From contig JAJEKV010000045.1 in NCBI GenBank assembly GCA_021234155.1, positions 1,697,474 through 1,761,473 of the forward strand: a stretch of 64,000 nucleotides of DNA. The letters are read 5' to 3'. Under the pieces are notes generated by a model that saw only the letters and a program-made list of their open reading frames with translations, did no database searches and was not told where the DNA came from. The position numbers were made by a program, and so were the translations under genes. This document shows positions 1-64,000 of this stretch, one piece after another. The first letter of the stretch is position 1. Every line of letters begins with the position of its first letter. This stretch comes from Isoetes taiwanensis. Lineage: Eukaryota; Streptophyta; Lycopodiopsida; Isoetales; Isoetaceae.

Positions 1-640
1 CGGCATATGGCGGTAAGAAAGTAAAGATGGAATAGACCCGGCAGCGGCGGCGGTGTTTGGGGTGCGGGTTCGGGAACTCCGGAAGATGACCCTCTGTGAG
101 GACCCGTGGATCTAACAGAGAGTCCGGGGACTATGTCACGGGATTTGCAAGAAGAGAAGAAGAAGAAGAAAACGTAACAAATGAGAGAAAATGATAAGCT
201 TCCTTGATATCAATGATGAACATACATGAGCTCTCATAATAGAGAGAAGAACCGAAAGGAGACAAGACTCAAAACTCATCTAGAACTCATGTGCGAGCTC
301 TAGTCATATATATAGTACAATGGCCTTGGGCCCAATATAGACACTCTGGACCGATCTCGGTGCCGACTCGAAGGAGGCCTGATTTGAGGAATGTGGGCGG
401 TGCCTCTTGAAGTGCCTCGAATCATCTTGCCGACCGCCGACGAGGTGACGGGATCGTCACTTACTTGCGGCGCCTCTTGATAGGCTTTGACTGCGCGTGG
501 TCGCTGCTTGGTCTTCCTCACGAGCCTTTGATGGCTGACCCGCGGATCGGCCCGAGGATCCTTGAGCTTGACCACGGTGCTGTGGTATGCATGAATAGCC
601 CCTGTACCGGGAGGCAATGAGGACTAACGAGGGATCGAAA
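1..640 (-). repeat. LTR-like fragment, uncertain
   Basis: No gene is visible. Read on the minus strand, this stretch has a TATA-like run (plus positions 306-314) followed by a pyrimidine-rich leader with CTT repeats near 150-175, which is the general look of a retrotransposon LTR U3-R-U5 region. Neither the TG/CA ends nor a primer-binding site could be fixed, and the left part lies at the window edge. The overlapping ORFs show no recognisable protein. This is inference only. Confidence 0.25.
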
Positions 641-1377
641 CATCGACCAAACTTCGTAATACTTGATGTCAGCAGAGTCCTATGTACCAAGATGTTGGCG
701 TACGAATTGAACATCTCATGAAGCCAAAGAAGGCGCACAATAAGGTGAAGCGCAAGCTATTATTGAATGGTGCTTCCATAGCGGCTTCAAATGGCAATCT
801 GGCCTTTGATGGCGAAGAGAAATATCTTGAATGTTCTGGGTGTGCTCGGGCTACTTGCAATGAAGTTTAAATTTGTATAGGGCAGTGAAAGGTGTGACCA
901 TGTGGCGGATTTGCCTCCAATTATCACAAAAGGAAAACCTATAATGCTGAAGAAGCTTCAGCGCATCTATGGGGCATTTCAGGAATAAAACAAGCATATT
1001 GTTACATTCGGATGATACAGGGTCCACCTGAGTGGAACAACGGCTAGAGCATGCTCGAACCTTTTCCAAGCTCTCGGAGCAACGTGAAGATGATGGAAAG
1101 CTTCAAGAGGAGGAGGCCCGTTCAACCGATCTAGCCATCCTCCTCCCGCATCCACTCTTCAATTGCCGGATCAAAAATTCTTCTCCCCCATCCTCCATCT
1201 ATGTCATGAATTGTTTGCAAGATCCTTGCAGTTCATGAAATTCAGAAATCAACTTCCTAATGCATTTCTGTAATACTGCGTTTACTATTGATCGTATCCC
1301 AAAGCCCTAGTAAGAATGTGTTCTGGGCGGGAAGCATGCCAGGTTCCTTGTCACCGAGAAGAGAGGAACATTGAAAT
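641..1377. other. unassigned stretch
   Basis: No supported gene. A 62-codon plus-strand ORF at 682-870 is lysine-rich and ends in a short Cys cluster (CSGCARATC), but no family was recognised, no splice partners were found, and the sequence downstream is full of stops. It may be an exon relic. Confidence 0.3.
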
Positions 1378-1460
1378 TAACAATTACCATTCAATTAACA
1401 ATTACAGTCCAATTAGCAATTACAGTCCAAACAAACAATTATAGTCCAATTACAGTTCCA
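1378..1460. repeat. short AATTA-based repeats
   Basis: The words CAATTA and TACAGTCCAA recur about five times in roughly 80 bases (for example AGCAATTACAGTCCAA), giving an imperfect short tandem repeat just before the hairpin at 1523-1560. No coding potential is seen. Confidence 0.5.
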
Positions 1461-1522
1461 TTCAGGTGTTCCATATATTACAATTACACCAGATGGTTCA
1501 CATATTTGTAGCTTTGAGCAAG

Positions 1523-1560
1523 AAGGCACTTTCTCGACCCGTGAATCGAGAAAGTGCCTT
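1523..1560. repeat. perfect inverted repeat, 15-bp arms
   Basis: Arms 1523-1537 and 1546-1560 are perfect reverse complements (AAGGCACTTTCTCGA and its complement) around an 8-base loop. The transcript of either strand would fold into a stable hairpin. It could be the centre of a collapsed palindromic transposon or a fortuitous hairpin; the flanking bases do not extend the stem. Confidence 0.85.
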
Positions 1561-1598
1561 GCAACAGAAACACGTCTTTTTATTCTGCACAAAACATT

Positions 1599-1764
1599 AC
1601 ACCATATACATAGAACCATGCAGAGTCGTGTTGTTCAGATGAATCACCATAAACTTTCTCGTCCATCTCTGGATGATGATGCTGCTACTTTCTTTATCAA
1701 TCTCCTTGATCTCTGGATAATTTTGCAGGACTTCCGCCACAAGAGTTGAAAACCAGGACTCAAC
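1599..1764 (-). pseudogene. candidate terminal exon, unrecognised gene
   Basis: On the minus strand a good 3' splice site (TTTAG) at 1765-1769 opens a reading frame of about 55 codons that starts VESWFSTLVAEVL and runs without stops to TAA at 1599-1601. The composition (amphipathic start, NYPEIKEIDKES) looks like real protein, but I do not recognise it. No upstream exon was found, and the region to the right is A/T-rich with no obvious coding. It may be an exon relic or a chance ORF. Confidence 0.25.
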
Positions 1765-1879
1765 CTAAACAGGAATCAATTTAAGCACAAGCCAATTATC
1801 TGTTACAATACGACCGCCATGATCTCTTTGTCCATCTTAAATTACATTGTAAGATATTATTTATGAATAAATATTTGTT

Positions 1880-2110
1880 GAAACTAGCATTTCGTTTGAA
1901 GAAAATAAATTGTGTCGGTGGTTTTAGATGTGTTCTATATTCTGGACTCGCCATCTGAGAAAAGGAGGCCATTGTAATGCTATCTTTTATTGATAAAAAT
2001 TCATTGAATAATATTGCTTTGTTTGTAGAAAGTAAATTATTTCATTGGTTTTGTTTGTGATTTTTAGTTTTCGACTCACCATCAGAAAAGGCCACTTGTA
2101 ACCCTTTTTT
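1880..2110. repeat. imperfect ~120-bp tandem duplication
   Basis: Two adjacent blocks, about 1880-1990 and 2000-2105, share the order GAAARTAAATT...TTGGTTTT...GACTC(G/A)CCATC...AAAAGG. The second ends in a T run (about 2105-2119) immediately before the Copia gag homology. No gene. Confidence 0.4.
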
Positions 2111-2130
2111 TTTTTTTTTTCACTCCAAAT

Positions 2131-3623
2131 CTATTGAGCTTGACAGACAAGCAGTGCTGAAATGGCATCAAAAAGACTGGGAGGCCCAAAATAGGATCAT
2201 GAAGTATCTAAATGATACTATGATAGCTCAAGTTGAAGTTGCATCAAGTGCAAAAGAAGCATGGGAGTTTCTTACGTGAATTTATAAGAGAAAATATTTT
2301 TCTCAGTAGGTCAATCTCTATGTCATTGTTTTCATAACAAAGCTTAAAGATTGTGCATCGGTAGAATACATCTCCAAGATAAAATCCGCTGCTCTTCAGT
2401 TGCATGCCATGGAGAGGGGATTGGATGATGGTTTAATTATTGGAGCACTTGGTTTGACACTAATGTACAATGGAGTTAAAAACCTCATAGGGTCCTCTTA
2501 ACACGTGGAGCTTGAATGAGCATGCCAACAGATTCTGATGGAAGAATCAAATCAGGCTTTAGCAAAGAAGCCTTCTGCTGTAAAGTAGACACATGCATTC
2601 AATGCTAAAGAGCAAGGAAGTGAGACTAGAAGACGCTTCAACTGCAACAAACTTGGTCATATTGCAAAAGATTGCTCAGAACCAGATAGAAGAAAGACAA
2701 GGAGACATAGCACTTGTAAGAATGAAGTAAAAAAAGAAATAAATAAAAAATGTGGATATACACGGGTGCATAAAGCCTCAAAGAAAGTTTCTTCAGATAA
2801 ATCTGACGGGAATTAAGTGATAAATCAATGATTTCTTCTTCCAGGAAATTCAGTTGTGCATGGCTATAGTCCGACACTTGCCTACAAGGCTTTGTACTTA
2901 GTCTTGTATATAATCCGCCCTAATATCTGTGCTGGGTAATATTCTCAATCAGCGAACCCAATATTTGAAAATAGCACAATTCAAAGAGATGCATGGGAGG
3001 ACATTTGGTCAATTGATGGCGATGATTTTCTAGCAGGAATTCCCCAAAGCAAATGGTATTTGGTCTCTGGAGGCAGTGATCATATAACTGAAAGAAGGAT
3101 CTTTTTAAAAATATAGACAGCTCATGTGGGAGGAAAGTAAAAATTGGAAAAAGGGAGACTCAAGATAAAAAGTATTGGAGTTGTTGATCTAATTCTGTGC
3201 TGACAGGAAATGTCAAATTCTAAGACATATTATATGTACCAGAACTTGAATTGAATCTCTTCTCTATTCCAAAATTGGATGAAGTTGATCCGACTGCTAA
3301 GTTTGGCGATAGGCAGTGCATCATAAAGGATAAGCAGCAAAATCTTCTTGCAAAGGATCCTCTATATCATTTGGATTGGCAGCAATCCAAACACACAAGT
3401 GCATCTGTACTGATCAAAATCAGATTTGGCATGAGAGATTGGGACATGTGAGCCTTCAGGCTTTGCAATGAGAAGAAATACGTGGAGCATCTTCCAAGCG
3501 ACAAAGCACCATCTGGCATATGTGAAGGTTATGCCTTAGCAGTGAAAAAAAAAACTTTTCTAAAACAGAACAGTAGAAGGGGAAGGATTCCTTTGGAATT
3601 GATTCATATGGATCTTTGGGGGC
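2131..3623 (+). mobile_element. Ty1/Copia gag-pol fragment, first part
   Basis: This is a degenerate Copia polyprotein. From left to right it holds a gag (UBN2-type) stretch from about 2131 (KWHQKDWEAQNRI, then AWEFL at about 2275), a zinc-knuckle relic at 2634-2678, the start of the protease region near 3010-3090 (SGGSDH, where the active family has a D-S-G type protease motif), the gag-pre-integrase linker at 3230-3480 (LELNLFSIPKLDEV), and the first integrase residues up to LIHMDLWG at about 3600-3622. Several stops and frame changes make it inactive. In the zinc knuckle (CX2CX4HX4C in the family) the first Cys codon is CGC at 2634-2636, so Arg replaces Cys, a single-base change. The integrase reading breaks at about 3622 and appears to resume near 5274. 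Confidence 0.85.
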
Positions 3624-5270
3624 TGTGACACTCCCCGAATCCATACGATTCTCCCATCGTATAAATACGGAAAATGCCCCTCCCATGGCGAATCCATCAC
3701 CACGGAAAGGCCCTCCGTCTGACTCGAACCACTCGTGATGGCCAAGTGTCCGGGTGAAGGACACAGAGGTGTCATTCGTCCCACGCCTTCTATGGGAATC
3801 CTATATAGTGGAAGCGTACATACATGTTAGCACCTGGCAACAATACTAATAATCAATATACCACCACGAAGAGTGGCACATCATCATCAATGTAACTAAC
3901 AATAGAATATCAATGTAACAAAAAGAATGCACCATAAATAAGGTCTCTACGCTGGGCTCAGACTCATGGGGGTTGACTGACAGTCAAGGCCTCCGGATAA
4001 CAGCAGACAGATGTATAACATGGCGTTGGCGGCATAGAACAATGGCTAGGGGTAGTCCCTCCATCCATCCGGCTCCTATGCACAATTTGCGGATAAAAGT
4101 TTGAAACGGGCTATGGCATTGATTGTAGCTTTTCTGGGAGATGCAATCTCATGAAATCGCCCTATAAGACTACTCGGGGCATCTCCCGGTCCAATGAGGC
4201 AGTCGTCGAGAAGTGTCCCCTTCGAGCATAATGGATCCCCGGGTGTGCTAGAGAATACATGCCACCACGGTGCACACGCAGCCTTACCCGACTCGAAGCC
4301 CCCAAAATCCATGGGCGCCAGGCGTGCCCATCCTTAATTACCGTTCAACTCTCGCACAGTTATGAATTGCTCGTTACGCGTCATTTCAAACTTGATCACT
4401 TGAACATGACAACTTTTGTGTGGCTTACAATTTCGCTTTACCTCTTATAGGTGGGGAGACTTGCCTCTCGCATGCCATGTGTTGGCCCAAAGCAAGAATA
4501 GTCTTGATGTTGGGGAAAATATCATTTTCAAGATGGGGACAATGTGCCATTCCACGATTTATATGTCTTTTAGGTATAAATACATGACACGTCACTACGA
4601 ATAATTAATGGTGCATTAATTATTCATAAGCTAACGTTAGCTATATAAATCATTAATTATTAAGGTGGAAACCTAACCTTAGGGCTTAACCTAATATTAA
4701 AAGGGGTTAAAATATTAAATTAGTTAATATTAACCAACCTAGAGTTGCCACCTGGCCCAAATCGATTGGGCAAGGTAGGCTTTACCAATTTAGGATACTA
4801 AATTTGCCCCAATTCGAATTGCGGGAGGGATTGGTGGAGGAGGAGCTGCTGTTCAATCTTGCCCAGCCAGAAGGATGGAAAACCAGAGAGATAGTAGATC
4901 TAGCTATGATTTTGGTTCGTATATAAATAGCTTGGATTCCTAGATAGTCATAGATTAACCCTTGTATGCTTAGAAGATAGCTAGGATTAACCCTTGTATG
5001 AATAGATGTATGATTAATCTCTATTTTATGTTCTATTCGAAGCTATGGATGGATGGATGTATAATGATAGTTCTCTAACTGTTCCTCCTGTGTCGTATGG
5101 GTAAAAAAGGGGTAGAGATTTAAAGGCCATCTAGAAGTAGAGATGTTCCTAGTTAGAACCCTTAAAACCCAGTAAATGCAGCCTGTACACAAGAGCCCAC
5201 CTGGCTGTAGATGCTATATCATGATTCCGCACCAGATAACGGGTACAATGGTGAAACGGGGATGGGATCT
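3624..5270 (+). mobile_element. LTR-like insertion inside Copia integrase
   Basis: A sequence of about 1.65 kb separates the two halves of the Copia integrase. It begins TGTGACACTCCCC, a typical LTR-type TG start, and carries a TATA-like TATATAAATAG at about 4919-4929 followed by a short duplicated block (ATTAACCCTTGTATG at about 4955 and 4991). This is the layout of a long solo LTR read on the plus strand. I could not fix a CA end or a clean 5-bp duplication; only an imperfect flanking repeat is seen (ATGGATCTTTGG before, ATGGGATCTTGC after). It contains no convincing coding sequence. Another type of insertion is possible. Confidence 0.5.
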
Positions 5271-5345
5271 TGCCTAGCATGGAGGTCAACAATTATGGGC
5301 ATACGTACCATTATCTAGTATTTGTTTCAAGGGCCAGGAGAAATT
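5271..5345 (+). mobile_element. Ty1/Copia integrase, second part
   Basis: The short reading SMEVNNYGHTYHYLVFV at about 5274-5327 matches what follows the HMDLWGP motif in Copia integrases (a small spacer, then Y-Y/H-L-x-F-V leading to the catalytic DD). It sits in the right order to continue the fragment that stops at 3622. Homology fades after 5345; the catalytic residues downstream are not preserved. Confidence 0.6.
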
Positions 5346-5764
5346 TGCTCTAGTAACCTGCGCTTAGATTGGAATTGACAAATCGAGAAAAGTCAGAAAT
5401 GCATGTTCTGGTTCCACAATTTTGACAAGTTGGGAGAACGATTAGATAGGAGAAACTGACTAGGAACATTTATCCATGACAACAATTGTAAGCACATCAC
5501 AATCCCCTTCAATTGAACTCGACAGAGTAAAGGCATCAAATAGAATCCATTGTTAGACTTGTCTGTTGTCGTACAATAATCAAGCGTACTTAATTGTCAA
5601 ATGCTGACCTGAACAACATGTTTGACTGGAGAATTACAAACACTGTCAGGGGCAACAATGCATGAGTGCAGTGTCTTGTACAAGACAATCAAATCTGCAT
5701 TACAGCAAAACTGGCGTATGACATGCTCAATATAAAAACCATAGAAATGTTGCAAGAATTCATC
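5346..5764. other. no gene seen
   Basis: A/T-rich sequence between the Copia relic and the H2B-bearing repeat family. Translation on both strands gives only short frames. It could be decayed Copia polymerase or flank. Confidence 0.4.
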
Positions 5765-6130
5765 GTGTTTGCAGCTTCCTGACGAGCAATATTGGCCATG
5801 ACGCTCTAACAGTGCAGCCTACATAGTAGGGGGGATTAAAAGCTCAATCTACTGAAATCAGATGAGAGAAAAATCAATATGTAAGTGAAAAGAAATGCTA
5901 CTTCTAAGGATTTCTGTTAGATGCTTGTTTGCTACTGCTTCTGGGTCAGTTCGAAAGGGATTTAGAACATGCCACATTATTGGGAGGTGCATGCTTTCTA
6001 TGGTCTATTTCTATTTCTGACCACTCGTCTTTCCCTGCTTCTAGTACAACAAATAACTCAAGGAAAAATAAAGAAAAGATCATACCTGGAGAAAGCAACC
6101 AACTCTAGCAAAAGCAGAAGATCTTTAGTG
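5765..6130 (-). repeat. H2B-associated repeat unit, copy 1
   Basis: This block shares long stretches with 7400-7715, 7716-8060 and 61530-61880. Common words include TTAGATGCTTGTTTGCTACTG, a run around ACATGCCACATTA, and the exon-like string CATACCTGGAGAA. On the minus strand the copy encodes a short piece (MANIARQEAAN at about 5785-5815) that resembles the second helix of histone H2B, preceded by a TGTAG acceptor-like site. It is a degenerate fragment and not a gene. Confidence 0.55.
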
Positions 6131-7309
6131 CAGATCCTTTGAAAACTTGCAGTTTGACATTCTTGGACATACAAGACATTGCAAAATGCCCATGCATCTC
6201 AAATGCACCTCTAAAGACTTCAAATGTTGTGCCCATGTGCAAGGGAAAGCTTATGAATTCAGATACAATGATAGGATGTGGAACTGATGCATTCCTTGTG
6301 ATTATCTATGCCATGAAATGTATTTGGAGCCTCTCTACACATGTCCATTCCTTTGCTACAATGCCCAATATTTATGGTGATGCTCCATCATGGTTTATCA
6401 ATAGTAGAAATCTCTTGGAAATTTGAAGCCAATATTTTTCTAGCAAGGCTAATGAAATACTGCCTTTAGTAAGCCTCCATGAGCAACATTTATCATGCTG
6501 AACATAGGTTCCTCATATTACATATCCGTGTATGTAGAATGGGAGACAGCCTTGATAGATTGATTCATATAAATTGCAGAACCTTCTTAATCCTTTTCTT
6601 CAATATCTAAAAGCCTCAAGCTCCTTTGAAGACTTCAACTGAACTCAACAAAGTTGCTCCAAAACGAGTAGAAATGCTTCTACGTCTGATACCAATGAAG
6701 GAAATTAGTGTTTCACCTTAGAGCACATAAACATATAGAAAATGCCACAACACATTAGGTCAAGTGCAAATATAAATGTTATTCCTCGTGCAAACAAAAA
6801 ACATTTCAATGCCCATCCTCCAATCCACCGCCATCGAGTGATCCAACTCCAAATGAAAATGATCACACATATACAAAAGAGCCTCCAATTTCAAGAGTCC
6901 AGAGCAAAAATTGTCTATCATAATATAAATCAAATTTCAACCTGACAAGCTTTCATTTCATGACAATAAAATTCTCGCTGTTTTCCCAGTAATTTACTCT
7001 TTTTGCTACAACAAAACATTTAAACAAGCCTTGATCAAAGTAGTATTAGTGATACACTGAAGGCAGCGTTGTACAATCAGAACCAAGATCAGTAGCCTGG
7101 CTTTATTCAGCCTTTCAATAAAATCCACAGACATCATACAATGTGCCTATGCTGAGTTTTTGAATCCTACTTAGTTACTCTAAACTGTAGTATTTCGCCC
7201 ATAAGCACCATATCCTTTATGGTGAAACCAACAAGATTGCAACAGAGAATGATGACTTTTGGGTATTGGTGGTGTCAAAGAACACCATTTCAGAAAAAAC
7301 AAGGCAAGA
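6131..7309. other. unassigned, extends repeat copy 1
   Basis: The stretch 6131-6320 still aligns by eye with 8041-8250 and 61860-62050 (shared words GATCCTTTGAAA and CTTCAAATGTTGTGCC). The remaining part to 7309 shows no gene or repeat I can name; the plus-strand ORF at 6139-6426 falls in the repeated segment and is not preserved in its other copies. Confidence 0.4.
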
Positions 7310-7408
7310 CTATGCACTAGTAAATCTTGTGACAGCTTTGGTGCATTCAGAAACAGCACGCTTTGCAAGCTCGCCAGGAAGAATCAATCTATTAGCAGTC
7401 TGAATCTC
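7310..7408 (-). pseudogene. histone H2B C-terminal fragment
   Basis: Read on the minus strand from 7408, the codons give [20 protein letters not shown] and continue to FTSA and a TAG stop at 7310-7312. This is the unmistakable last helix region of histone H2B (family form [29 protein letters not shown]), 32 residues. Upstream, VNFMADIA (about 7416-7440) looks like the end of the central H2B helix, but about 20 residues that should link the two are missing, and the frame changes at about 7408-7412. The core fold is therefore incomplete and the fragment cannot make a nucleosomal histone. Acceptor-like sites before the helix module suggest an intron, which is uncommon for plant core histones. 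It lies in a local repeat family. Confidence 0.85.
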
Positions 7409-8060
7409 CATGACGAGCAATATCGGCCATGAAGTTCACAGCCCAGTCTAACAATGCAGAAAATATCAGTCTACTAAAATCAGGTGAGAAAAAAATCTAT
7501 ATGCAAGTGAAAAGAATGCTATTTTTAAGGATTTCTGTTAGATGCTCGTTTGCTACTGCTTCTGGTCAGTTCGAAAGAGATTGAGAACATGCCACATTAC
7601 TGGGAGGTACTGCTTCCTATGATCTGTTTCTATTTTGACCATTCATCTTTCCCTGCTTCCAGTACAACAAATAACTCAAGACAAAGTAAAGAAAAGAACA
7701 TACCTGGAGAAGGAGCACTATCAGCCATGAAGTCAATGCAGTCTACAGAGCGGGGGATTTAAAAGCTCAATGTACTGAAATCAGATGAGAGAAAAATCTA
7801 CATGTAAATGAAAAGAATGCTACTTTTAAGGATTCTGTTAGATGCTTGTTTGCTACTGCTTCTGGTCAGTTCGAAAGGAATTGAAAACATGCCACATTAC
7901 TGGGAGGTGCGTGCTTCATATGATCTGTTTCTATTTCTGACCATTCATCTTTCCCTGCTTCCAGTACAACAAATAAGTCTAGAAAAAGTAAACATACCTG
8001 GAGAAAGCAGATTCACTGTAGCAAGAGCAGAAAATCTTTAGTGCAGATCCTTTGAAATCT
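7400..8060 (-). repeat. H2B-associated repeat units, copies 2 and 3
   Basis: Two adjacent copies (about 7400-7715 and 7716-8060) of the same unit found at 5765 and 61530. On the minus strand copy 3 contains a 40-base segment, ATTGACTTCATGGCTGATAG at its core, bounded by TGTAG and CAG/GTATGT, which looks like a duplicated exon with its own splice sites. It corresponds to the FMADIA module next to the H2B tail. No copy has a complete histone reading frame. Confidence 0.6.
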
Positions 8061-8216
8061 TGCATTTTGACATTTTTGGACACACAAGACATCCCAAAAT
8101 GTCTATGCACCTCCGATGCCTCTAATCACTTCAAATGTTGTGCCAATGTGAAAGGAAAAAGCTAGAAATTCAGTTACAATGATAAGATGTGGAACTAATG
8201 CACTCCTTGTAATTAT

Positions 8217-8362
8217 CCATGCCATGAAATGTATTTGGAGCCTCTCTACCCATGTCTAATCCTTGGCTGCAATGTCCAATTAACATCCATGCCATGAAAT
8301 GTATTTGGAGCCTCTCTAGTCTCTACCCATGTCTAATCCTTGGCTAAAGTCCAATTAACATC
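8217..8362. repeat. ~72-bp tandem duplication
   Basis: Units at about 8217-8287 and 8288-8362 are nearly identical (both contain CCATGCCATGAAATGTATTT and CCATGTCTAATCCTTGGCT); the second has a few extra bases and a 5-base deletion. The element at 62048 has a single, decayed unit, so the tandem duplication seems specific to this copy. Confidence 0.8.
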
Positions 8363-8850
8363 CTCTTCACTAGCATCCTCTTTATTTATGACTAATCTAA
8401 TTTGCCTTCTTCAACTGCAGAATATAGAGGCAGACGGAATTATAATATCTGTATTTTGGTTCATAGTAAAGCCCTAAACTTGGGCATCGATTATGGTGAT
8501 GCCGTTGCAGAAAAGGCACAGGAAGAATTGCCACCTCGCTTCATAAAGAAACGTAACCTAATCTCGGTGCAAAGAAACCATAAATTATTGCACACTGCCT
8601 CAATTCTATGTAGCCCATCCCATATTTGCCAATGCCACTGCTCATCAAACTGGAACACGTTGCAATTAAGCTAAGGCAAGTACAATGGAAAAACCTCTAC
8701 CATGTCAAATGCCTTCTGCAAAGACTTCAAAAGAAAATCCCTGTTTGATAGTAATAGTACATGCTTTTTGTCGCTAATATATCAGTCTTGTAGCGGTGCC
8801 AAGGGCGCAGTCCCAGCTGAAAGGGATGAAACTGCACAAAACATGTGTAC
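8363..8850. other. 5' flank of the F-box gene
   Basis: No gene found here. The stretch is collinear with about 62100-62560 upstream of the F-box pseudogene, so it is part of a dispersed duplication. Shared words include TAGTACATGCTTTTTGTCGCTAATATA (in part) and CACAAAACAT. Confidence 0.5.
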
Positions 8851-8984
8851 CAAAAAGGCTTTTACCCATAGAAGTTACATTTTGGGGACGTGGAAAAGGC
8901 CTTTGCCCATTACACGTTACATTAGGCCTTTAGCCATTAGACATTACACATTACATTAGGCCTTTAGCCATTAGACATTACATT
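8851..8984. promoter_or_regulatory. decaying 30-34 bp tandem repeats upstream of F-box gene
   Basis: Four head-to-tail units end 28 bases before the F-box start codon. The last two (8917-8950 and 8951-8984) are nearly identical 34-mers containing AGGCCTTTAGCCATTAGAC; the two before them are diverged (AAAAGGCTTTTACCCATAG and AAAAGGCCTTTGCCCATTAC). They occupy the place of the proximal promoter or 5' leader. Any regulatory role is inference. Confidence 0.7.
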
Positions 8985-9012
8985 CTAGGCTTCCATTGGG
9001 AGATTCGTTGCC

Positions 9013-10179
9013 ATGGCCAGAGAGAGAATGAAGAGAACTTGCGTTGTGAGAAGAGAAGCTTCTTTGGCAGCTGAAGAAGCTCTTCGATTGAAGAGGAAAA
9101 GAATGTTGAAGAACTCGCAGTATGAGGCGAAAAGAAGGAAGCTCCCTTCTCCAGAGTGGAACTTACTTCCTTTTGATCTTCAATTGAGAGTTTTAGCATG
9201 CCTCGAAGTTGACCATCTTTTTAGATCATGCTTGCTTGTTTGCAAACAGTGGAAAGATGCAATTTTGTCTTCACACTATTTTGCCAAGTGCCAATACAGG
9301 CACATGCAAAGGCACAATATGTGGGCTACACTATGGAAGAGATCTTATTCTAATGAAAAATCGAATTGGGGTCCTTACACAATACTGAATCTACCGCTTA
9401 AAAAATCCGAGTGGAAGCACTGCTCTGATCAAGGCATAGTCTGCATAAGGAACTGGTGCAAAGATGAGAAGTATATCGGAGTTGGGAATCCATTAAAGAA
9501 TAATTGGAAAGTGATTTCTGCTCCCTCTAAGGGATTTTATCCGTCTTGTATGAATGTGGATAGCTCAACATCACCAGTTTCGTTCAAGATAGTAGCTTTT
9601 TCATATGATGGGATGCCATCTATTATGCATACAGAAATATTTGATTCAAAAATCAATACTTGGAACAAGGGAAACACCCTTACCTTAGATGGCCCCTTTC
9701 GAGATAAACTTGAGACTACTTTGGTTAGTTTTTGTCGCTACCAAAAGGAAATAACCACATACAATTTTGAACATGATAGATGGAGTGTAAAAAGCTATGT
9801 TTCTCCAAATGATAATGCAACTGAACAAATTGTTCTTTGCGAGAAGAAGCCGATATTAATATCTTGTTTGGGACCCGCGATCATGCTTTGGAATGAGCAT
9901 TCATGTTGCAAGGGCATCATCAAGTGGGGTTTAATTACCAAACTTGACATCAAGACATTCTTGGAAAAACACAATCTCAAGGTTCAATGGAAGGAATCAA
10001 AATGTTCTAGAACATATTGCATGGGCCATGTTATCACAGTCATGGTACCCTTATTTGGGAAAAGGACGGGTTTGCTTAATTACAACATGAGAAAGGGTTG
10101 TTGGGAGCTTGAAGGACCAATGAAAGGTTGGTCTGGTGGCTTTGACATGAAATTTACTCCTAGCTTGATGACGGTTTGA
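9013..10179 (+). CDS. F-box/kelch-like protein
   Basis: An intact single-exon ORF of 388 codons with TGA stop. The N-terminal 44 residues are strongly basic (RLKRKR and KRRKL form a bipartite nuclear-signal-like patch). Residues 46-93 form an F-box: PEWNLLPFDLQLRVLACL, then the L-x-V-C-K-x-W core at about 74-80. F-box proteins bind SKP1 and recruit substrates to SCF E3 ubiquitin ligases. Residues about 110-388 are rich in W, G and Y/F and resemble plant F-box kelch/FBA C-terminal halves (CIRNWCKDEKYIGVGNPL, NTWNKG, and a terminal F-x-PSL tail), but canonical kelch repeats are weak. The ATG at 9013 lies in CCATGG, a good plant start context. The length is normal for the family. The gene stands alone among repeats; a broken copy is at 63301. 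The substrate is unknown. Confidence 0.85.
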   Translation: MARERMKRTCVVRREASLAAEEALRLKRKRMLKNSQYEAKRRKLPSPEWNLLPFDLQLRVLACLEVDHLFRSCLLVCKQWKDAILSSHYFAKCQYRHMQRHNMWATLWKRSYSNEKSNWGPYTILNLPLKKSEWKHCSDQGIVCIRNWCKDEKYIGVGNPLKNNWKVISAPSKGFYPSCMNVDSSTSPVSFKIVAFSYDGMPSIMHTEIFDSKINTWNKGNTLTLDGPFRDKLETTLVSFCRYQKEITTYNFEHDRWSVKSYVSPNDNATEQIVLCEKKPILISCLGPAIMLWNEHSCCKGIIKWGLITKLDIKTFLEKHNLKVQWKESKCSRTYCMGHVITVMVPLFGKRTGLLNYNMRKGCWELEGPMKGWSGGFDMKFTPSLMTV

Positions 10180-10769
10180 ATGGTTGTTGGCATGAAGCTA
10201 TGACATTTTGATTGTGAGACTAAGTTATTGAATTGTTGAACTATCATTGTAGAGAAGCAGCGATGGCAATTTGGTGGTAAACACTTGGCATAGTTTTCAC
10301 ATTTTGTATTGATGTTTGCACGCCCTATGACTTCCAATTTATAAAGTGACAACAATCCCATATAACAAGGCCTCATGTTCTAATTCTCTTGAATGAAGCA
10401 AATGTAGTTTTAGTGACTAAAGCCAAGCATAGTTAGATTGGCCCTGTTTTGTCTGAGGAAAATAAATGTGCATTTTAGAAATCTAAAACTGCAACTTCAA
10501 AACGAAAGTGGCTCTGCAACTCCTTCCCAACATGAGAAAACACACGTGTGCACATGATTTAGGGAATATTAATCATCTTCTCATTTGCAATTTTTTGCAC
10601 TTGCATTACCCAACTTAATAGTGGACAATCTCCATTGAACTAAGAATGTTAAAAATTCATAAAAGGTCACTATTGAAAGAAATAGGATCCAAAAATGTAT
10701 CCCATGCAGGATATTTTGACTGAAAAAATGATCCACTTTAGAATCATCGTGATAACTTGGATGGTTTCT
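10180..10769 (+). other. 3' flank of the F-box gene
   Basis: No gene. An AATAAA at about 10461 and A/T-rich sequence could serve as a distal polyadenylation region of the F-box gene, but the real 3' end cannot be read from sequence alone. The minus-strand ORFs overlapping the gene end are shadows. Confidence 0.4.
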
Positions 10770-12048
10770 TGGCGCCTTCACGGCTAGGGCGGCCGCAGGG
10801 AAAGGGGCCGCCCCTAATCCTTGCTATCGGCACTGCAGTGGCTGCAAATTTCTTCTGTTTCCAGATCTGATGGCTAGCACAAGAGTTTTGGCATCTCGGT
10901 TTTTCTGATTCTGCCTCCATCTGCTTCCGTTTTCTGGTTTTCTTGGAGTTTCTTCATGGCGGCCTCTCCAGCCTTCTCAGATTATCCACTAACGTGGATC
11001 TTTACTCTGATGCTTCCGGTCTAGGTAAGCATTGTGTTTTTTCCATAGATCAAACAGAGATTAGTCTGGCCAGCAGCCCATTCGTTTCTTTCTTGCCCTT
11101 TCTTGAAAGGCATAAATTCTTTGGGGCTGGGCTGGACGTTGTTTCCTCTATTTCCTTTATGGATGCACACCGAAATGGCTCAGATTGCCTATAAGGTTGA
11201 GTAATTAAGATGCAGGGCTATGAGAGAAGATGCTTCAAATTTCTAGTTAATTGGCAGCTTTATTCTTTCCTCAGTTCTGTAATGCCAGAAGCCTTTCCCT
11301 TCCTCTTGCTCTTTCCTACTAGCGGAAAGGTGTAGAGTTGTTTCTTGAAAAAGAAGAAGAATAGATTAGCCTGACTCTTCAGATTTTTTGATGAGATCGG
11401 AACTAGGTCAGATTGCGGAGCTGGGGATCTTCAATGCAGGATGAGGCTTTTAATATTTTATTGGACTGTTTGAGATGCCGAGCTAGGGAATTTTTTTTGA
11501 GCAGGATGAAGTTTATATATATTTTGAGCCGGACTTTAGGGAGGAGTCTGGTAGCTGGGCTTTGGGGTCTAGTACAGGCTGACTGCTTCATATCCCGACA
11601 ATGCAGCATTTCTGATGGCTACATTCATTCTAGGCCGACTGCATATATCCTGACAATGCAGCATATTTCCTGGTACAATCAGTATTGATTAATTTGCAGA
11701 ATGGGTTATTTGGAGCTGTGTTAGCTTCCTTGAGCAATGCGGGAGATTGCTCATGTTTTCTTCATGCCTTTCTCTGTTCGTCTCTACTCTTGCAAGAGGT
11801 GGTTCATAGAGCATTCAAGGTATATTCATAGCTTGAGGAAAATTTATATTTGTCTCCTGTAGTATTCCTCTAGCTGGGAAGATGTTGATTCTGATCATGT
11901 AGTACTAGTTAGCTGGAAGAAGAGGTTGAGAAAAAATTATGAGTACCAAGCTTCAAATATTATATTTGATCTACAAGAGATCCTCTGTACTTCAAGGTTA
12001 TTTGATCCTTGTGGGACTTCCTATCTGAATATAAATTTATCTTACCTT

Positions 12049-12080
<32 letters not shown>
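10770..12080 (+). mobile_element. retroposed sequence with long poly(A) tail
   Basis: The block ends in an uninterrupted A run of about 30 bases (about 12051-12080), the hallmark of LINE-mediated retroposition on the plus strand. Its left part is G/C-rich (CGGCCGCAGGGAAAGG at about 10790) in contrast to the A/T-rich surroundings. Reading frames are broken; an internal duplication (CCGACAATGCAGCAT at about 11596 and CTGACAATGCAGCAT at about 11650) is seen. No reverse transcriptase was found, so it is either a 5'-truncated LINE 3' region, a SINE-like element or a processed mRNA. The start is an estimate from the composition change. Confidence 0.45.
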
Positions 12081-12082
<2 letters not shown>

Positions 12083-12930
12083 TCCAGGCCACTTGTTTTG
12101 CATGTAACGGAAAAGATACCAAGTCCATCTGGAAGCACTTGAGAAATATAACAGAAAAGATACCAAGCATCTGTATTTTCGTGGAAGCAGAAGAGATCAT
12201 GGACAGGCCACGAATTTGCATGTAACCGAAAAGATGCCGTCAGTACATTTGTTACAGATCTCAACAGCTGTAAAGAGGCAGCCGAACTGGAGTATCGCCA
12301 TGGATTTCGTGGCCATGCTTATTTCCGTAATCTGAGCTCAGAAGATGCCATTTTAGGTTACAAAAGGCAAGCAATTGTTTTTGTTAGATATACTCCATGT
12401 GGCCTTGACCACGCCTACATGCAATAATATTTATATGACATAGCGCATAAATGGGTTAAAGCATGCAATAGCGTCTCAATTAGCTTGTCTCCCCTGTCCC
12501 CCCCAAACTAGTTCGAAAAGTAGGTCGTCCCAACTAACTTCTTTTGCCACGTAGAACATTTTGAAAATTCACTGCGAAGAACCTCGCCAAAGATTCTATC
12601 CCGCCGGTGCTATCGAAGCCGGCCTCAAGCTTGTAAAATGAGGATGATCCCACGAATCAAGACTTACTGATGCGGCCATGCCAAAATCGTGAACCTAATA
12701 AGGTTTCTCAAATTCTTTTACAAAATTTCTTGCAAAGCAATGAAATGGACGAATTGTTAACGAATTGGAGCAACAGAAGATTTCAAGCCGCTTTCTTATT
12801 GCCAGGTTGGATATACTAGATAAACTTCGAGCATTTTTTTTTCAGATTGAGACCACCTTGTTGAAGCCATCCCACAAGGCCAAAGATATCAGTAAGCATC
12901 AATCCTTTCTCTTCATCTTCATAGTTAAAC
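12081..12930. other. no gene seen
   Basis: Short direct repeats occur near 12085-12235 (CCACTTGTTTTGCATGTAAC and CCACGAATTTGCATGTAAC, each followed by GAAAAGAT). The rest probably holds the 5' end of the transposon gene that begins near 12931; no terminal inverted repeat was identified. Confidence 0.35.
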
Positions 12931-15900
12931 ATGGGAGATGGGGATGCAAGCAAGTCAAAGGGGAAAAAGAAGAGAACAGCAGAGCAAGAGACCTTAAAAA
13001 AGAGAAGACAGAGGAAGCGAGAAATGAGGAAAACATGCTATTATGCAAGAATGTTCCAATGCCCGAGCAACACTAAAAAGCATAGAGCCTTGGCTAATAT
13101 TGTCTCGCCATTTATGAAGAATACTTCTTAAATGGACAATAAAAACTAAGAAAGAAATTTTGAGTGACTTCATAAAGGAAAAAGAAATCAAAGAATTTCT
13201 TAGTGATGAATTCAAGAATATGGGAGTTAAGAATCATTTGATTGGCAATATTAGAAAAAGCATTCAATCAATAAAAGCTTCTACAAGCATAGATTCCATG
13301 GCTGCAAAGAAAAATGTACTTGCAATGGCTATTGGCAAGGATTGCACAGGTCAAATTGTTAGTAAGAGAAGTTTGGGAAAAGTTTTGGGAGTCCATCCGA
13401 GAAATATTAAAATGGCAAGGAATAAACGTGAACAAATAGATATTGATAAAGGTGGATGGGTCTTTACAAGCGCATCCGTAAGGTTTGATTCAATTGGAGA
13501 TGATGTTATTGAGCTGATTCAGGAGTTTTGGGATCAAATACAAGGGTCTCGCCTAATGCGAAGGACGTGAGATATAAAAGATTGGCAAAGAATATTAAAC
13601 AAGAACATGCCACTCACTATTTGGAGGACACATGGTGTAATTCCCCTTCTCATTCTTTGAAGGAACTAAAATTATGGTTGGTAAGGTATTGTTAGTGGTG
13701 AATTGAGTTAGTGCTAGACAATGGTTACAAAAAGTTAGTTAAAGTTACGTGCTACAAATAAGTTAGTTCTAGTTGCGCTTGTGTTATAGCGAGGGTCAGT
13801 TAGTTAAAGTTGCAGGTCATGGCTAGTAGTCAGAGGTTACAGTTATAGGTACAGTTAGTTAAAGTTGTAGGTTACAGTCAGTTAGTTCAAGTTCCGTGTT
13901 ACAACGGTACAATACCGAGCTTGCAGCAGGTACAGGCCAGGTTACAAATGTCGTGGTCGTCCGATCACGCTTATAGTTAGAGGTGGAAGTTGTAGGTGAT
14001 AGATGTAGAGACAATAAATGCTTATAAGTAGATGCTAATAGTTTTAGTTGTCAGATCAATTCAAATCTTAGTCTTCAAACTTGAGCATCTTTGTCCACTA
14101 GTTATAGCTTTAATTAGGTTTTTCATTTGTGAGGTCTTTGTTGTATCCAACATACAGTTATGTAAGCTCACTACTCTTATTGTTGTGCAGTCAGAGCTGT
14201 TTCTTAAGTTCAAAGAGCAATATCCAGAGGTGCAGATCCGCCAAAGAGCTTTTGAAAAATTAAAGCCATGGTATGTCATGAAGTTGAAGCAATTCAACTC
14301 TTGTTGTTGCATACATCATGTGAGGCTACAAATGCTTTTGGATGGTTTTAATAAATTGAGGAACCAGCATGTGAATCCTTGCAATTGTGCATGTGAAGTA
14401 TGTGGAGCAGTAGAAGAAGAAGTTTGTGTCGCCAAGACAAAAAAGTATAAGACAACTACAGAGTTATGGCAGTCTATTCTTTGCCCAAGAGAGGAAAATC
14501 AAGCATTTCATAAAAAAGATTGCATATACAGGCTTTGTAGCACTTGTGGTATCTCTCAGTTGTCGATATGCCCACTAGAGTTATCAAATGAAGGATCTAT
14601 TAGTTGGGAGTACTGGGATTATGAGGAAGGTGTTAAGGATAAGAAAGGAAACCCAAAGAAGGTTCTAAAGCGCTTATGGAGAGAGACTGAACCACGAACT
14701 TTAATTCATAAATTGATTGAGAGGTTGGATAAATTTCCTTTGCATAGTTTCGTGCACAAGTGGCGTGCAAAGCAGTTCAAGGAGTTGTTGGAAAATCTTC
14801 CTCCGTGTATTCTTGTGTCAAGAGTGGACTTTTCGAGAATTTTTCTATTTGCAGAACCAAGTGCACCGTGATATTGGACTAGCATACGATTACCATCTTG
14901 GTGCATATTACGCACTTTGTAGACCCTATGTTATATATCCGATGATACAAAGCACGATATATTAATTTTTTTGTTCAAAGATGCATTTATGATGCATTAT
15001 GAGTTTATGAAACAACAAGGTATAGATCCGTGATAAGCACCGGGTCTTTTTCGTGATGGAGCAAACATCACAGGTTCAAAAGCAAAGAAGACCCTTCTAC
15101 TTTGTTGAAGGTATGCGTTGCCACAAAAATTGAGATGATGTGGAATTTTTTGGCTCAAACCATGGGAAGGGAGAGCATGATGGCAAAGCCGCTAATTAAA
15201 ACGGTGGCTTAGGGAATTGATGAAGAGAGTACAGTCCATAAAAATTGAAAATGCAATATAGTTAAAGTAGCCGGGGATGGTTTTTCGCCTAGTGCTCCAT
15301 CTTCTAGTTTGAAAAAAAACCAAGTGAGAAGATGGTTTTGGGAAGTGGTGGGGGTGAACAGAACAACCTTTGGGCCAGAGAATCGTGGAGGACACAAGGA
15401 ACATTCATTCTGTTCATGCATTCAATTTAGAATGCCCTACGCAATTGCATGTAAGACGTTTGTCTTGCTTTTGTGCAAATTGCTTTGATGCAGAATGGGA
15501 AAAATGCATGAACAAAGAATATGTAGACGATTGGGAACTTGTGATTATTCAACCAAGCAATGTTCTAACGGATGAATATGAGGAACGAAATCTCAAAGAA
15601 CAAGATTCTCCTCGAAGCTATCTACCGCTCTAAAAGATAGCATAGGAGTAGGCTTACAATTTTTTAAGTTGTCGCTCCAAAATATAATGAAGAGGGAGCA
15701 CTATTTTGGTTGGTGTGTTGTACAAAGACAGCGTATGTTGTTAAGGAAGACTTTGAGGTAAATGGGCAAATGTTTTATGCAGGAGAGGAGCTTCTTGAAG
15801 GTATTTATTATAAAAAGGCACCAAGATCACGTACAAGCTATATCTATTGTTCAGACGAGCCAAAAGCCATAGTCTACATAAGTCAAGTTTGTGCAATTAA

Positions 15901-16024
15901 ATTGGTCATGCCACAGGCAAAACATCGATTGAAGGGAAACCAGGTTGTATACACACTTAGTGAAGCTGATAGTGAGAAGATTTTAGACAATCTCCCCGAT
16001 GTTCTATCTGATGATGAAGACTAG
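12931..16024 (+). pseudogene. DDE-type transposase, unusual family, decayed
   Basis: Conserved blocks appear in order across several frames. N-terminal: a basic, DNA-binding-like stretch (12931-13131) and a helical domain (13160-13560). The frame then shifts to a TRVSPNAKDV block and ...YLEDTW before a clean phase-0 GT-AG intron (13681-14190). Exon 2 (14191 onward) carries KFKEQYPEVQIRQRAFEKLK, a Cys/His zinc-like module (CCCIHH, CNCACEVCG, CIYRLCSTCG), then the first catalytic Asp in VDFS (14827-14829), where a frameshift at about 14836 restores ENF. The second Asp is in DGAN (15055-15057) and the Glu in HGKGEHDG (15161-15184). The end holds CFCANCFDAEWEKC (15460-15515) and an acidic tail to 16021. 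At least three frameshifts and several stops make it inactive. I know this block order (DFSEN, DGAGSQ-K, HGKG-DG) from uncharacterised transposase-like proteins of invertebrates; I cannot name the superfamily. Confidence 0.7.
13681..14190 (+). other. phase-0 intron of the transposase gene
   Basis: The donor GTAAGG follows AAA TTA TGG TTG and the acceptor TTGTTGTGCAG precedes TCA GAG CTG; both flanking codon sets lie in the same phase and give a continuous conserved protein block. Inside are imperfect repeats of AGTTAGTTAAAGTT (about 13720-13890). Presence of the intron says this copy descends from a DNA transposon or host gene and not from a processed mRNA. Confidence 0.7.
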
Positions 16025-16479
16025 GTATCTGACTCTATCAGATTTGTCTTTTTTTTGGCTATGTACCATATTTCTGATTTATCAGATTTATCAGATTGTC
16101 CTGATTATCAATAAAGTCTTTGTCAATTGCATGTTATTTTGGAATAGTAAACTGGAATTTTAAATGCATGGTTCTGTTTAGGAGTTTAGGCTTGGAGGTA
16201 AACCTGCGGTAAACTCAGATAAACCGGTAAACCTCAGATAAACCCTGTTATGTCGATTATCGGTTGTACTAGACTTGCCAAGATCATCCGATTTGCTTGA
16301 GATCGTGAAACATGTATAAACCCTGTTATGTCGACATCGAGGTTGTACTAGACTTGCCAGACTTGTAGTGCACTTAGAGTTAGATCAGAAATCGAGATAC
16401 TTAGGAATTAAATATCCATCACAAAACATTCGACATACCGTCACAAATTTCCCCTTTTAAAAACAACATGGGTCGCCAC
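16025..16479. repeat. transposon 3' flank with ~72-bp duplication
   Basis: No gene. AACCCTGTTATGTCGA followed by GGTTGTACTAGACTTGCC occurs at about 16220-16278 and again at about 16318-16360, and TAAACC is repeated several times at 16198-16235. It may be the terminal region of the transposon above. Confidence 0.5.
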
Positions 16480-17400
16480 GTGACGCGCGGTTGGATCGGC
16501 ACATGGACCGCCACTTGGCTTGGGACATGGTGATGTGGCACATGTAGTGCCACATTAACTTACACTTAACATTAACATATTAACTTAAGATTAACATATT
16601 ACCCTAAATAACTAGAAAAAAAAAAAAAAAAACTTCACATGGATGAGATGCCACATGGACCGCCACATGGGCTAATGAGGTGCCATGCCACATGGACTAC
16701 TTTTACATGGACCGCCACTTGGACTAGGATGACTAGGATGTGGTGATGATGACTAGGATGGCATAACACGTGTTTGATGACTTGGCTCATTGAATGCTGA
16801 CATGGACTGTCACTTGGACTAACAAGTTAACTCAACAAGTTGTAAGTTAACTTATTTAAGTTAACCTATAAACTTACAACATAATGATTAACTTATAAAT
16901 TAACATATTAACCTTAATAACTACCGATAAAAAAAAAAAAAAAACTTTTACTTGTCCACATATACTTCCAAATGCACATGGACTCCACATGGACTGCTTA
17001 CATGGACTGCCACATGGGCTATTGAGATGCCATGCCACATGGACTACTTACATGGACCGCCACTTGGACTAGGATGACTAGGATGTGGTGATGATGACTA
17101 GGATGTGGTGATGATGACTAGGATGGCATAACACGTGTTTGATGACTTGGCTCATTGAATGCTGACATGGACTGTCACTTGGACTGCCACATGGACTAAC
17201 AAGTTAACTTAACAAGTTGTAAGTTAACTTATTTAAGTTAACTTATAAACTTACAACATAACATACAACATTAACATTAACTTGTACTAAACATTAACAT
17301 ATTAACTTAACATTAACATATTAACCTAAACATCTAGCCCTAAAAAAAAAAAAAAACAAATACTTGTCCACATGGCATCACGTGTATGATGACATGGCAT
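16480..17400. repeat. 310-410 bp tandem repeats with internal A tracts
   Basis: Two and a half head-to-tail units carry, in order, CCACATGGAC words, GGATGACTAGGATG, AACACGTGTTTGATGAC, a GTTAACTTA-rich palindromic stretch and an A tract. The A tracts lie at 16616-16632, 16929-16944 and 17342-17356, so the spacing is about 313 and 413 bases. The longer unit has an extra internal TGATGATGACTAGGATGTGG copy. No coding. Confidence 0.85.
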
Positions 17401-17599
17401 GATGATGTGGCACATGCATTTTGATAGATACACAAATTTGTTTAAAAATGTAACATTTTCTTCAAACAAATAATATGGCATATTAGAATTATGGGCACAT
17501 TAGAATTATGGCATATTAGCATATTAGAATATGGGCAAGAATATGTCGGGATATTTAGATCTAGGCTATGAAACCAAAAATTAATAAATCTATATAAGA

Positions 17600-18079
17600 A
17601 TGTACTATTATTGCATGGCTAGGGGGCCTCGGGTTTCGAGCCCTACATGCAACATTATGACCATAATTGGCCCTTTGATTGGACGCTTCCTTGCTCCTAT
17701 AAGAGAAGAACTTGTCCAGACTCGAGGCATTCCTTCATCCCGGCAAGCTCCCTCCTCTGAGATTTCAAGCGCCTATTTCCTATCTTCCTATCTTCCTATC
17801 TTCATGGCCATGCTTAAATATACTGCCAAAAAGCCCAAGGTTGAGGAAGAGTCCTCTTCTTCCTCACATCCGGGCATGGAAATGACTGTTGTTGCAAAAT
17901 TCTTTGCCCTGGAGGTGGTTCGAATGCAGGAACAAGGAGCCAAAGTCTCAGATAAAGTTCAGAAGTGGGTCGATCGCGGTTTGTCCCCACCGAAGAGCGC
18001 CTGCATAAAGCTGAATATGGAAGCTACCGGGATTCTCCTTGTTGTTGAACTGAAAATGCCCCCACCAGATTACTTCTAA
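17600..18079 (+). CDS. unrecognised ORF, 159 codons
   Basis: A plus-strand ORF with no recognised domain. A start at 17600 or more likely at the Met near 17806 (MAMLKYTAKKPKVEEE) would give either 159 or about 90 residues. The second half has a KKPKVEEE basic-acidic patch, a Ser run and a helical FFALEVVRMQEQG stretch, ending PPPDYF. The triple CTTCCTAT repeat at 17780-17803 within the frame and the surrounding repeats argue for caution; it might be a relic of a transposon ORF. Confidence 0.3.
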   Translation: MYYYCMARGPRVSSPTCNIMTIIGPLIGRFLAPIREELVQTRGIPSSRQAPSSEISSAYFLSSYLPIFMAMLKYTAKKPKVEEESSSSSHPGMEMTVVAKFFALEVVRMQEQGAKVSDKVQKWVDRGLSPPKSACIKLNMEATGILLVVELKMPPPDYF

Positions 18080-18440
18080 AGCTGAAAATCCTATGACACT
18101 TCTGAGTACTTAGTTTTTTATGTTATTTTATGTTATATCGGATATTAAGGATGCGCAGAATCGCTTTTTTTAAAGGTCAAGTTTTTGTGGAAAGGCCGAA
18201 GTTTATTGTAAAAGGCCAAGTTTTTTTCAGACAAGGTCTTCGTGGAACATGCTTTATCCTGTTAATATGACACTATAATACGCTTTGATGGTAATATGAC
18301 CGAATATGACATGTCAGATCGTTGATATGACAAGGTAATCTGAAATACGCTTCGGTTTTATCCAAATACAAGGTTTATGTTACATTGAAAAATTTTCTGG
18401 TTTTATCTCGAAATACAAGGTTTAGGTAACACGAAACTCG
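18080..18440. other. no gene seen
   Basis: A/T-rich sequence with short direct repeats (TACAAGGTTTA at about 18366 and 18412; AAGGCC(G/A)AAGTTT at about 18191 and 18213). Nothing coding. Confidence 0.4.
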
Positions 18441-18725
18441 TAATCGCAGACCATTTCAAAAGCATTTCAAACAAACCATTTGGAAGATAAGAACCAATTT
18501 CACAAACCATTTCAAAAGCACTTCAAACAATTCATTGCAAACTAAACTACCGCAAAACTAAACCATTGCAAACAAAAGCAATGCAAACTAAAGCATTGAA
18601 TAAACTATCGAATAAACTAGACCTGTGCAAAACTAAACCATTGCTAACTAAACCATTGCAAACTAAACCATTGCTAACTAAACCTCAGGCAAACTAAACC
18701 TTTGCAAACTAAACCATTCCACGTT
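18441..18725. repeat. 15-mer tandem repeat array
   Basis: The word ACTAAACCATTGCAA and close variants is repeated about a dozen times, loosest at the left (CAAACCATTT) and tightest at 18600-18720. It lies at the 3' side of the minus-strand FCP1-like pseudogene. Confidence 0.85.
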
Positions 18726-19147
18726 TAGGCTAAAGAAACCTAAGCAAAACAATTGAACCTCTTAAACAGTAGATCAAGATAGATCAAGGTCATGTTAGAA
18801 ATCTGAAGCCTTGTGTCACCAACGTGTACCATTAACGAGTAACGTAATGCTTCACTTAGTTTTTGGAAGAAGGAAACTAGTACCGCCGGGTTTGAAAAAG
18901 ATGTGAAAAGTTTCATGTGTGCGTAATGTTCACCGCAATCCATTTCCAAAAACTCCATAGACATGTGTATCCCAAAGAACCCAAAGAACATGAAGGCTTA
19001 TACACAACTTATCAAAGAACTCCCTCAAGGCATGTATTTTATTAATTCAACACAAGAGCCAAGACTTGGTCACTTATCTTGTGTGAGAAAATACAAAGAA
19101 CGATTATAATGATACAATTTCACTAAACAAAACCATATTGATGTCAA

Positions 19148-19836
19148 CGATATCCGTATTTCTTGAGAGTATCAATTGCTTTCTTCAAACCTTATCCGTA
19201 AAGTTAGTTAATGGATTGGCTTGAAGATACAGATTCCACATTCTCAGCTTCTAACAAGAGTTCCAAAACCATGGTCTTAGATGTTCGAATAGGAAGTCAC
19301 CATCTCTTCTCGATGGTTGATAAGTATTAGGGCATACCATTGTATGTGGATCGTTCTTAAAACCACGATGACGCCATATCATCGACTAGCAATGTATTTT
19401 TTGTCCATCCAACCTCCCTTTATTTCAGAATAAACTTTGCTCAACTCCTTCAACAAGACAGGTTTCCTTTCAACTTTGAATGTCAGATTTGTGCACTTAG
19501 TCAAGACCATGTAAACCGTAATTTTTCTCGAACAGCTCTTTCAAACATTTGATTCAGAATAAGATTAGTTGCAGTGCTGCTCAATGTTGTCCAAATGGCA
19601 ATCTTGAAGTGCTCCATGCACCACTCTAGAAGCTCCTTGGCTCTGGGGCGCAATACAACTATCTTTGTGTGATTAAGGTGCTTAAGTTCCCGCACCATCC
19701 ATGACACAACTTGGCAATGGCTCAGATTTTCAAATAGCTTCATCAACACTCCATCTAGCTCAAAAATCAAAAGCTTTTTATGCGACTTTATCCTTTTTGG
19801 TACATGGGGACTTGGAAGGACTGCCAAAAACTTCAC
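19148..19836 (-). pseudogene. FCP1-like HAD phosphatase domain, decayed
   Basis: On the minus strand the ORF 19836-19501 carries KKLLIFELDGVL, LRPRAKELLEWCMEHFK, IAIWTTLSSTATN and EKLRFTWS, the order of an FCP1/NIF (CTD small phosphatase-like) domain. After a stop at 19501-19503 the homology goes on: QCTNLTFKVE-type residues, KPVLLKELSKVY, the second acidic motif LVDD (about 19378-19390), then in another frame DPHTMVCPNTYQ, and finally GLKKAIDTLKKYGYR at about 19150-19195. The family signature DxDGT/V starts with the nucleophile Asp; here it is ELDG, so the nucleophile is replaced by Glu. With the stop and at least two frameshifts it is a pseudogene. It is the 3' end of the larger minus-strand gene that runs to about 22590. 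Confidence 0.75.
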
Positions 19837-20079
19837 CGCGTTTACTTTTTTCCTCGCAAAGCAATTAAAGCCCTTTTATTTCCTCGAAGAAAATGCTTTC
19901 AAATAAACAAACATAATCACTTCATACAAAAAAATAAAGAATTACCGTGTGAAAACAGATTCTTCAGATTGTGATCGATGAGATGTCTCTTTGTTTGTCT
20001 TCACAATTGGACTAAATGATGAAAATGGAAGACTCGATGGGTTTCAATGGCCTTATTATCCCTCGCTACACCATCAAAC

Positions 20080-20345
20080 TTTGATTCGACAAAGTAGCCT
20101 TCCCATTGTCAAGAAGCGGATTGCCCACATTCGGTTTCTTTCCAAAAGGTGATGAAGCGTGTCACTCATATCTTTCCCATCTTGCGGTCTCTTTAACCCT
20201 ACAAGCATTACAAAAATTGATAATATGTAATAACAAATATTTTCCCCTCCGCAGAAAAGCATGTATTACCGGCTTAAATCATCGCCGCCTTTGGCTCATT
20301 CTCTTCATGAAAAATTAATTCTTTGTTGTTACCTTCAACTTCTAC
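20080..20345 (-). pseudogene. linker exons of the zinc-finger/FCP1 gene
   Basis: Two exon-like frames read on the minus strand. One (about 20330-20260) contains GTTVEVEGNNKELIFHEE; the other (about 20203-20076) runs LKRPQDGKDMSDTLHHLLER and ends ...MGRLLCRIKV. Acceptor- and donor-like sites flank them (TTGTAG and GGTAATAC). No family is recognised. Their order and strand put them between the zinc-binding module and the phosphatase domain. Confidence 0.4.
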
Positions 20346-20539
20346 AGTAGTACCTATCTTTGATGAGTGGCCTTGAATAGCTAGATCATACATAAAAAAA
20401 AAAAAAAAAAAAAATTGTCATGAGTGGCCTTGAATATCTAGATAAAACATAAATTAAAAAACTAGCAATCAAAAGACATGAATCTTGGAATCTAGGAACC
20501 AACAATCATTACTAGCAATCTAGGAATGACTTCACTTAC

Positions 20540-20705
20540 CATCATTGTTGTCAATTTGTTCGTCTTCAGAAACATCATTGATCACATGCACATCCTCTAG
20601 AAGTTTTAAAGCTCGCTCAAACGTCTAGGCACAAGCTTATGCTCTTTGATAAATGATAAGGATGCTGGAGTGGAGCCAATGCCTTTTGAAGGCAAATTTT
20701 CTGTT
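20540..20705 (-). pseudogene. exon with consensus GTAAGT donor
   Basis: On the minus strand the frame KEHKLVPR is followed, after a one-base shift, by ERALKLLEDVHVINDVSEDE and QIDNNDG and then the donor GTAAGTGAAG (20533-20539). The consensus splice site and acidic, protein-like composition support a real exon of the zinc-finger/FCP1 gene, broken by an indel. Confidence 0.5.
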
Positions 20706-20814
20706 CCAATATCAAACCAGCAATAATTAAAAACATACTATGAAGATGAAAAAAAAAATATGCATATAGACCAACCATTCGAATATGCTATCATATTAAT
20801 CTTGGTCCATGATG

Positions 20815-21225
20815 CTTCTTTAAACCAAGAAAAAACAACCAATTGTCTGACATGCTATGTCCACAACCGCTATCGCAACACATCGTAGTGCCACTACACA
20901 AGAAAAACTATGTTAGATAATCCTATGATTTAAAAATTATAGATGGGAAGATGCTACCGAAATGCGCTTAGGCAAAGCATGTGACATGATATGCATGCTT
21001 GCACTCAACAATTATGACTGGTAGAAGCATCTCACTAGTATTGAGTGATTTTTCACAAAATGGGCATGTTTCCTTCAAATTGATGCTTGAATATTCATTT
21101 TCGCTAGCACCAAGAACAAGCGTTTGTGGCAAAGAGGGACTTTCAAATGGTCGGCAGACATAATTTGGCGAAGCCGCCAAAAGCCTCCAAAAGAAGGTGG
21201 CCTCAAGTTGTTCAACTCGCCCCAA
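20815..21225 (-). pseudogene. RING-like Cys/His zinc-binding module
   Basis: The minus-strand ORF from 21225 ends CPFCEKSL...IIVECKHAYHVTCFA, i.e. C-x2-C-x(n)-C-x-H-x3-H-x2-C, a RING/PHD-like half. An in-frame TAA at about 20973 sits where a Gln codon (CAA) would continue AHF; then a donor (GGTAGC) and an intron of about 75 bases lead, at an acceptor TTGTGTAG, to an exon reading TTMCCDSGCGHSMSDNWLFF, which supplies the remaining Cys pairs (CC...C-G-C). A zinc-binding fold is thus likely once spliced. The nonsense codon is a single C-to-T type change. Upstream residues (VNLEICRILSWGELNNL in another frame) suggest a further shift. The function is unknown; a ubiquitin-ligase role would be a guess. 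Confidence 0.55.
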
Positions 21226-21619
21226 CTCAAGATTCTACAAATTTCGAGATTGACAAGTCTTTTTGATGCTTGACTCAAAGCTAATCGCACCTCTTCAAGT
21301 TCCACGATTTGAAGGTCAATGACTGCCTCAACACCTTCCTTTTGTGCACTTGATAGTCGTGGTTATCAAATCACGTATACTTTTTATTTCAATTGGTCAA
21401 ACGAACTGTTTAACTTCTAAATCTTTCATATTTTCTCTTATGTCAAAGCACTTATCATCATGCGATTTGCGATTCAAGTCGGGCTTTTGTGACATCATGT
21501 TCGTGATTTGCAATCCATTCCTTCAAGATCCTTGACATTTCTATAATGCAAGAAGATAATTAGATTGAAAACATAACTAATTTAATGAAACTTCAGATTG
21601 AATTAGATAACAAACATAA

Positions 21620-22045
21620 CTTCAAGACAGACTTGCATTGCACTTAGACTTAGAATTAGACTTACACTTAGACGTAATGACCGACTTAGACCCACGACAG
21701 ACTTAGATGACTTAGACAGGCTGACTTAGATGCTGATTTAGACTGACTTAGACTTACACTAACTTAGACTAAGACATACTTAGACAGACTTACACCTAGA
21801 CTTAGATAGACTTAGACTGACTTAGACTTAGACAGAATTAGACTAGACCCGACTTAGACTTGGGACAGACTTGACGTGCATTAGACCCACTGCACCATGC
21901 ACTTAGACATTGCAGTTAGGCCTGACTTTAGACTTACAATGCACTTAGACGCACTAGACTAATTTAGACTTAGACTGCACTTAGAGTTAGACGCAGACTT
22001 AGACTTAGATTAAGACTTAATTAGACTTACACTTAAAATCAGACT
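21620..22045. repeat. GACTTA hexamer-type tandem repeat
   Basis: About 60 imperfect copies of GACTTA, with TTAGAC and ACTTACACTTA variants, fill an apparent intron of the minus-strand gene. It is a degenerate microsatellite with no coding value. Confidence 0.9.
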
Positions 22046-22093
22046 AAGAATTACTATGACAATGGAGCTAAGAGAATAAATGAATATAAAAAA

Positions 22094-22589
22094 CTAGAGT
22101 TGAATAATACCTGGATTTTCTGTTGCATAATTGGCATCATTCGTCACGTTGGAGCTACCAAGGTTTTGTGAAGTTAACTTATGAGGAACCAGCTGCAAAT
22201 CCGGGAGACAAACCCAATCGGAGGAGTAACGTTTATCCGTGCCACTTTCTAGCTCATCATCCACATTGTTTGCAAGTGCTCTACTTTTTGAAGCTGATTT
22301 TGCATGCTCATAGAAGCTCATCCGGTCTATTTCACGCCCATTACAATGTAAATGTAAAATGCCATTTCCAAAGTGCTTGGGGTACCTCGCCTCCTAAAAC
22401 CTTGGTTCGGATCATGTATTTTTTGTATAATGACAAGAATTCTTCCTTCTTGTTTTCCTTTAATAATTTGAACCAGAATAAGCCTTTCCATTTACCTTTC
22501 GGACCCCACACATCTTCCGAGATCTCATTATCATCAACATGCCTTTCCGATCTATACAACTCTTTATAGGTAAAGCCTTTGTCACTCAA
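22094..22589 (-). pseudogene. 5' exons of the zinc-finger/FCP1 gene
   Basis: Two overlapping minus-strand frames look like one protein with a shift. The first (22589-22341) has SEDVWGPKGKWKGLFWFKLL, then KENKKEEFLSLYKKYMIR; the second (from about 22360 to 22094) has GREIDRMSFYEHAKSAS and ends with an Asn-rich tail before a donor-like site. The aromatic and lysine-rich W-G-P-K-G-K-W-K block is distinctive but not recognised. Their place at the 5' side of the zinc module supports a single long gene of about 3.4 kb. Confidence 0.4.
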
Positions 22590-22599
22590 ATCGGAATCG

Positions 22600-23648
22600 C
22601 ATGATTTGGAACCGCCTATGAGATCACAAGTCGATGACTGTTAATGCAACTTTACATTAGATTTCTGACATCATAAAATACAATTGCAATATAAGGACAA
22701 AAGAAATACTATGGTCTAAGAGGTGCATCTATTGCCTATCTATAAAAGACTCCATCTATTGCCTATCACAACAAATTATCAAAACTGACCTGTCTCCTGC
22801 CTCAGAAATCAGCATCACAACCTTAAGGGTTCAGGCTTACCATGATTAAAGCCTTACATCTATCACATAAAATCTAAAGGAAGAAATAAAAATGTAGGAA
22901 GTTTTATACGATGCCATTTTGTCAAATTACTTAGTATTGCATCTTCCACAAAGAATGAAACTACCTGTAACATACATGATGGCAAAACAGAAAATTGAGA
23001 TGAGTACATACTTTTCTTCAAGTATTTGATTTGGTGGAGAGCTAGAGAGGCCGAAATGTTCAATATATAACATAACATTATAACATGAAATACAATGGCA
23101 ATATAAGAAGGACAAATAACAAGAAATATTAATTGGTCTAAAGGTTCTGTTGAGAAGCATGGAGATGTATGCAAACGTTGCAAAAGCAAGAAATCAAAAT
23201 GGTAGAGTAGAGCTAACAAAAGGTCATATAAATTCAGAGCAAATATACCTGCAAATAAAGAAATTAATTCAGAGCTTTATACGATGCCATTTTGTCATGG
23301 CGAAAGAGAAACCTGAGAAGCGTGCATACCTTGCAACAAAGTACAGTTATGAAGAGAGCTAGAAAGACCGAAATGAGGTAAACCGTGCAGTGGAGGAGAG
23401 CTAGAGAGTCCGCAACGATTCCCTCCCATTCTCGTTTCTTGCTATTTCCTCCCGAACCGAATCCCTCCTTTTCCCCTTAATTTTCGCAAAATTCAAAATA
23501 CAACCTAACAAACCCACTACATTTTTAACTATTTTTGTAGTTAGAAATTTGACTTTTTTGAGACACTATATTGTGCTTTGACCCAAATAAATGTTGCATA
23601 GCTGCCCTTGTGTGATGGGCTCTAAACACTAGAATAAAGTAATATTCT
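22600..23648. other. no supported gene
   Basis: Some duplication is visible: TTTATACGATGCCATTTTGTCA occurs at about 22902 and 23277 (in part), and GAGCTAGAGAG recurs at 23039 and 23398. A/T-rich sequence just left of the CACTA terminus may include the promoter of the minus-strand pseudogene. Confidence 0.4.
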
Positions 23649-23659
23649 CACTACAAGAG

Positions 23660-23945
23660 AATGCCTGTTCTGCGTCAGAAAATGCGTTAGAAAAGTTTCG
23701 TAATTTTTTTCAATAAACACCTGACGAATAATCTGACGAATATTCTGACGCAAAATCTGACGAAAAATTGTGACGAATAATATGACGAAAAATGTGACGA
23801 AAACTATGACGATACATCTGACGCTTAATCTGACGTAAAATATGATGAATATTTCTGATGGTTATTCTGACGAGTAGTATGACGATAGAATGACGATAAT
23901 TCTGACGATTTTTTCGTCAGTATATTCATTAGAATGTTCGTCAGA
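23660..23945. repeat. CACTA subterminal repeat array
   Basis: Around 20 copies of a 10-13 base unit with a fixed TGACG core (TCTGACGAATAA, TGTGACGAAAA, TATGACGATA). In CACTA elements such arrays bind the element-encoded TNPA-like protein. The inner end flips orientation. Confidence 0.9.
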
Positions 23946-24568
23946 ATCTCTGACATGGCTTTTTTCTCATTAGAATATTTGATATATTTTTAGCTTTAGG
24001 TAGCAGATTAGGGTTCCACACCTTTTTCTAAGAGTTGCATTGACTTCGTACATACCAAAGGAATGAGAAATGCTCATATGCATATCGATTATGAAACATC
24101 TTACAACCTATATCACATATCAAATACTCTAGTCGAGGTAAATTATACAATGTCATCTAATTGGCTTTGAAAAGTAGAATAAGGAGAAGATTGGCACTAA
24201 ATTTACGAAAGCAAAACCATTATATAAGGGGAATCCATTATGACTCTTTGCGAAAAAAATATTGTGCCAAATGCATACCTTTGAACATAATTTAAGATAA
24301 TTTTTTTTTCTTATTCATTGTATATCAAACCCTCATCCAAAAAATCATTTTGAAGGTTTTCCCATTCATCATCATCTAGTGGTAAAAGTAGCCTCCGTTG
24401 CATGTTTGAATACCGGGCAACGAGAGCTGTTGGATAGGCATATTCGCCCCTTATTCCTTAATCTGTACCGTACGTAAAGTTCCTCGTTTGTGGGGTATGC
24501 AAGTACAAAATTTGCTATACTGTATACCAAGATTCGCAAAATACTATAAGATTTCAAGCGAAATACTA

Positions 24569-24834
24569 TATGGTGTTGATTTCGTACGTGCAAAATACAA
24601 TTATGAGGGCTCTCGCTGCCCTACGTCACCCCCCGTGTGAATATGCACGAAAACCAAAGGGGGTTTAAGGGGGATTTTAATTTAAATGTGTTGGACTCAA
24701 TGGTTGTGTTAATTAATATCAATGTAGTTATGTATTAGTTGTTAATGTCAATGGTTGTTATGTGTTAGGGGATTTAATTTTTATATGTTGGATGCCTCAT
24801 AATTGTATTTTGCACGTACGAAATCAACACCATA
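24569..24834. mobile_element. MITE-like element with 40-bp inverted repeats
   Basis: Arms 24569-24608 and 24795-24834 are perfect reverse complements over 40 bases (outer end TATGGTGTTGATTTCG), enclosing about 186 bases without coding potential. If the outer TA on each side is a target duplication, the inverted repeats are 38 bp and the element resembles a TA-inserting (Tc1/mariner-type) MITE, though the end sequence is not the usual Stowaway one. Such perfect arms suggest recent origin. Confidence 0.85.
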
Positions 24835-25555
24835 AAAACCAGAAAAAAACTAGAATTCATTTGAGGCTTTCATCACCTGTAGCTTTTGAATTTGATCACA
24901 ATAAAACAAATAGAACATAAGTAAAAGTTACCATAAAGATAGAGCAGATTGATCCCATTATTCTGAAAGTCATAAAGTTTGCAACACAAAGAAAATCCTA
25001 TGTTATTATGCTACATATTGTTACTTCCGCTACAACTATTTCTCTTTCACAATGACACCATTGTTTATCAATCCATATGATTTTGGATGCTCCATCTCTA
25101 GCTTAAAGGTAATGCATGATTCACCGTATGGTTCAAATAAAGTTCCAAACCTACAATATAAATGCATTCTTGTGGCCGTTGTTTGACCGGGATCAAGCGT
25201 GACATGGAAAAGGGCGGAATAATCCTGTTGTTGTGTGCATAAGAATCCGTTTGTTGATTGAAGCTAAAGGTCGGTCGCTATGAACAATCCTGCACGAGGT
25301 GAATATCCAAGAGTTGGAAGCAAACAGAGGGCTAAACTCTAAATTCTTTTTGAACTGGCAAAGAAATCTTAGGAAGGAAACAAAAAGGGGTTTTGCAAAG
25401 ACTACATTGTAGAATCAGGAAACCAATTCCTTGTAAAAAAAAACATTATGCTAACTGAAGAAACATTAAAAAATAAATACCTTTGTAAGTGTGAGCAAAA
25501 AATCCATCTCGTGGTAGTAAAATCCACTCCGGCAATAAGAATCCAAGAGGGCAAG

Positions 25556-25720
25556 TACACATGCATATGCACACATGCACACATGCACATGCACATGCAC
25601 TTGCACTTGCACTTGCATATGCACAATACACATGCACATGCATATACATGCACATGCACATGTACACACATGCACATGCATACACATGCGCAATGTTCAT
25701 GCACAAACACATGCAGAGAA
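25556..25720. repeat. TGCACA/TGCACT microsatellite
   Basis: Alternating ACATGC and ACTTGC hexamers over about 150 bases. The Cys/His/Met-rich ORFs on both strands here are translations of the repeat and not genes. Confidence 0.95.
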
Positions 25721-25876
25721 AGACAACAACCCTCGGATTGTTCCAACCAACGAAAATCAACGGCCCATAAAGGGTGCCCTCTAGAAATACTATTTAGTAC
25801 ACCTCAACGAATACAACAACGAAATCATAGAAAAACCATGTGAAAAAGCGTATAAAAATCTAAAAGTAACCCCCTG

Positions 25877-26985
25877 TTATTGTGCTACATATTGAGGTTC
25901 AACATTTTCTTCCTCTTCAATATAATCTTCATGTGTTGGCGAGAGCATTCGTGAGCTCAAATTTAGTTCGTTGCTTGATCTCTCTTGAGCATCATATTCT
26001 TCATTGCTTGGTCTTGCTTGATCTTCATAATCTTCTCCAATATGTGGCTCCACAATTTCCATTTTCTCCTCATGCTCCTCGTCTCCCTCTTGGATGGTTG
26101 TATTGTAAACATGTCGCCGTGATGTTGGTTCCGTCAGGATTACCATCCACCATTCATTTTTTTGAGGATTGACATGGAAGAAAACTTGTTGAACATGATG
26201 TGGATATATATACGGCTCACTTAAATCTACTAAGACGTGTGTGGAGTCTGCTTCAAAAAACCCGGATGGATGTGGTCTCATTGTTTGATTTCTTCCACGG
26301 TATAGAGGTTTTAACCACTGCCTTTAGTATTGTTTGTCGAAATGATCGAAAGTCCACATCAATGATATCGACAATAACCCCAACATATTCAATTTCTCCA
26401 TCAATGGGGTTAACATCTCGAACACTTGCTTGACTCTTTTGGTTAAATGAGGCAATGATTCCGGAATCAAAAGTAATGCGAGCTTTGTCAATGCTATGGA
26501 CTCGAAAATGTTGACCATATGCCCACATTGAACTATGGAACCTAGCCTACAAATTTGATTTAAATATCAATAAGGAACACTTATGAATATAAATGAAATA
26601 TACATATTAGCAACAACATATAGGAACTTACTGATTTATTACAACAAAATGCAATGTTGAAGTCATCCTGTTGAATTTTCTCTCCCTTATCTTCAGCTTC
26701 TCTGAGCTTTTTTGTCAACCACCAATTGGGCGGAGAATCAGGTAGAGGCATTAGTTCTGGAGGGTATTGTATGGCTCTTCTATGTCCGCGACGATTCCTT
26801 GTTGCATATGCTTTTCTGTCGATATCTCTTTGTGCCTTTTCAACTTTATATAATTCCACCCACCTAACAAGGCTATCGATGTTGTTCATAACAAATTTAT
26901 TGATACCTTCAAACATATCATCACTTAACCTCCGTTGTTTACCCAAACGCCACATATGCTCCAACATGCCATGTGGGCTCCAACA
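25877..26985 (-). pseudogene. CACTA transposase C-terminal region (DUF4216-like)
   Basis: Minus-strand frames in order: 26985-26630 (FEGINKFVMNNIDSLVRWVE, PPNWWLTKKLREAEDKG), an intron-like gap, then 26528-26290 (YGQHFRVHSIDKAR, IEYVGVIVDIIDVDF), and after a one-base shift 26281-25877 (PYIYPHHVQQVFFHVNP, NEWWMVIL, then an acidic tail). The V-G-V-I-x-D-I-I-x-x-D-F and VQQVFF-x-x-x-P-x-x-x-x-WW-V blocks are those of the DUF4216 domain found behind the TNP2 transposase in plant CACTA elements. The catalytic TNP2 part is missing; the gene is cut at its 5' side by the foldback element beginning at about 26957. The missing part was not found beyond that element. Confidence 0.75.
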
Positions 26986-27968
26986 TGACAAGGTGGCTCA
27001 AACATGCCATCTAGGCTCCAACATGCCAAGGTGGCTCAAACATGCTACGTGGACTCCAACATGCCAATGGGCTCCAACATGCCAAGGTGGCTCAAACATG
27101 CCATGCGGGCTCCAACATGTTACATGCCACCTAAGCTCCAACATGCCAAGGTGGTTCAAACATGCCACCTAGGCTCCAACATGCCAAGGTGGTTTCAAAC
27201 ATGCCACCTAGGCTCCAACATGCCAAGGTGGTTTCAAACATGCCACCTTGGCTCCAACATGCCAAGGTGGCTCAAACATGCCACCTAGGCTCCAACATGC
27301 CAAGGTGGCTCAAACATACCACTCGGCTCAAACATGCCAAGGTAGCTCAAACATGCCACGCGGGTCTCCAAAGATGCCACCTAGGGCTCAAACATGCCAC
27401 GGAGCTCCACATGCCACCTAGGCTCCAACATGCCAAGGTGGCTCAAACATGCCATGCGAACTCAAACATGCCATGTGGGCTCCAACATGCCAAGGTGGCT
27501 CAAACATGCCATGTGCTCCAACATGTTACATGCCACCCGGCTCCAACATGCCAAGGTGGCTCAAACATGCCAAGGTGGATCAAACCCTGGGGACCAAGCT
27601 ATAATAGCCATTTTTGCAACGAAAAGAAACACGAACCCCTACATGGCAAAGATTCCACGCCCACCTCTTTGGGCCAATTGACTACTTAACGAAGTTGGAC
27701 ATGAGCTACTTTGGCTTGGAGAAGGGTGGTCTTTCGCCCACAAAACTTGGTCCCTAGGGTAATGTCGACGTTTTTGAGTCCATTGGCGAGTTAGTTCACG
27801 CCCGAGTGGGAGAGTTGCCCGCAGTGGAGTGGCCGTGGAGCCTTTGGGAGAGGACCTTTGGGGCGAACTGCTTCCGGAAGGTTTTAAGGGTCCATCTTCT
27901 GGTGTCAACACCCTCCCTCTACCTGATGACATTATATAAGATCCTGGTCGAATCTGACTAGGGTATGG

Positions 27969-28025
27969 CCTCCAAAACGTAAACCTTGTGTGTTGCTAGG
28001 TTATTGAAGATTTACGTTATGGAGG
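27969..28025. repeat. hairpin motif with AACGTAAACC, copy 1 of 3
   Basis: A self-complementary motif of about 57 bases: CCTCCAAAACGTAAACC, a TGTGTTGCTAGGTTATTG loop, then a mirrored TTTACGTTATGGAGG. It appears again at the palindrome centre (28256-28315) and in the right arm (28575-28635), so the element holds three nested hairpins of one type. Confidence 0.7.
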
Positions 28026-29012
28026 TTGAGTTTTAGTCGGTTGCACTTGGGACATGGTCGAGAAGTTGCAGTTGAAAATGCGAAGCAATAGGAACTGACA
28101 GAATGGGATTTGGATTTATCCTCCTCCCAGTGTGGCAATTAAAAGTCAAGAGCGCTTTTTGTAAATAGATCCAAACTTCGTTGCTAGTTACTATGGCTCA
28201 AGATACATATTTAGAAAAAGATGCATTTAGTTATCCAGAAAAGACCACGTTTTTGCCTCCCAAACGTAAACCCTACAATAACCTAGCAACACACAGGGTT
28301 TACGTTTCGGATACCAAAACATGGTCGTTTTCTTGGATAACTAGGTGCAGCTTTTCTAAACATGCATGTGGAGCCTTGGCAACTGAAATAACAGAGTTTG
28401 GATCTATTAGCCATCCCCAATGATCCCAAACAATTTTGCTACTGCAAAAGGCGCTCTTGACTTCTAATTGCCACACTCGGAGGAGGATAAATCCAAACCC
28501 CTTCCGCTGGGTTCCTATTGTTGCTTAACCGCAGCTTCTCGACCATATCTCAAGTGCAACCAACTAAAACTCGACCTTCATAATGTAAACCCTTCAATAA
28601 TCTTGCAACACACAAGGTTTACGTTTCGGAGGCCATATCCTAGTCAGATTCGACCAGGATCTTGCACAATGTCATCGTAGAGGGAGGGTGTTAACACCGT
28701 AAGACGGATCCTTAAAACCTTCCTAAGCAAGCCAAAAAAGGTCCGGCCGAAGGCCCCCAGCCATGGACGGGCAATTCTCCCACTCCGGAACTATGAACCG
28801 ACTCGCCAATGGACTCAAAACATCGACATTACCCCTCGAGACCAAGTTTCATGGGCGTAAGACCATTCTTTCTCCAAGAAAACACCAAAGTAGCTCATGT
28901 CCAACACGCTCAGAAGTTAATTGGCCTAAGAGGTTTTTAATCGCTATGTAGAGGGTTCGTGTTTCTTTCTTTTGCAAAACATGATCATGTAACTTGGTTC
29001 TAGGGTAATCTC

Positions 29013-29754
29013 GCCATTCCGCAGGCGACATGGCGGTAAGTCGAATCTCCATTAGGAGCCTCAGACGCCCGACTAGACGACAAAACGATTGGGTTTCAAG
29101 GCATAGTGGACCGTGAGGACGCTTCACACTTTGGATAAGTTCTCTGACTGATCTTGGATTGTTTTGAACCTCCTCAAAAGCAAAGGTTACTTGAACGCCG
29201 AATTCAAAATCTAGCCATTTACTTTTTGGGGTGCACATCAAGGGTCGGATAGGGAAATCGAGCTACCTTTAAAATTTGGGGGGCATTGGCATTTGCCATC
29301 CTAGGAAATTTTATTTTAAAGCTAGAATGGTAGGAAAGGCTGCCTCAAAGAACCTTTTCGAGGTAAAAATGTCTCTGGGGTTTGGCCTCCCCTTTGGAAT
29401 TTGGTTTTGAGGATTGGGGCCGGGTGGGGAGGCAAATTCCTTTAAAAGTTCGCCGGTTTGATATTTTATCTTTTGGGGAAGGGTGTCACATAGTTTAAAA
29501 AGATCCTAGATGCATTTATTCTATCCCTTGCCAAACTCCGTTAGATCATAAATATTTATTGTTACCAAAAATTCCAAAGGTTATCATATTTCTTGCATAA
29601 AGTCCTAGTCATCATGTCCACGTCACCACCATCTAGCCATGTGTCACCCAAAATTTGCCAACATCACCCAATGAAAAGACCAAAGATGGACATCTTTTCA
29701 TTTTTGGCCTAGTCAAAACTTGGCCTTGCTTACTTGACATGCCATTTCACCACT
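29013..29754. other. asymmetric segment within the foldback element
   Basis: Unique to the right half. The minus-strand frame 29241-28849 partly overlaps the palindrome and has no known domain. It might be a captured fragment or the relic of the element's own internal sequence. Confidence 0.4.
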
Positions 29755-30058
29755 TGGAGTGCCTAGGTGGCATGTTGGAGCCCACATGGCATGTTTGAGC
29801 CACCTTAACATGTTTGAGCCTAGGTGGCGTGTTGGAACCTAGGTGGCATGTTTGAGCCACCTTGGCGTGTTGGAGTCCGCGTGGCATGTTTGAGCCACCT
29901 TGGCATGTTTGAGCCTAGGTGGCATGTTGGAGCCCACGTGGCATGTTTGAGCCATCTTAACATGTTTGACATAGGTTGCATGTTTGAGCCACCTTCGCAT
30001 GTTGAAGCCTAGGTCGCATGTTGGATCCCACGTGGCATGTTTGAGCCACCTTGGCATG

Positions 30059-30878
30059 GTTATTATGATGGGCACACTTTAGTGCATTTACTGAAACCAT
30101 TGAGTGGTTTGGACCCAGTCTATGGCATGTATATTTTAATAAAAAAACGCCCTTGTCTGGAACACCTTGTTATCTGTATACTAGATATTAGGAATAAGCA
30201 CACTAGGACAGAAGTCCAGCTGCTCATTCTCATTAAAGAAATTGTCTATTTTCTTATTCAGTACCATTCTCCCAACGGGCTGCACCACAAGAAGAACAAA
30301 CATTAGTTTCTACCCTAATGTGAATTTGACTCGGCTACCACATTTTGCTTGACAGCGTGTAATATAATATAGAAACGAGAGCCCAAAGAAAAGGATCAAT
30401 TTGACTCGGCTCATATGATGTATCATGAAAAATGAGAGCCCAAAGAACATGATTATTAAACAGAATATAAAGCTTGTTTAGACCATTTTGGTGAGTTTGG
30501 CCGCGAAGAGTTTTGTGTTGGCAAAAAAACTATGCAAGTGGAATAATGACATCTTAGGTTTGACAACAATAACCAAACGAATATGAAGTTTCATATTCAA
30601 CAATTCCATAAAAAAATGAAAGATTTTCCTGGATATAGCATCTCACATGACAAATTGTTGTGCATGAATGGAGTAAATACTACTTACAAACAAGCCTGGA
30701 ACAAAGTGTAAGGATATTTTTAAAACCAAAGTATGGGTAAGGGTCAGACAAGAGGTAAAGGAGGAGCTAGCTACATAAAGGTAAAGAATAGGTAAATGCA
30801 CTATCCGCTAGCTCAAAATAATTGTGAAGAACGCAAACAAGGGTGGAAAAGGACATTTCAAGTGCATCACAACGTTAC
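30059..30878. other. no gene seen
   Basis: Duplicated words GAGCCCAAAGAA and TTTGACTCGGCT occur at about 30320-30440. The plus-strand ORF at 30037-30306 begins inside the foldback array and shows no domain. This stretch may include intron sequence of the catalase relic. Confidence 0.35.
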
Positions 30879-31120
30879 CTGCAAAGGGAATAGGTCCCCT
30901 GGCCCTATCTTAGTATCATCTAATGGGTCAAAATCAAACTTATCCTCATCTGCAAAATCCATAGTCTGGATATAAAGCTCCCATTCAAGAATTTATTTTG
31001 AACCGATGGAATCATATAGGTCCTTTATAGCATGACTGTGATTTCAACCACCCTCGGTAATTGCTTCATTGTCAAGGAGAAACTTCAAACACTTCAATTT
31101 GCCAATGGTGCGCCTAAGCA
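30879..31120 (-). pseudogene. catalase fragment
   Basis: On the minus strand the reading runs CLKFLLDNEAITEGG, a TGA stop, NHSHAIKDLYDSIGSK, a TAA stop, [19 protein letters not shown] and [17 protein letters not shown], ending at CAG with a donor GTAACG (30873-30878). This is the plant catalase stretch around the NHSHAT-DLYDSI, W-LYIQTMDP and FDFDPLD-TK-WPED-LPLQ motifs, with W-to-G in TK-x-WPED. Two in-frame stops show it is dead. It covers about 75 residues of a roughly 490-residue enzyme (peroxisomal H2O2 dismutation); no other catalase exons were found nearby. A retained donor at the usual position after LQ suggests it came from genomic DNA. Confidence 0.8.
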
Positions 31121-31734
31121 GAACTACAGTACATAAAGCTTTACAAAGTCTCAAACCTAAATATTAGACACAACTAGATATAGTTTGTATATTTGCATGC
31201 GGATTAGCGCCACATCATCAAGTGCCTACAAATATCTGGATAGATAAACCAACATTTACAAATCTCTGGATAGACAAACTAGCAATTCATATCCAGAAGC
31301 ACTGGAGTTTTTCAAAACCACTAGGTTGAATTCCGAATCTCCAATTCGGCTAACAAACTACTGCATACAAGTGCATTTGAGCATCCGGTTACACGGTAAG
31401 AAGAGCAGCGGCTAGCCTCGCGCAACAACAGGAGTGACCGACAATTTAAGGACAATGGCATATTTGGAGTGGTTTCTAGAATATTCTGGGCATATACTAG
31501 CATTTCGTGGAATATGCCAAAAACCCACCAAAGGTTTTTCCCCCTCTAAAAAAAAAAAAAAAGGTTTGGCCCCCTAGAGGCAAAACCCAACATTAGGAAC
31601 TATGTAAATTAGGTAAATGTGAAAACTATTCAACGGCTAAGATACGCCATGATGAACGGCCTAGATTTTGATCCGTGTCATATCATCTTATTGGTTGACG
31701 CCGTTTCTTTCCCTTCTTTCCTACCGGCCGCTTC
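31121..31734. other. no gene seen; A tract with flanking direct repeats
   Basis: At 31548-31562 a 15-A run is flanked by two copies of AAAGGTTTxxCCCCCT (31530-31547 and 31560-31577). This looks like a target duplication around a nearly empty, tail-only retroposon insertion. Otherwise nothing is seen. Confidence 0.4.
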
Positions 31735-33005
31735 TTGCATCTATGGCCGTGTTTCTTTTCCCTTCTTTCCCCCTACCGCGCCTATGGCGATGGGCACCTA
31801 GGGCGATGGCTTTTCTCTCGCTTCCTTTCTCCAGCTATGGCGATGGCAAAGCATAGCCGCGAACCGGACAAAGATCCCGTGGTCGGCCTTGTACCGCATA
31901 TCAAGGTAGCTGGAAATGTTTTAGAACTATCTATGTCCGGGTCCCCGCGGACTACGGGCGAGGCGCTACCGGTAGTCGGATTCTCGAGCCCAAGAACTCC
32001 CACTTTTCACCGCGCACCCAAGCCATGCTCTTTCTTCCATCATTTTTCCCTTGGTTTTAAATGTGCCTTCTTTATTTGAATGCATTTAGCTCGATTTGAA
32101 GGTTCTGCGGCTTTTTAGCTCGCTTTTGAAGGTTCCGCGGCTTGCTTGATGATTTCTGGGGCTTGGGATATTCCCTCTCGCATAAATCTATACCGCCATC
32201 CCGCCATCCACTTTTCCCAAGTCCTTAGATAATATTTTCTCAGATTTTGCTCTCATCTCTTTCATAAGTGTACAGCTTTTAATAAGTTGCTTAGTTCGTT
32301 GCCTGCCTCGCCTTTCCGTAACCTCCGCAGATAGATACCACCCTTTGTTCTTGCCATGTTTGTTTCCCTTTATTTAACTCTGTTTTCTCAATCCACCTCT
32401 GTTTTTCTATTGGCCGAATATGCTTTTGCTATGTGCTACTCTACCCATGTTGGCCGAATGACAAATGACAAGGGGCTTGGCACAGAATGATTTTTTCCCT
32501 ATTCCTAAATAAAGGTTTTATCTATTTTTTGATTGTTGTTTCATGCTTCCAATACAATTTTTTAATGGCTTTGCTCTTTTGTAGAAGTAATATCATCTCC
32601 AGATATGATGTACATGGAGACTGTTAATCTCTTAGCAAGATTTAAGGTATGCTGAATTTATGGATTATTCTGAACTGACTAGGTGTTAGCATAGCATTGG
32701 CTTAGGCGAATATCGGCCTCCTTAGCTGTTTTCCTTAAAGTTTTGCAATAGTTATATTTCAGTTTATTTCAGTTTTGCATTGTCTATTAGTACTAAATCA
32801 ATGCAACTCTTTTTTATCACAGAATAAATTCACTCGTGGCTGCAAGGAAAGATGTGTTGGTTTGCCTTTTCCTGTCATCCATTTTTGTGGTAGCAGCTGC
32901 AAGTTCAGTTACAGGTTATCAAGGTCTTTGGCATCTCTGGGAGCGGCTCCATGGAAGAATAGGCACATATCAGATGGTCGGATCGAAGCCCATTGGCACA
33001 ACTAA
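31735..33005 (+). pseudogene. unrecognised multi-exon gene or relic
   Basis: A G/C-richer first exon candidate (Met frames at about 31844, MAKHSREPDKDPVVG...) is followed by two short exons with good splice sites: 32583-32645 (acceptor TTTTGTAG; SPDMMYMETVNLLARFK; donor GTATGC) and 32822 onward (acceptor TTATCACAG; NKFTRGCKERCVGLPFP and VIHFCGSSCKF, stop at 33003-33005). The two exons join in phase. I recognise no family. The joint between exon 1 and exon 2 is uncertain, and the protein after CKF loses conservation-like composition. It may be an active small gene or a captured fragment inside the CACTA element. Confidence 0.35.
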
Positions 33006-33148
33006 TCGTTAGCATAAACCGGCCAATACCTGCCATGTTGTTTTCAAATCATATTAATCTGATGTTTGAACCTTAATTATTAATATAATTGTTCTGAACC
33101 TTTACCATAAATCAAATTTGAATCTTACACGTCGAATGTTTTAGTTGA

Positions 33149-33303
33149 ATGTTTCAATGTAATGGTAAAATTTAGAGTGCAATCTAAATAAAGGCTTGAT
33201 AATACAACTAAATTAATATTATGCCGTATGTTTCAATGTAATGGTAAAATTTAGAGTGCAATTAATAAAGGCTTGATAATACAACTAAATTAATATTATG
33301 CCT
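33149..33303. repeat. 79-bp tandem duplication
   Basis: Units 33149-33227 and 33228-33303 are near-identical (start ATGTTTCAATGTAATGG); the second lacks about 3 bases in the AATCTAAATAAA part. Just after it, GTGCCACATGACAAGATTTGATT (in part) is also repeated at about 33361 and 33413. Confidence 0.9.
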
Positions 33304-33935
33304 TATTGTTTGGGTTTGATTAAAGCTTTTCAAGCGGCTGCTTTTTTAAAAAAAGAATGGGTGCCACATGACAAGATTTGATTAGTTAAAAGGATGTCCA
33401 TATGTAAAAGGAGTGCCACATGTCAAGATTTGATTGCCTAAAAAGATGTCGATGTGTAAACCGAACGTGTTGTTTTTGTAAACTTAAAAAAAGTCCATGG
33501 ATATTTTATATTGATTTTCTTGCAAAAACAACACTTGGAAATAACTAATTTAAGAAATAACGTGCCTACTTTTTAATAGCTACATATAATATTGAGGAAA
33601 ATAATATTTGAAATAGCAATTATTTTTAAATGCTACATGTGGATTTCTTTAAACACTACGTGCTTTCCCTAAGAAAACAATGACAACTTTAAAAAACTAC
33701 AAGTAGAGGAAAAAAACAAAACGCATAGAAAAAAAGAAAAAGATCTGTCTTTTTTACTTCTTCATGTGTAGTAATACATAAATCTACGCGTGTAGTTTTC
33801 AAAAAAACAATGCATGACTTCTTAAAAAAATAACAGTGACAAAAAAAAAACCACGTGTAGAAAAAACTGATAAAAACAATAGTAAAAAAAAAGGACACGT
33901 TGACAAAAAACAAAAAGTTGCCAGAAAAAAGATAA
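33304..33935. other. A/T-rich, no gene
   Basis: Many short A runs (33710-33930). The Phe-rich minus-strand ORF over 33689-33979 is a translation of A tracts and is not supported. Confidence 0.5.
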
Positions 33936-34056
33936 TGTAACGTTCCTAACCGACATGCCCTTAAGTCGCTTCTACCCATATGCCGGTGTCTCGGGAGTGC
34001 CCCATAGGCACATTCAAGGTTCGAATACTCGAGCGGTCTACCATGGGCCCGTTACA
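33936..34056. mobile_element. 121-bp solo LTR (TRIM-like) with 5-bp duplication
   Basis: The element begins TGTAACG and ends CGTTACA, so it has TG..CA ends within a 7-base inverted repeat, and is flanked on both sides by GATAA (33931-33935 and 34057-34061), a perfect 5-base target duplication. A length of 121 bases is far below ordinary LTRs and fits a solo LTR of a miniature (TRIM/SMART-type) element. It holds a B-box-like GGTTCGAATAC at about 34017-34027, but no 5S rRNA similarity was seen, so it is not an obvious Cassandra. Orientation is not resolved. Confidence 0.8.
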
Positions 34057-34310
34057 GATAATCCCATTTTGATAGTCGGTAGAAGCATCATCCCTCACAT
34101 TGATAAACTATAGTTCTTGCCATTAATATTAATCTACAAAAGTAGCATCTTGTTTAACATCTAAAAATAATACTTTTCTATGATCATGTGATTCAAATCA
34201 AGCAGGTTCAAAAACATGCTTCTATTCAGTACTTTGCTACTGAAACCACAACAAGAGATGATAATAGAGAAGTCTTTGTCGTCTGGCGTCGGGATCATAC
34301 CTTCAAGAGG
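34057..34310. other. no gene seen
   Basis: Spacer between the solo LTR and the hAT element. Nothing is recognised. Confidence 0.4.
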
Positions 34311-34318
34311 TCGTGGAT

Positions 34319-35256
34319 CAGTGTTGTCAGGTACGTTAAGTACGGTACGGGTATTATACGTACTTAATGTATTAATACCGTATGCATACATCTCATTTAA
34401 AAAGTACTTTAAATACGTTTTTTAGAATTATAAAATACTTATTAAATACGTAAAATACGTACTTTACGTATAGTACGTTAAATACTTCATGTAATTTTTT
34501 AAAACTATAAATTCTTGTATTGCATTTAAAATAGTTGAAATAACAACTACTATGAAGAACTTCAAGTTTTAAATAATTGAACCAAAATATATTACTCTAG
34601 AAAATTAAGTATTTCTCAAAGCTTTAAAATCGAAATATGTCTATTTAAGAGTTATATCTCCTCATAATTCTAGTTTTACTTCAACCACAAAATAAAAACC
34701 ATAAAGAGTTTTACAACAACAATATTTTATAAAATGATGAAATCCACGAATAATCACCCTTCTTCTTCGTCCTCTTCATCATCAGACTCTGTTTCTGCTA
34801 ATGATTTCTAAGAATGCTGATGACAGACCTCTTGGCTCATGGCTCTTCGAAGCTGATGACAGACCTCTTGGGGCTCGAATCCGGCAGCTAGAGTAAAAGG
34901 TCAGAGGAGGGAAGTTTTGGGGTTTTGGGGTTTTTGGTTTTCCTACGAGGATGTGGATTTTCCTTTTTTTTTTTTTAAAAGCCACAATTTCATAATTTCG
35001 CTATTCTATAACAATAACATATAATAATATGTTCTCTAATGAATAATTTTATCCATTTTATAGGTCTAATGTCATTTGCACTTTTTTTTATATAAAGTAC
35101 GTATCATACGTACTTTACGTATTAATACGTTAAGTACGGTATTAATAAAACGAGAGCTCAATTTGACCTGTCAACTTATAGGTATAGTACGTATAGTACT
35201 GTGAGGAAGGTACGGGACGTACGTAAACGTAAAATATGGGTACGTAAACAACACTG
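34319..35256. mobile_element. non-autonomous hAT element with perfect 8-bp duplication
   Basis: The ends are CAGTGTTGT (34319-34327) and ACAACACTG (35248-35256), and both sides carry the 8-base direct repeat TCGTGGAT (34311-34318 and 35257-35264). An 8-base duplication and a CAGTG-type terminus are hAT hallmarks. Subterminal zones (34328-34490 and 35095-35245) are packed with TACGTA/TACGTT words that could be transposase-binding sites. No transposase is encoded. The middle (34740-34930) has a CTGATGACAGACCTCTTGG duplication (34815 and 34852) and, on the minus strand, an acidic ETESDDEEDEEEG-like reading, possibly a captured host exon. Confidence 0.9.
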
Positions 35257-35264
35257 TCGTGGAT

Positions 35265-35968
35265 ATGCGGGCTTAGCTATGTACTCAGACACCTATTTGA
35301 CATGTATATATTTCATGATGTATATTTGCGTAGTTTATCGATAATCTTATTACTGCCGCGATTTTTCCCTCAAAACTCCTTCTAGACGGGGTTTTCTTAA
35401 TCCAAACAATAGTAAGTCTGCTATGCTCCTTTATTGGATCTCATAAGTCGATTGGTCTCTCTAGATGATAAAAACCATTCAATGCGATTCTATTATTAAA
35501 AGAAAGTATAATTTTAGTTCTCTCTTGGCCTTTCTCCATGCACTTCTTATGTAGATAGCACTCTGTACTTGAGGAAGACGATGGAGGATGGTCAAAGTGC
35601 CAAAAGATATATCGTAGGACAAGGATGATGTCAAGAAAATCTCTTTTAGTATTCATCTTGACACTCTCTAGTAGCTGGATGCTTCAACAAATTAGACATC
35701 ATTATTTTCTTGTAGTATTTACGTACATGGTGGACCACTGTGTATGGGCTAGAGTTTGATCAAATAGGTTTGAGATTTAGACCTCTGTACCATAACGTTC
35801 CAGCATAGTTTGATGAAAAGATGAAGAAAGTGCTAGATGTCGAAGGTTCTTGGCAGCCCCACCCATTCCTCTAGTAAATTGCTTACTCAGAATTTGCTAA
35901 TGAGTATCTTAAAGGCCTTTAGCATCCACAACAATATTCAGGCACTAACCCTCGTTTTTGCAATCTTT
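35265..35968. other. unassigned CACTA interior
   Basis: No domain recognised. Minus-strand frames (35656-35441) may be exons of the element's second gene but are not conserved with anything I know. Confidence 0.3.
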
Positions 35969-37063
35969 TCAGATGACTTTGATGTTTGGTTTACACTTTT
36001 TTGCAGCTCGTTTCTGCTGGTCATGATTCTTACTTTTGTTCTCCTGAAATTTCTCCCAAACTTTCTCAATATGGCAGGGAATATCTTCAGCATCCTTTTT
36101 GTTCAAGGATCCCCTAAACAAAGGGATCAATAAGTACTGAACAATAATGCAAGATAAATGATTCAAAAATATGGCCATTAAGTACACAACAATAGTATAA
36201 GATAAATAGTTTCAAATATGACACTTACTTCCAATGATTGTACATACACCCTGCCAAAAAACACATTTCACTTACGGCTGTCCCTTTCCCATATCGTGCT
36301 TCCATGTGGTCCACATTTTTTCTCTTAGAGCTTTGATGTATATGTCTCCAGTCCTTGTCAATATCTGTACACCACTGCTTTACAGCAAGACCGAGGGCTG
36401 TCTTTCATTCTTGACCGTGACTATCCAAGTGTATACTACCTCCTACAACCGTAGTGACCTACAACGGAAATTAGAATAATAAGTAGTCTATAATATACAA
36501 ATGACACAAAAATAAAAACATAATGTATGAAGCAAACCCGACGTTTCTTGGAAAGTCTTGCAAATGTTACATCTTCATGCTCATCCGTCGATTCCTCATC
36601 CCCGGATTCCTCGTCATCCTTTAGAATCTCATTTTCTTCTTCATTCCTATCAATGTTAACATTGATGGATTTCACACTGCAACAGTCCAGCAGCTTCTTC
36701 ATTTGTTGAAGCAAATTTAAATCAATCCAAGAAGTGAAACCATGTCGGATTAGTACTATACCTCGATCTAACACTCTTAGAAGAGCTTGCGTCTTGCTTA
36801 TGACTATTGGCCTTTGCTGTTGGTGTGATGAGCTAAACCTGCTTCTCTATCACAGACTTGAACTTCTCCAATTCATCTTGCTTCAATCTTTCAATCATTT
36901 GTGTCAAATTAGTGGAGGCATCCGCGCCTACGGTGGTCGATAGTCTCCCTCGAGAGCTACCTCCTCCCTTCTTAGAGCTTTTGCTTGGGGCCACTAAAGA
37001 ACATAAGAGAAGCAAATGAGCCACATAGGCAAACAAACAAAAGCCAAGAATAAAACAAAGCAC
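35969..37063 (-). pseudogene. CACTA second gene, Ptta/En-Spm (Transposase_24)-like
   Basis: Minus-strand frames in order: 37063-36833 (SSKKGGGSSRGRLS, then LTQMIERLKQDELEKF), 36774-36436 (LLQQMKKLLDCC, then an acidic EEENEILKDDEESGDEE stretch and SKKRR), about 36440-36240 (AVKQWCTDIDKDWRHIYIKA) and 36140-35990 (IEKVWEKFQENKSKNHDQQK, RAAKKCKPNIK). The last block has the spacing of the W-x-x-F...NK-x-N-x-x-x-x-K region of the plant En/Spm accessory protein (Transposase_24). Intron-like gaps with GT-AG signals separate the blocks. The call is moderate and relies on this block, strand and location inside the CACTA ends. Confidence 0.45.
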
Positions 37064-38004
37064 TACATAGGCACAAGAAAAGAGCTTACTTGCAAGAAGA
37101 AAGATGATTCGTTTTGTCTCTAACCTGAAAATGTAGACAAAGAAATTGTCAACATATGCTCCTTGGAAATGATTTTACCAAACACATGCAATCAGATTCT
37201 GTGGTTTAACAAATCGCCACGATTTAAAATGGAAAGGATCTTGAGAGAAGTGATAGTAAAATTCCTTTATTCTTCTTCTTTGTATCTGTTACAATTGAAG
37301 GAAATGGGTTGCTTTCTGCAACCTCCACTTTGACTGTTATTTCTGGGAAGATTACAGGAGAAGATCCAGGTGCTAGTTGAACCTACAAAATTACAACTTC
37401 CATGGCTAACAAGAAACATTAAAAGGAATTTCATCTCTAAAGAAAACAAAATCTTGCAAATGCTTTTTTTAATGCTAGTGAAAATGAGCTGGATCTTCAA
37501 TATACCTAGGTTACATGTTACTGACGTGCACATTACTTGCTACTAGCTGGTCATACTTAGCTCTCTTTTCTTATTTCGGTGGCTTGTGGAAAACAAGAAG
37601 AGGCAGCAAATTGCCAGAGAGACAAATATATCATTTGTTAGCACTTCAAATAGTTTTGTGGTTCAGACTTCTTCTAGATGTCTCTAGGCGCCATCTCGGA
37701 TACAAAAACAAGGGAGATAGCATGCAAACGACCAATTTAGCAAATTAAACCTAAATCGCAATGCCTTAAAAAAAAAGGGAGTTATACCTTAAGATCACAA
37801 CAAGGCGCCTCCGTTTGCCCGTCCGATTGCCACGGAGTCTAAAGCCACCAATGCCGTGAGCTCGAAATGGAGTTCTGAAGCCGCCAATGTCGTGAACCTG
37901 CAGAGGCGCGAAAATGGTTTGCGAAAATAGTAAAATGTTTTTTTTTTTAAGGAAATGATAATGGTTGTGTATTTTTTGAGGAAAAAAACCTGCTAGAAAT
38001 AGAA
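37064..38004 (-). other. CACTA 5' interior with possible exon
   Basis: At about 37373-37270 a minus-strand frame reads VQLAPGSSPVIFPEITVKVE and is preceded by an AG; it might be an early exon of the CACTA accessory gene. The rest is A/T-rich with no further signal until the subterminal repeats at 38005. Confidence 0.3.
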
Positions 38005-38127
38005 GAAATTGTGACGAATAATGTGACGATTACATTGACGATTTTTCGTCAGATTTATGATTAACCGTCAGAATAAATTAATAAAAAATTGGGCACCGGA
38101 TTACTTGGTCAGGTTTTGTTGCTAGTG
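38005..38127. repeat. right subterminal repeats and terminus of the CACTA element
   Basis: GTGACGAATAAT, GTGACGATTACAT and TGACGATTTTTCGTCAG are followed by CCGTCAG, the same unit and orientation switch as at the left end but with fewer copies. The terminus TTTTGTTGCTAGTG (38114-38127) is the reverse complement of CACTAGCAACAAAA. Confidence 0.55.
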
Positions 38128-38192
38128 TTAGTTTCTTTTAGGGCTTTTGTTGCTAGTCTTCCTTCGTCTGAGCTGCTGCAGTATCAAATTGG

Positions 38193-39490
38193 AATGACTA
38201 TCTCAGAGGATTCCAGTGACTCTGATAATGACTCCGAGTCATCATATACTCGATCTTCAATGCCAATGGTTAACGACTTCTCGTCGATAAGGTTTGAGCT
38301 CTCCCTTATCTGTTTTGCATCTATCATGACTACATGCATATTTATAGTTGCTCGCTATGAATAGAGATGCTTCATTGTCTCGATCAAGTGGAAGTAAAGC
38401 TAAAAATTGGCCCCCGAATGATCCATTGGAACGGCTTGCAAGGGAATACGACCATTGTTGGTGTTACCAATGCAAAGGAACTAGCAGAAGAATGTATAGC
38501 ACGAGGCAACAACACAAAAAGAGACATAGTTTGATGCCAAATGCTCCACCTCCATTGGAGCGTGAATTGAAAGCGCTGCAAGAAGCAAACGAGGTATGAA
38601 TATGCATTCTATTACTTTTTCATGGAACATATCTAACTTATTTGTTTATGATTGTTGTAGTATTTGGCAATACTTGATGAAAATTCTGATCATGCCGATA
38701 CATTAGACATTTTCCCATGTTCATCCTCATCTGGATCATCTCGTGTATTCCCCTTGGATGGAAGTCTTAGCTCTAATTCTAGTTCTAGCTCAAGCGACAC
38801 TCAAGAAGTTAAGAGATGTCGCACTAGGGGAAGTAAATTGACCATAAAAGTAAAGAGCCATTTTAAGAGTATCTCGCATGATCTTACTCATGTATGTGAG
38901 ACAAAAAATGACTTGACTGATGAACTTCTCGTCATCTCAAGGCCTCTATTATCCCATTTGATCAATCGACCCTAAGTTGTTGGGAAGGGGAACTACCTCC
39001 AATGTTAAAAGAGTTTATGTATTGGGGCCACAAGTACATGATAGCACCTTCTTTAAAGGTACCAGAAGCTGGAAGAAGATTGTATATAATGGAGCACGTG
39101 ACTGTCCCATCTGGATACTCAACTGTGTTGATGGTTTATGGTGGCCCCACATACCCTTGGGGGATATGGCATAAACTTACGTCTTTTATGCCTAGTATGT
39201 CCATTTATGCCATGACATTGAATGCAACATCTTGGAGTGAGCAAAGAGATCGTGGAGAACATACCTCATGGAGTGCCCTCGTATATGTTGATGGTCGGCC
39301 AAGTATTCATGACAAGATTGCAGCACTTATAAAGAGCTCTTGCGGCCACCCTGAGTTAACAAATACTGAGTTTGAGGAGACTACAGACTATGATGCACAC
39401 ATGAATGGATATGTTGGATCATATGTGAGAGTATGTGCCATCCGCAGCCTCTGCCCTGGAGACGAGTTATTTGTCAACTATCCCTTCAAA
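38193..39490 (+). pseudogene. SET-like gene, exons 1-3, cut by a LINE
   Basis: Exon 1 (Met at about 38193, MTISEDSSDSDNDSESS, ends 38291), intron 38292-38364, exon 2 38365-38593 (RDASLSRSSGSKAKN...; a Cys/His cluster HCWCYQCKG...H..RH), intron 38594-38660, exon 3 from 38661. The junctions are in phase (phase 2, then phase 0). Exon 3 carries a Ser-rich stretch, a frame change near 38940, then GELPPMLKEFMYWGHKYM, DGRPSIHDKIAALIKSSCG, TNTEFEE and VRVCAIRSLCPGDELFVNYP. The last block matches the end of SET methyltransferase domains (V-x-A-x-R-x-I-x-x-G-x-E-L-x-x-x-Y), with a Y where the catalytic Tyr lies; the N-x-(S/C)-H pseudoknot motif is not obvious, the nearest being INSS-like IKSS. A LINE interrupts it at 39491. 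Methyltransferase activity is doubtful. Confidence 0.6.
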
Positions 39491-42400
39491 ATAATAATAA
39501 CAATAATTGATTGATTCACACTTCGAGAGACCCAAAGGGCCATGAAGCGAATGAATTTACATCATCATATCTCAAAGTTTGAGTAAACAATTTCTATGTA
39601 GTTCGAGCTCTTTGAGATAACTGCCTAGTTTTTGTGGGTTCAACTGGTGTAAGAAGTAATAATCAGTATAAGCTATCTTATGTCTCTCTCTTATTTCTTT
39701 ATAACAGCTGCAGTTTAAGAATACGTGTATCTCATCTTCTATGGCATCTGTCTCACACAACGCATATTTTCCTCTCTTCCCTTGGGATCCTCTCGCCACC
39801 CATTGCCTCCACTCGAGCCGCTGAGATCCAGCCAGATCATGCTACAATTCTCCTGATACCCTCCCCGATATTGGGGGCATAAGTAACTTTGAGCTGTATA
39901 CATTAATAGAGGATTTAATTCCTTCCTGTAAAACTCAATTCTAGATCCCTACGTCTGACAAATTTTGTCCACATATTTCATTTGTACCAGATCCCTGATG
40001 GCTATATCAGTATCGGGCCAATCCCTTTCCTCAATCCCCCCATCTCCCATTCTACAACATCATGGTACCATCCTTTGTTTCAGATTCTCTGCCGCAAAGA
40101 AGATGTGAGGGCGCAGGGCTTCCGCACCTTCAGTCTAACCATGAAATTAAGGGCTAAGCATAAGCCCTCAGCTTCTAGGGGCAGCAGTCCCGTCTCAGCC
40201 AATAGAATTTGGTAAGGAATTTGATGCCTAACTTCTAGCTCCTCCTATAAGAAACTCTTCATCACACATTCAATTTTCCTCCACTACCTTGCATAAATAG
40301 CTGGACCCCATATTTGGACACCATAGAGAAGAACTGTTTGCACCAGAGTTTTGAACAACATGCATCTCAGATGCCAATCCTGAAGATCGATTCTCAAGCA
40401 GGCCAACATCCGATACATGGCTCGCCACACCAGATTTTTTTTTATGCATCCTTTCCAAGAGTAGTTTGAACAAACTTCCAAGCCCAGATATTTATATGTC
40501 TCAACAACTTCGACTTGAATCCCTTTATAATTGAATTCCGGTCTCTGCATTGTACCTATAATCATAATCTTTATTTTGGACAAATTCACTGACATGCCTT
40601 TTCCGTCGCAGAAAGTGGCCAAGTTATCCAGATGATCTTGTAACCCATTTGCATCCTCCGAAATCAAAACGATATCATCTGCATACAACAAAAGCTGGAT
40701 TACGTAACCCAAACGTACCCGCTTTCACCTCTATCTCAACCATCGCTCCAAATTGCCCATAAACACCTCAATAAGGTCGGGACAACGGACAAATTTTTTG
40801 TTTCACTGTCAGATAGTGCCGGAAATTTCTTCAGTGGATATCAACCGCCAACTTTGCAATAACTTCTTCATAGAGACGCACCATCGCACCTTTAAGGAAT
40901 CTGAACCCCAAGTTTTTCAAGCCGCCTCACAAACCGCCTCCGTGGAGACCGAAGCCAAACGCTTTTGCAAAATCAATGAAAGCCAAAAACAGTTTTTTCC
41001 TCGGAGCTTTTGCTCTTTCTATCAAGCTCCTAAGCGTGAGTATGTGGTCTAAGGTATTATGCCTTTTTCTGAAACCAGCCTGCCCTATTGCTCGTTTATC
41101 CATAGTTTCTAACCAGCTACTCAACTTGGCCTCCAATATCCCCCCAAACAGTTTTGCAAACACACTCCCTATCATAATTGTCCGGTAATTACTCACATTT
41201 GATCTATCCCCTGATTTATAAACAGGCACTATCTTGCAATATTTCCATTCTTTGGGCATGCCATCCTTTGACGCCTGATTTAAGAGATCAGTGAGAATTG
41301 GTACCAAGCTTTCCCCTCCCCATTTCAATAACTCCGCTGTGATCCCCTGCAAATCCCGTGCTTTCCCATTTGCCATCTTCTTTAGCTGATTTTCGACATC
41401 CTCTACTGTGAACAAGTTATCATTCACAGTGTGGAGAGCCATAGAGCCTGCATCAGGTACCAAATATAGTTTCCGGGCCAGCTGTAACATATCAGAGATA
41501 TCCAACGACACACTATCTTTCTTTCCTTTAAGATGTGACCAGAATGATTTCGGGTTATGCTCGAGCTGATAGACCAGTTTAGATTGCATATTCTTGTAAT
41601 AATCTCTTTTCTTTTTCCAAAGCAACTTCTTATACCAGCTCGGTTTGATTCTACAATCTTTGCCAAGCATGACCCTTGCCTGCACACACTCGTCATCCCA
41701 CCATGAGTTACACGAGCCTTTCCTTCTCTGCTTAGTCACTCCAAGAGAAGTCCTTGCAGCTAATAGCAATATCTCCAAAAGCATTTGGGCATCCCCGCTT
41801 TATACTACCACCGCTTATAGTCTTCCAAGAGACTTGACAAGCATTCTCAGATACTCATCTCAAGCTTCCGTGGATTCAATTTGATTTTCTGCTGCAAGTT
41901 ATGAGCTGGTGCTTTCCTGCTGTCTGTCTGAAACTTGAGTTCAAACCACAAGGGTGATGATCACTCTCTGGAAGCTTGTCCAACACCTGAAAGTTTGAGA
42001 TCAAATCTGATTTATCAGAAGCAAGCAGATAATCTATTGTACTTTCTCCATTCTAGGAGAAGCATGTCGAACCACTTGATGCTGGGAACCGTGGGATTCC
42101 ATTCATGATTTTAAGATCACAGCAACTACCAAGTTCAAGTAAAAAATTACCCATATTGTTTTTAGTCTTGTCTTGTGATTGTGTCTCGTATGCCGGATCC
42201 TTTAGTTCTTGTAACAGGTGATCTCCATCCTTGAGGTAAGAGATTGTTTGCTGCCCTCCCGTTCGCGCATTGAAATCTCCAACAATGAATATCTCTCCCC
42301 TGTCCTGCAATTCCAGTCCTTGCATGCTTAGTTCATGTAAAGGCCGATCTCTAAATCCAACATGATCATACAAAGGCATGTTTAATGGAGCATAATAGTA

Positions 42401-42740
42401 GACTCCAACAAAAGCCATTTTGTCGCTTCCTTGTATTTTAATCCACATATGTTGCTGGTTGGCATGCTTCAATTCTACTGATACATTAAGTGTGAGATGA
42501 GATCGCACATATATGCCAATTCCTCCGTATCCTTTCACCATGCCTGTGTCCTTGAAATTCCACACTCAGTCCAAGATTTTGTACCCTTGTAGATGTGGTA
42601 GACCATTCAGTTGGTGCTCCCAGGTTTCACAAAAATTAGATCAGCTCTATTCCACAAATCTGTTGTAGCTTGTACCTTAGCCTTGTTGATTCCATGCACA
42701 TTCCAGACCAGGACCCTCAGGGTCTTGTGTGTACACCGCC
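39491..42740 (-). mobile_element. LINE (non-LTR retrotransposon), 5'-truncated, inserted in the SET-like gene
   Basis: On the minus strand from 42720: an AP-endonuclease start RVLVWNVHGINKAK, then GYGGIGIYVRS and IFIVGDFNART (about 42270-42290), a region with WWDDECV (41690), and reverse transcriptase blocks WKYCKIVPVYKSGDRSNVSN, GQAGFRK, the catalytic A block FIDFAKAF (about 40960) and YADDIVLI (about 40685). After these come MSVNLSK, YKYLGL, LLYGVQIWG and a C-terminal Cys/His motif CALCETD...DEIHVFLNC (39750-39720). Frameshifts and the lost segment between motifs A and C (40927-40712) make it inactive. The 3' tail is not poly(A) but a TTATTGTTATTATT repeat (39488-39510 region), as in LINE clades with simple-repeat tails. 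The endonuclease starts right at the 5' border, so the element is 5'-truncated. Confidence 0.85.
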
Positions 42741-42799
42741 AAAGAAATGGTGAACCTATTGTTGTACCCTACGGCAGGAAACGTCGTACAAATGTATAA
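42741..42799 (+). pseudogene. last codons of the SET-like gene beyond the LINE
   Basis: Right of the LINE the sequence reads, in one frame, RNGEPIVVPYGRKRRTNV and a TAA stop at 42797-42799. Placed after ...VNYPFK this would give a SET protein with a short basic C-terminal tail. The shared bases CAAA at both LINE borders (39487-39490 and 42739-42743) fit a small target duplication. The join is inference. Confidence 0.45.
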
Positions 42800-44310
42800 C
42801 CATGTACTTTGGTTCACATATTAGTGAATAGCAATATATCATCATTATATTTCGTGCTTCATTTCTTAAGGTTAAGATATCTACCTTATCGAAATATATA
42901 TAAACATTATAGGAAAATTCGATTCTTTTATTCCTATCTCTTTATGTGACACTTGGCAATTCTAGGTGAACACGATTCCGTTTCTAACATTGTGTGTCTA
43001 AATTTGGTGAACCTCGAGATTTGAATCTTTGCTTCCCTTTCAAGGCAAGTATGCTATGAAAGCCTTAAATCATAGGGTGCCGAATCTTTCCTCCGCCGTA
43101 GCTGATAGCTGACGGAGGCATAGGGTGCGGCCCTGCTTCCACTTTTAAAACTATTCGTTTCAATTGATTCATCCTTCTGAACTGTTTAAAAGTTAGCTTG
43201 CTGCGACTTTTGTCATGCATCTTCAAATCTAGCTCTCATTTACCTCCAATTCAACCCAAGATATTTGCGATTGTTGTGTCTGAGGACATTCGCTTCATGC
43301 TTGCGCGTCTACAGATAGGTACGTTTTCTGCCTGCAGTTATCTCATAGCTGTAACTGGGAGGCATTTTGTTCCTGTCTTTTCTTTCGTTCTACTTTCAAA
43401 CGGATGAACCACTCCTTAATCTTTCCACGATTCCTTCCCAATTGATTCGCCCATCCAATCGATTTAAATCGACTTCCTTTCCGATCTTCATCAGGACTAC
43501 CTTTTGCCCACAAATAGCATTCCAACAACAGCGCCAGTTTTATGCAACAGGCAGCGCTATTATTTTGCGGGTCTTAGATTGATTTTCCTAAATTGAAGGA
43601 ATAATTTTTAATCCCATTATCTTTTATCTGCAGGTCTTAGAATAATTTCAGACCACTCACTGATCTGGCAGTTGCGATAGATAATTGAAAATCATCCAAC
43701 TTCGCCCGAGAGGCTAAATCGGCTGGCTAGGATAATCTCCAATTTTTTTCGGTCGTTGCTTCTAGGTCCAACTTTTAACTGGTTGCATAGATTCATAGAT
43801 CTAGTTTTTACGGTCCATGCGTCACAATGGTGGATCATGCTGCTCAAATTACACCCTCAAACGCTATTTAGGTGCTTATATACATTTTTTTCCCCTTTTA
43901 TAATATGGTTTTTACACCATACCTACTTACGATACGATATACCATGCCACTACTAGCAAAAATGAATTAAATTTGCTTCTTTTTGGCACATATGCTTGGT
44001 CTGTTGTTCCTTTGATCACTGAAATGTTACTTTGAAGCTAAATTTTGAGGGGGCTAAGAATGCTTGGCTAAATATGGATAGTGAACCAAGTGTTCATAGG
44101 TGAAAATTGTCTCTGTCATCGACTGCAATAGCCTATTTGAGGAAAACCCATGTCCTCAACCCTCATCTATCCTATCCTAGAGGCACAAAAACATGAGGCA
44201 ACAACACGAGTTCAAGTCTCATAGTTCACAAATTCACAACCATACAAACCCAACGACCATCTTTCACACCATTGTAAAGATATTCCCATTTGCATTTCAA
44301 GAACACTTTT
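42800..44310. other. no gene seen
   Basis: A/T-rich with short ORFs lacking domains. A small imperfect hairpin CCTCCGCCGTAGCT / AGCTGACGGAGG lies at about 43089-43120. It may contain 3' sequences of the SET-like gene and unrelated flank. Confidence 0.4.
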
Positions 44311-44405
44311 TACACCATTCCACATATCATATCATATCATATCATATCATATCATATCATACCATATATCATATCATAATATCATATCATATCATATCAT
44401 ATCGT
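44311..44405. repeat. ATATC pentanucleotide microsatellite
   Basis: About 17 copies of CATAT/ATATC with a few interruptions. Confidence 0.95.
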
Positions 44406-45030
44406 AATCACCACTTGCCTGGGATTACTGTATTTTTCTGTATCTATTTTAAGGTGGAATTTCACCTCCACCAAGATCTGCTGGGCCAGATTATTTTTTT
44501 TTCACAGATTTTCAACTCATAATTTTCAACTCAGATTTTCACAGAGAGATTTTCACAGATATTCAACTCAGATTTTCACATACAATTCAACTCAGAATAC
44601 AAATTACATGAAAACTTCCGTAATTCCCATAATTCCGTAATACAAAAAGATCGTAATTCCAAAGTTCCAAAGTTTATAAAAAGTTTAAACACCGTAATTT
44701 TAGATTCGGAGTTCGTAAATTTCCAATGACCTTTCAATGTTTTTTCATAATCGCAGACATTACATTGAACAACCGATTTGCATCGATGCTAAAATTAAAA
44801 GTGCACTCGTAAAATTCTCTAATTATTCATAATCGGGCGATGATACTTTCCTAGAGCTCGTGCACTATCGTGACAAGCAATACTCAATTCTTTATAAAAC
44901 TCATCATCGCATTTCATCGCCAACCTGACACAAGAACTGTACTCAGCCAGAGTTGCATGTTAAAGCGTAATCTCCAGCAATCCCAATGACCCTTTCCATC
45001 GTTAGCCGAACAACCCCACAGCCAGCCCTC
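44406..45030. other. no gene seen
   Basis: Short TTTTCA(C/A)AGAT repeats at 44500-44580 and A/T-rich flank. Nothing coding is recognised. Confidence 0.4.
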
Positions 45031-45039
45031 ACCAGAACC

Positions 45040-45130
45040 CGACCAACCCAAAGAACTGGACACCAACCGACCAAAGAATCCGACACCAACCGACCAAAGA
45101 ACCCGACAAGCAACTGACCAAAGAACTCGC
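45040..45130. repeat. ~24-bp tandem repeat
   Basis: Three to four units of ACCAACCGACCAAAGAA(T/C)CCGAC type. Confidence 0.85.
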
Positions 45131-47321
45131 TTTCACATTAACTCCCCGACTATCCGAATATTTTCTTGTCGCACCATCTAAATCATCGCTGTAATAGTCT
45201 TGAAGTTGATTCTTTTGCAAAGAATGTTATTGGACAAATCAACAAGTGGAGCCCTAGAAGCATTGGTAAGTGTGCTTTTGCAAATTTCATCCGAAATTAT
45301 AAAGCATAATATATTAGAAACGTAATATACAAAAAAAAAAAACGTAAATATGAAGTGAGAGAAAATACCGTAAAGAACATTTGCAAACTAACGCAGGTCG
45401 CCATCTTGATTAATTGATTCAAACCAAATCCATGCATGCATCAATCTTCAAATCAAGTGTACGATCGTGATTCCGCCAAAGAAACCCAAAGAATCGATAT
45501 GTTAAATAAATAAAACTATAATTAAACATATTAAAACACTTACTTCTCATATGAATCTCGATTTTTGTGCCCCGTAATAGTCATACCAACTTCACGGCAC
45601 ATTTGTAAACCGAAAAGATTTAGACACTAATGATACGCCAACCGCTTTTTATTACAAATTTATGCCTCGTGCCCAATGACGCCGCTCATAACTTTTCAGC
45701 CACTTGAGAGATTGTTCACGCTTAACCGGGCGTAATAAAGATACCAAAACTCAGAAAACAATTAACAAAATATTAGAAAAAAAAATCAAAGACATAAGTT
45801 CTAAGTTAACACTTACATTTTTCTAGGTTTCATAATCGGTTGAAGAAACAACGCCTTGGCTTCAATCCTCGCCCTTTGCGGTGTAAATGACGACGCATCG
45901 CTTTTGTATGTCACAATAAAATCAAGTTCATGTGTCCAAATCGGCTTCCCCGAAATGTCTCTCATCAAATTTTGTGATAGTTGGTCGGTGGTTTTTACCG
46001 ATTCTCTCCCCATATTTTATTATCTCGCCACCATTATCAAAACCTAATGTGATATCAACATCTAACACGCCTTTTAACTCTTTTTGCACCCCGATACCAA
46101 ACCTTGTCAAGATGTAATACGCCAACCGCTTTTATACAACCAAATAATGCGTGATTTGATGGTCAATATCCGCCAAAATATCTCGTTTCTTCGTAAAAGG
46201 TTATGGCGGTGAGCTTTATTCCTTGGTCGATCATAATTCCCTTCCCGTCGTGTCTTCCTTATAGCACGTATGAAAGCCTCACGGCTCGACAAAAGATAGG
46301 ATCCTCTTTATATCAAATGGATACTCACGCATCCCCTGCTTCTGCCGAAACTCTCCCCTCCCTTCCTCGACTATCCTACCTATACCTCAAAACAAGCAAC
46401 TTAACCTAACAAAATATAGAACATTAAAATATGCTACTTAAAAATGAAAATTAAAAAAAAAAAAGGAGACACTTACGATGTGTGTGGATATAATTTCCCA
46501 TTCTTTTTCTTGGCCTACAAAACAATATTATGTTAGAATCTAAATTTTAAAAGAATTTAGAAATTAATAAACTAGTAACTGCAATGTAATAATAAGGTAC
46601 AAAGAAATTACCCAAGCATAAAAAACGGTTAAAAGCTCGCTCACCTCCTCAAGGGAAGTTTTTCAACCGGCACACCAACATCAAAATTAAACGCTTTTCT
46701 CCACTGGGCCAAATATACCTCTTGCCCACTTGTTAGCACTCTTTGAGCGCCCCGACCACCGCCAAAGCATCCGCAAGGAGATCTTCATCCGTGAGGAATC
46801 CAATCATCCTTTGAGCTTCCTCATCTTCAAGATCTAATCCATCACCAAGTTCATCCGTAATTTCCTCGACGCTTCTTCAACATCCATGGATCGCTAGGAA
46901 CTTCTATACCGTAATCCCTCATTGCCCCTAAGTCTCCACCACACAAATTAAAAGACTGCTCGCCATACCGAGTAGTAGAAAACAAGAATCAAATTCTCAA
47001 ATTCCAAACCATATTCAATATCTTAGAGTGTCAAGTTACACCGCATGCGGATCTTCAATACCCCGCAAACACGTAAAAGCCAAGATATATATGTCAAAGA
47101 CCTTGGTGTAAAACTTCAATAAAGATTTGTGTAAAAAATAGGATGCTTACCTTGAAAATTATGTCACAGATTCTTGGGAAGACTATAATCGAACTCTAGA
47201 GCTACGTAACGCATCAAAACCCCGCCAAAAAGGTTATGGTTAGTAAATAAAACATTAAAGATAGAAAAGAAACAAAACAAATGCCGATTACTTAGTCGCA
47301 AGACTCCAGCGATCAGAGATG

Positions 47322-47515
47322 AGAAATCCAAAGAAAAGAAGATCAGAGGCGATGCATGCAAAGAAAAAAAACTGCTCAAGATTAACAGATGAAGCCTCCA
47401 GCGACTCCGCACTCACCGCATTTAAGAAATCCAAAGAAAAGAAGATCAGAGGCGATGAATGCAAAGAAAAATACTGCTCAAGATTGACAGATGAAGCCTC
47501 CAGCGACCTGCACAC
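47322..47515. repeat. ~100-bp tandem duplication
   Basis: The blocks 47326-47420 and 47425-47515 both contain AGAAGATCAGAGGCGATG, CTGCTCAAGATT(A/G)ACAGATGAAG and CCTCCAGCGAC. On the minus strand both encode SLEASSVNLEQ, so the duplication may be a repeated exon of the gene above. Confidence 0.85.
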
Positions 47516-47711
47516 TCCCTGATGAAGAATGCTTCACAAAATCACTCCCAAAATAGTCTCCAAAGCCCTAAAATACCCGCATTTAAAAAAAAAATGATTA
47601 CCAGATCAAAACATAAGAAAAATTAAAAAATCGATAAACATGTGCATTACCATGGAGTTTTTCACGGACGCTACCTGTGTCAAAATGAGCGATGGCGCCG
47701 GAGATCGCCAT

Positions 47712-48600
47712 CGCCAAGCTTGGAAACAAAGAGAGAGAGAAGTTCACGAGAGAAAAGGAATTTTTCCACGCCGGAAAATTTGTTTTAAGTGAACCGCCAC
47801 GCCATCGCCGAAATTTTACGTAAACGTAATCCCCAAGTGGTGATTACGCTTTGTTAATTTCCTACGGGCACGGATTCCACTGAAAATATTTCTACGAGCC
47901 GCCACCGAGTATACAAGACGAGCTGGGCGGTTCGGGCGAGAATATTTTTCCGGCTTAATCCTCCTCACGAAATTATCTAATACATAATATCATATTATAT
48001 CATATCATTATATATATATAAAGACACTTTGATGTGTGGGACACATGAGTCGCTGGTCTTCATTTAGGCCGTCGAATCCGAGAGGTTGAATCTTGGCCGC
48101 ACATGTAAGTGTATAGGCATGTATGGGCATGCATGGGGGCATGCCCCCCATCTTTAATCAAAGGGGAGGTGCAGGATGAATGGCCTAGATGTTGCCACAT
48201 AATTTGAGAGCAATAAATGCCACATGATGAGGTGGGAACAATATTTAATTGCATTTAATGCGAATTAATGAGATGGCAAGGTCACAAAAAAAAAAAAGGC
48301 TTTTTCCACTTAAACCTCTACGAGCAGACATCCATTAGATTCAAGGCGTTGAAGCAAGCATGGCTATGGCGGAGTTGATAGAGTGTTGAATGCCGCAGTG
48401 AGAAGGTCATCCTTCTCAAGGTTTGGCAAAAATGATATTTATTTTTTGGAAGCAGAGAATAGAGCCGACTGCTTGGTTCGACCGGATTTATCTGCTTGGT
48501 TCGACCGGACTGCTTATCTCTGATTCTAGCCCTATCATGCCGACCATACCCAATCTGCATTTTAACGGGGCACTAGCGGAATGCATTTGCGCGCTGGATG
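47712..48600. other. no gene seen
   Basis: Possible promoter side of the minus-strand gene (GAGAGAGAGAAG at about 47732 lies in its putative leader). GGGCATGCATGGGGGCATGC at 48126-48146 recalls a word in the higher-order repeat at 50.9 and 52.1 kb. A 13-A run lies near 48285. CTGCTTGGTTCGACCGGA is tandemly repeated at 48470-48505. Confidence 0.4.
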
Positions 48601-48859
48601 AAGCAAGACCACTGACTCAATGTTTTCTTCTGCCATTTTTCTCTTGATCGTTGATTCCCGTGGGGTTTCCTGCCAAGGCGTATGGTTGCAGACATCTATT
48701 TTCTGGCCTTTCCACCATCTGTTGTTGCAGCGGCAGCAGTTCTTTCTGCGCTAGAGCCATGGAGCTTCTGACATTTTTGGCACTCAATACCAAAAGTTTT
48801 CGGTCTGCCAAGGCAAACTCTCCTCTTTTGCGGCCAGCAGGGGTGCTATCTTCTACGTC

Positions 48860-49167
48860 ACTAATGGCACCTAGGTGACCGGATGCTTCAATTTGACTTC
48901 TCATTTCACTCGTTATCTGGAACATGGAGCTCGCATCCTTGGATCACAGGTAAAGGGTTTTGTTTGCTGTATTTGGTTGGTTTTTCGTCTAGCATGGATT
49001 TTACCATTTCTGATGCTATTTTGTAGAGCCCAGAAGAGTGGCGTCCGATTCAAGCTTTTTTAAACAACGGCTGCGGCCTGGTCTTTGAGCTTTGCAAGCT
49101 GAAGCATTTGATTTTGCCTGTTGAACTGACCTTGCCTGCTCAGCTCAGGCTTTCTGTTAAGGTTGAG
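48860..49167 (+). pseudogene. two exons in phase, unrecognised
   Basis: Exon A ends at 48949 (VTGCFNLTSHFTRYLEHGAR, then ILGSQ) with donor GTAAAG; exon B 49027-49167 follows acceptor TTTTGTAG (SPEEWRPIQAFLNNGCGLVF, then ELCKLKHLILPVELTLP...KVE) with donor GTAATG. The junction is phase 0 (CAG/AGC) and exon B is free of stops over 47 codons. A TAG precedes exon A in frame, so either it starts later or it is damaged. No family recognised. Confidence 0.4.
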
Positions 49168-50519
49168 GTAATGAAATTCTGTCTATCTTCGTTAAGTTTT
49201 GCTGAGTTTTCACTATTTGGGGCTTTTTGTATTTTAGAAGCTGTTGTTCTACGGTTCTTATATTTAAAAAAGAAAACAAAGTATAGCATTTGTTTGTTTG
49301 GCTGCTGTCGCATTTGCAATGCTGCATCTTAAATTGTAAAACGAAAACTACCCGGAGATGGCTGCCATTGGGGATTTTGCCGCAGCCCTGTCCTTTGATT
49401 TGTTCTTTTTTATATGATCAGCATCCATGTCCCTTAGCATGGGCGCCCTGACCATGTCTTGTGTCTTCTTATTGAGACAAGCAGACCATGCATGGCACCA
49501 TACCTGTGCAACGCTTGCTGCTGAAAGGATATACAAAGAATGGCCTGCATTGGCCATTTAAGAAGGGTTTTTTATTTTGGTTTCTTTTATGGTCTGCAGT
49601 ACGGCATAGTTCAGGCTGTGGGAAGCTTTTGTGGTTCGCAAGCATATTTGAGTGTGTGGGATTCCGCTGTGGCATATTGTTGAGTTTCTGCTTTTGTGAA
49701 TGTTCTTTGTCTGCAATTTCGAACAGCTTGATTTTGCTCTCGTCCATTTGCCATCCCATTCTATCGTTGAAGTATGAGTCATCAGAATCTGGGCTGTGCC
49801 TACGCATTGATAAATGGCTACCTTACAAACAATGCTACAGCTAAATATTTGTTGGAGAAGTATGAATATAATTCTGAGGAACGAAGCACAATGATAATAG
49901 AGCATTTTCCAACTTGAGCAAGAGATTTGGTTGACCTCATTGTAAAAAAAACTAGAAGGTTTACAAAAACAAACTAGCAAAAAGAACATTCCACTTGGTG
50001 GAAAAGGACAGAGGATCATCATTTGTAAAGCACAGATGCAATGTTTATTCCTTAACATGGCCAAAACTATTTTGGTTGGATGGTTTACTTTTCAAAGGGA
50101 AAAATCTATTTATTTTTACCACCCAACATTGTAGGGGCTTGGTCCTGCCACAATTAACTATACCGGATGTTTAATTAGCCTATTCGCCAACATCGAGAAA
50201 GCCCCGATGTAAAATAATTCCTCAAAAAATGCTTTACCTGGATGTAGATGGGTCCGGACAAACCAAGATAGATCTATTCCTTGGTATGAATTCTAAATTA
50301 AAACATCTATTAACTTGATTGCCAATTGATCTCGATCCCGCGACTTAAGAATCTTATTATTTCTACCAGCTATTTTTATCCAAGACAATTTAGATCTTCA
50401 TGGAATTTTAAAAAAAGGGGGCTAAAGATATTTATATCATTTATAGTGCGTGCTTTTTATATAGTCAACTTCATGGATACTTCAACTTTATAGTGTAGAG
50501 ATAAACTCAATTTGCAATG
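49168..50519. other. no supported gene
   Basis: Overlapping ORFs on both strands at 49469-49844 show no domain. The gene fragment above may continue here but no further in-phase exon was found. Confidence 0.35.
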
Positions 50520-52930
50520 TCGAGTCTTAAAAGTGAGTTCTTGACCATAGAATCTAAAGGAATGTAGAAGAATATACACGTAATCTTGGGGAATCTAGAG
50601 GAATCTTGGGATAAACTCTCATAACTGAAGAATCTTTTAATGGAATCCTATAGAATCTTAAGGATTTTTCATATAATCTAAGGGAATCTAGGAGAATATA
50701 CATAGAATCTTCGAAAATATATGCGAACCTTGGGATAATCTTTGAAATTCTAGGGGAAATGTGTAGGCCCTATATAGAAACTCATGGGGGTGGTTACAAA
50801 ATAGCACATTATATATAAATCTTTGATCTTGGCCCTTGAATAAAAAAAGATGGGTGAGGTGGCGAAGCTTAAGCCCTTGATTTTGATGGGGCATGCATGA
50901 GTCATGGGGGCATACACCCATCTCAGGGACCGTCGATCAAAGAGGAAGTCAAATGGGGCAGCCCTTTGATTTTGTAAGGAAGGTGCAAGGAAGGTTCCCA
51001 AAAGGTGAGCATAAATCCTAGCCATTAACCTTTTTAATTAAATTGACTTTTTTAAAAGAAAGGATGGGGGTGGTTACAAAATAGTACATTATATGGCCCT
51101 TGGAATAAAAAAAGTGGTGAGGTGATTTTTGCTTTTTGATTTTGATGGGGCATGCATGAGTCATGCATGGGGGCATAAACCCATCAGTGGGATTTTGATG
51201 AAATCATAGCCCTTGATTCCCATAAGGAAGGCAAGGAAGGTTCCTTAAAGGTGATTTGATGTAGCAAAAAAGGTGAGCATAAATCCTAGCCATTAACTTT
51301 TTAATTAAATTGACTTTTTTTTAAAACGAGGTGAGGTGGCACTTTTCATTAATAAAAAGGTAATGAGGTGGCAAAACATTTATGAATGACCTTTCTAGGA
51401 AGCTTCCTTCGGTTTAATCGCATTCAAAGGCACGAGGTTTGCAAAAGAGAGGGTTGGATGGATGAAGGTGGGACCCACGCCATTGACCTCTCCATCGGAG
51501 CTTTTCAATGAGTGGTGCTTTGCCACTATTTTGTCGCAAACCGAAAGCCCAACGTGATCGAACACTAAGAATCTTTTTGGAATCTTCGAGATTCAAGGAA
51601 TCTATAGTAAGTTGAGGGAATCTAAGGGAATCTTTATAAGATCTTAGGGAATCCAGAGGAATTTCGTAAGAATCTTAGAGAATCTATGGGAATCCCAAGA
51701 GAGCATCTCTAAGAATGTAAAGGAACCTAAGGGGATCTTGATAAAATCCTTAAGAACCTAGAGGAATCTTGATGGAATCTTGAGAATTCTAGGGGAATCT
51801 TCATAGAATCTATGGGAAATAGAGGAATCTTAAGAGAATCTATAGGAATCTCAAGTGCTTCCTTGAGAATCTAGGGGAATCTTGATAAAATCTTTAAGAA
51901 GCCAGAGGAATCTTAATGGAATCTAGAAGAATCTAGGAGAATCTTGGAGAATCTATAATAATATAATAATATATATATAGAAACTCACCATGGGGGTGGT
52001 TACAAAATAGCACATTATATATAAATCTTTGATCTTGGCCCCTTGAATAAAAAAAGCTCGTGGAGGTGGCGTGAAATTTTAAGCCCTTGATTTTGAGGGG
52101 GCATGCATGAGTCATGCATGGGGGCATACATGAGTCATGCATGGGGGCATACACCCCATCCGGGGAACCGTCGGATCAAAGGGGAAGGCTAAATCATAGC
52201 CCTTGATTTTTATAAGGAAGGTGCAAGGAAGGTTCCTTAAAGGTGATTTGGTGTAGCAAATCTTAACCGTTAGATCAAAAGGTGAGCATAAATCCCAGCC
52301 ATTAACTTTTTAATATTAAATTGATTTTTTTTTTAAAGGAGGTGAGGTGGCACTTTTCATTGGGAAAAAAAGGTAATGAGGTGGCAAAACATTTATGAAT
52401 GGCCTTTCTAGGAAGCTTCCTTCCGCTTAATCGCATGGGGGTCTGATGAAGGTGGGACCCATGCTATTGGACCTCTCGTCGGAGAGCTTTTTAATGAGTG
52501 GTGCGCCACTATTTTATCAAACACTAAGAATCTTTTTGAATCTTTGAGATTCAAGGAATCTATAGTAAGTTGAGGGAATCTAAGGGAATCTTTATAAGAT
52601 CTTAGGAATCCAGAGGAATATCGTAAGAATCTTAGAGAATCTATGGGAATCCCAAGAGAGCATCTCTAAGAATGTAAAGGAACCTAAGGGGATCTTGATA
52701 AAAATCTTTAAGAACCTAGAGGAATCTTGATGGAATCTTTGAGAATTCTAGGGGAATCTATGGGAAATAGAGGAATCTTAAGAGAATCTATAGGAATGTC
52801 AAGTGCTTCCCTGGGGAATCTAGGGAATCTTGATAAAATCTTTAAGAAGCCGAGGAATCTTAATGGAATCTTAGAGAATCTAGAAGAATCTAGGAGAATC
52901 TAGGAGAATCTAGAGGAATCTTGCATAACC
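50520..52930. repeat. higher-order tandem repeat with GAATCT sub-repeats
   Basis: Three zones rich in GAATCT/GGAATCTT (50520-50760, 51560-51950, 52525-52925) alternate with a block of several hundred bases that contains GGGGGTGGTTACAAAATAG (50786, 51066 partial, 51991), a TTGATTTT(G/A)xGGGGGCATGC stretch (50880, 51137, 52089) and GGAAGCTTCCTTC (51400, 52411). Equivalent points in the last two copies are about 965-1020 bases apart. No coding. Confidence 0.9.
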
Positions 52931-55900
52931 CCTCTTGTATATATATATAAATCTCACTTCATAAGAGTAAGTCGGGGTCAGCCGCTATAAATTTCTTGTC
53001 TTGTATATATTCTTATAGGGGCCGCTGCGGTTGACTACGGGCTTGATGTTTGGGGCAATATGGGCCCTTGATATGCCACGGTCCGCATTTCGACTACCGA
53101 AATTGATGAGACATTAAGGTGATCGTCGATAGTTAAAAGCATCCCCGCCATCGGCTGATGGTGACGCGGGCATAACGCGACGATAAGAAGCATCACAGCA
53201 TCAACATAGGCAACCGACGGCAAGTAGCAAATACCATTTTGCCACCATTAATCGCCTTCGTTTTTCATGCTGATTTTGTTCGAAGTTGATTTGGGAGTTT
53301 GTGCTTTGATTTCTAACATACCCTATGCACTAATAGCAATTTTTTCCCAGCCATGGTGATGCTTGGTGATTCGGCTTTGATTCTCCAACGTGAGCGATGA
53401 ACAATAAAAATTTCTAACCGAGGTTTTCCGCTGGTTTTTTCCACCTTAGATTGTTATTTCTATCACCTATGTTTCCTAAAGAGGCCCTGCTGTGGTTTTA
53501 TCTGCGTTCTACCCTCGCTTGAGTCTCTACCGTGACTTGCATGGCTAAACATTTCGCTTTTAGAAGTTGGATGACACTATTTTGGAATTCGAGACTGCAA
53601 GGTAAATCCACTCTTGGTTGCCGTGCGAGCCAAATCAGTTTCTTCTGCCTCGAGCACCACTAGTCAGGGCCAAATCCGCCCTCGCAAGGTTCTACAGTCG
53701 ATAATTTGATATAAAACTCTAGTCCCCCATCAGAGCATATATTGCTTCCCCTGCGGCTTGCTCGATCCCCTGCAGGTTTATGAGCCCACCTAAGGAAGAT
53801 GCTTGCGAATTTTGAGACAAGTTCTAATCTTTTTGCCGCAAGAAATACATGGATCAATTGCAAGGAAACTCTAGGATTTTTATTTGCAAACCGACTTTGC
53901 CATTCTCTTTCCTCACTTCACTAGATTTGTATGTTTCATTATTTCATGGGTTATTTGAGTAACACTTTGATTTATTTTACTTTGTATGAGAGAAGTGGCT
54001 GCTATCAGGGTTTGAAAACCGTGGATTGAATGCAGGGGTTTGATTTTTGCGTTGCTTTGGCATTTTACATGCCAATTTTGGGGCATGATTCCTGGGCTTC
54101 AACATCTCCAAGTCATCTCCAAGAGGTTTCTTGACCCTCGATTTATGCTTCGAACCAGCCTACATATGCTCGATCAACCCTCACAAACCGGATGCCCGGC
54201 CTCGAATAGTGTCACGTTCAAGCAGGTGGCTTGGAGCTATGAAACCCTATAGATTACAAAAAGTATCGTTCTAAGATGAAGAGCTGCTCTCGCATAGTGG
54301 GAAAAATTTGTTCAGTACGAAGGATGGTTTGGAGGAAGAGTTATAGTCCTGATACTCGTTCGTGAAGTCATTTTGTTAATATTATAGCATGGAAAAACAT
54401 TGTGCTTGGGATTTTCTCTTCTTTGAATGTGCTTAGCTTTGATTTCCTCTACATTTGTTGGTCCTTACTCGCCAAATGCTCATGTAAGCTTATGTACTCC
54501 CGAAGTTCTATCTTTATTAAGTGTTACTTCATGTACCACTAGATCCAACCATGGACTCAAATTTTGAAAATGCAAATTGGAACCGATCTATGCGAAATAA
54601 CAAAGATGGAGCTATATGACCATGTATATAAAATTTGCCTCCTTCCATTTGTAATGTAGGATTTGAACTCTTGCATTTATTGGGTTCGGCTTGAATTCAC
54701 CTGGCTTTGTGTAAATTATTATACTAGCAGAGGTAGGATTGCTTCTCATTTATGTAGATCTTATGTAGATAGGGTGCTTCATATAATTCTCGCCATCGCC
54801 GAAGTTGTGCATCCCTTGAATGTATTGGATAAGGCCCCACCACCGGTTTTTTGTTGGGCCCTTGACACCCAAAGCTTCCTAAACTATATACTAAAGCGTA
54901 ATTAGATTGCTATAATTCACCCAAAGGCCCCATGACCGAGACATGTAACACAACTGATAAATCCAGTCGCTTTGCCTCGCGACGCATTACGCCGCTATTT
55001 ATTCACCAGATAGCATAGTATCTCCCTTGTAACTTAAAGAAGGTTTGTATGAAATTTGAGTTGTGTAGCTTTGGTTTGCACTTTGATGGTTCGATTTTAT
55101 TGCGTGGGGACACCGGGAATGTTTGCATGAGAGCTGGTGCTATGCATATACGAAACTTCTGGCTTGCTAGCCAGCGTAATGATTTGGAATTTATAGAGGT
55201 GATGTTTGAATAACCAGGTAAGCTGGTCTCCTACTACCATGCATGTTTTGAGCTCAGACTTTGTTTCTTCTCGCGGATACGCATCTATCTTGCAGCCTTT
55301 GTTAAGCAGGGTCGCATCTTGATTTCTCGAGTGGAATTAAACCCATGCCTCGCTATATATGTTTCCTCAGATTCGCTTACCCATGATTGCATTTAAAGCG
55401 ATTATTCGTGATAATTTATGTAATGCGATTTTGGTGGAAATAGTCATCTGACTTCCATGTGGTGTAATATAGCCGCTGCTCGCATGTTTTGAAACTTGCT
55501 TCCATGATGTTATTTGAAGCGAATGCCCCCTAATGAGGTGGCACACCGCATCGTTTCCTTTAGCGTCAAGATCCGATAAATCCTGAGATCTATTGAAATC
55601 GCGATACGCACTTTAAACATCATTTTAATTTTCTTTCAGTTCTCTCGATAGACCGTTGATCGGAGAGAAACTGCTTATGGAGCAGCAGCCTCGAAGTTAC
55701 CGGTTGTCCATAGTCCAGGATGGCTTTACCTTTAGTCACCATGCATTCCCTCGGTTTGATGTTTTCTATCATGTTCTTCAAGTGCATCTCTAGCTAATTA
55801 TTCTAACCCAACCGAAAGTGCATGGCAAAGCATTTCACTTAATGCTTCAAGTAACTCCTATATAGGCGCACGTCTGCCAAAAGTTGCTCAATCAGGGTAA

Positions 55901-56274
55901 AATAATTTATATGGGCAAATTTCCAAAGTTGAAGCTGCCAAATTTGAAGCGTAACCTGCTTGTTTTAACCTATCGAGAGGTGAACAAATAGAATCAAGCA
56001 GGAGCTTTTTACCTCAGTTTTCAAATCCATGTCCCACTTTCATTTTACAGTAACCAACTTCTTTGGTCAATCAGTTTGTACTTTAAACTAAAGATGTCAC
56101 ATGCCTTTAATTCCCATCATTTTATATTCAATTCTCAACCATGTGGTAATGTACCAATGAAGTGTATTCAATTCTCAAATCCATGTGGTAATATGGACGC
56201 GGCTCTTTATTTTACAAGTAGCCAAGACTCATTTTGCAATATAAGGCATTGTCACAGAAGTTTTGAGTGCCATA
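52931..56274. other. no gene seen
   Basis: 3.3 kb of unique-looking sequence. Short ORFs (for example 54040-54252 and 54663-54905, both plus) lack recognisable domains and splice partners. Close inspection found no transposon ends. Confidence 0.4.
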
Positions 56275-59200
56275 TTTTTTTTTTTTTTTTTGAGAGCTAG
56301 AACTTGAAATTTAAATTAAAATAAGGGTGTTAGTCTTAAAGTCAAATTGTTTAAAGTCTTGTTGTAGTACATGGCCCCTTTATATGTGCCAAGCCTAATG
56401 ATCATTCATCACATGGAGGGGTATCCACCAGCATCATTAGTCCATGAGCATTTGAAGAATAGATAGAAGCCTTGAACTGATCCTAGTCTATCCAGGATTT
56501 GTCGAAGTTGCTCATACTCAATATGAGCAATTGCCATAAGGGCCATACTGCATGGTTGAAGACGCTTTATCTCTTTGCAATGCATACTCTCGCCTCCAAG
56601 AGCTAATGGCATCTATGCTTCCATACTTCCAAAGGGCTATGTATTAAAGAGTATCCCAACTTATCCGCTGAGATGTAACAAAGGCTATCGGTCTGAAGAA
56701 TTGGTGCCCATTCCCCAAAAGTTTCTCCTTTGTTTTGGGGACACAGGAACATGTGGATTTATGTCCTCTACATTTCCATATAAGAGAGGGTAGTCTATGT
56801 CCGAGCACGTTCCTCCTTGAGAGCCATGTTTTGTAGCTATACCACGCTACAACAAAGCCATGCCATGAGTTGGGTTTCTTCTGGCAGTAAAGAGGGAGGT
56901 CCAAAGATCTTCGTAGTTGTTTGACATATTCCGTAACGTAAAAGGTGCATGGGCTTCCGTGGATGGTGCATACCATCATCTCATAGAGCTTTGTAAACCT
57001 CACTTGGGACCGGTAGGTCAGCTTATCATTCAACAACCGGATTTCTTCGATCCTTCCTCTTCCCGAAAGGCAAGCATGCTAACTTGGTTCTCACTTTGTT
57101 GTACACTCCATCTCTATCAGATTGGGTGCCTTTAATTAGGTTTTTCAGCCTGCCTCCAAGACCATCAAACTCTAATTGGGTCCTGAGTGTGCTTGAGTCT
57201 AGTTATACCCAAGCAGCCTCCCATTTCCAAGTGAAATCTTTGGGGTGCATTAAGGCTAAGGATAATCCTCTTGATAATTCTACCATTGACCTTAAGATGG
57301 AAAGATATCCCCGATCGGGCCATTGAGCTTGAGTAGTTCTAAAATGCTCTTGACAATCGCCATGCTTCAAGGATCTTGCGACATCGGGGAAGTATCACAA
57401 GCATTTTAAATCGAAGCATAGCCGATTTACATGAGAGATGCAAGGAGGCTTGATCTTAATGGGCTTGCTGCCGCATCTCGATGAAGAGAGAGCCAATAAT
57501 GTTGTCACCATTAATTGCTCTCCCATAATTAGCTTGCCGACGAGAGCTTGTGGAGTGCCTGATATCCTTGATTCCTAGACCGCCTCTTTAATTTAGTTTA
57601 CGACTTCCTCACTGCCGCTTTATCGCGACCTTGCCACACAAACTCTGGCGAGTTTTGCATTCTTTTGGTGATGTACTTGGGTGCCAGAGAATGGATGACA
57701 TGTAGACTACCGAAATACCAAAACACCATTTGCAAATGCTAATCCTTCCTCGCAAAGAGAGCCTGTGTTCTAATTCATAGATTGATTTTTCTTTCTTCAA
57801 ATTCGTCAAGTATGCTCGCCCGCATTCCTCAGCGGCTGCACTTACGGATAGGGGAAGCCGAAAGAGTTTGACACTATCATTCCTTCTTGAAACCCGAATA
57901 CCTAGATTTAGATACTTGTTGGCGGTCCTCCCGATGTGGCCGATAATTGAACATTTACTAAGATTGAGACACACTCCAGCTTGCATCCAGTTGCCTTTGA
58001 TGATCAAGTAGGCGTTTGCAATGCTATCATCATCAGACTTTTAAAAAGATGAACGGCTATCCGTAAATTGTTGTATATACCTAACTGATTCAGCTAGGTG
58101 TGTTCTAATGCCCTTCTACATCCTTCCTCAGATCTTTTTTCAATTAGCAATGTTAGCAATATCGGTGCTAAGATAACCGTGGGCATCCATGTTCTAATCT
58201 CTTCTCCGAGAGGAAAGATGTGGTGGGGTACTACCAGATAATGGATGCCGGTATTGATTTGTTTAAACCCATGACCACATCAATGAATTGCCTAAAACCC
58301 AATTTGGCCATATAACCATCTGAATTGATGACCATCTTAACAGCACAAACGCCAAGCTTGAAATCGAAGCCTAACATGATAGCTCCCTTTGCTGATTCTC
58401 GAGATGCCCAATGCATTCCTTTCACAGGTACGAGGTAGTTGGCAAGGATAAGTCACCAGAGGAAAGCGCATTGTTCTTGCCTTGCGATATTGCCGAAAGT
58501 GGCTTTGAAACGACGGCATGAGCTCTGGCTTTATCACCAGTATGTGGTGTTCGTGAGGAGCACTGGCCATTCCTCCGAGCCATTGGTCTTTGTACCTTTT
58601 GGTATTAGGGCAACAACTCGTGGAGAGAGCAGGTGGAGGCTGCCATGAAGCTGCCCTTGCAGCACCACGTTGAGATCATCACCTAATTCTTTGCCAAAAA
58701 TTCCAAGAATATTTCTGGTGGAAACCATCCGTCCTGAGATCGTGCCATCATCCGAGGCTGCAATGGACTCCTCACTTTGTGATTTGTTTACGAGGGAGCT
58801 GGTTGTCTCTCCAAGTTGACTATTCCGGCCCCATGACTTGGTGCTAAAGCTTTATCTGTTTTAAGGATCTCATTGGCAGTGCTATCCTCCCGAGAACAAC
58901 TTATATGATTCCCAGAAAGTACCTCTAATGTCATTTGGCTCCTGATGATAGAGTTGTCCCCTGCCCTAATCCCCATTGATTCCATTTTCCATGATCCTAT
59001 TACCAAATAGTCGAAAAGAAGACTTTTGAAGTCTCCATATCCATGTTCCCTACGTGCCATTTTGCTTTGGTTTCCAATCACAGCCTATCGGCTCTCATCC
59101 TCTTCAATTGATTTGATCCTTTAGCATCAAGATTGGCTTCCGGCTTTGTAATGACAGTTTGCCGGGTTGGCCATGAGCTTGATCGAACCATTCTTAGAGT

Positions 59201-61520
59201 CTCCATCATACCGCAATTTCTCCTCAACAAAGGTTTTGCCCTTCATACCCTCACCACACCCTGCTTTCATTGCCTTGAGCTATTTTGACCAATCATGCAT
59301 GCTTTTGCCCCTAGCTAACTCGTAGTGAAGCTCCATAGCCTGAAGGAAGCGCGTAATTCTCACATTTGTTAAGATAATCACGTTAAATTTAAATGGTGTG
59401 GCACCCCCTCATATTAACTTAGAAGGCATATCTAGTACTAGCTTTGAGGATGTGGTCGGATTGCGCGGAAGCCATGTCATCTTCAACAAAATGTTATCCA
59501 AAATGGAGCCGACTTTGTTTACTTGTGTGTTGACCAAGAGGCGTGACTGCTTGGTTCGGCCCTCCGCTATATTGCCCGTGAATATTCAAGAGTAGAGCAA
59601 ATCCTATTGAATCCATAAGGTTGTCCCCCAGACACCCTTTCCTCAGCCTGAAAGATTCTTATGTAGACCAATCTTCTGGTCTCCAAGTTTCGTCATGTTA
59701 AAATCTCCTCCAAGGAGCCAGCCTATAGATTGCTTGTCAATCTAAAGTTGTATCCTGCCTCCACATAACAGCCTCCTCCTTCGGCTTCTTCTGTTGAGGT
59801 ATATGTTGATAATTCCCACACATATTATCATGCTCCGTATTCGGTGACTTAAGCATCTCTCCTGATGGCAATAATGCATACCGCCTTAACATTTCTCCAT
59901 AGCACTCTAACTCCTCCCTTTGGTGCCATTGGCCTCTGCAAATGCATGAGTTATAGCCCCCAACCACCCACTCTGCCAAAGGAGTTTGTTTCAAAATCTC
60001 CCAACGGCGTTCTCAATCAGGGAATTATCTCTCGTACCATAGATCTGATTGCAAGCATAATCAGATCAGCTAAGTGCTCCCCCTAATACCCCTTTAAATT
60101 CCAACTTTATAATCTTCATAACCGATAAAAAAGAGAACAGCATCGCTAGGTAACTTTCAAAATTTCATTATTGAGCTCAATGTCCCTTTCTATCAGGCGA
60201 ATCGTAGAAGGTGGGTCGGGATTGATCCCACCTCCGGGCAGTAGATTCTTGTACACCACTCCCTTTTTCTTTACCCTTTTCTTTCTTCTCTAGAGTCGGG
60301 TTTTGTGCATTTCCGACACCACTTCAATGCAAAAAGCCCCCGCCAGATTTAAGAGTGCCTGTCAGCCCGTGGATTTGTGTTTCAGCCATTGCTTCCATCA
60401 TTGGTTGTTTCACTTTTGTAGCATGTCACCAAATCGGGTCTCCATCATGGGTTGCTTGCCCTTCCTCGGATATTCCATATTGCTAGTATCAATCAAGTAT
60501 TCCGGTAGCTATGGATGTCGCAGACTCTTGCATGCTTGGGGAACACAAAGGTGGCTGGCCTGTGAGCTTTCAAAACCGCTAGGTTGGCATGTACCCACTA
60601 TGTTATTAGCAGCCATTCCATCTCACATTCATATCTCATCAGTTAACCCTCACCGACTCGATATTGGGGCTGCCATCTTCCACGGTTTAAAGGTCAAGTT
60701 TGTGTCACCCAAGGCATCCACCATTTGGCTCCACTAAGGTCGTGGTGTACCCGGGAGGTACCATGCTCGACATCCGGGTGCTTCATAGCTCAACAAATAC
60801 TATAGTGGGGCTCCACCAGAATCGCCTTCCTCGCTGGTTGGTATGCAAATCATGATTGACGCTCCCATGCAACCTAACTGCTCGCTCCCATGCATAACAA
60901 ATATTGGCAAGAGCTCCTCCATATTTGAGGGTGTAAGACGGGTTTGAAGAGCAAACCACACTGCCTAGAGGATTCTCCTATTTCAAACACACCGAGGAGG
61001 CGGTCAATCGATCCCCGCCCTTCTCCTCTACCTCGAAAGTACTACGGTTCCGCCCCTCTACTAATACCGCCCTCTAACTCGGCCTCCGTACTCTCTTGTT
61101 GTTGACTCCCCCAACAGCATCATCCATTCTCATAGTGGTAAAGGCCACAACCATCCCTATGAAGTCTAGCTTGGCGTCAGCATAGGCGAGGGAGGCCATC
61201 AAGAATGATGAAATCCTAATCTATTAGCTTTGTCAACAGAGTCTATGAATGAGAGATATTCCCGATTGGCCTTAAATACCAATGGCTGCATGACCTTAGG
61301 TAACAGTTTGATCTCGGTAGAGGAATTCTCCCACGTGATGAACACATTGCCTTCGTGCTGTGCTCATTCAAGATTCAACAACACTTAAACCCCTTAGGGA
61401 AGCCCATACAGATAAGGAACTCGCTCGAGATTATCACAATCGAAATCAGCCCCGCCATCTTTGCAGATAGTGAGAATTCACCCCCGGTCACAAGAAATAA
61501 CCCTTCGAGAAGTATATCAA
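56275..61520 (-). mobile_element. LINE (L1-like), almost full length, decayed
   Basis: A T run at 56275-56291 is the poly(A) tail of a minus-strand LINE. Reading leftward from 61500: an ORF1-like stretch (about 61500-60750: VFITWENSSTEIKLLPK, YADAKLDFIGMVVAF), then the ORF2 endonuclease beginning AIWNIRGRASNP (about 60485) and WLLGGDFNMTKLGD (about 59715). Reverse transcriptase pieces follow: RVVALIPKGTK and LLTNTTYW (58640-58530), IMLGFDFKLG (motif A, about 58390), PLGEEIRTWMP (58200), GVCLNLSKCSIIG (57980) and AYLTNLKKEKSI. C-terminal ORF remnants lie at 57036-56410. Stops and shifts are many, and the YxDD motif is not preserved. The right border meets the duplicated F-box flank at about 61520. 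This copy belongs to a different LINE lineage from the one at 39.5 kb (poly(A) tail, GGDFN). Confidence 0.75.
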
Positions 61521-63300
61521 CTCCTTTATCCTTTGAGAAGGGAGCACTATTTCAGCAGCTAAGTCAATGGAAGCCCATAGAGGGGGATTTTATGTTTCAA
61601 TGTAGTCTGAAATTGATGGAGTAGGGGTTCATATAAAGAAAAGTATTTGCTTTATGAATCTTAGATGTAGCGAGCTATTACTGTTTTGGCCTCCTGGTTA
61701 AAAACATGCCTTCGCTATTGGGAGGTGCGCAGCTTCCATGATCTGTTTCTATTTCTGACCATTCATCTTTCTTCCTCAAGCTTCCAGTGTCAAACAAAAT
61801 AACTCCCGAAAGTAAACATATTCTGAGAAAGCAAATCCATTCGTAGTAAGATAGAAAATCTTTAGTAGATCCTTTGAAATCTGGTAGTTTGATTATTAGT
61901 TGGACACACGCTATTATCCCAAAATGCCCATGCAACTCCCCATGCTCCCAATCACTCAAATGTTGTGCCCATGTGAAAGCGAAAAGCCAGGAAAAATCCA
62001 GTTACAACGATGTTGATGGAACTGATAACTCCCTGTGATTATCCATGCCGCGAAATGGTTTTGGAAAGCCTCATCTTACGTCTGGTCCTCAATGAATTGA
62101 ACATCCCCTTCACTACATCCTCTTCTCATTGTATGACCAATCTGACCGTTCTCAACCGGCAGAATAGAGGTGTGATTCGAATGAGGTGCCATCTTCGTAT
62201 TTTGTTCATAGAGTTCTAAACTTTGGGTATCGATTACAGGATGCGCCGTTGGCAGAAAAGGCAAGAGAAGCAATTGTTTACCGTTCGGCGAAGATGACGT
62301 AATCTGGTCTTGGTGCAAAGAAAACATAACCATTGCACATCTGCTCTCAATTCTATGTACTGTCCTTGTCGGGTTAACGCCACCGCACGATCAACCGAAA
62401 CACGTTACCAAGACGACGTTGCCAGCCTCTGCAAGGCTTGAAAAGAAAATCAATGCTTGATAGTATTAAGTACATGCTTTTGTCGCTAATATATATCATT
62501 CAGGTGCTTGGAAAGGCGCCCCTGTTCCAGCCGGAAAGCGACGAAACCGCACAAAACATATGTGTATCAACTTTAATCCGTAACCCAAAATAAAATAAAC
62601 AAAGCTTCCCAACGTCCCAACGTGTGTCTGAGCGCTTTACATCCCATCACGTTCCAAAGTGAAGGCCGTAAATCTCTGGTTAAACATAGAATGGATGAAC
62701 AGGTTCGGTGAGAATAGGCCAGCAAATGGAGATAGGCAATCCCATAAATGTAAATGATAGATCCCTTTCATTAAAGTCTATAATTAAAACTGATCGGTAT
62801 GGTGGCACTCTCCCAAATGGTCAAGGGTAGAACTAGTGGCATTGGTAACCCTGCAAGATTAAATAGCATCACAGGCAACACAGAACCATCATCTTCCCTC
62901 ACACATTTCATCTTCATCGATTCTCAGCCCATTATGAACCCCATGCTCTTCCTGTTTCCTGAGAAATTTAAAACATTATTTTATTTATGCCTTCTTGTAA
63001 GCAAAAAGTAGTTTGATCCTAAGTATTTAATTCTAGGTTTCTGGGCTTCTGCCCGACCCGCCTGAAATTCAGAGGAAATCCCTGCTTCCACCCATCAAAA
63101 ACACCTGCAATCCGAGAATAGATATCCATATTTGGAAATGGTCAAAAATTTTGGCAAAAGGAAAGGGCTTTTGGCCCTATGGAAGTTGATTTTGGGACAA
63201 CCGAAAATAAGCCTTGTTCGAGCATATTTACAGGCGAAATTTTATTTATTAGACATTACAACATTTTAGGGGTTTCCATTTCAGAGGATTCAAGCTGCCA
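61521..63300 (+). repeat. dispersed duplicate of the F-box 5' flank
   Basis: This is collinear with 7695-9012: GAGCACTAT...AGTCAATG at 61545 (7712), TTGGGAGGTGCG at 61717 (7901), ATCCTTTGAAATCT at 61868 (8047), ATTATCCATGCC at 62037 (8213), CACAAAACATxTGT at 62548 (8832), and TTAGACATTAC just before the start codon (63250). About 590 bases (62560-63155) have no counterpart in the first copy, while the 34-bp promoter repeats of the first copy are not amplified here. Confidence 0.75.
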
Positions 63301-64000
63301 TGGCCAGAGAGAATTCTGAAGAGAACTTGCGTTGTGGAGAAATATAGCTTTGAAGGAAGCTTGTGCCTTTCTCGATTGAAGAGAAAGAATGGTTGGGAAG
63401 GAACTCAGAGGAGGCAAAAAGAAGAAAGCTCTTCTCCAGAGGAACTTTGGTTTCCCTTTCGACCTCTTCACCAGAGTTTTAGCATGCTCTAAGCTGACCA
63501 TTCAGATCATGTTGTTTGTTGTAAACAGTGAAAGATGGCTCAAAGTCCACATTCATTTTGCCGCGCCACAAAGCATGCAATATGGCCTTGGCACGGATGG
63601 GAGATCTTATTCTAATTGCGGAACTGACCTGGAGTCCCGGTACATCGGTCTCGCCGGCGAAAATCCCGGAAGTGGAAGCACCGCTTCCATCATATCCATA
63701 AGGGACCGGTGCAAAGATGAGAAGCTATACCTTTGCTGGGAACCATTAAAGAATACTGGAAAGTGATTTTCCCCTGGCGATTTTGATCCGCCTGGCGAAT
63801 GCGGGAGGGCTCAACACCGCCGCTCATGATATAGCTCTTCTATGATGGGTCATCTATTGCGTATATGCAAATATTTGACTGCGTCCACACTTGGAACATG
63901 TGGAAACACCTTTGCCTTGATGGCCCCCTTTCGAGATAAAACTCTGAGATTTGCCTGTTGACTTCTTATCATCTCCAAAAGGAAATACTATGATAATTTT
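63301..64000 (+). pseudogene. F-box gene copy, decayed and cut by the window end
   Basis: The start ATGGCCAGAGAGA matches the intact gene at 9013, but an inserted base pair shifts the frame within five codons. Later segments can be followed in changing frames: a lysine-rich stretch (63385-63430), FPFDLFTRVLACSKL (the F-box core, about 63448-63492), WKVHIHFA-like remains, then CKDEKLYLCWEPLKN (63709-63760) equivalent to CKDEKYIGVGNPLKN of the intact copy, and finally FDCVHTWNM-like and DGPLSR-like remains near 63870-63930. Multiple indels show it is dead. It continues beyond the window. Confidence 0.8.

Follow-up and report, generated by a model that had tools for sequence, protein, structure and literature searches.

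A convergent two-gene DNA transposon family of Isoetes taiwanensis with a putative DD(E/D) transposase and a proposed RING- and NIF-like accessory gene

MuDR is a plant DNA transposon with two genes, mudrA and mudrB, in convergent orientation. The element described here is similar in combining a transposase-like gene with a convergent second gene. In contrast to MuDR, it has target duplications of 4 bp instead of 7-12 bp (PMC10741241, in its passages on Mutator), and seven of the eight sequences aligned here are without a C/DxxH signature (described in part of PMC9587614) before the third catalytic acid. Sola and Ginger are also listed for plants in a 2023 review, which in its passages on Sola gives a DDD transposase, 4-bp duplications, sizes mostly of 2-9 kb with some above 15 kb, terminal inverted repeats (TIRs) from 11 bp and an occurrence in Physcomitrella, a moss (PMC10741241); for Sola2, TIRs of 12-13 bp and AT-rich 4-bp duplications are described (part of PMC3627910). 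Compared by description only, Sola is the closest superfamily on paper: its duplications are likewise of 4 bp, the inverted ends found here fall within its published range, a large size is possible and it occurs in a seed-free plant, but a RING and NIF gene such as that found here is not mentioned in the Sola descriptions of these two texts. The fungal transposons with TET/JBP dioxygenases are likewise large TIR elements whose accessory gene, in the view of the authors, helps them escape silencing; their accessory protein, their transposases and the host kingdom are different (PMC12730594, in the part that treats these elements).

The window, a stretch of 64,000 nucleotides of the Isoetes taiwanensis assembly, is best explained, with high probability, by the presence of one copy of a two-gene, TIR-bearing DNA transposon family of about 11 kb. 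The copy covers positions 12453-23584 of the plus strand (11,132 bp), has a 4-bp duplication at its borders and holds two convergent genes, gene 1 on the plus strand and gene 2 on the minus strand. An earlier note, made from the sequence of this locus, had placed the element at 12931-16024, which spans gene 1 alone; the mobile unit is larger and gene 2 had been missed. An element ending near 16024 was dropped, the DNA downstream having proved collinear across copies. A plus-strand open reading frame at 17588-18079 was not counted as another gene, since it has no Pfam match and was unaligned in the two sister-subfamily pieces compared.

The same note had proposed that intact copies with TIRs and target duplications be sought in the host genome, and these were found. 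A genome search with the protein of an intact copy lists 71 transposase loci, with amino-acid identities down to 46% relative to one intact copy, and open copies of gene 1 exist elsewhere in the genome. At the left end, matching begins at 12446-12453 with unlike flanks in ten of the 14 copies compared. The left TIR (GGGTTAAAGCATGCAATAGCGTCTCAA, 12453-12479, plus strand) and the right TIR (reverse complement GGGTCAAAGCACAATATAGTGTCTCAA, 23558-23584, minus strand) were located by copy comparison and a genome pattern search; they are imperfect repeats of about 26 bp that begin GGGTYAAAGCA, the outer bases of the element being GGGT..ACCC. The target duplication AAAT, which has no strand, adjoins them at 12449-12452 and 23585-23588. 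The left-end pattern has 20 matches in the genome and the right-end pattern 55, some of the latter being left ends of a sister subfamily, compared with none for either reversed control pattern. An exact pair of 4-bp duplications flanks 13 of 16 distinct insertions examined, including C299, from the sister subfamily, and C23, from the subfamily with 46% transposase identity, which has the same kind of ends as the window element; C1026 matches at three of four bases, and the other two insertions (C1037 and C525) have no matching duplication. The duplicated sequences vary (AAAT, GGAT, CTTT, AGAG, GCCA and others). Inverted ends with a target duplication of fixed length are the features of a DDE-type cut-and-paste element. 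Overall, comparison of the copies shows a family with many members in diverged subfamilies, in which purifying selection has acted on the exons of both genes as the subfamilies diverged.

Gene 1 begins with exon 1 (12931-13629, plus strand; first residues MGDGDASKSKGKKKR), identified from open reading frames and by tblastn with exon 1 of L002, a copy with both exons open. A phase-0 intron follows (13638-14190, plus strand, start approximate), placed by comparing junctions with L002, and then exon 2 (14191-16024, plus strand), placed by tblastn, genome search and an alignment of eight sequences (A1). Both exons are broken in the window copy: tblastn with the 619-residue exon-2 protein of L002 aligns residues 1-477 with 13 stops and residues 501-615 with one stop. 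The junction reads ..LEDTQ|gt..ag|SELFLKF.., and the donor CAG|GT is intact in nine of the 15 copies in which it was read (L002-L004, L006-L008 and L011-L013) and changed in the window copy, L001, L005, L009, L010 and L014. The intron of the earlier note is real and of phase 0, but its preservation is better seen in the family than in the window copy, where the donor is altered. Exon 2 encodes Cys/His modules, a proposed DD(E/D) core and a C-terminal CFC..C..W..C cluster. The named blocks were confirmed at their bases: the proposed first catalytic Asp (GAC, in VDFS; D213 of L002 exon 2) at 14827-14829, the second (GAT, in DGAN; D298) at 15055-15057, the E-H-D codons of HGKGEHDG at 15173-15181, with the Glu codon GAG at 15173-15175, all on the plus strand, and the C-terminal CFCANCFDAEWEKC within the window frame 15358-15630. 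These blocks are not due to chance, because the open copy L002 encodes them in the same order in a single frame, tblastn matches it to the window and the genome search lists 71 loci for its protein.

D213, D298, E337 and D339 are invariant in all eight rows of A1. The D-D-E triad proposed earlier thus keeps its Glu, E337, but D339 is equally invariant, and the third catalytic residue may be either one, giving D-D-E or D-D-D. By dN/dS, which for exon 2 is 0.07-0.13 between subfamilies where dS is computable, gene 1 is under purifying selection; between close copies the ratio rises, to as much as 1.25 in exon 1 and 0.86 in gene-2 exons, as expected of decay or sequence errors. Database searches gave nothing beyond chance. 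Exon 2 has no match in Pfam at E up to 5 and none in NCBIfam at E up to 0.1, where exon 1 has only weak matches far under the cut-offs; the best PHROGs values for gene 1 are only 0.26 and 0.19, and against the PDB a single sequence gave eight matches (best E 0.062) and a profile one (E 0.33), both at chance level. Stretches matching a search pattern occur in viral contigs (21) and prokaryote genomes (130), none confirmed as a relative. Unannotated invertebrate proteins presumably carry VDFxENx, DGxxSQF and HGKGxxDG in the block order of gene 1, and a degenerate pattern for this animal form had 0 matches in viral contigs. As no relative of known function was found, gene 1 is called a transposase on account of its motif order, the selection acting on it and the mobility of the element, which together support a transposase-like gene of an HGKGEHDG family within a DNA transposon.

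Regarding placement, PIF/Harbinger transposases have a domain of the DDE_Tnp_4 type. Their canonical 3-bp duplication differs from the 4 bp seen here, and exon 2 has no Pfam match at the threshold given above; relatives of PIF/Harbinger with duplications of 0-4 bp have been reported. Kolobok and piggyBac were rejected in their typical form only, the duplications listed above standing in place of TTAA; a KolobokP lineage has duplications of 3-5 bp (part of PMC9587614). Tc1/mariner duplicates TA (PMC10741241, in its passage on that group), compared with 4 bp here. Ginger, with TG..CA ends, TIRs of 40-270 bp and a Gypsy-like integrase according to PMC10741241, does not agree with GGGT..ACCC, TIRs of about 26 bp and the lack of a Pfam match. 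Mutator (MULE), with duplications of 7-12 bp (again in PMC10741241), TIRs that are often long and a MULE transposase domain, was set aside on the 4-bp duplications, the TIRs of about 26 bp and the Pfam result; against this, a combined range of 4-10 bp for IS256 and MuDR has been published elsewhere. The position of the C/DxxH signature reads GSxH in seven of the eight A1 rows and CSNH in L038, and none of the rows has, between D298 and E337, the C(2)C signature described in part of PMC12730594. The earlier note had put the element outside the usual plant superfamilies, a view that agrees with the searches in Pfam, NCBIfam, PHROGs and PDB; its list of superfamilies, however, omitted Sola and Ginger, which the review covers (PMC10741241, in the part seen). 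Membership of Sola, probably as a new subgroup with an acquired accessory gene, is plausible without being probable. The published ranges for duplications, size and TIRs (PMC10741241 and PMC3627910, in their Sola passages) agree with it, and D339 as the third acid would give the DDD triad; on the other hand, the duplications are not all AT-rich (GGAT, AGAG and GCCA), as they are in the Sola2 description (PMC3627910), and the similarity is one of descriptions, not of Sola sequences. Alternatively, the family may tentatively be regarded as a plant DNA transposon superfamily undescribed in the open-licence full text of PubMed Central, old and possibly still active in this lycophyte. A convergent gene for a RING and pseudo-phosphatase protein would then be a regular part of its members and would manipulate the host transcription or chromatin machinery to evade silencing, a new two-component transposition system.

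The earlier note had called the locus a relic. That it is a DNA transposon with broken frames holds, but "relic" is doubtful, the breaks lying mainly at CG and CHG sites. In exon 2 of the window, 14 of 17 frame-changing indels fall at such sites, which cover 20% of the exon, and none of 10,000 random draws reached 14. A true relic, with frames broken by mutation, would account for the many stops and frame shifts found by tblastn, and transitions at CHG are also expected from deamination of methylated cytosine; moreover, 33% of the 51 indel events of the window lie away from CG/CHG. Deamination does not make indels or transversions, however, and it is these that cluster at CG/CHG positions (67% and 62%, respectively, compared with the 20% that such positions make up), whereas only 25% and 29% of the substitutions in the two-subfamily comparison do so. 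We therefore consider a true relic somewhat unlikely. Base-callers err at methylated CHG, and the clustering suggests nanopore errors at methylated cytosines. The published assembly was built from nanopore reads and polished with racon and pilon (PMC8566536, in its account of the assembly). Much of the frame damage probably reflects base-calling errors at methylated CHG, which polishing with short reads could not correct in such a repeat, and the window copy may be less decayed than its sequence reads. For nanopore assemblies of plants this is a practical warning that a methylated transposon can be mistaken for a dead one.

Gene 2, on the minus strand, was traced by tblastn and is also broken in the window copy. 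It has an N-terminal exon without known domain (22109-22651), which in the open copy L055 has no Pfam match, a coiled-coil and RING-like exon (20959-21559), matched by RING and BRE1 models under the Pfam cut-off, and a NIF/FCP1-like exon (19147-19898). The Pfam NIF model (PF03031) matches the window fragment 19501-19875 at 6.6e-7 and, as in NIF/FCP1-like phosphatases, the open exon of L055 at 5.6e-10, with positions 1-159 of the 160 in the profile covered. Active phosphatases of this group have DxD as motif I; in contrast, the copies of gene 2 read here have ExD, ExE or DxN, and L058 has YxN. With motif I so altered, gene 2 is probably not a working phosphatase. Counterparts of the RING and NIF exons were found in the 46% identity subfamily, where the NIF-like exon of C23 is not reached by the Pfam NIF model and the RING model scores only 0.23.

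Of the 71 transposase loci, 31 have one of the best 150 of 4619 NIF candidates within 15 kb, and in all 31 it is convergent and downstream; control searches at shifted positions gave a mean of 0.18 and a maximum of 2. The remaining 40 loci have no NIF copy within 15 kb among these 150 candidates. Three of four examined NIF loci without a listed transposase had a convergent one, and L058 has gene 2 with no gene 1 within 9.9 kb. An open reading frame beside the L058 gene-2 relative resembled a Ulp1-type protease by eye, and Pfam found nothing in it. Plant DNA transposons often carry pieces of captured genes, and gene 2 could be such a passenger, taken up from the host and playing no part in transposition; in line with this, dS of the NIF exon between two subfamilies is 0.24-0.31, compared with 0.67-1.28 for other exons, as if it had been exchanged. 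The constant convergent placement in the paired loci, the counterparts in the 46% subfamily, a dN/dS of 0.17-0.41 between subfamilies and the fact that several exons stay together make a passenger improbable, and from these comparisons of sequence we infer that gene 2 encodes an integral accessory protein of the transposon.

In the mechanism that we propose, the putative transposase of gene 1 would recognise the GGGTYAAAGCA ends, with the Cys/His modules as the probable means of doing so, excise the element and integrate it at a new target, the joining being staggered by 4 bp. Our best guess for gene 2 is that its product contacts the host transcription or chromatin machinery without acting as a phosphatase and, as a ubiquitin ligase or adaptor, would keep the element expressed. 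If this is correct, standard plant annotation would probably leave a large lycophyte transposon lineage unclassified, because none of the curated models searched here picks up the transposase, and the NIF and RING genes might be taken for genes of the host. The repeated retention of gene 2 also raises the question of whether plant transposons recruit parts resembling ubiquitin ligases and RNA-polymerase-tail phosphatases against silencing. It is very improbable that gene 1 instead represents a family of host genes that other elements have moved: no family model or fold match confirms a transposase, but the gene has a fixed place, in several subfamilies, within an element that has ends and target duplications of its own, and its invariant acids suit DDE enzymes in order and spacing. 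Residue propensities alone would place helices and strands in an order that suits the putative RNase H fold.

The element at window positions 12453-23584 is quite probably a transposon; its ends, target duplications, copies and two genes under selection are seen directly. Ten of 14 fetched copies start matching the window at 12446-12453. Of the other four, L006, L008 and L014 start further inside, and the match of L009 continues outward into the flank left of the window copy. The right end is at 23584. The two termini, GGGTTAAAGCATGCAATAGCGTCTCAA and GGGTCAAAGCACAATATAGTGTCTCAA, form an imperfect inverted repeat. Genome scans with end patterns gave 20 and 55 matches, and reversed-pattern controls 0 and 0. 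Exact 4-bp target duplications flank 13 of the 16 distinct insertions with both flanks read: the window copy (AAAT) and those in contigs C907, C1059, C1096, C1053, C1033, C1046, C1049, C208, C919, C1036, C299 and C23. In C1026 three of four bases match, and in C1037 and C525 the flanking 4 bp, compared at both ends, do not match. C1067 and C1049 were scored as one insertion because their flanks are common to both, and C963 was left out because it has both flanks in common with the window copy, its right-side match continuing past 23584. Pairing of ends is less certain in C208, C919, C1026 and C1036: there 32-82 kb separate the left end from the right, and of the two left ends in C1036 the outer was used. 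The C23 element (11.3 kb, duplication GCCA) has similar ends and belongs to a diverged subfamily, with a transposase 46% identical to that of the reference copy, L002. The earlier note had suggested searching the host for intact copies with inverted ends and target duplications; such ends and duplications exist, and L002 has open exons.

The conserved blocks reported in that note were all recovered in the window (first Asp 14827-14829, second Asp 15055-15057, HGKGEHDG with Glu 15173-15175, and CFCANCFDAEWEKC) and are parts of a single broken copy of a repeat, the plus-strand, two-exon gene 1 (12931-16024). The host genome searched comprises 1,658,258,908 bases in 1110 pieces, the window being C1051:1697474-1761473. 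Window 14500-15300 as a DNA query has at least 41 matches, a lower bound because 40 of 589 candidates were scored; exon 2 has at least 85 matches at 71 or more loci (71 of 12,900 candidates scored), with identities among the matches listed from 97%, next after the query itself, down to 46%. In L002 exon 1 is open, and so is exon 2, whose single frame of 674 codons between stops contains VVDFAENF, FSDGAASQFK, NHGKGEHDG and also the C-terminal cysteines. The proposed fixed-phase intron is in phase 0, but of the 15 copies in which its donor was read, nine have CAG|GT intact and six, including the window, have it altered.

In an alignment of eight exon-2 reading frames, D213, D298, E337 and D339 (L002 numbering) are invariant, with 85 residues from D213 to D298 and 39 from D298 to E337. 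Further acids are invariant too (e.g. E216, D263, D264, D268), so invariance is not enough to pick out the triad. Averaged propensities give three strands, a helix, a strand and then a helix past HGKGEHDG; D213 closes the first strand and D298 follows the fourth, a predicted order loosely compatible with an RNase H core. Between subfamilies, dN/dS is 0.07-0.13 for exon 2 (only pairs with unsaturated synonymous change) and 0.22-0.24 for exon 1. The transposon lineage is old, since synonymous sites are saturated in many comparisons between subfamilies. Within the 46% subfamily, two loci share 99.0% identity across 2009 bases, a sign of either recent movement or duplicated sequence.

DNA downstream of gene 1 is collinear across the same copies, and partly so in the sister subfamily. 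Its minus strand carries gene 2, with an N-terminal exon, an exon for a coiled coil and RING-like cluster, and an NIF/FCP1-like exon. L055 matches the Pfam NIF model at 5.6e-10 and the fragment from the window copy does so at 6.6e-7, both passing Pfam's cut-off; the BRE1 and RING models score under theirs. Gene 2 is very probably an integral component of the element. Among the NIF copies listed (149 positions from the best 150 of 4619 candidates), at least 31 of 71 transposase loci have one within 15 kb, at least 28 within 8 kb, and 40 have none within 15 kb. All 31 paired copies lie downstream of the transposase and convergent, and no locus has another orientation only; with NIF positions shifted (1000 shifts) the mean was 0.18 paired loci and the maximum 2. 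Four NIF loci (37-39% identity) with no listed transposase nearby were fetched, and three (L076, L077, L078) contain a convergent gene-1 relative; at L058 (C907:7121500-7131400) none was found within 9.9 kb of the gene-2 relative. C23 has convergent RING-like and NIF-like exons (30% identity for the latter), although its NIF-like exon does not match the Pfam NIF model and its RING score is weak. The L058 relative (NIF 3.2e-14) adjoins a Gypsy-like gag ORF, and a further ORF there resembles Ulp1 protease by eye; a Pfam search of this ORF gave no match.

Between subfamilies, gene-2 dN/dS is 0.17-0.22 (N-terminal exon), 0.22-0.32 (RING exon) and 0.29-0.41 (NIF exon); close copies give 0.26-0.86. 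In L052, L053, L055 and L018 the NIF exon has an inter-subfamily dS of 0.24-0.31, against 0.67-1.28 for other exons compared between the two subfamilies, a pattern suggestive of exchange of this exon. Motif I is ELD, ELE or DFN in the copies read, and YYN in L058. Because it is never DxD in any of them, we expect gene 2 to have a binding role. The gene 1 product would cut and join DNA with a 4-bp stagger, and that of gene 2 may assist in trans, perhaps via ubiquitin or polymerase-tail contacts, since each of its parts, BRE1-like, RING-like and NIF-like, is reminiscent of transcription elongation. A putative role of gene 2 as silencing antagonist is doubtful.

We file the element as a DDE-type TIR transposon family with an accessory gene, its superfamily left unassigned. 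Sola, compared by description only, agrees in duplication length and has been reported from a moss. TTAA is the duplication of typical Kolobok and piggyBac elements, and the present element lacks it; KolobokP has duplications of other kinds. Duplication length argues against Mutator, mariner, hAT and canonical Harbinger, although other sources allow MuDR and relatives of Harbinger a wider range. The ends argue against Ginger. No accessory gene of the gene-2 kind in such a transposon was found described in the open-licence PubMed Central full texts searched.

The published I. taiwanensis assembly (PMC8566536) is described as built from nanopore reads, with polishing by racon and pilon. Window 12453-16450 differs from L002 by 51 indel events, 67% of them at most one base from CG or CHG, sites making up 20% of the sequence; so placed are 62% of transversions and 61% of transitions. 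Other copies have 59% (L007), 67% (L009) and 77% (L010) of indels at such sites, and L003 fewer (47% of 15). Between two subfamilies, only 25% of exon-2 transversions and 29% of transitions fall there. In the window's exon 2 the sites hold 14 of 17 frame-changing indels, a number that none of 10,000 random draws reached. CHG accounts for the excess (12 of 17; CG alone 2 of 17), and neither of two control motifs showed one. Deamination yields transitions, not indels or transversions; base-calling errors at methylated cytosines occur, and short-read polishing of repeats is difficult. The window copy, called a relic, is indeed frame-broken as assembled, but for these reasons it probably owes much of its seeming decay to base-calling error at methylated cytosines.

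Window 11539-12452 and 23585-23700 also flank the copy in C963 (L009, L019), the left flank being 89.7% identical to that of L009, and C1049 and C1067 likewise share flanks. Such copies are segmental duplications or uncollapsed haplotypes; their differences are again often at CG/CHG sites. Between genes 1 and 2, window 16466-17380 holds degenerate tandem-like repeats (ACATGGACCGCCACWTGG units and TTAACTTA arrays) that vary among copies. Near the left border, an open F-box frame of 396 codons (8989-10179, plus strand; Pfam F-box 5.7e-5) is probably a host gene. Frames at 40284-42565 and 57609-58040, both on the minus strand, resemble by eye fragments of LINE reverse transcriptase and endonuclease, and long frames of a short tandem peptide repeat of the LQHAKVAQTCHLGSNMPRW type, a coding-like minisatellite, occupy 26675-27689.
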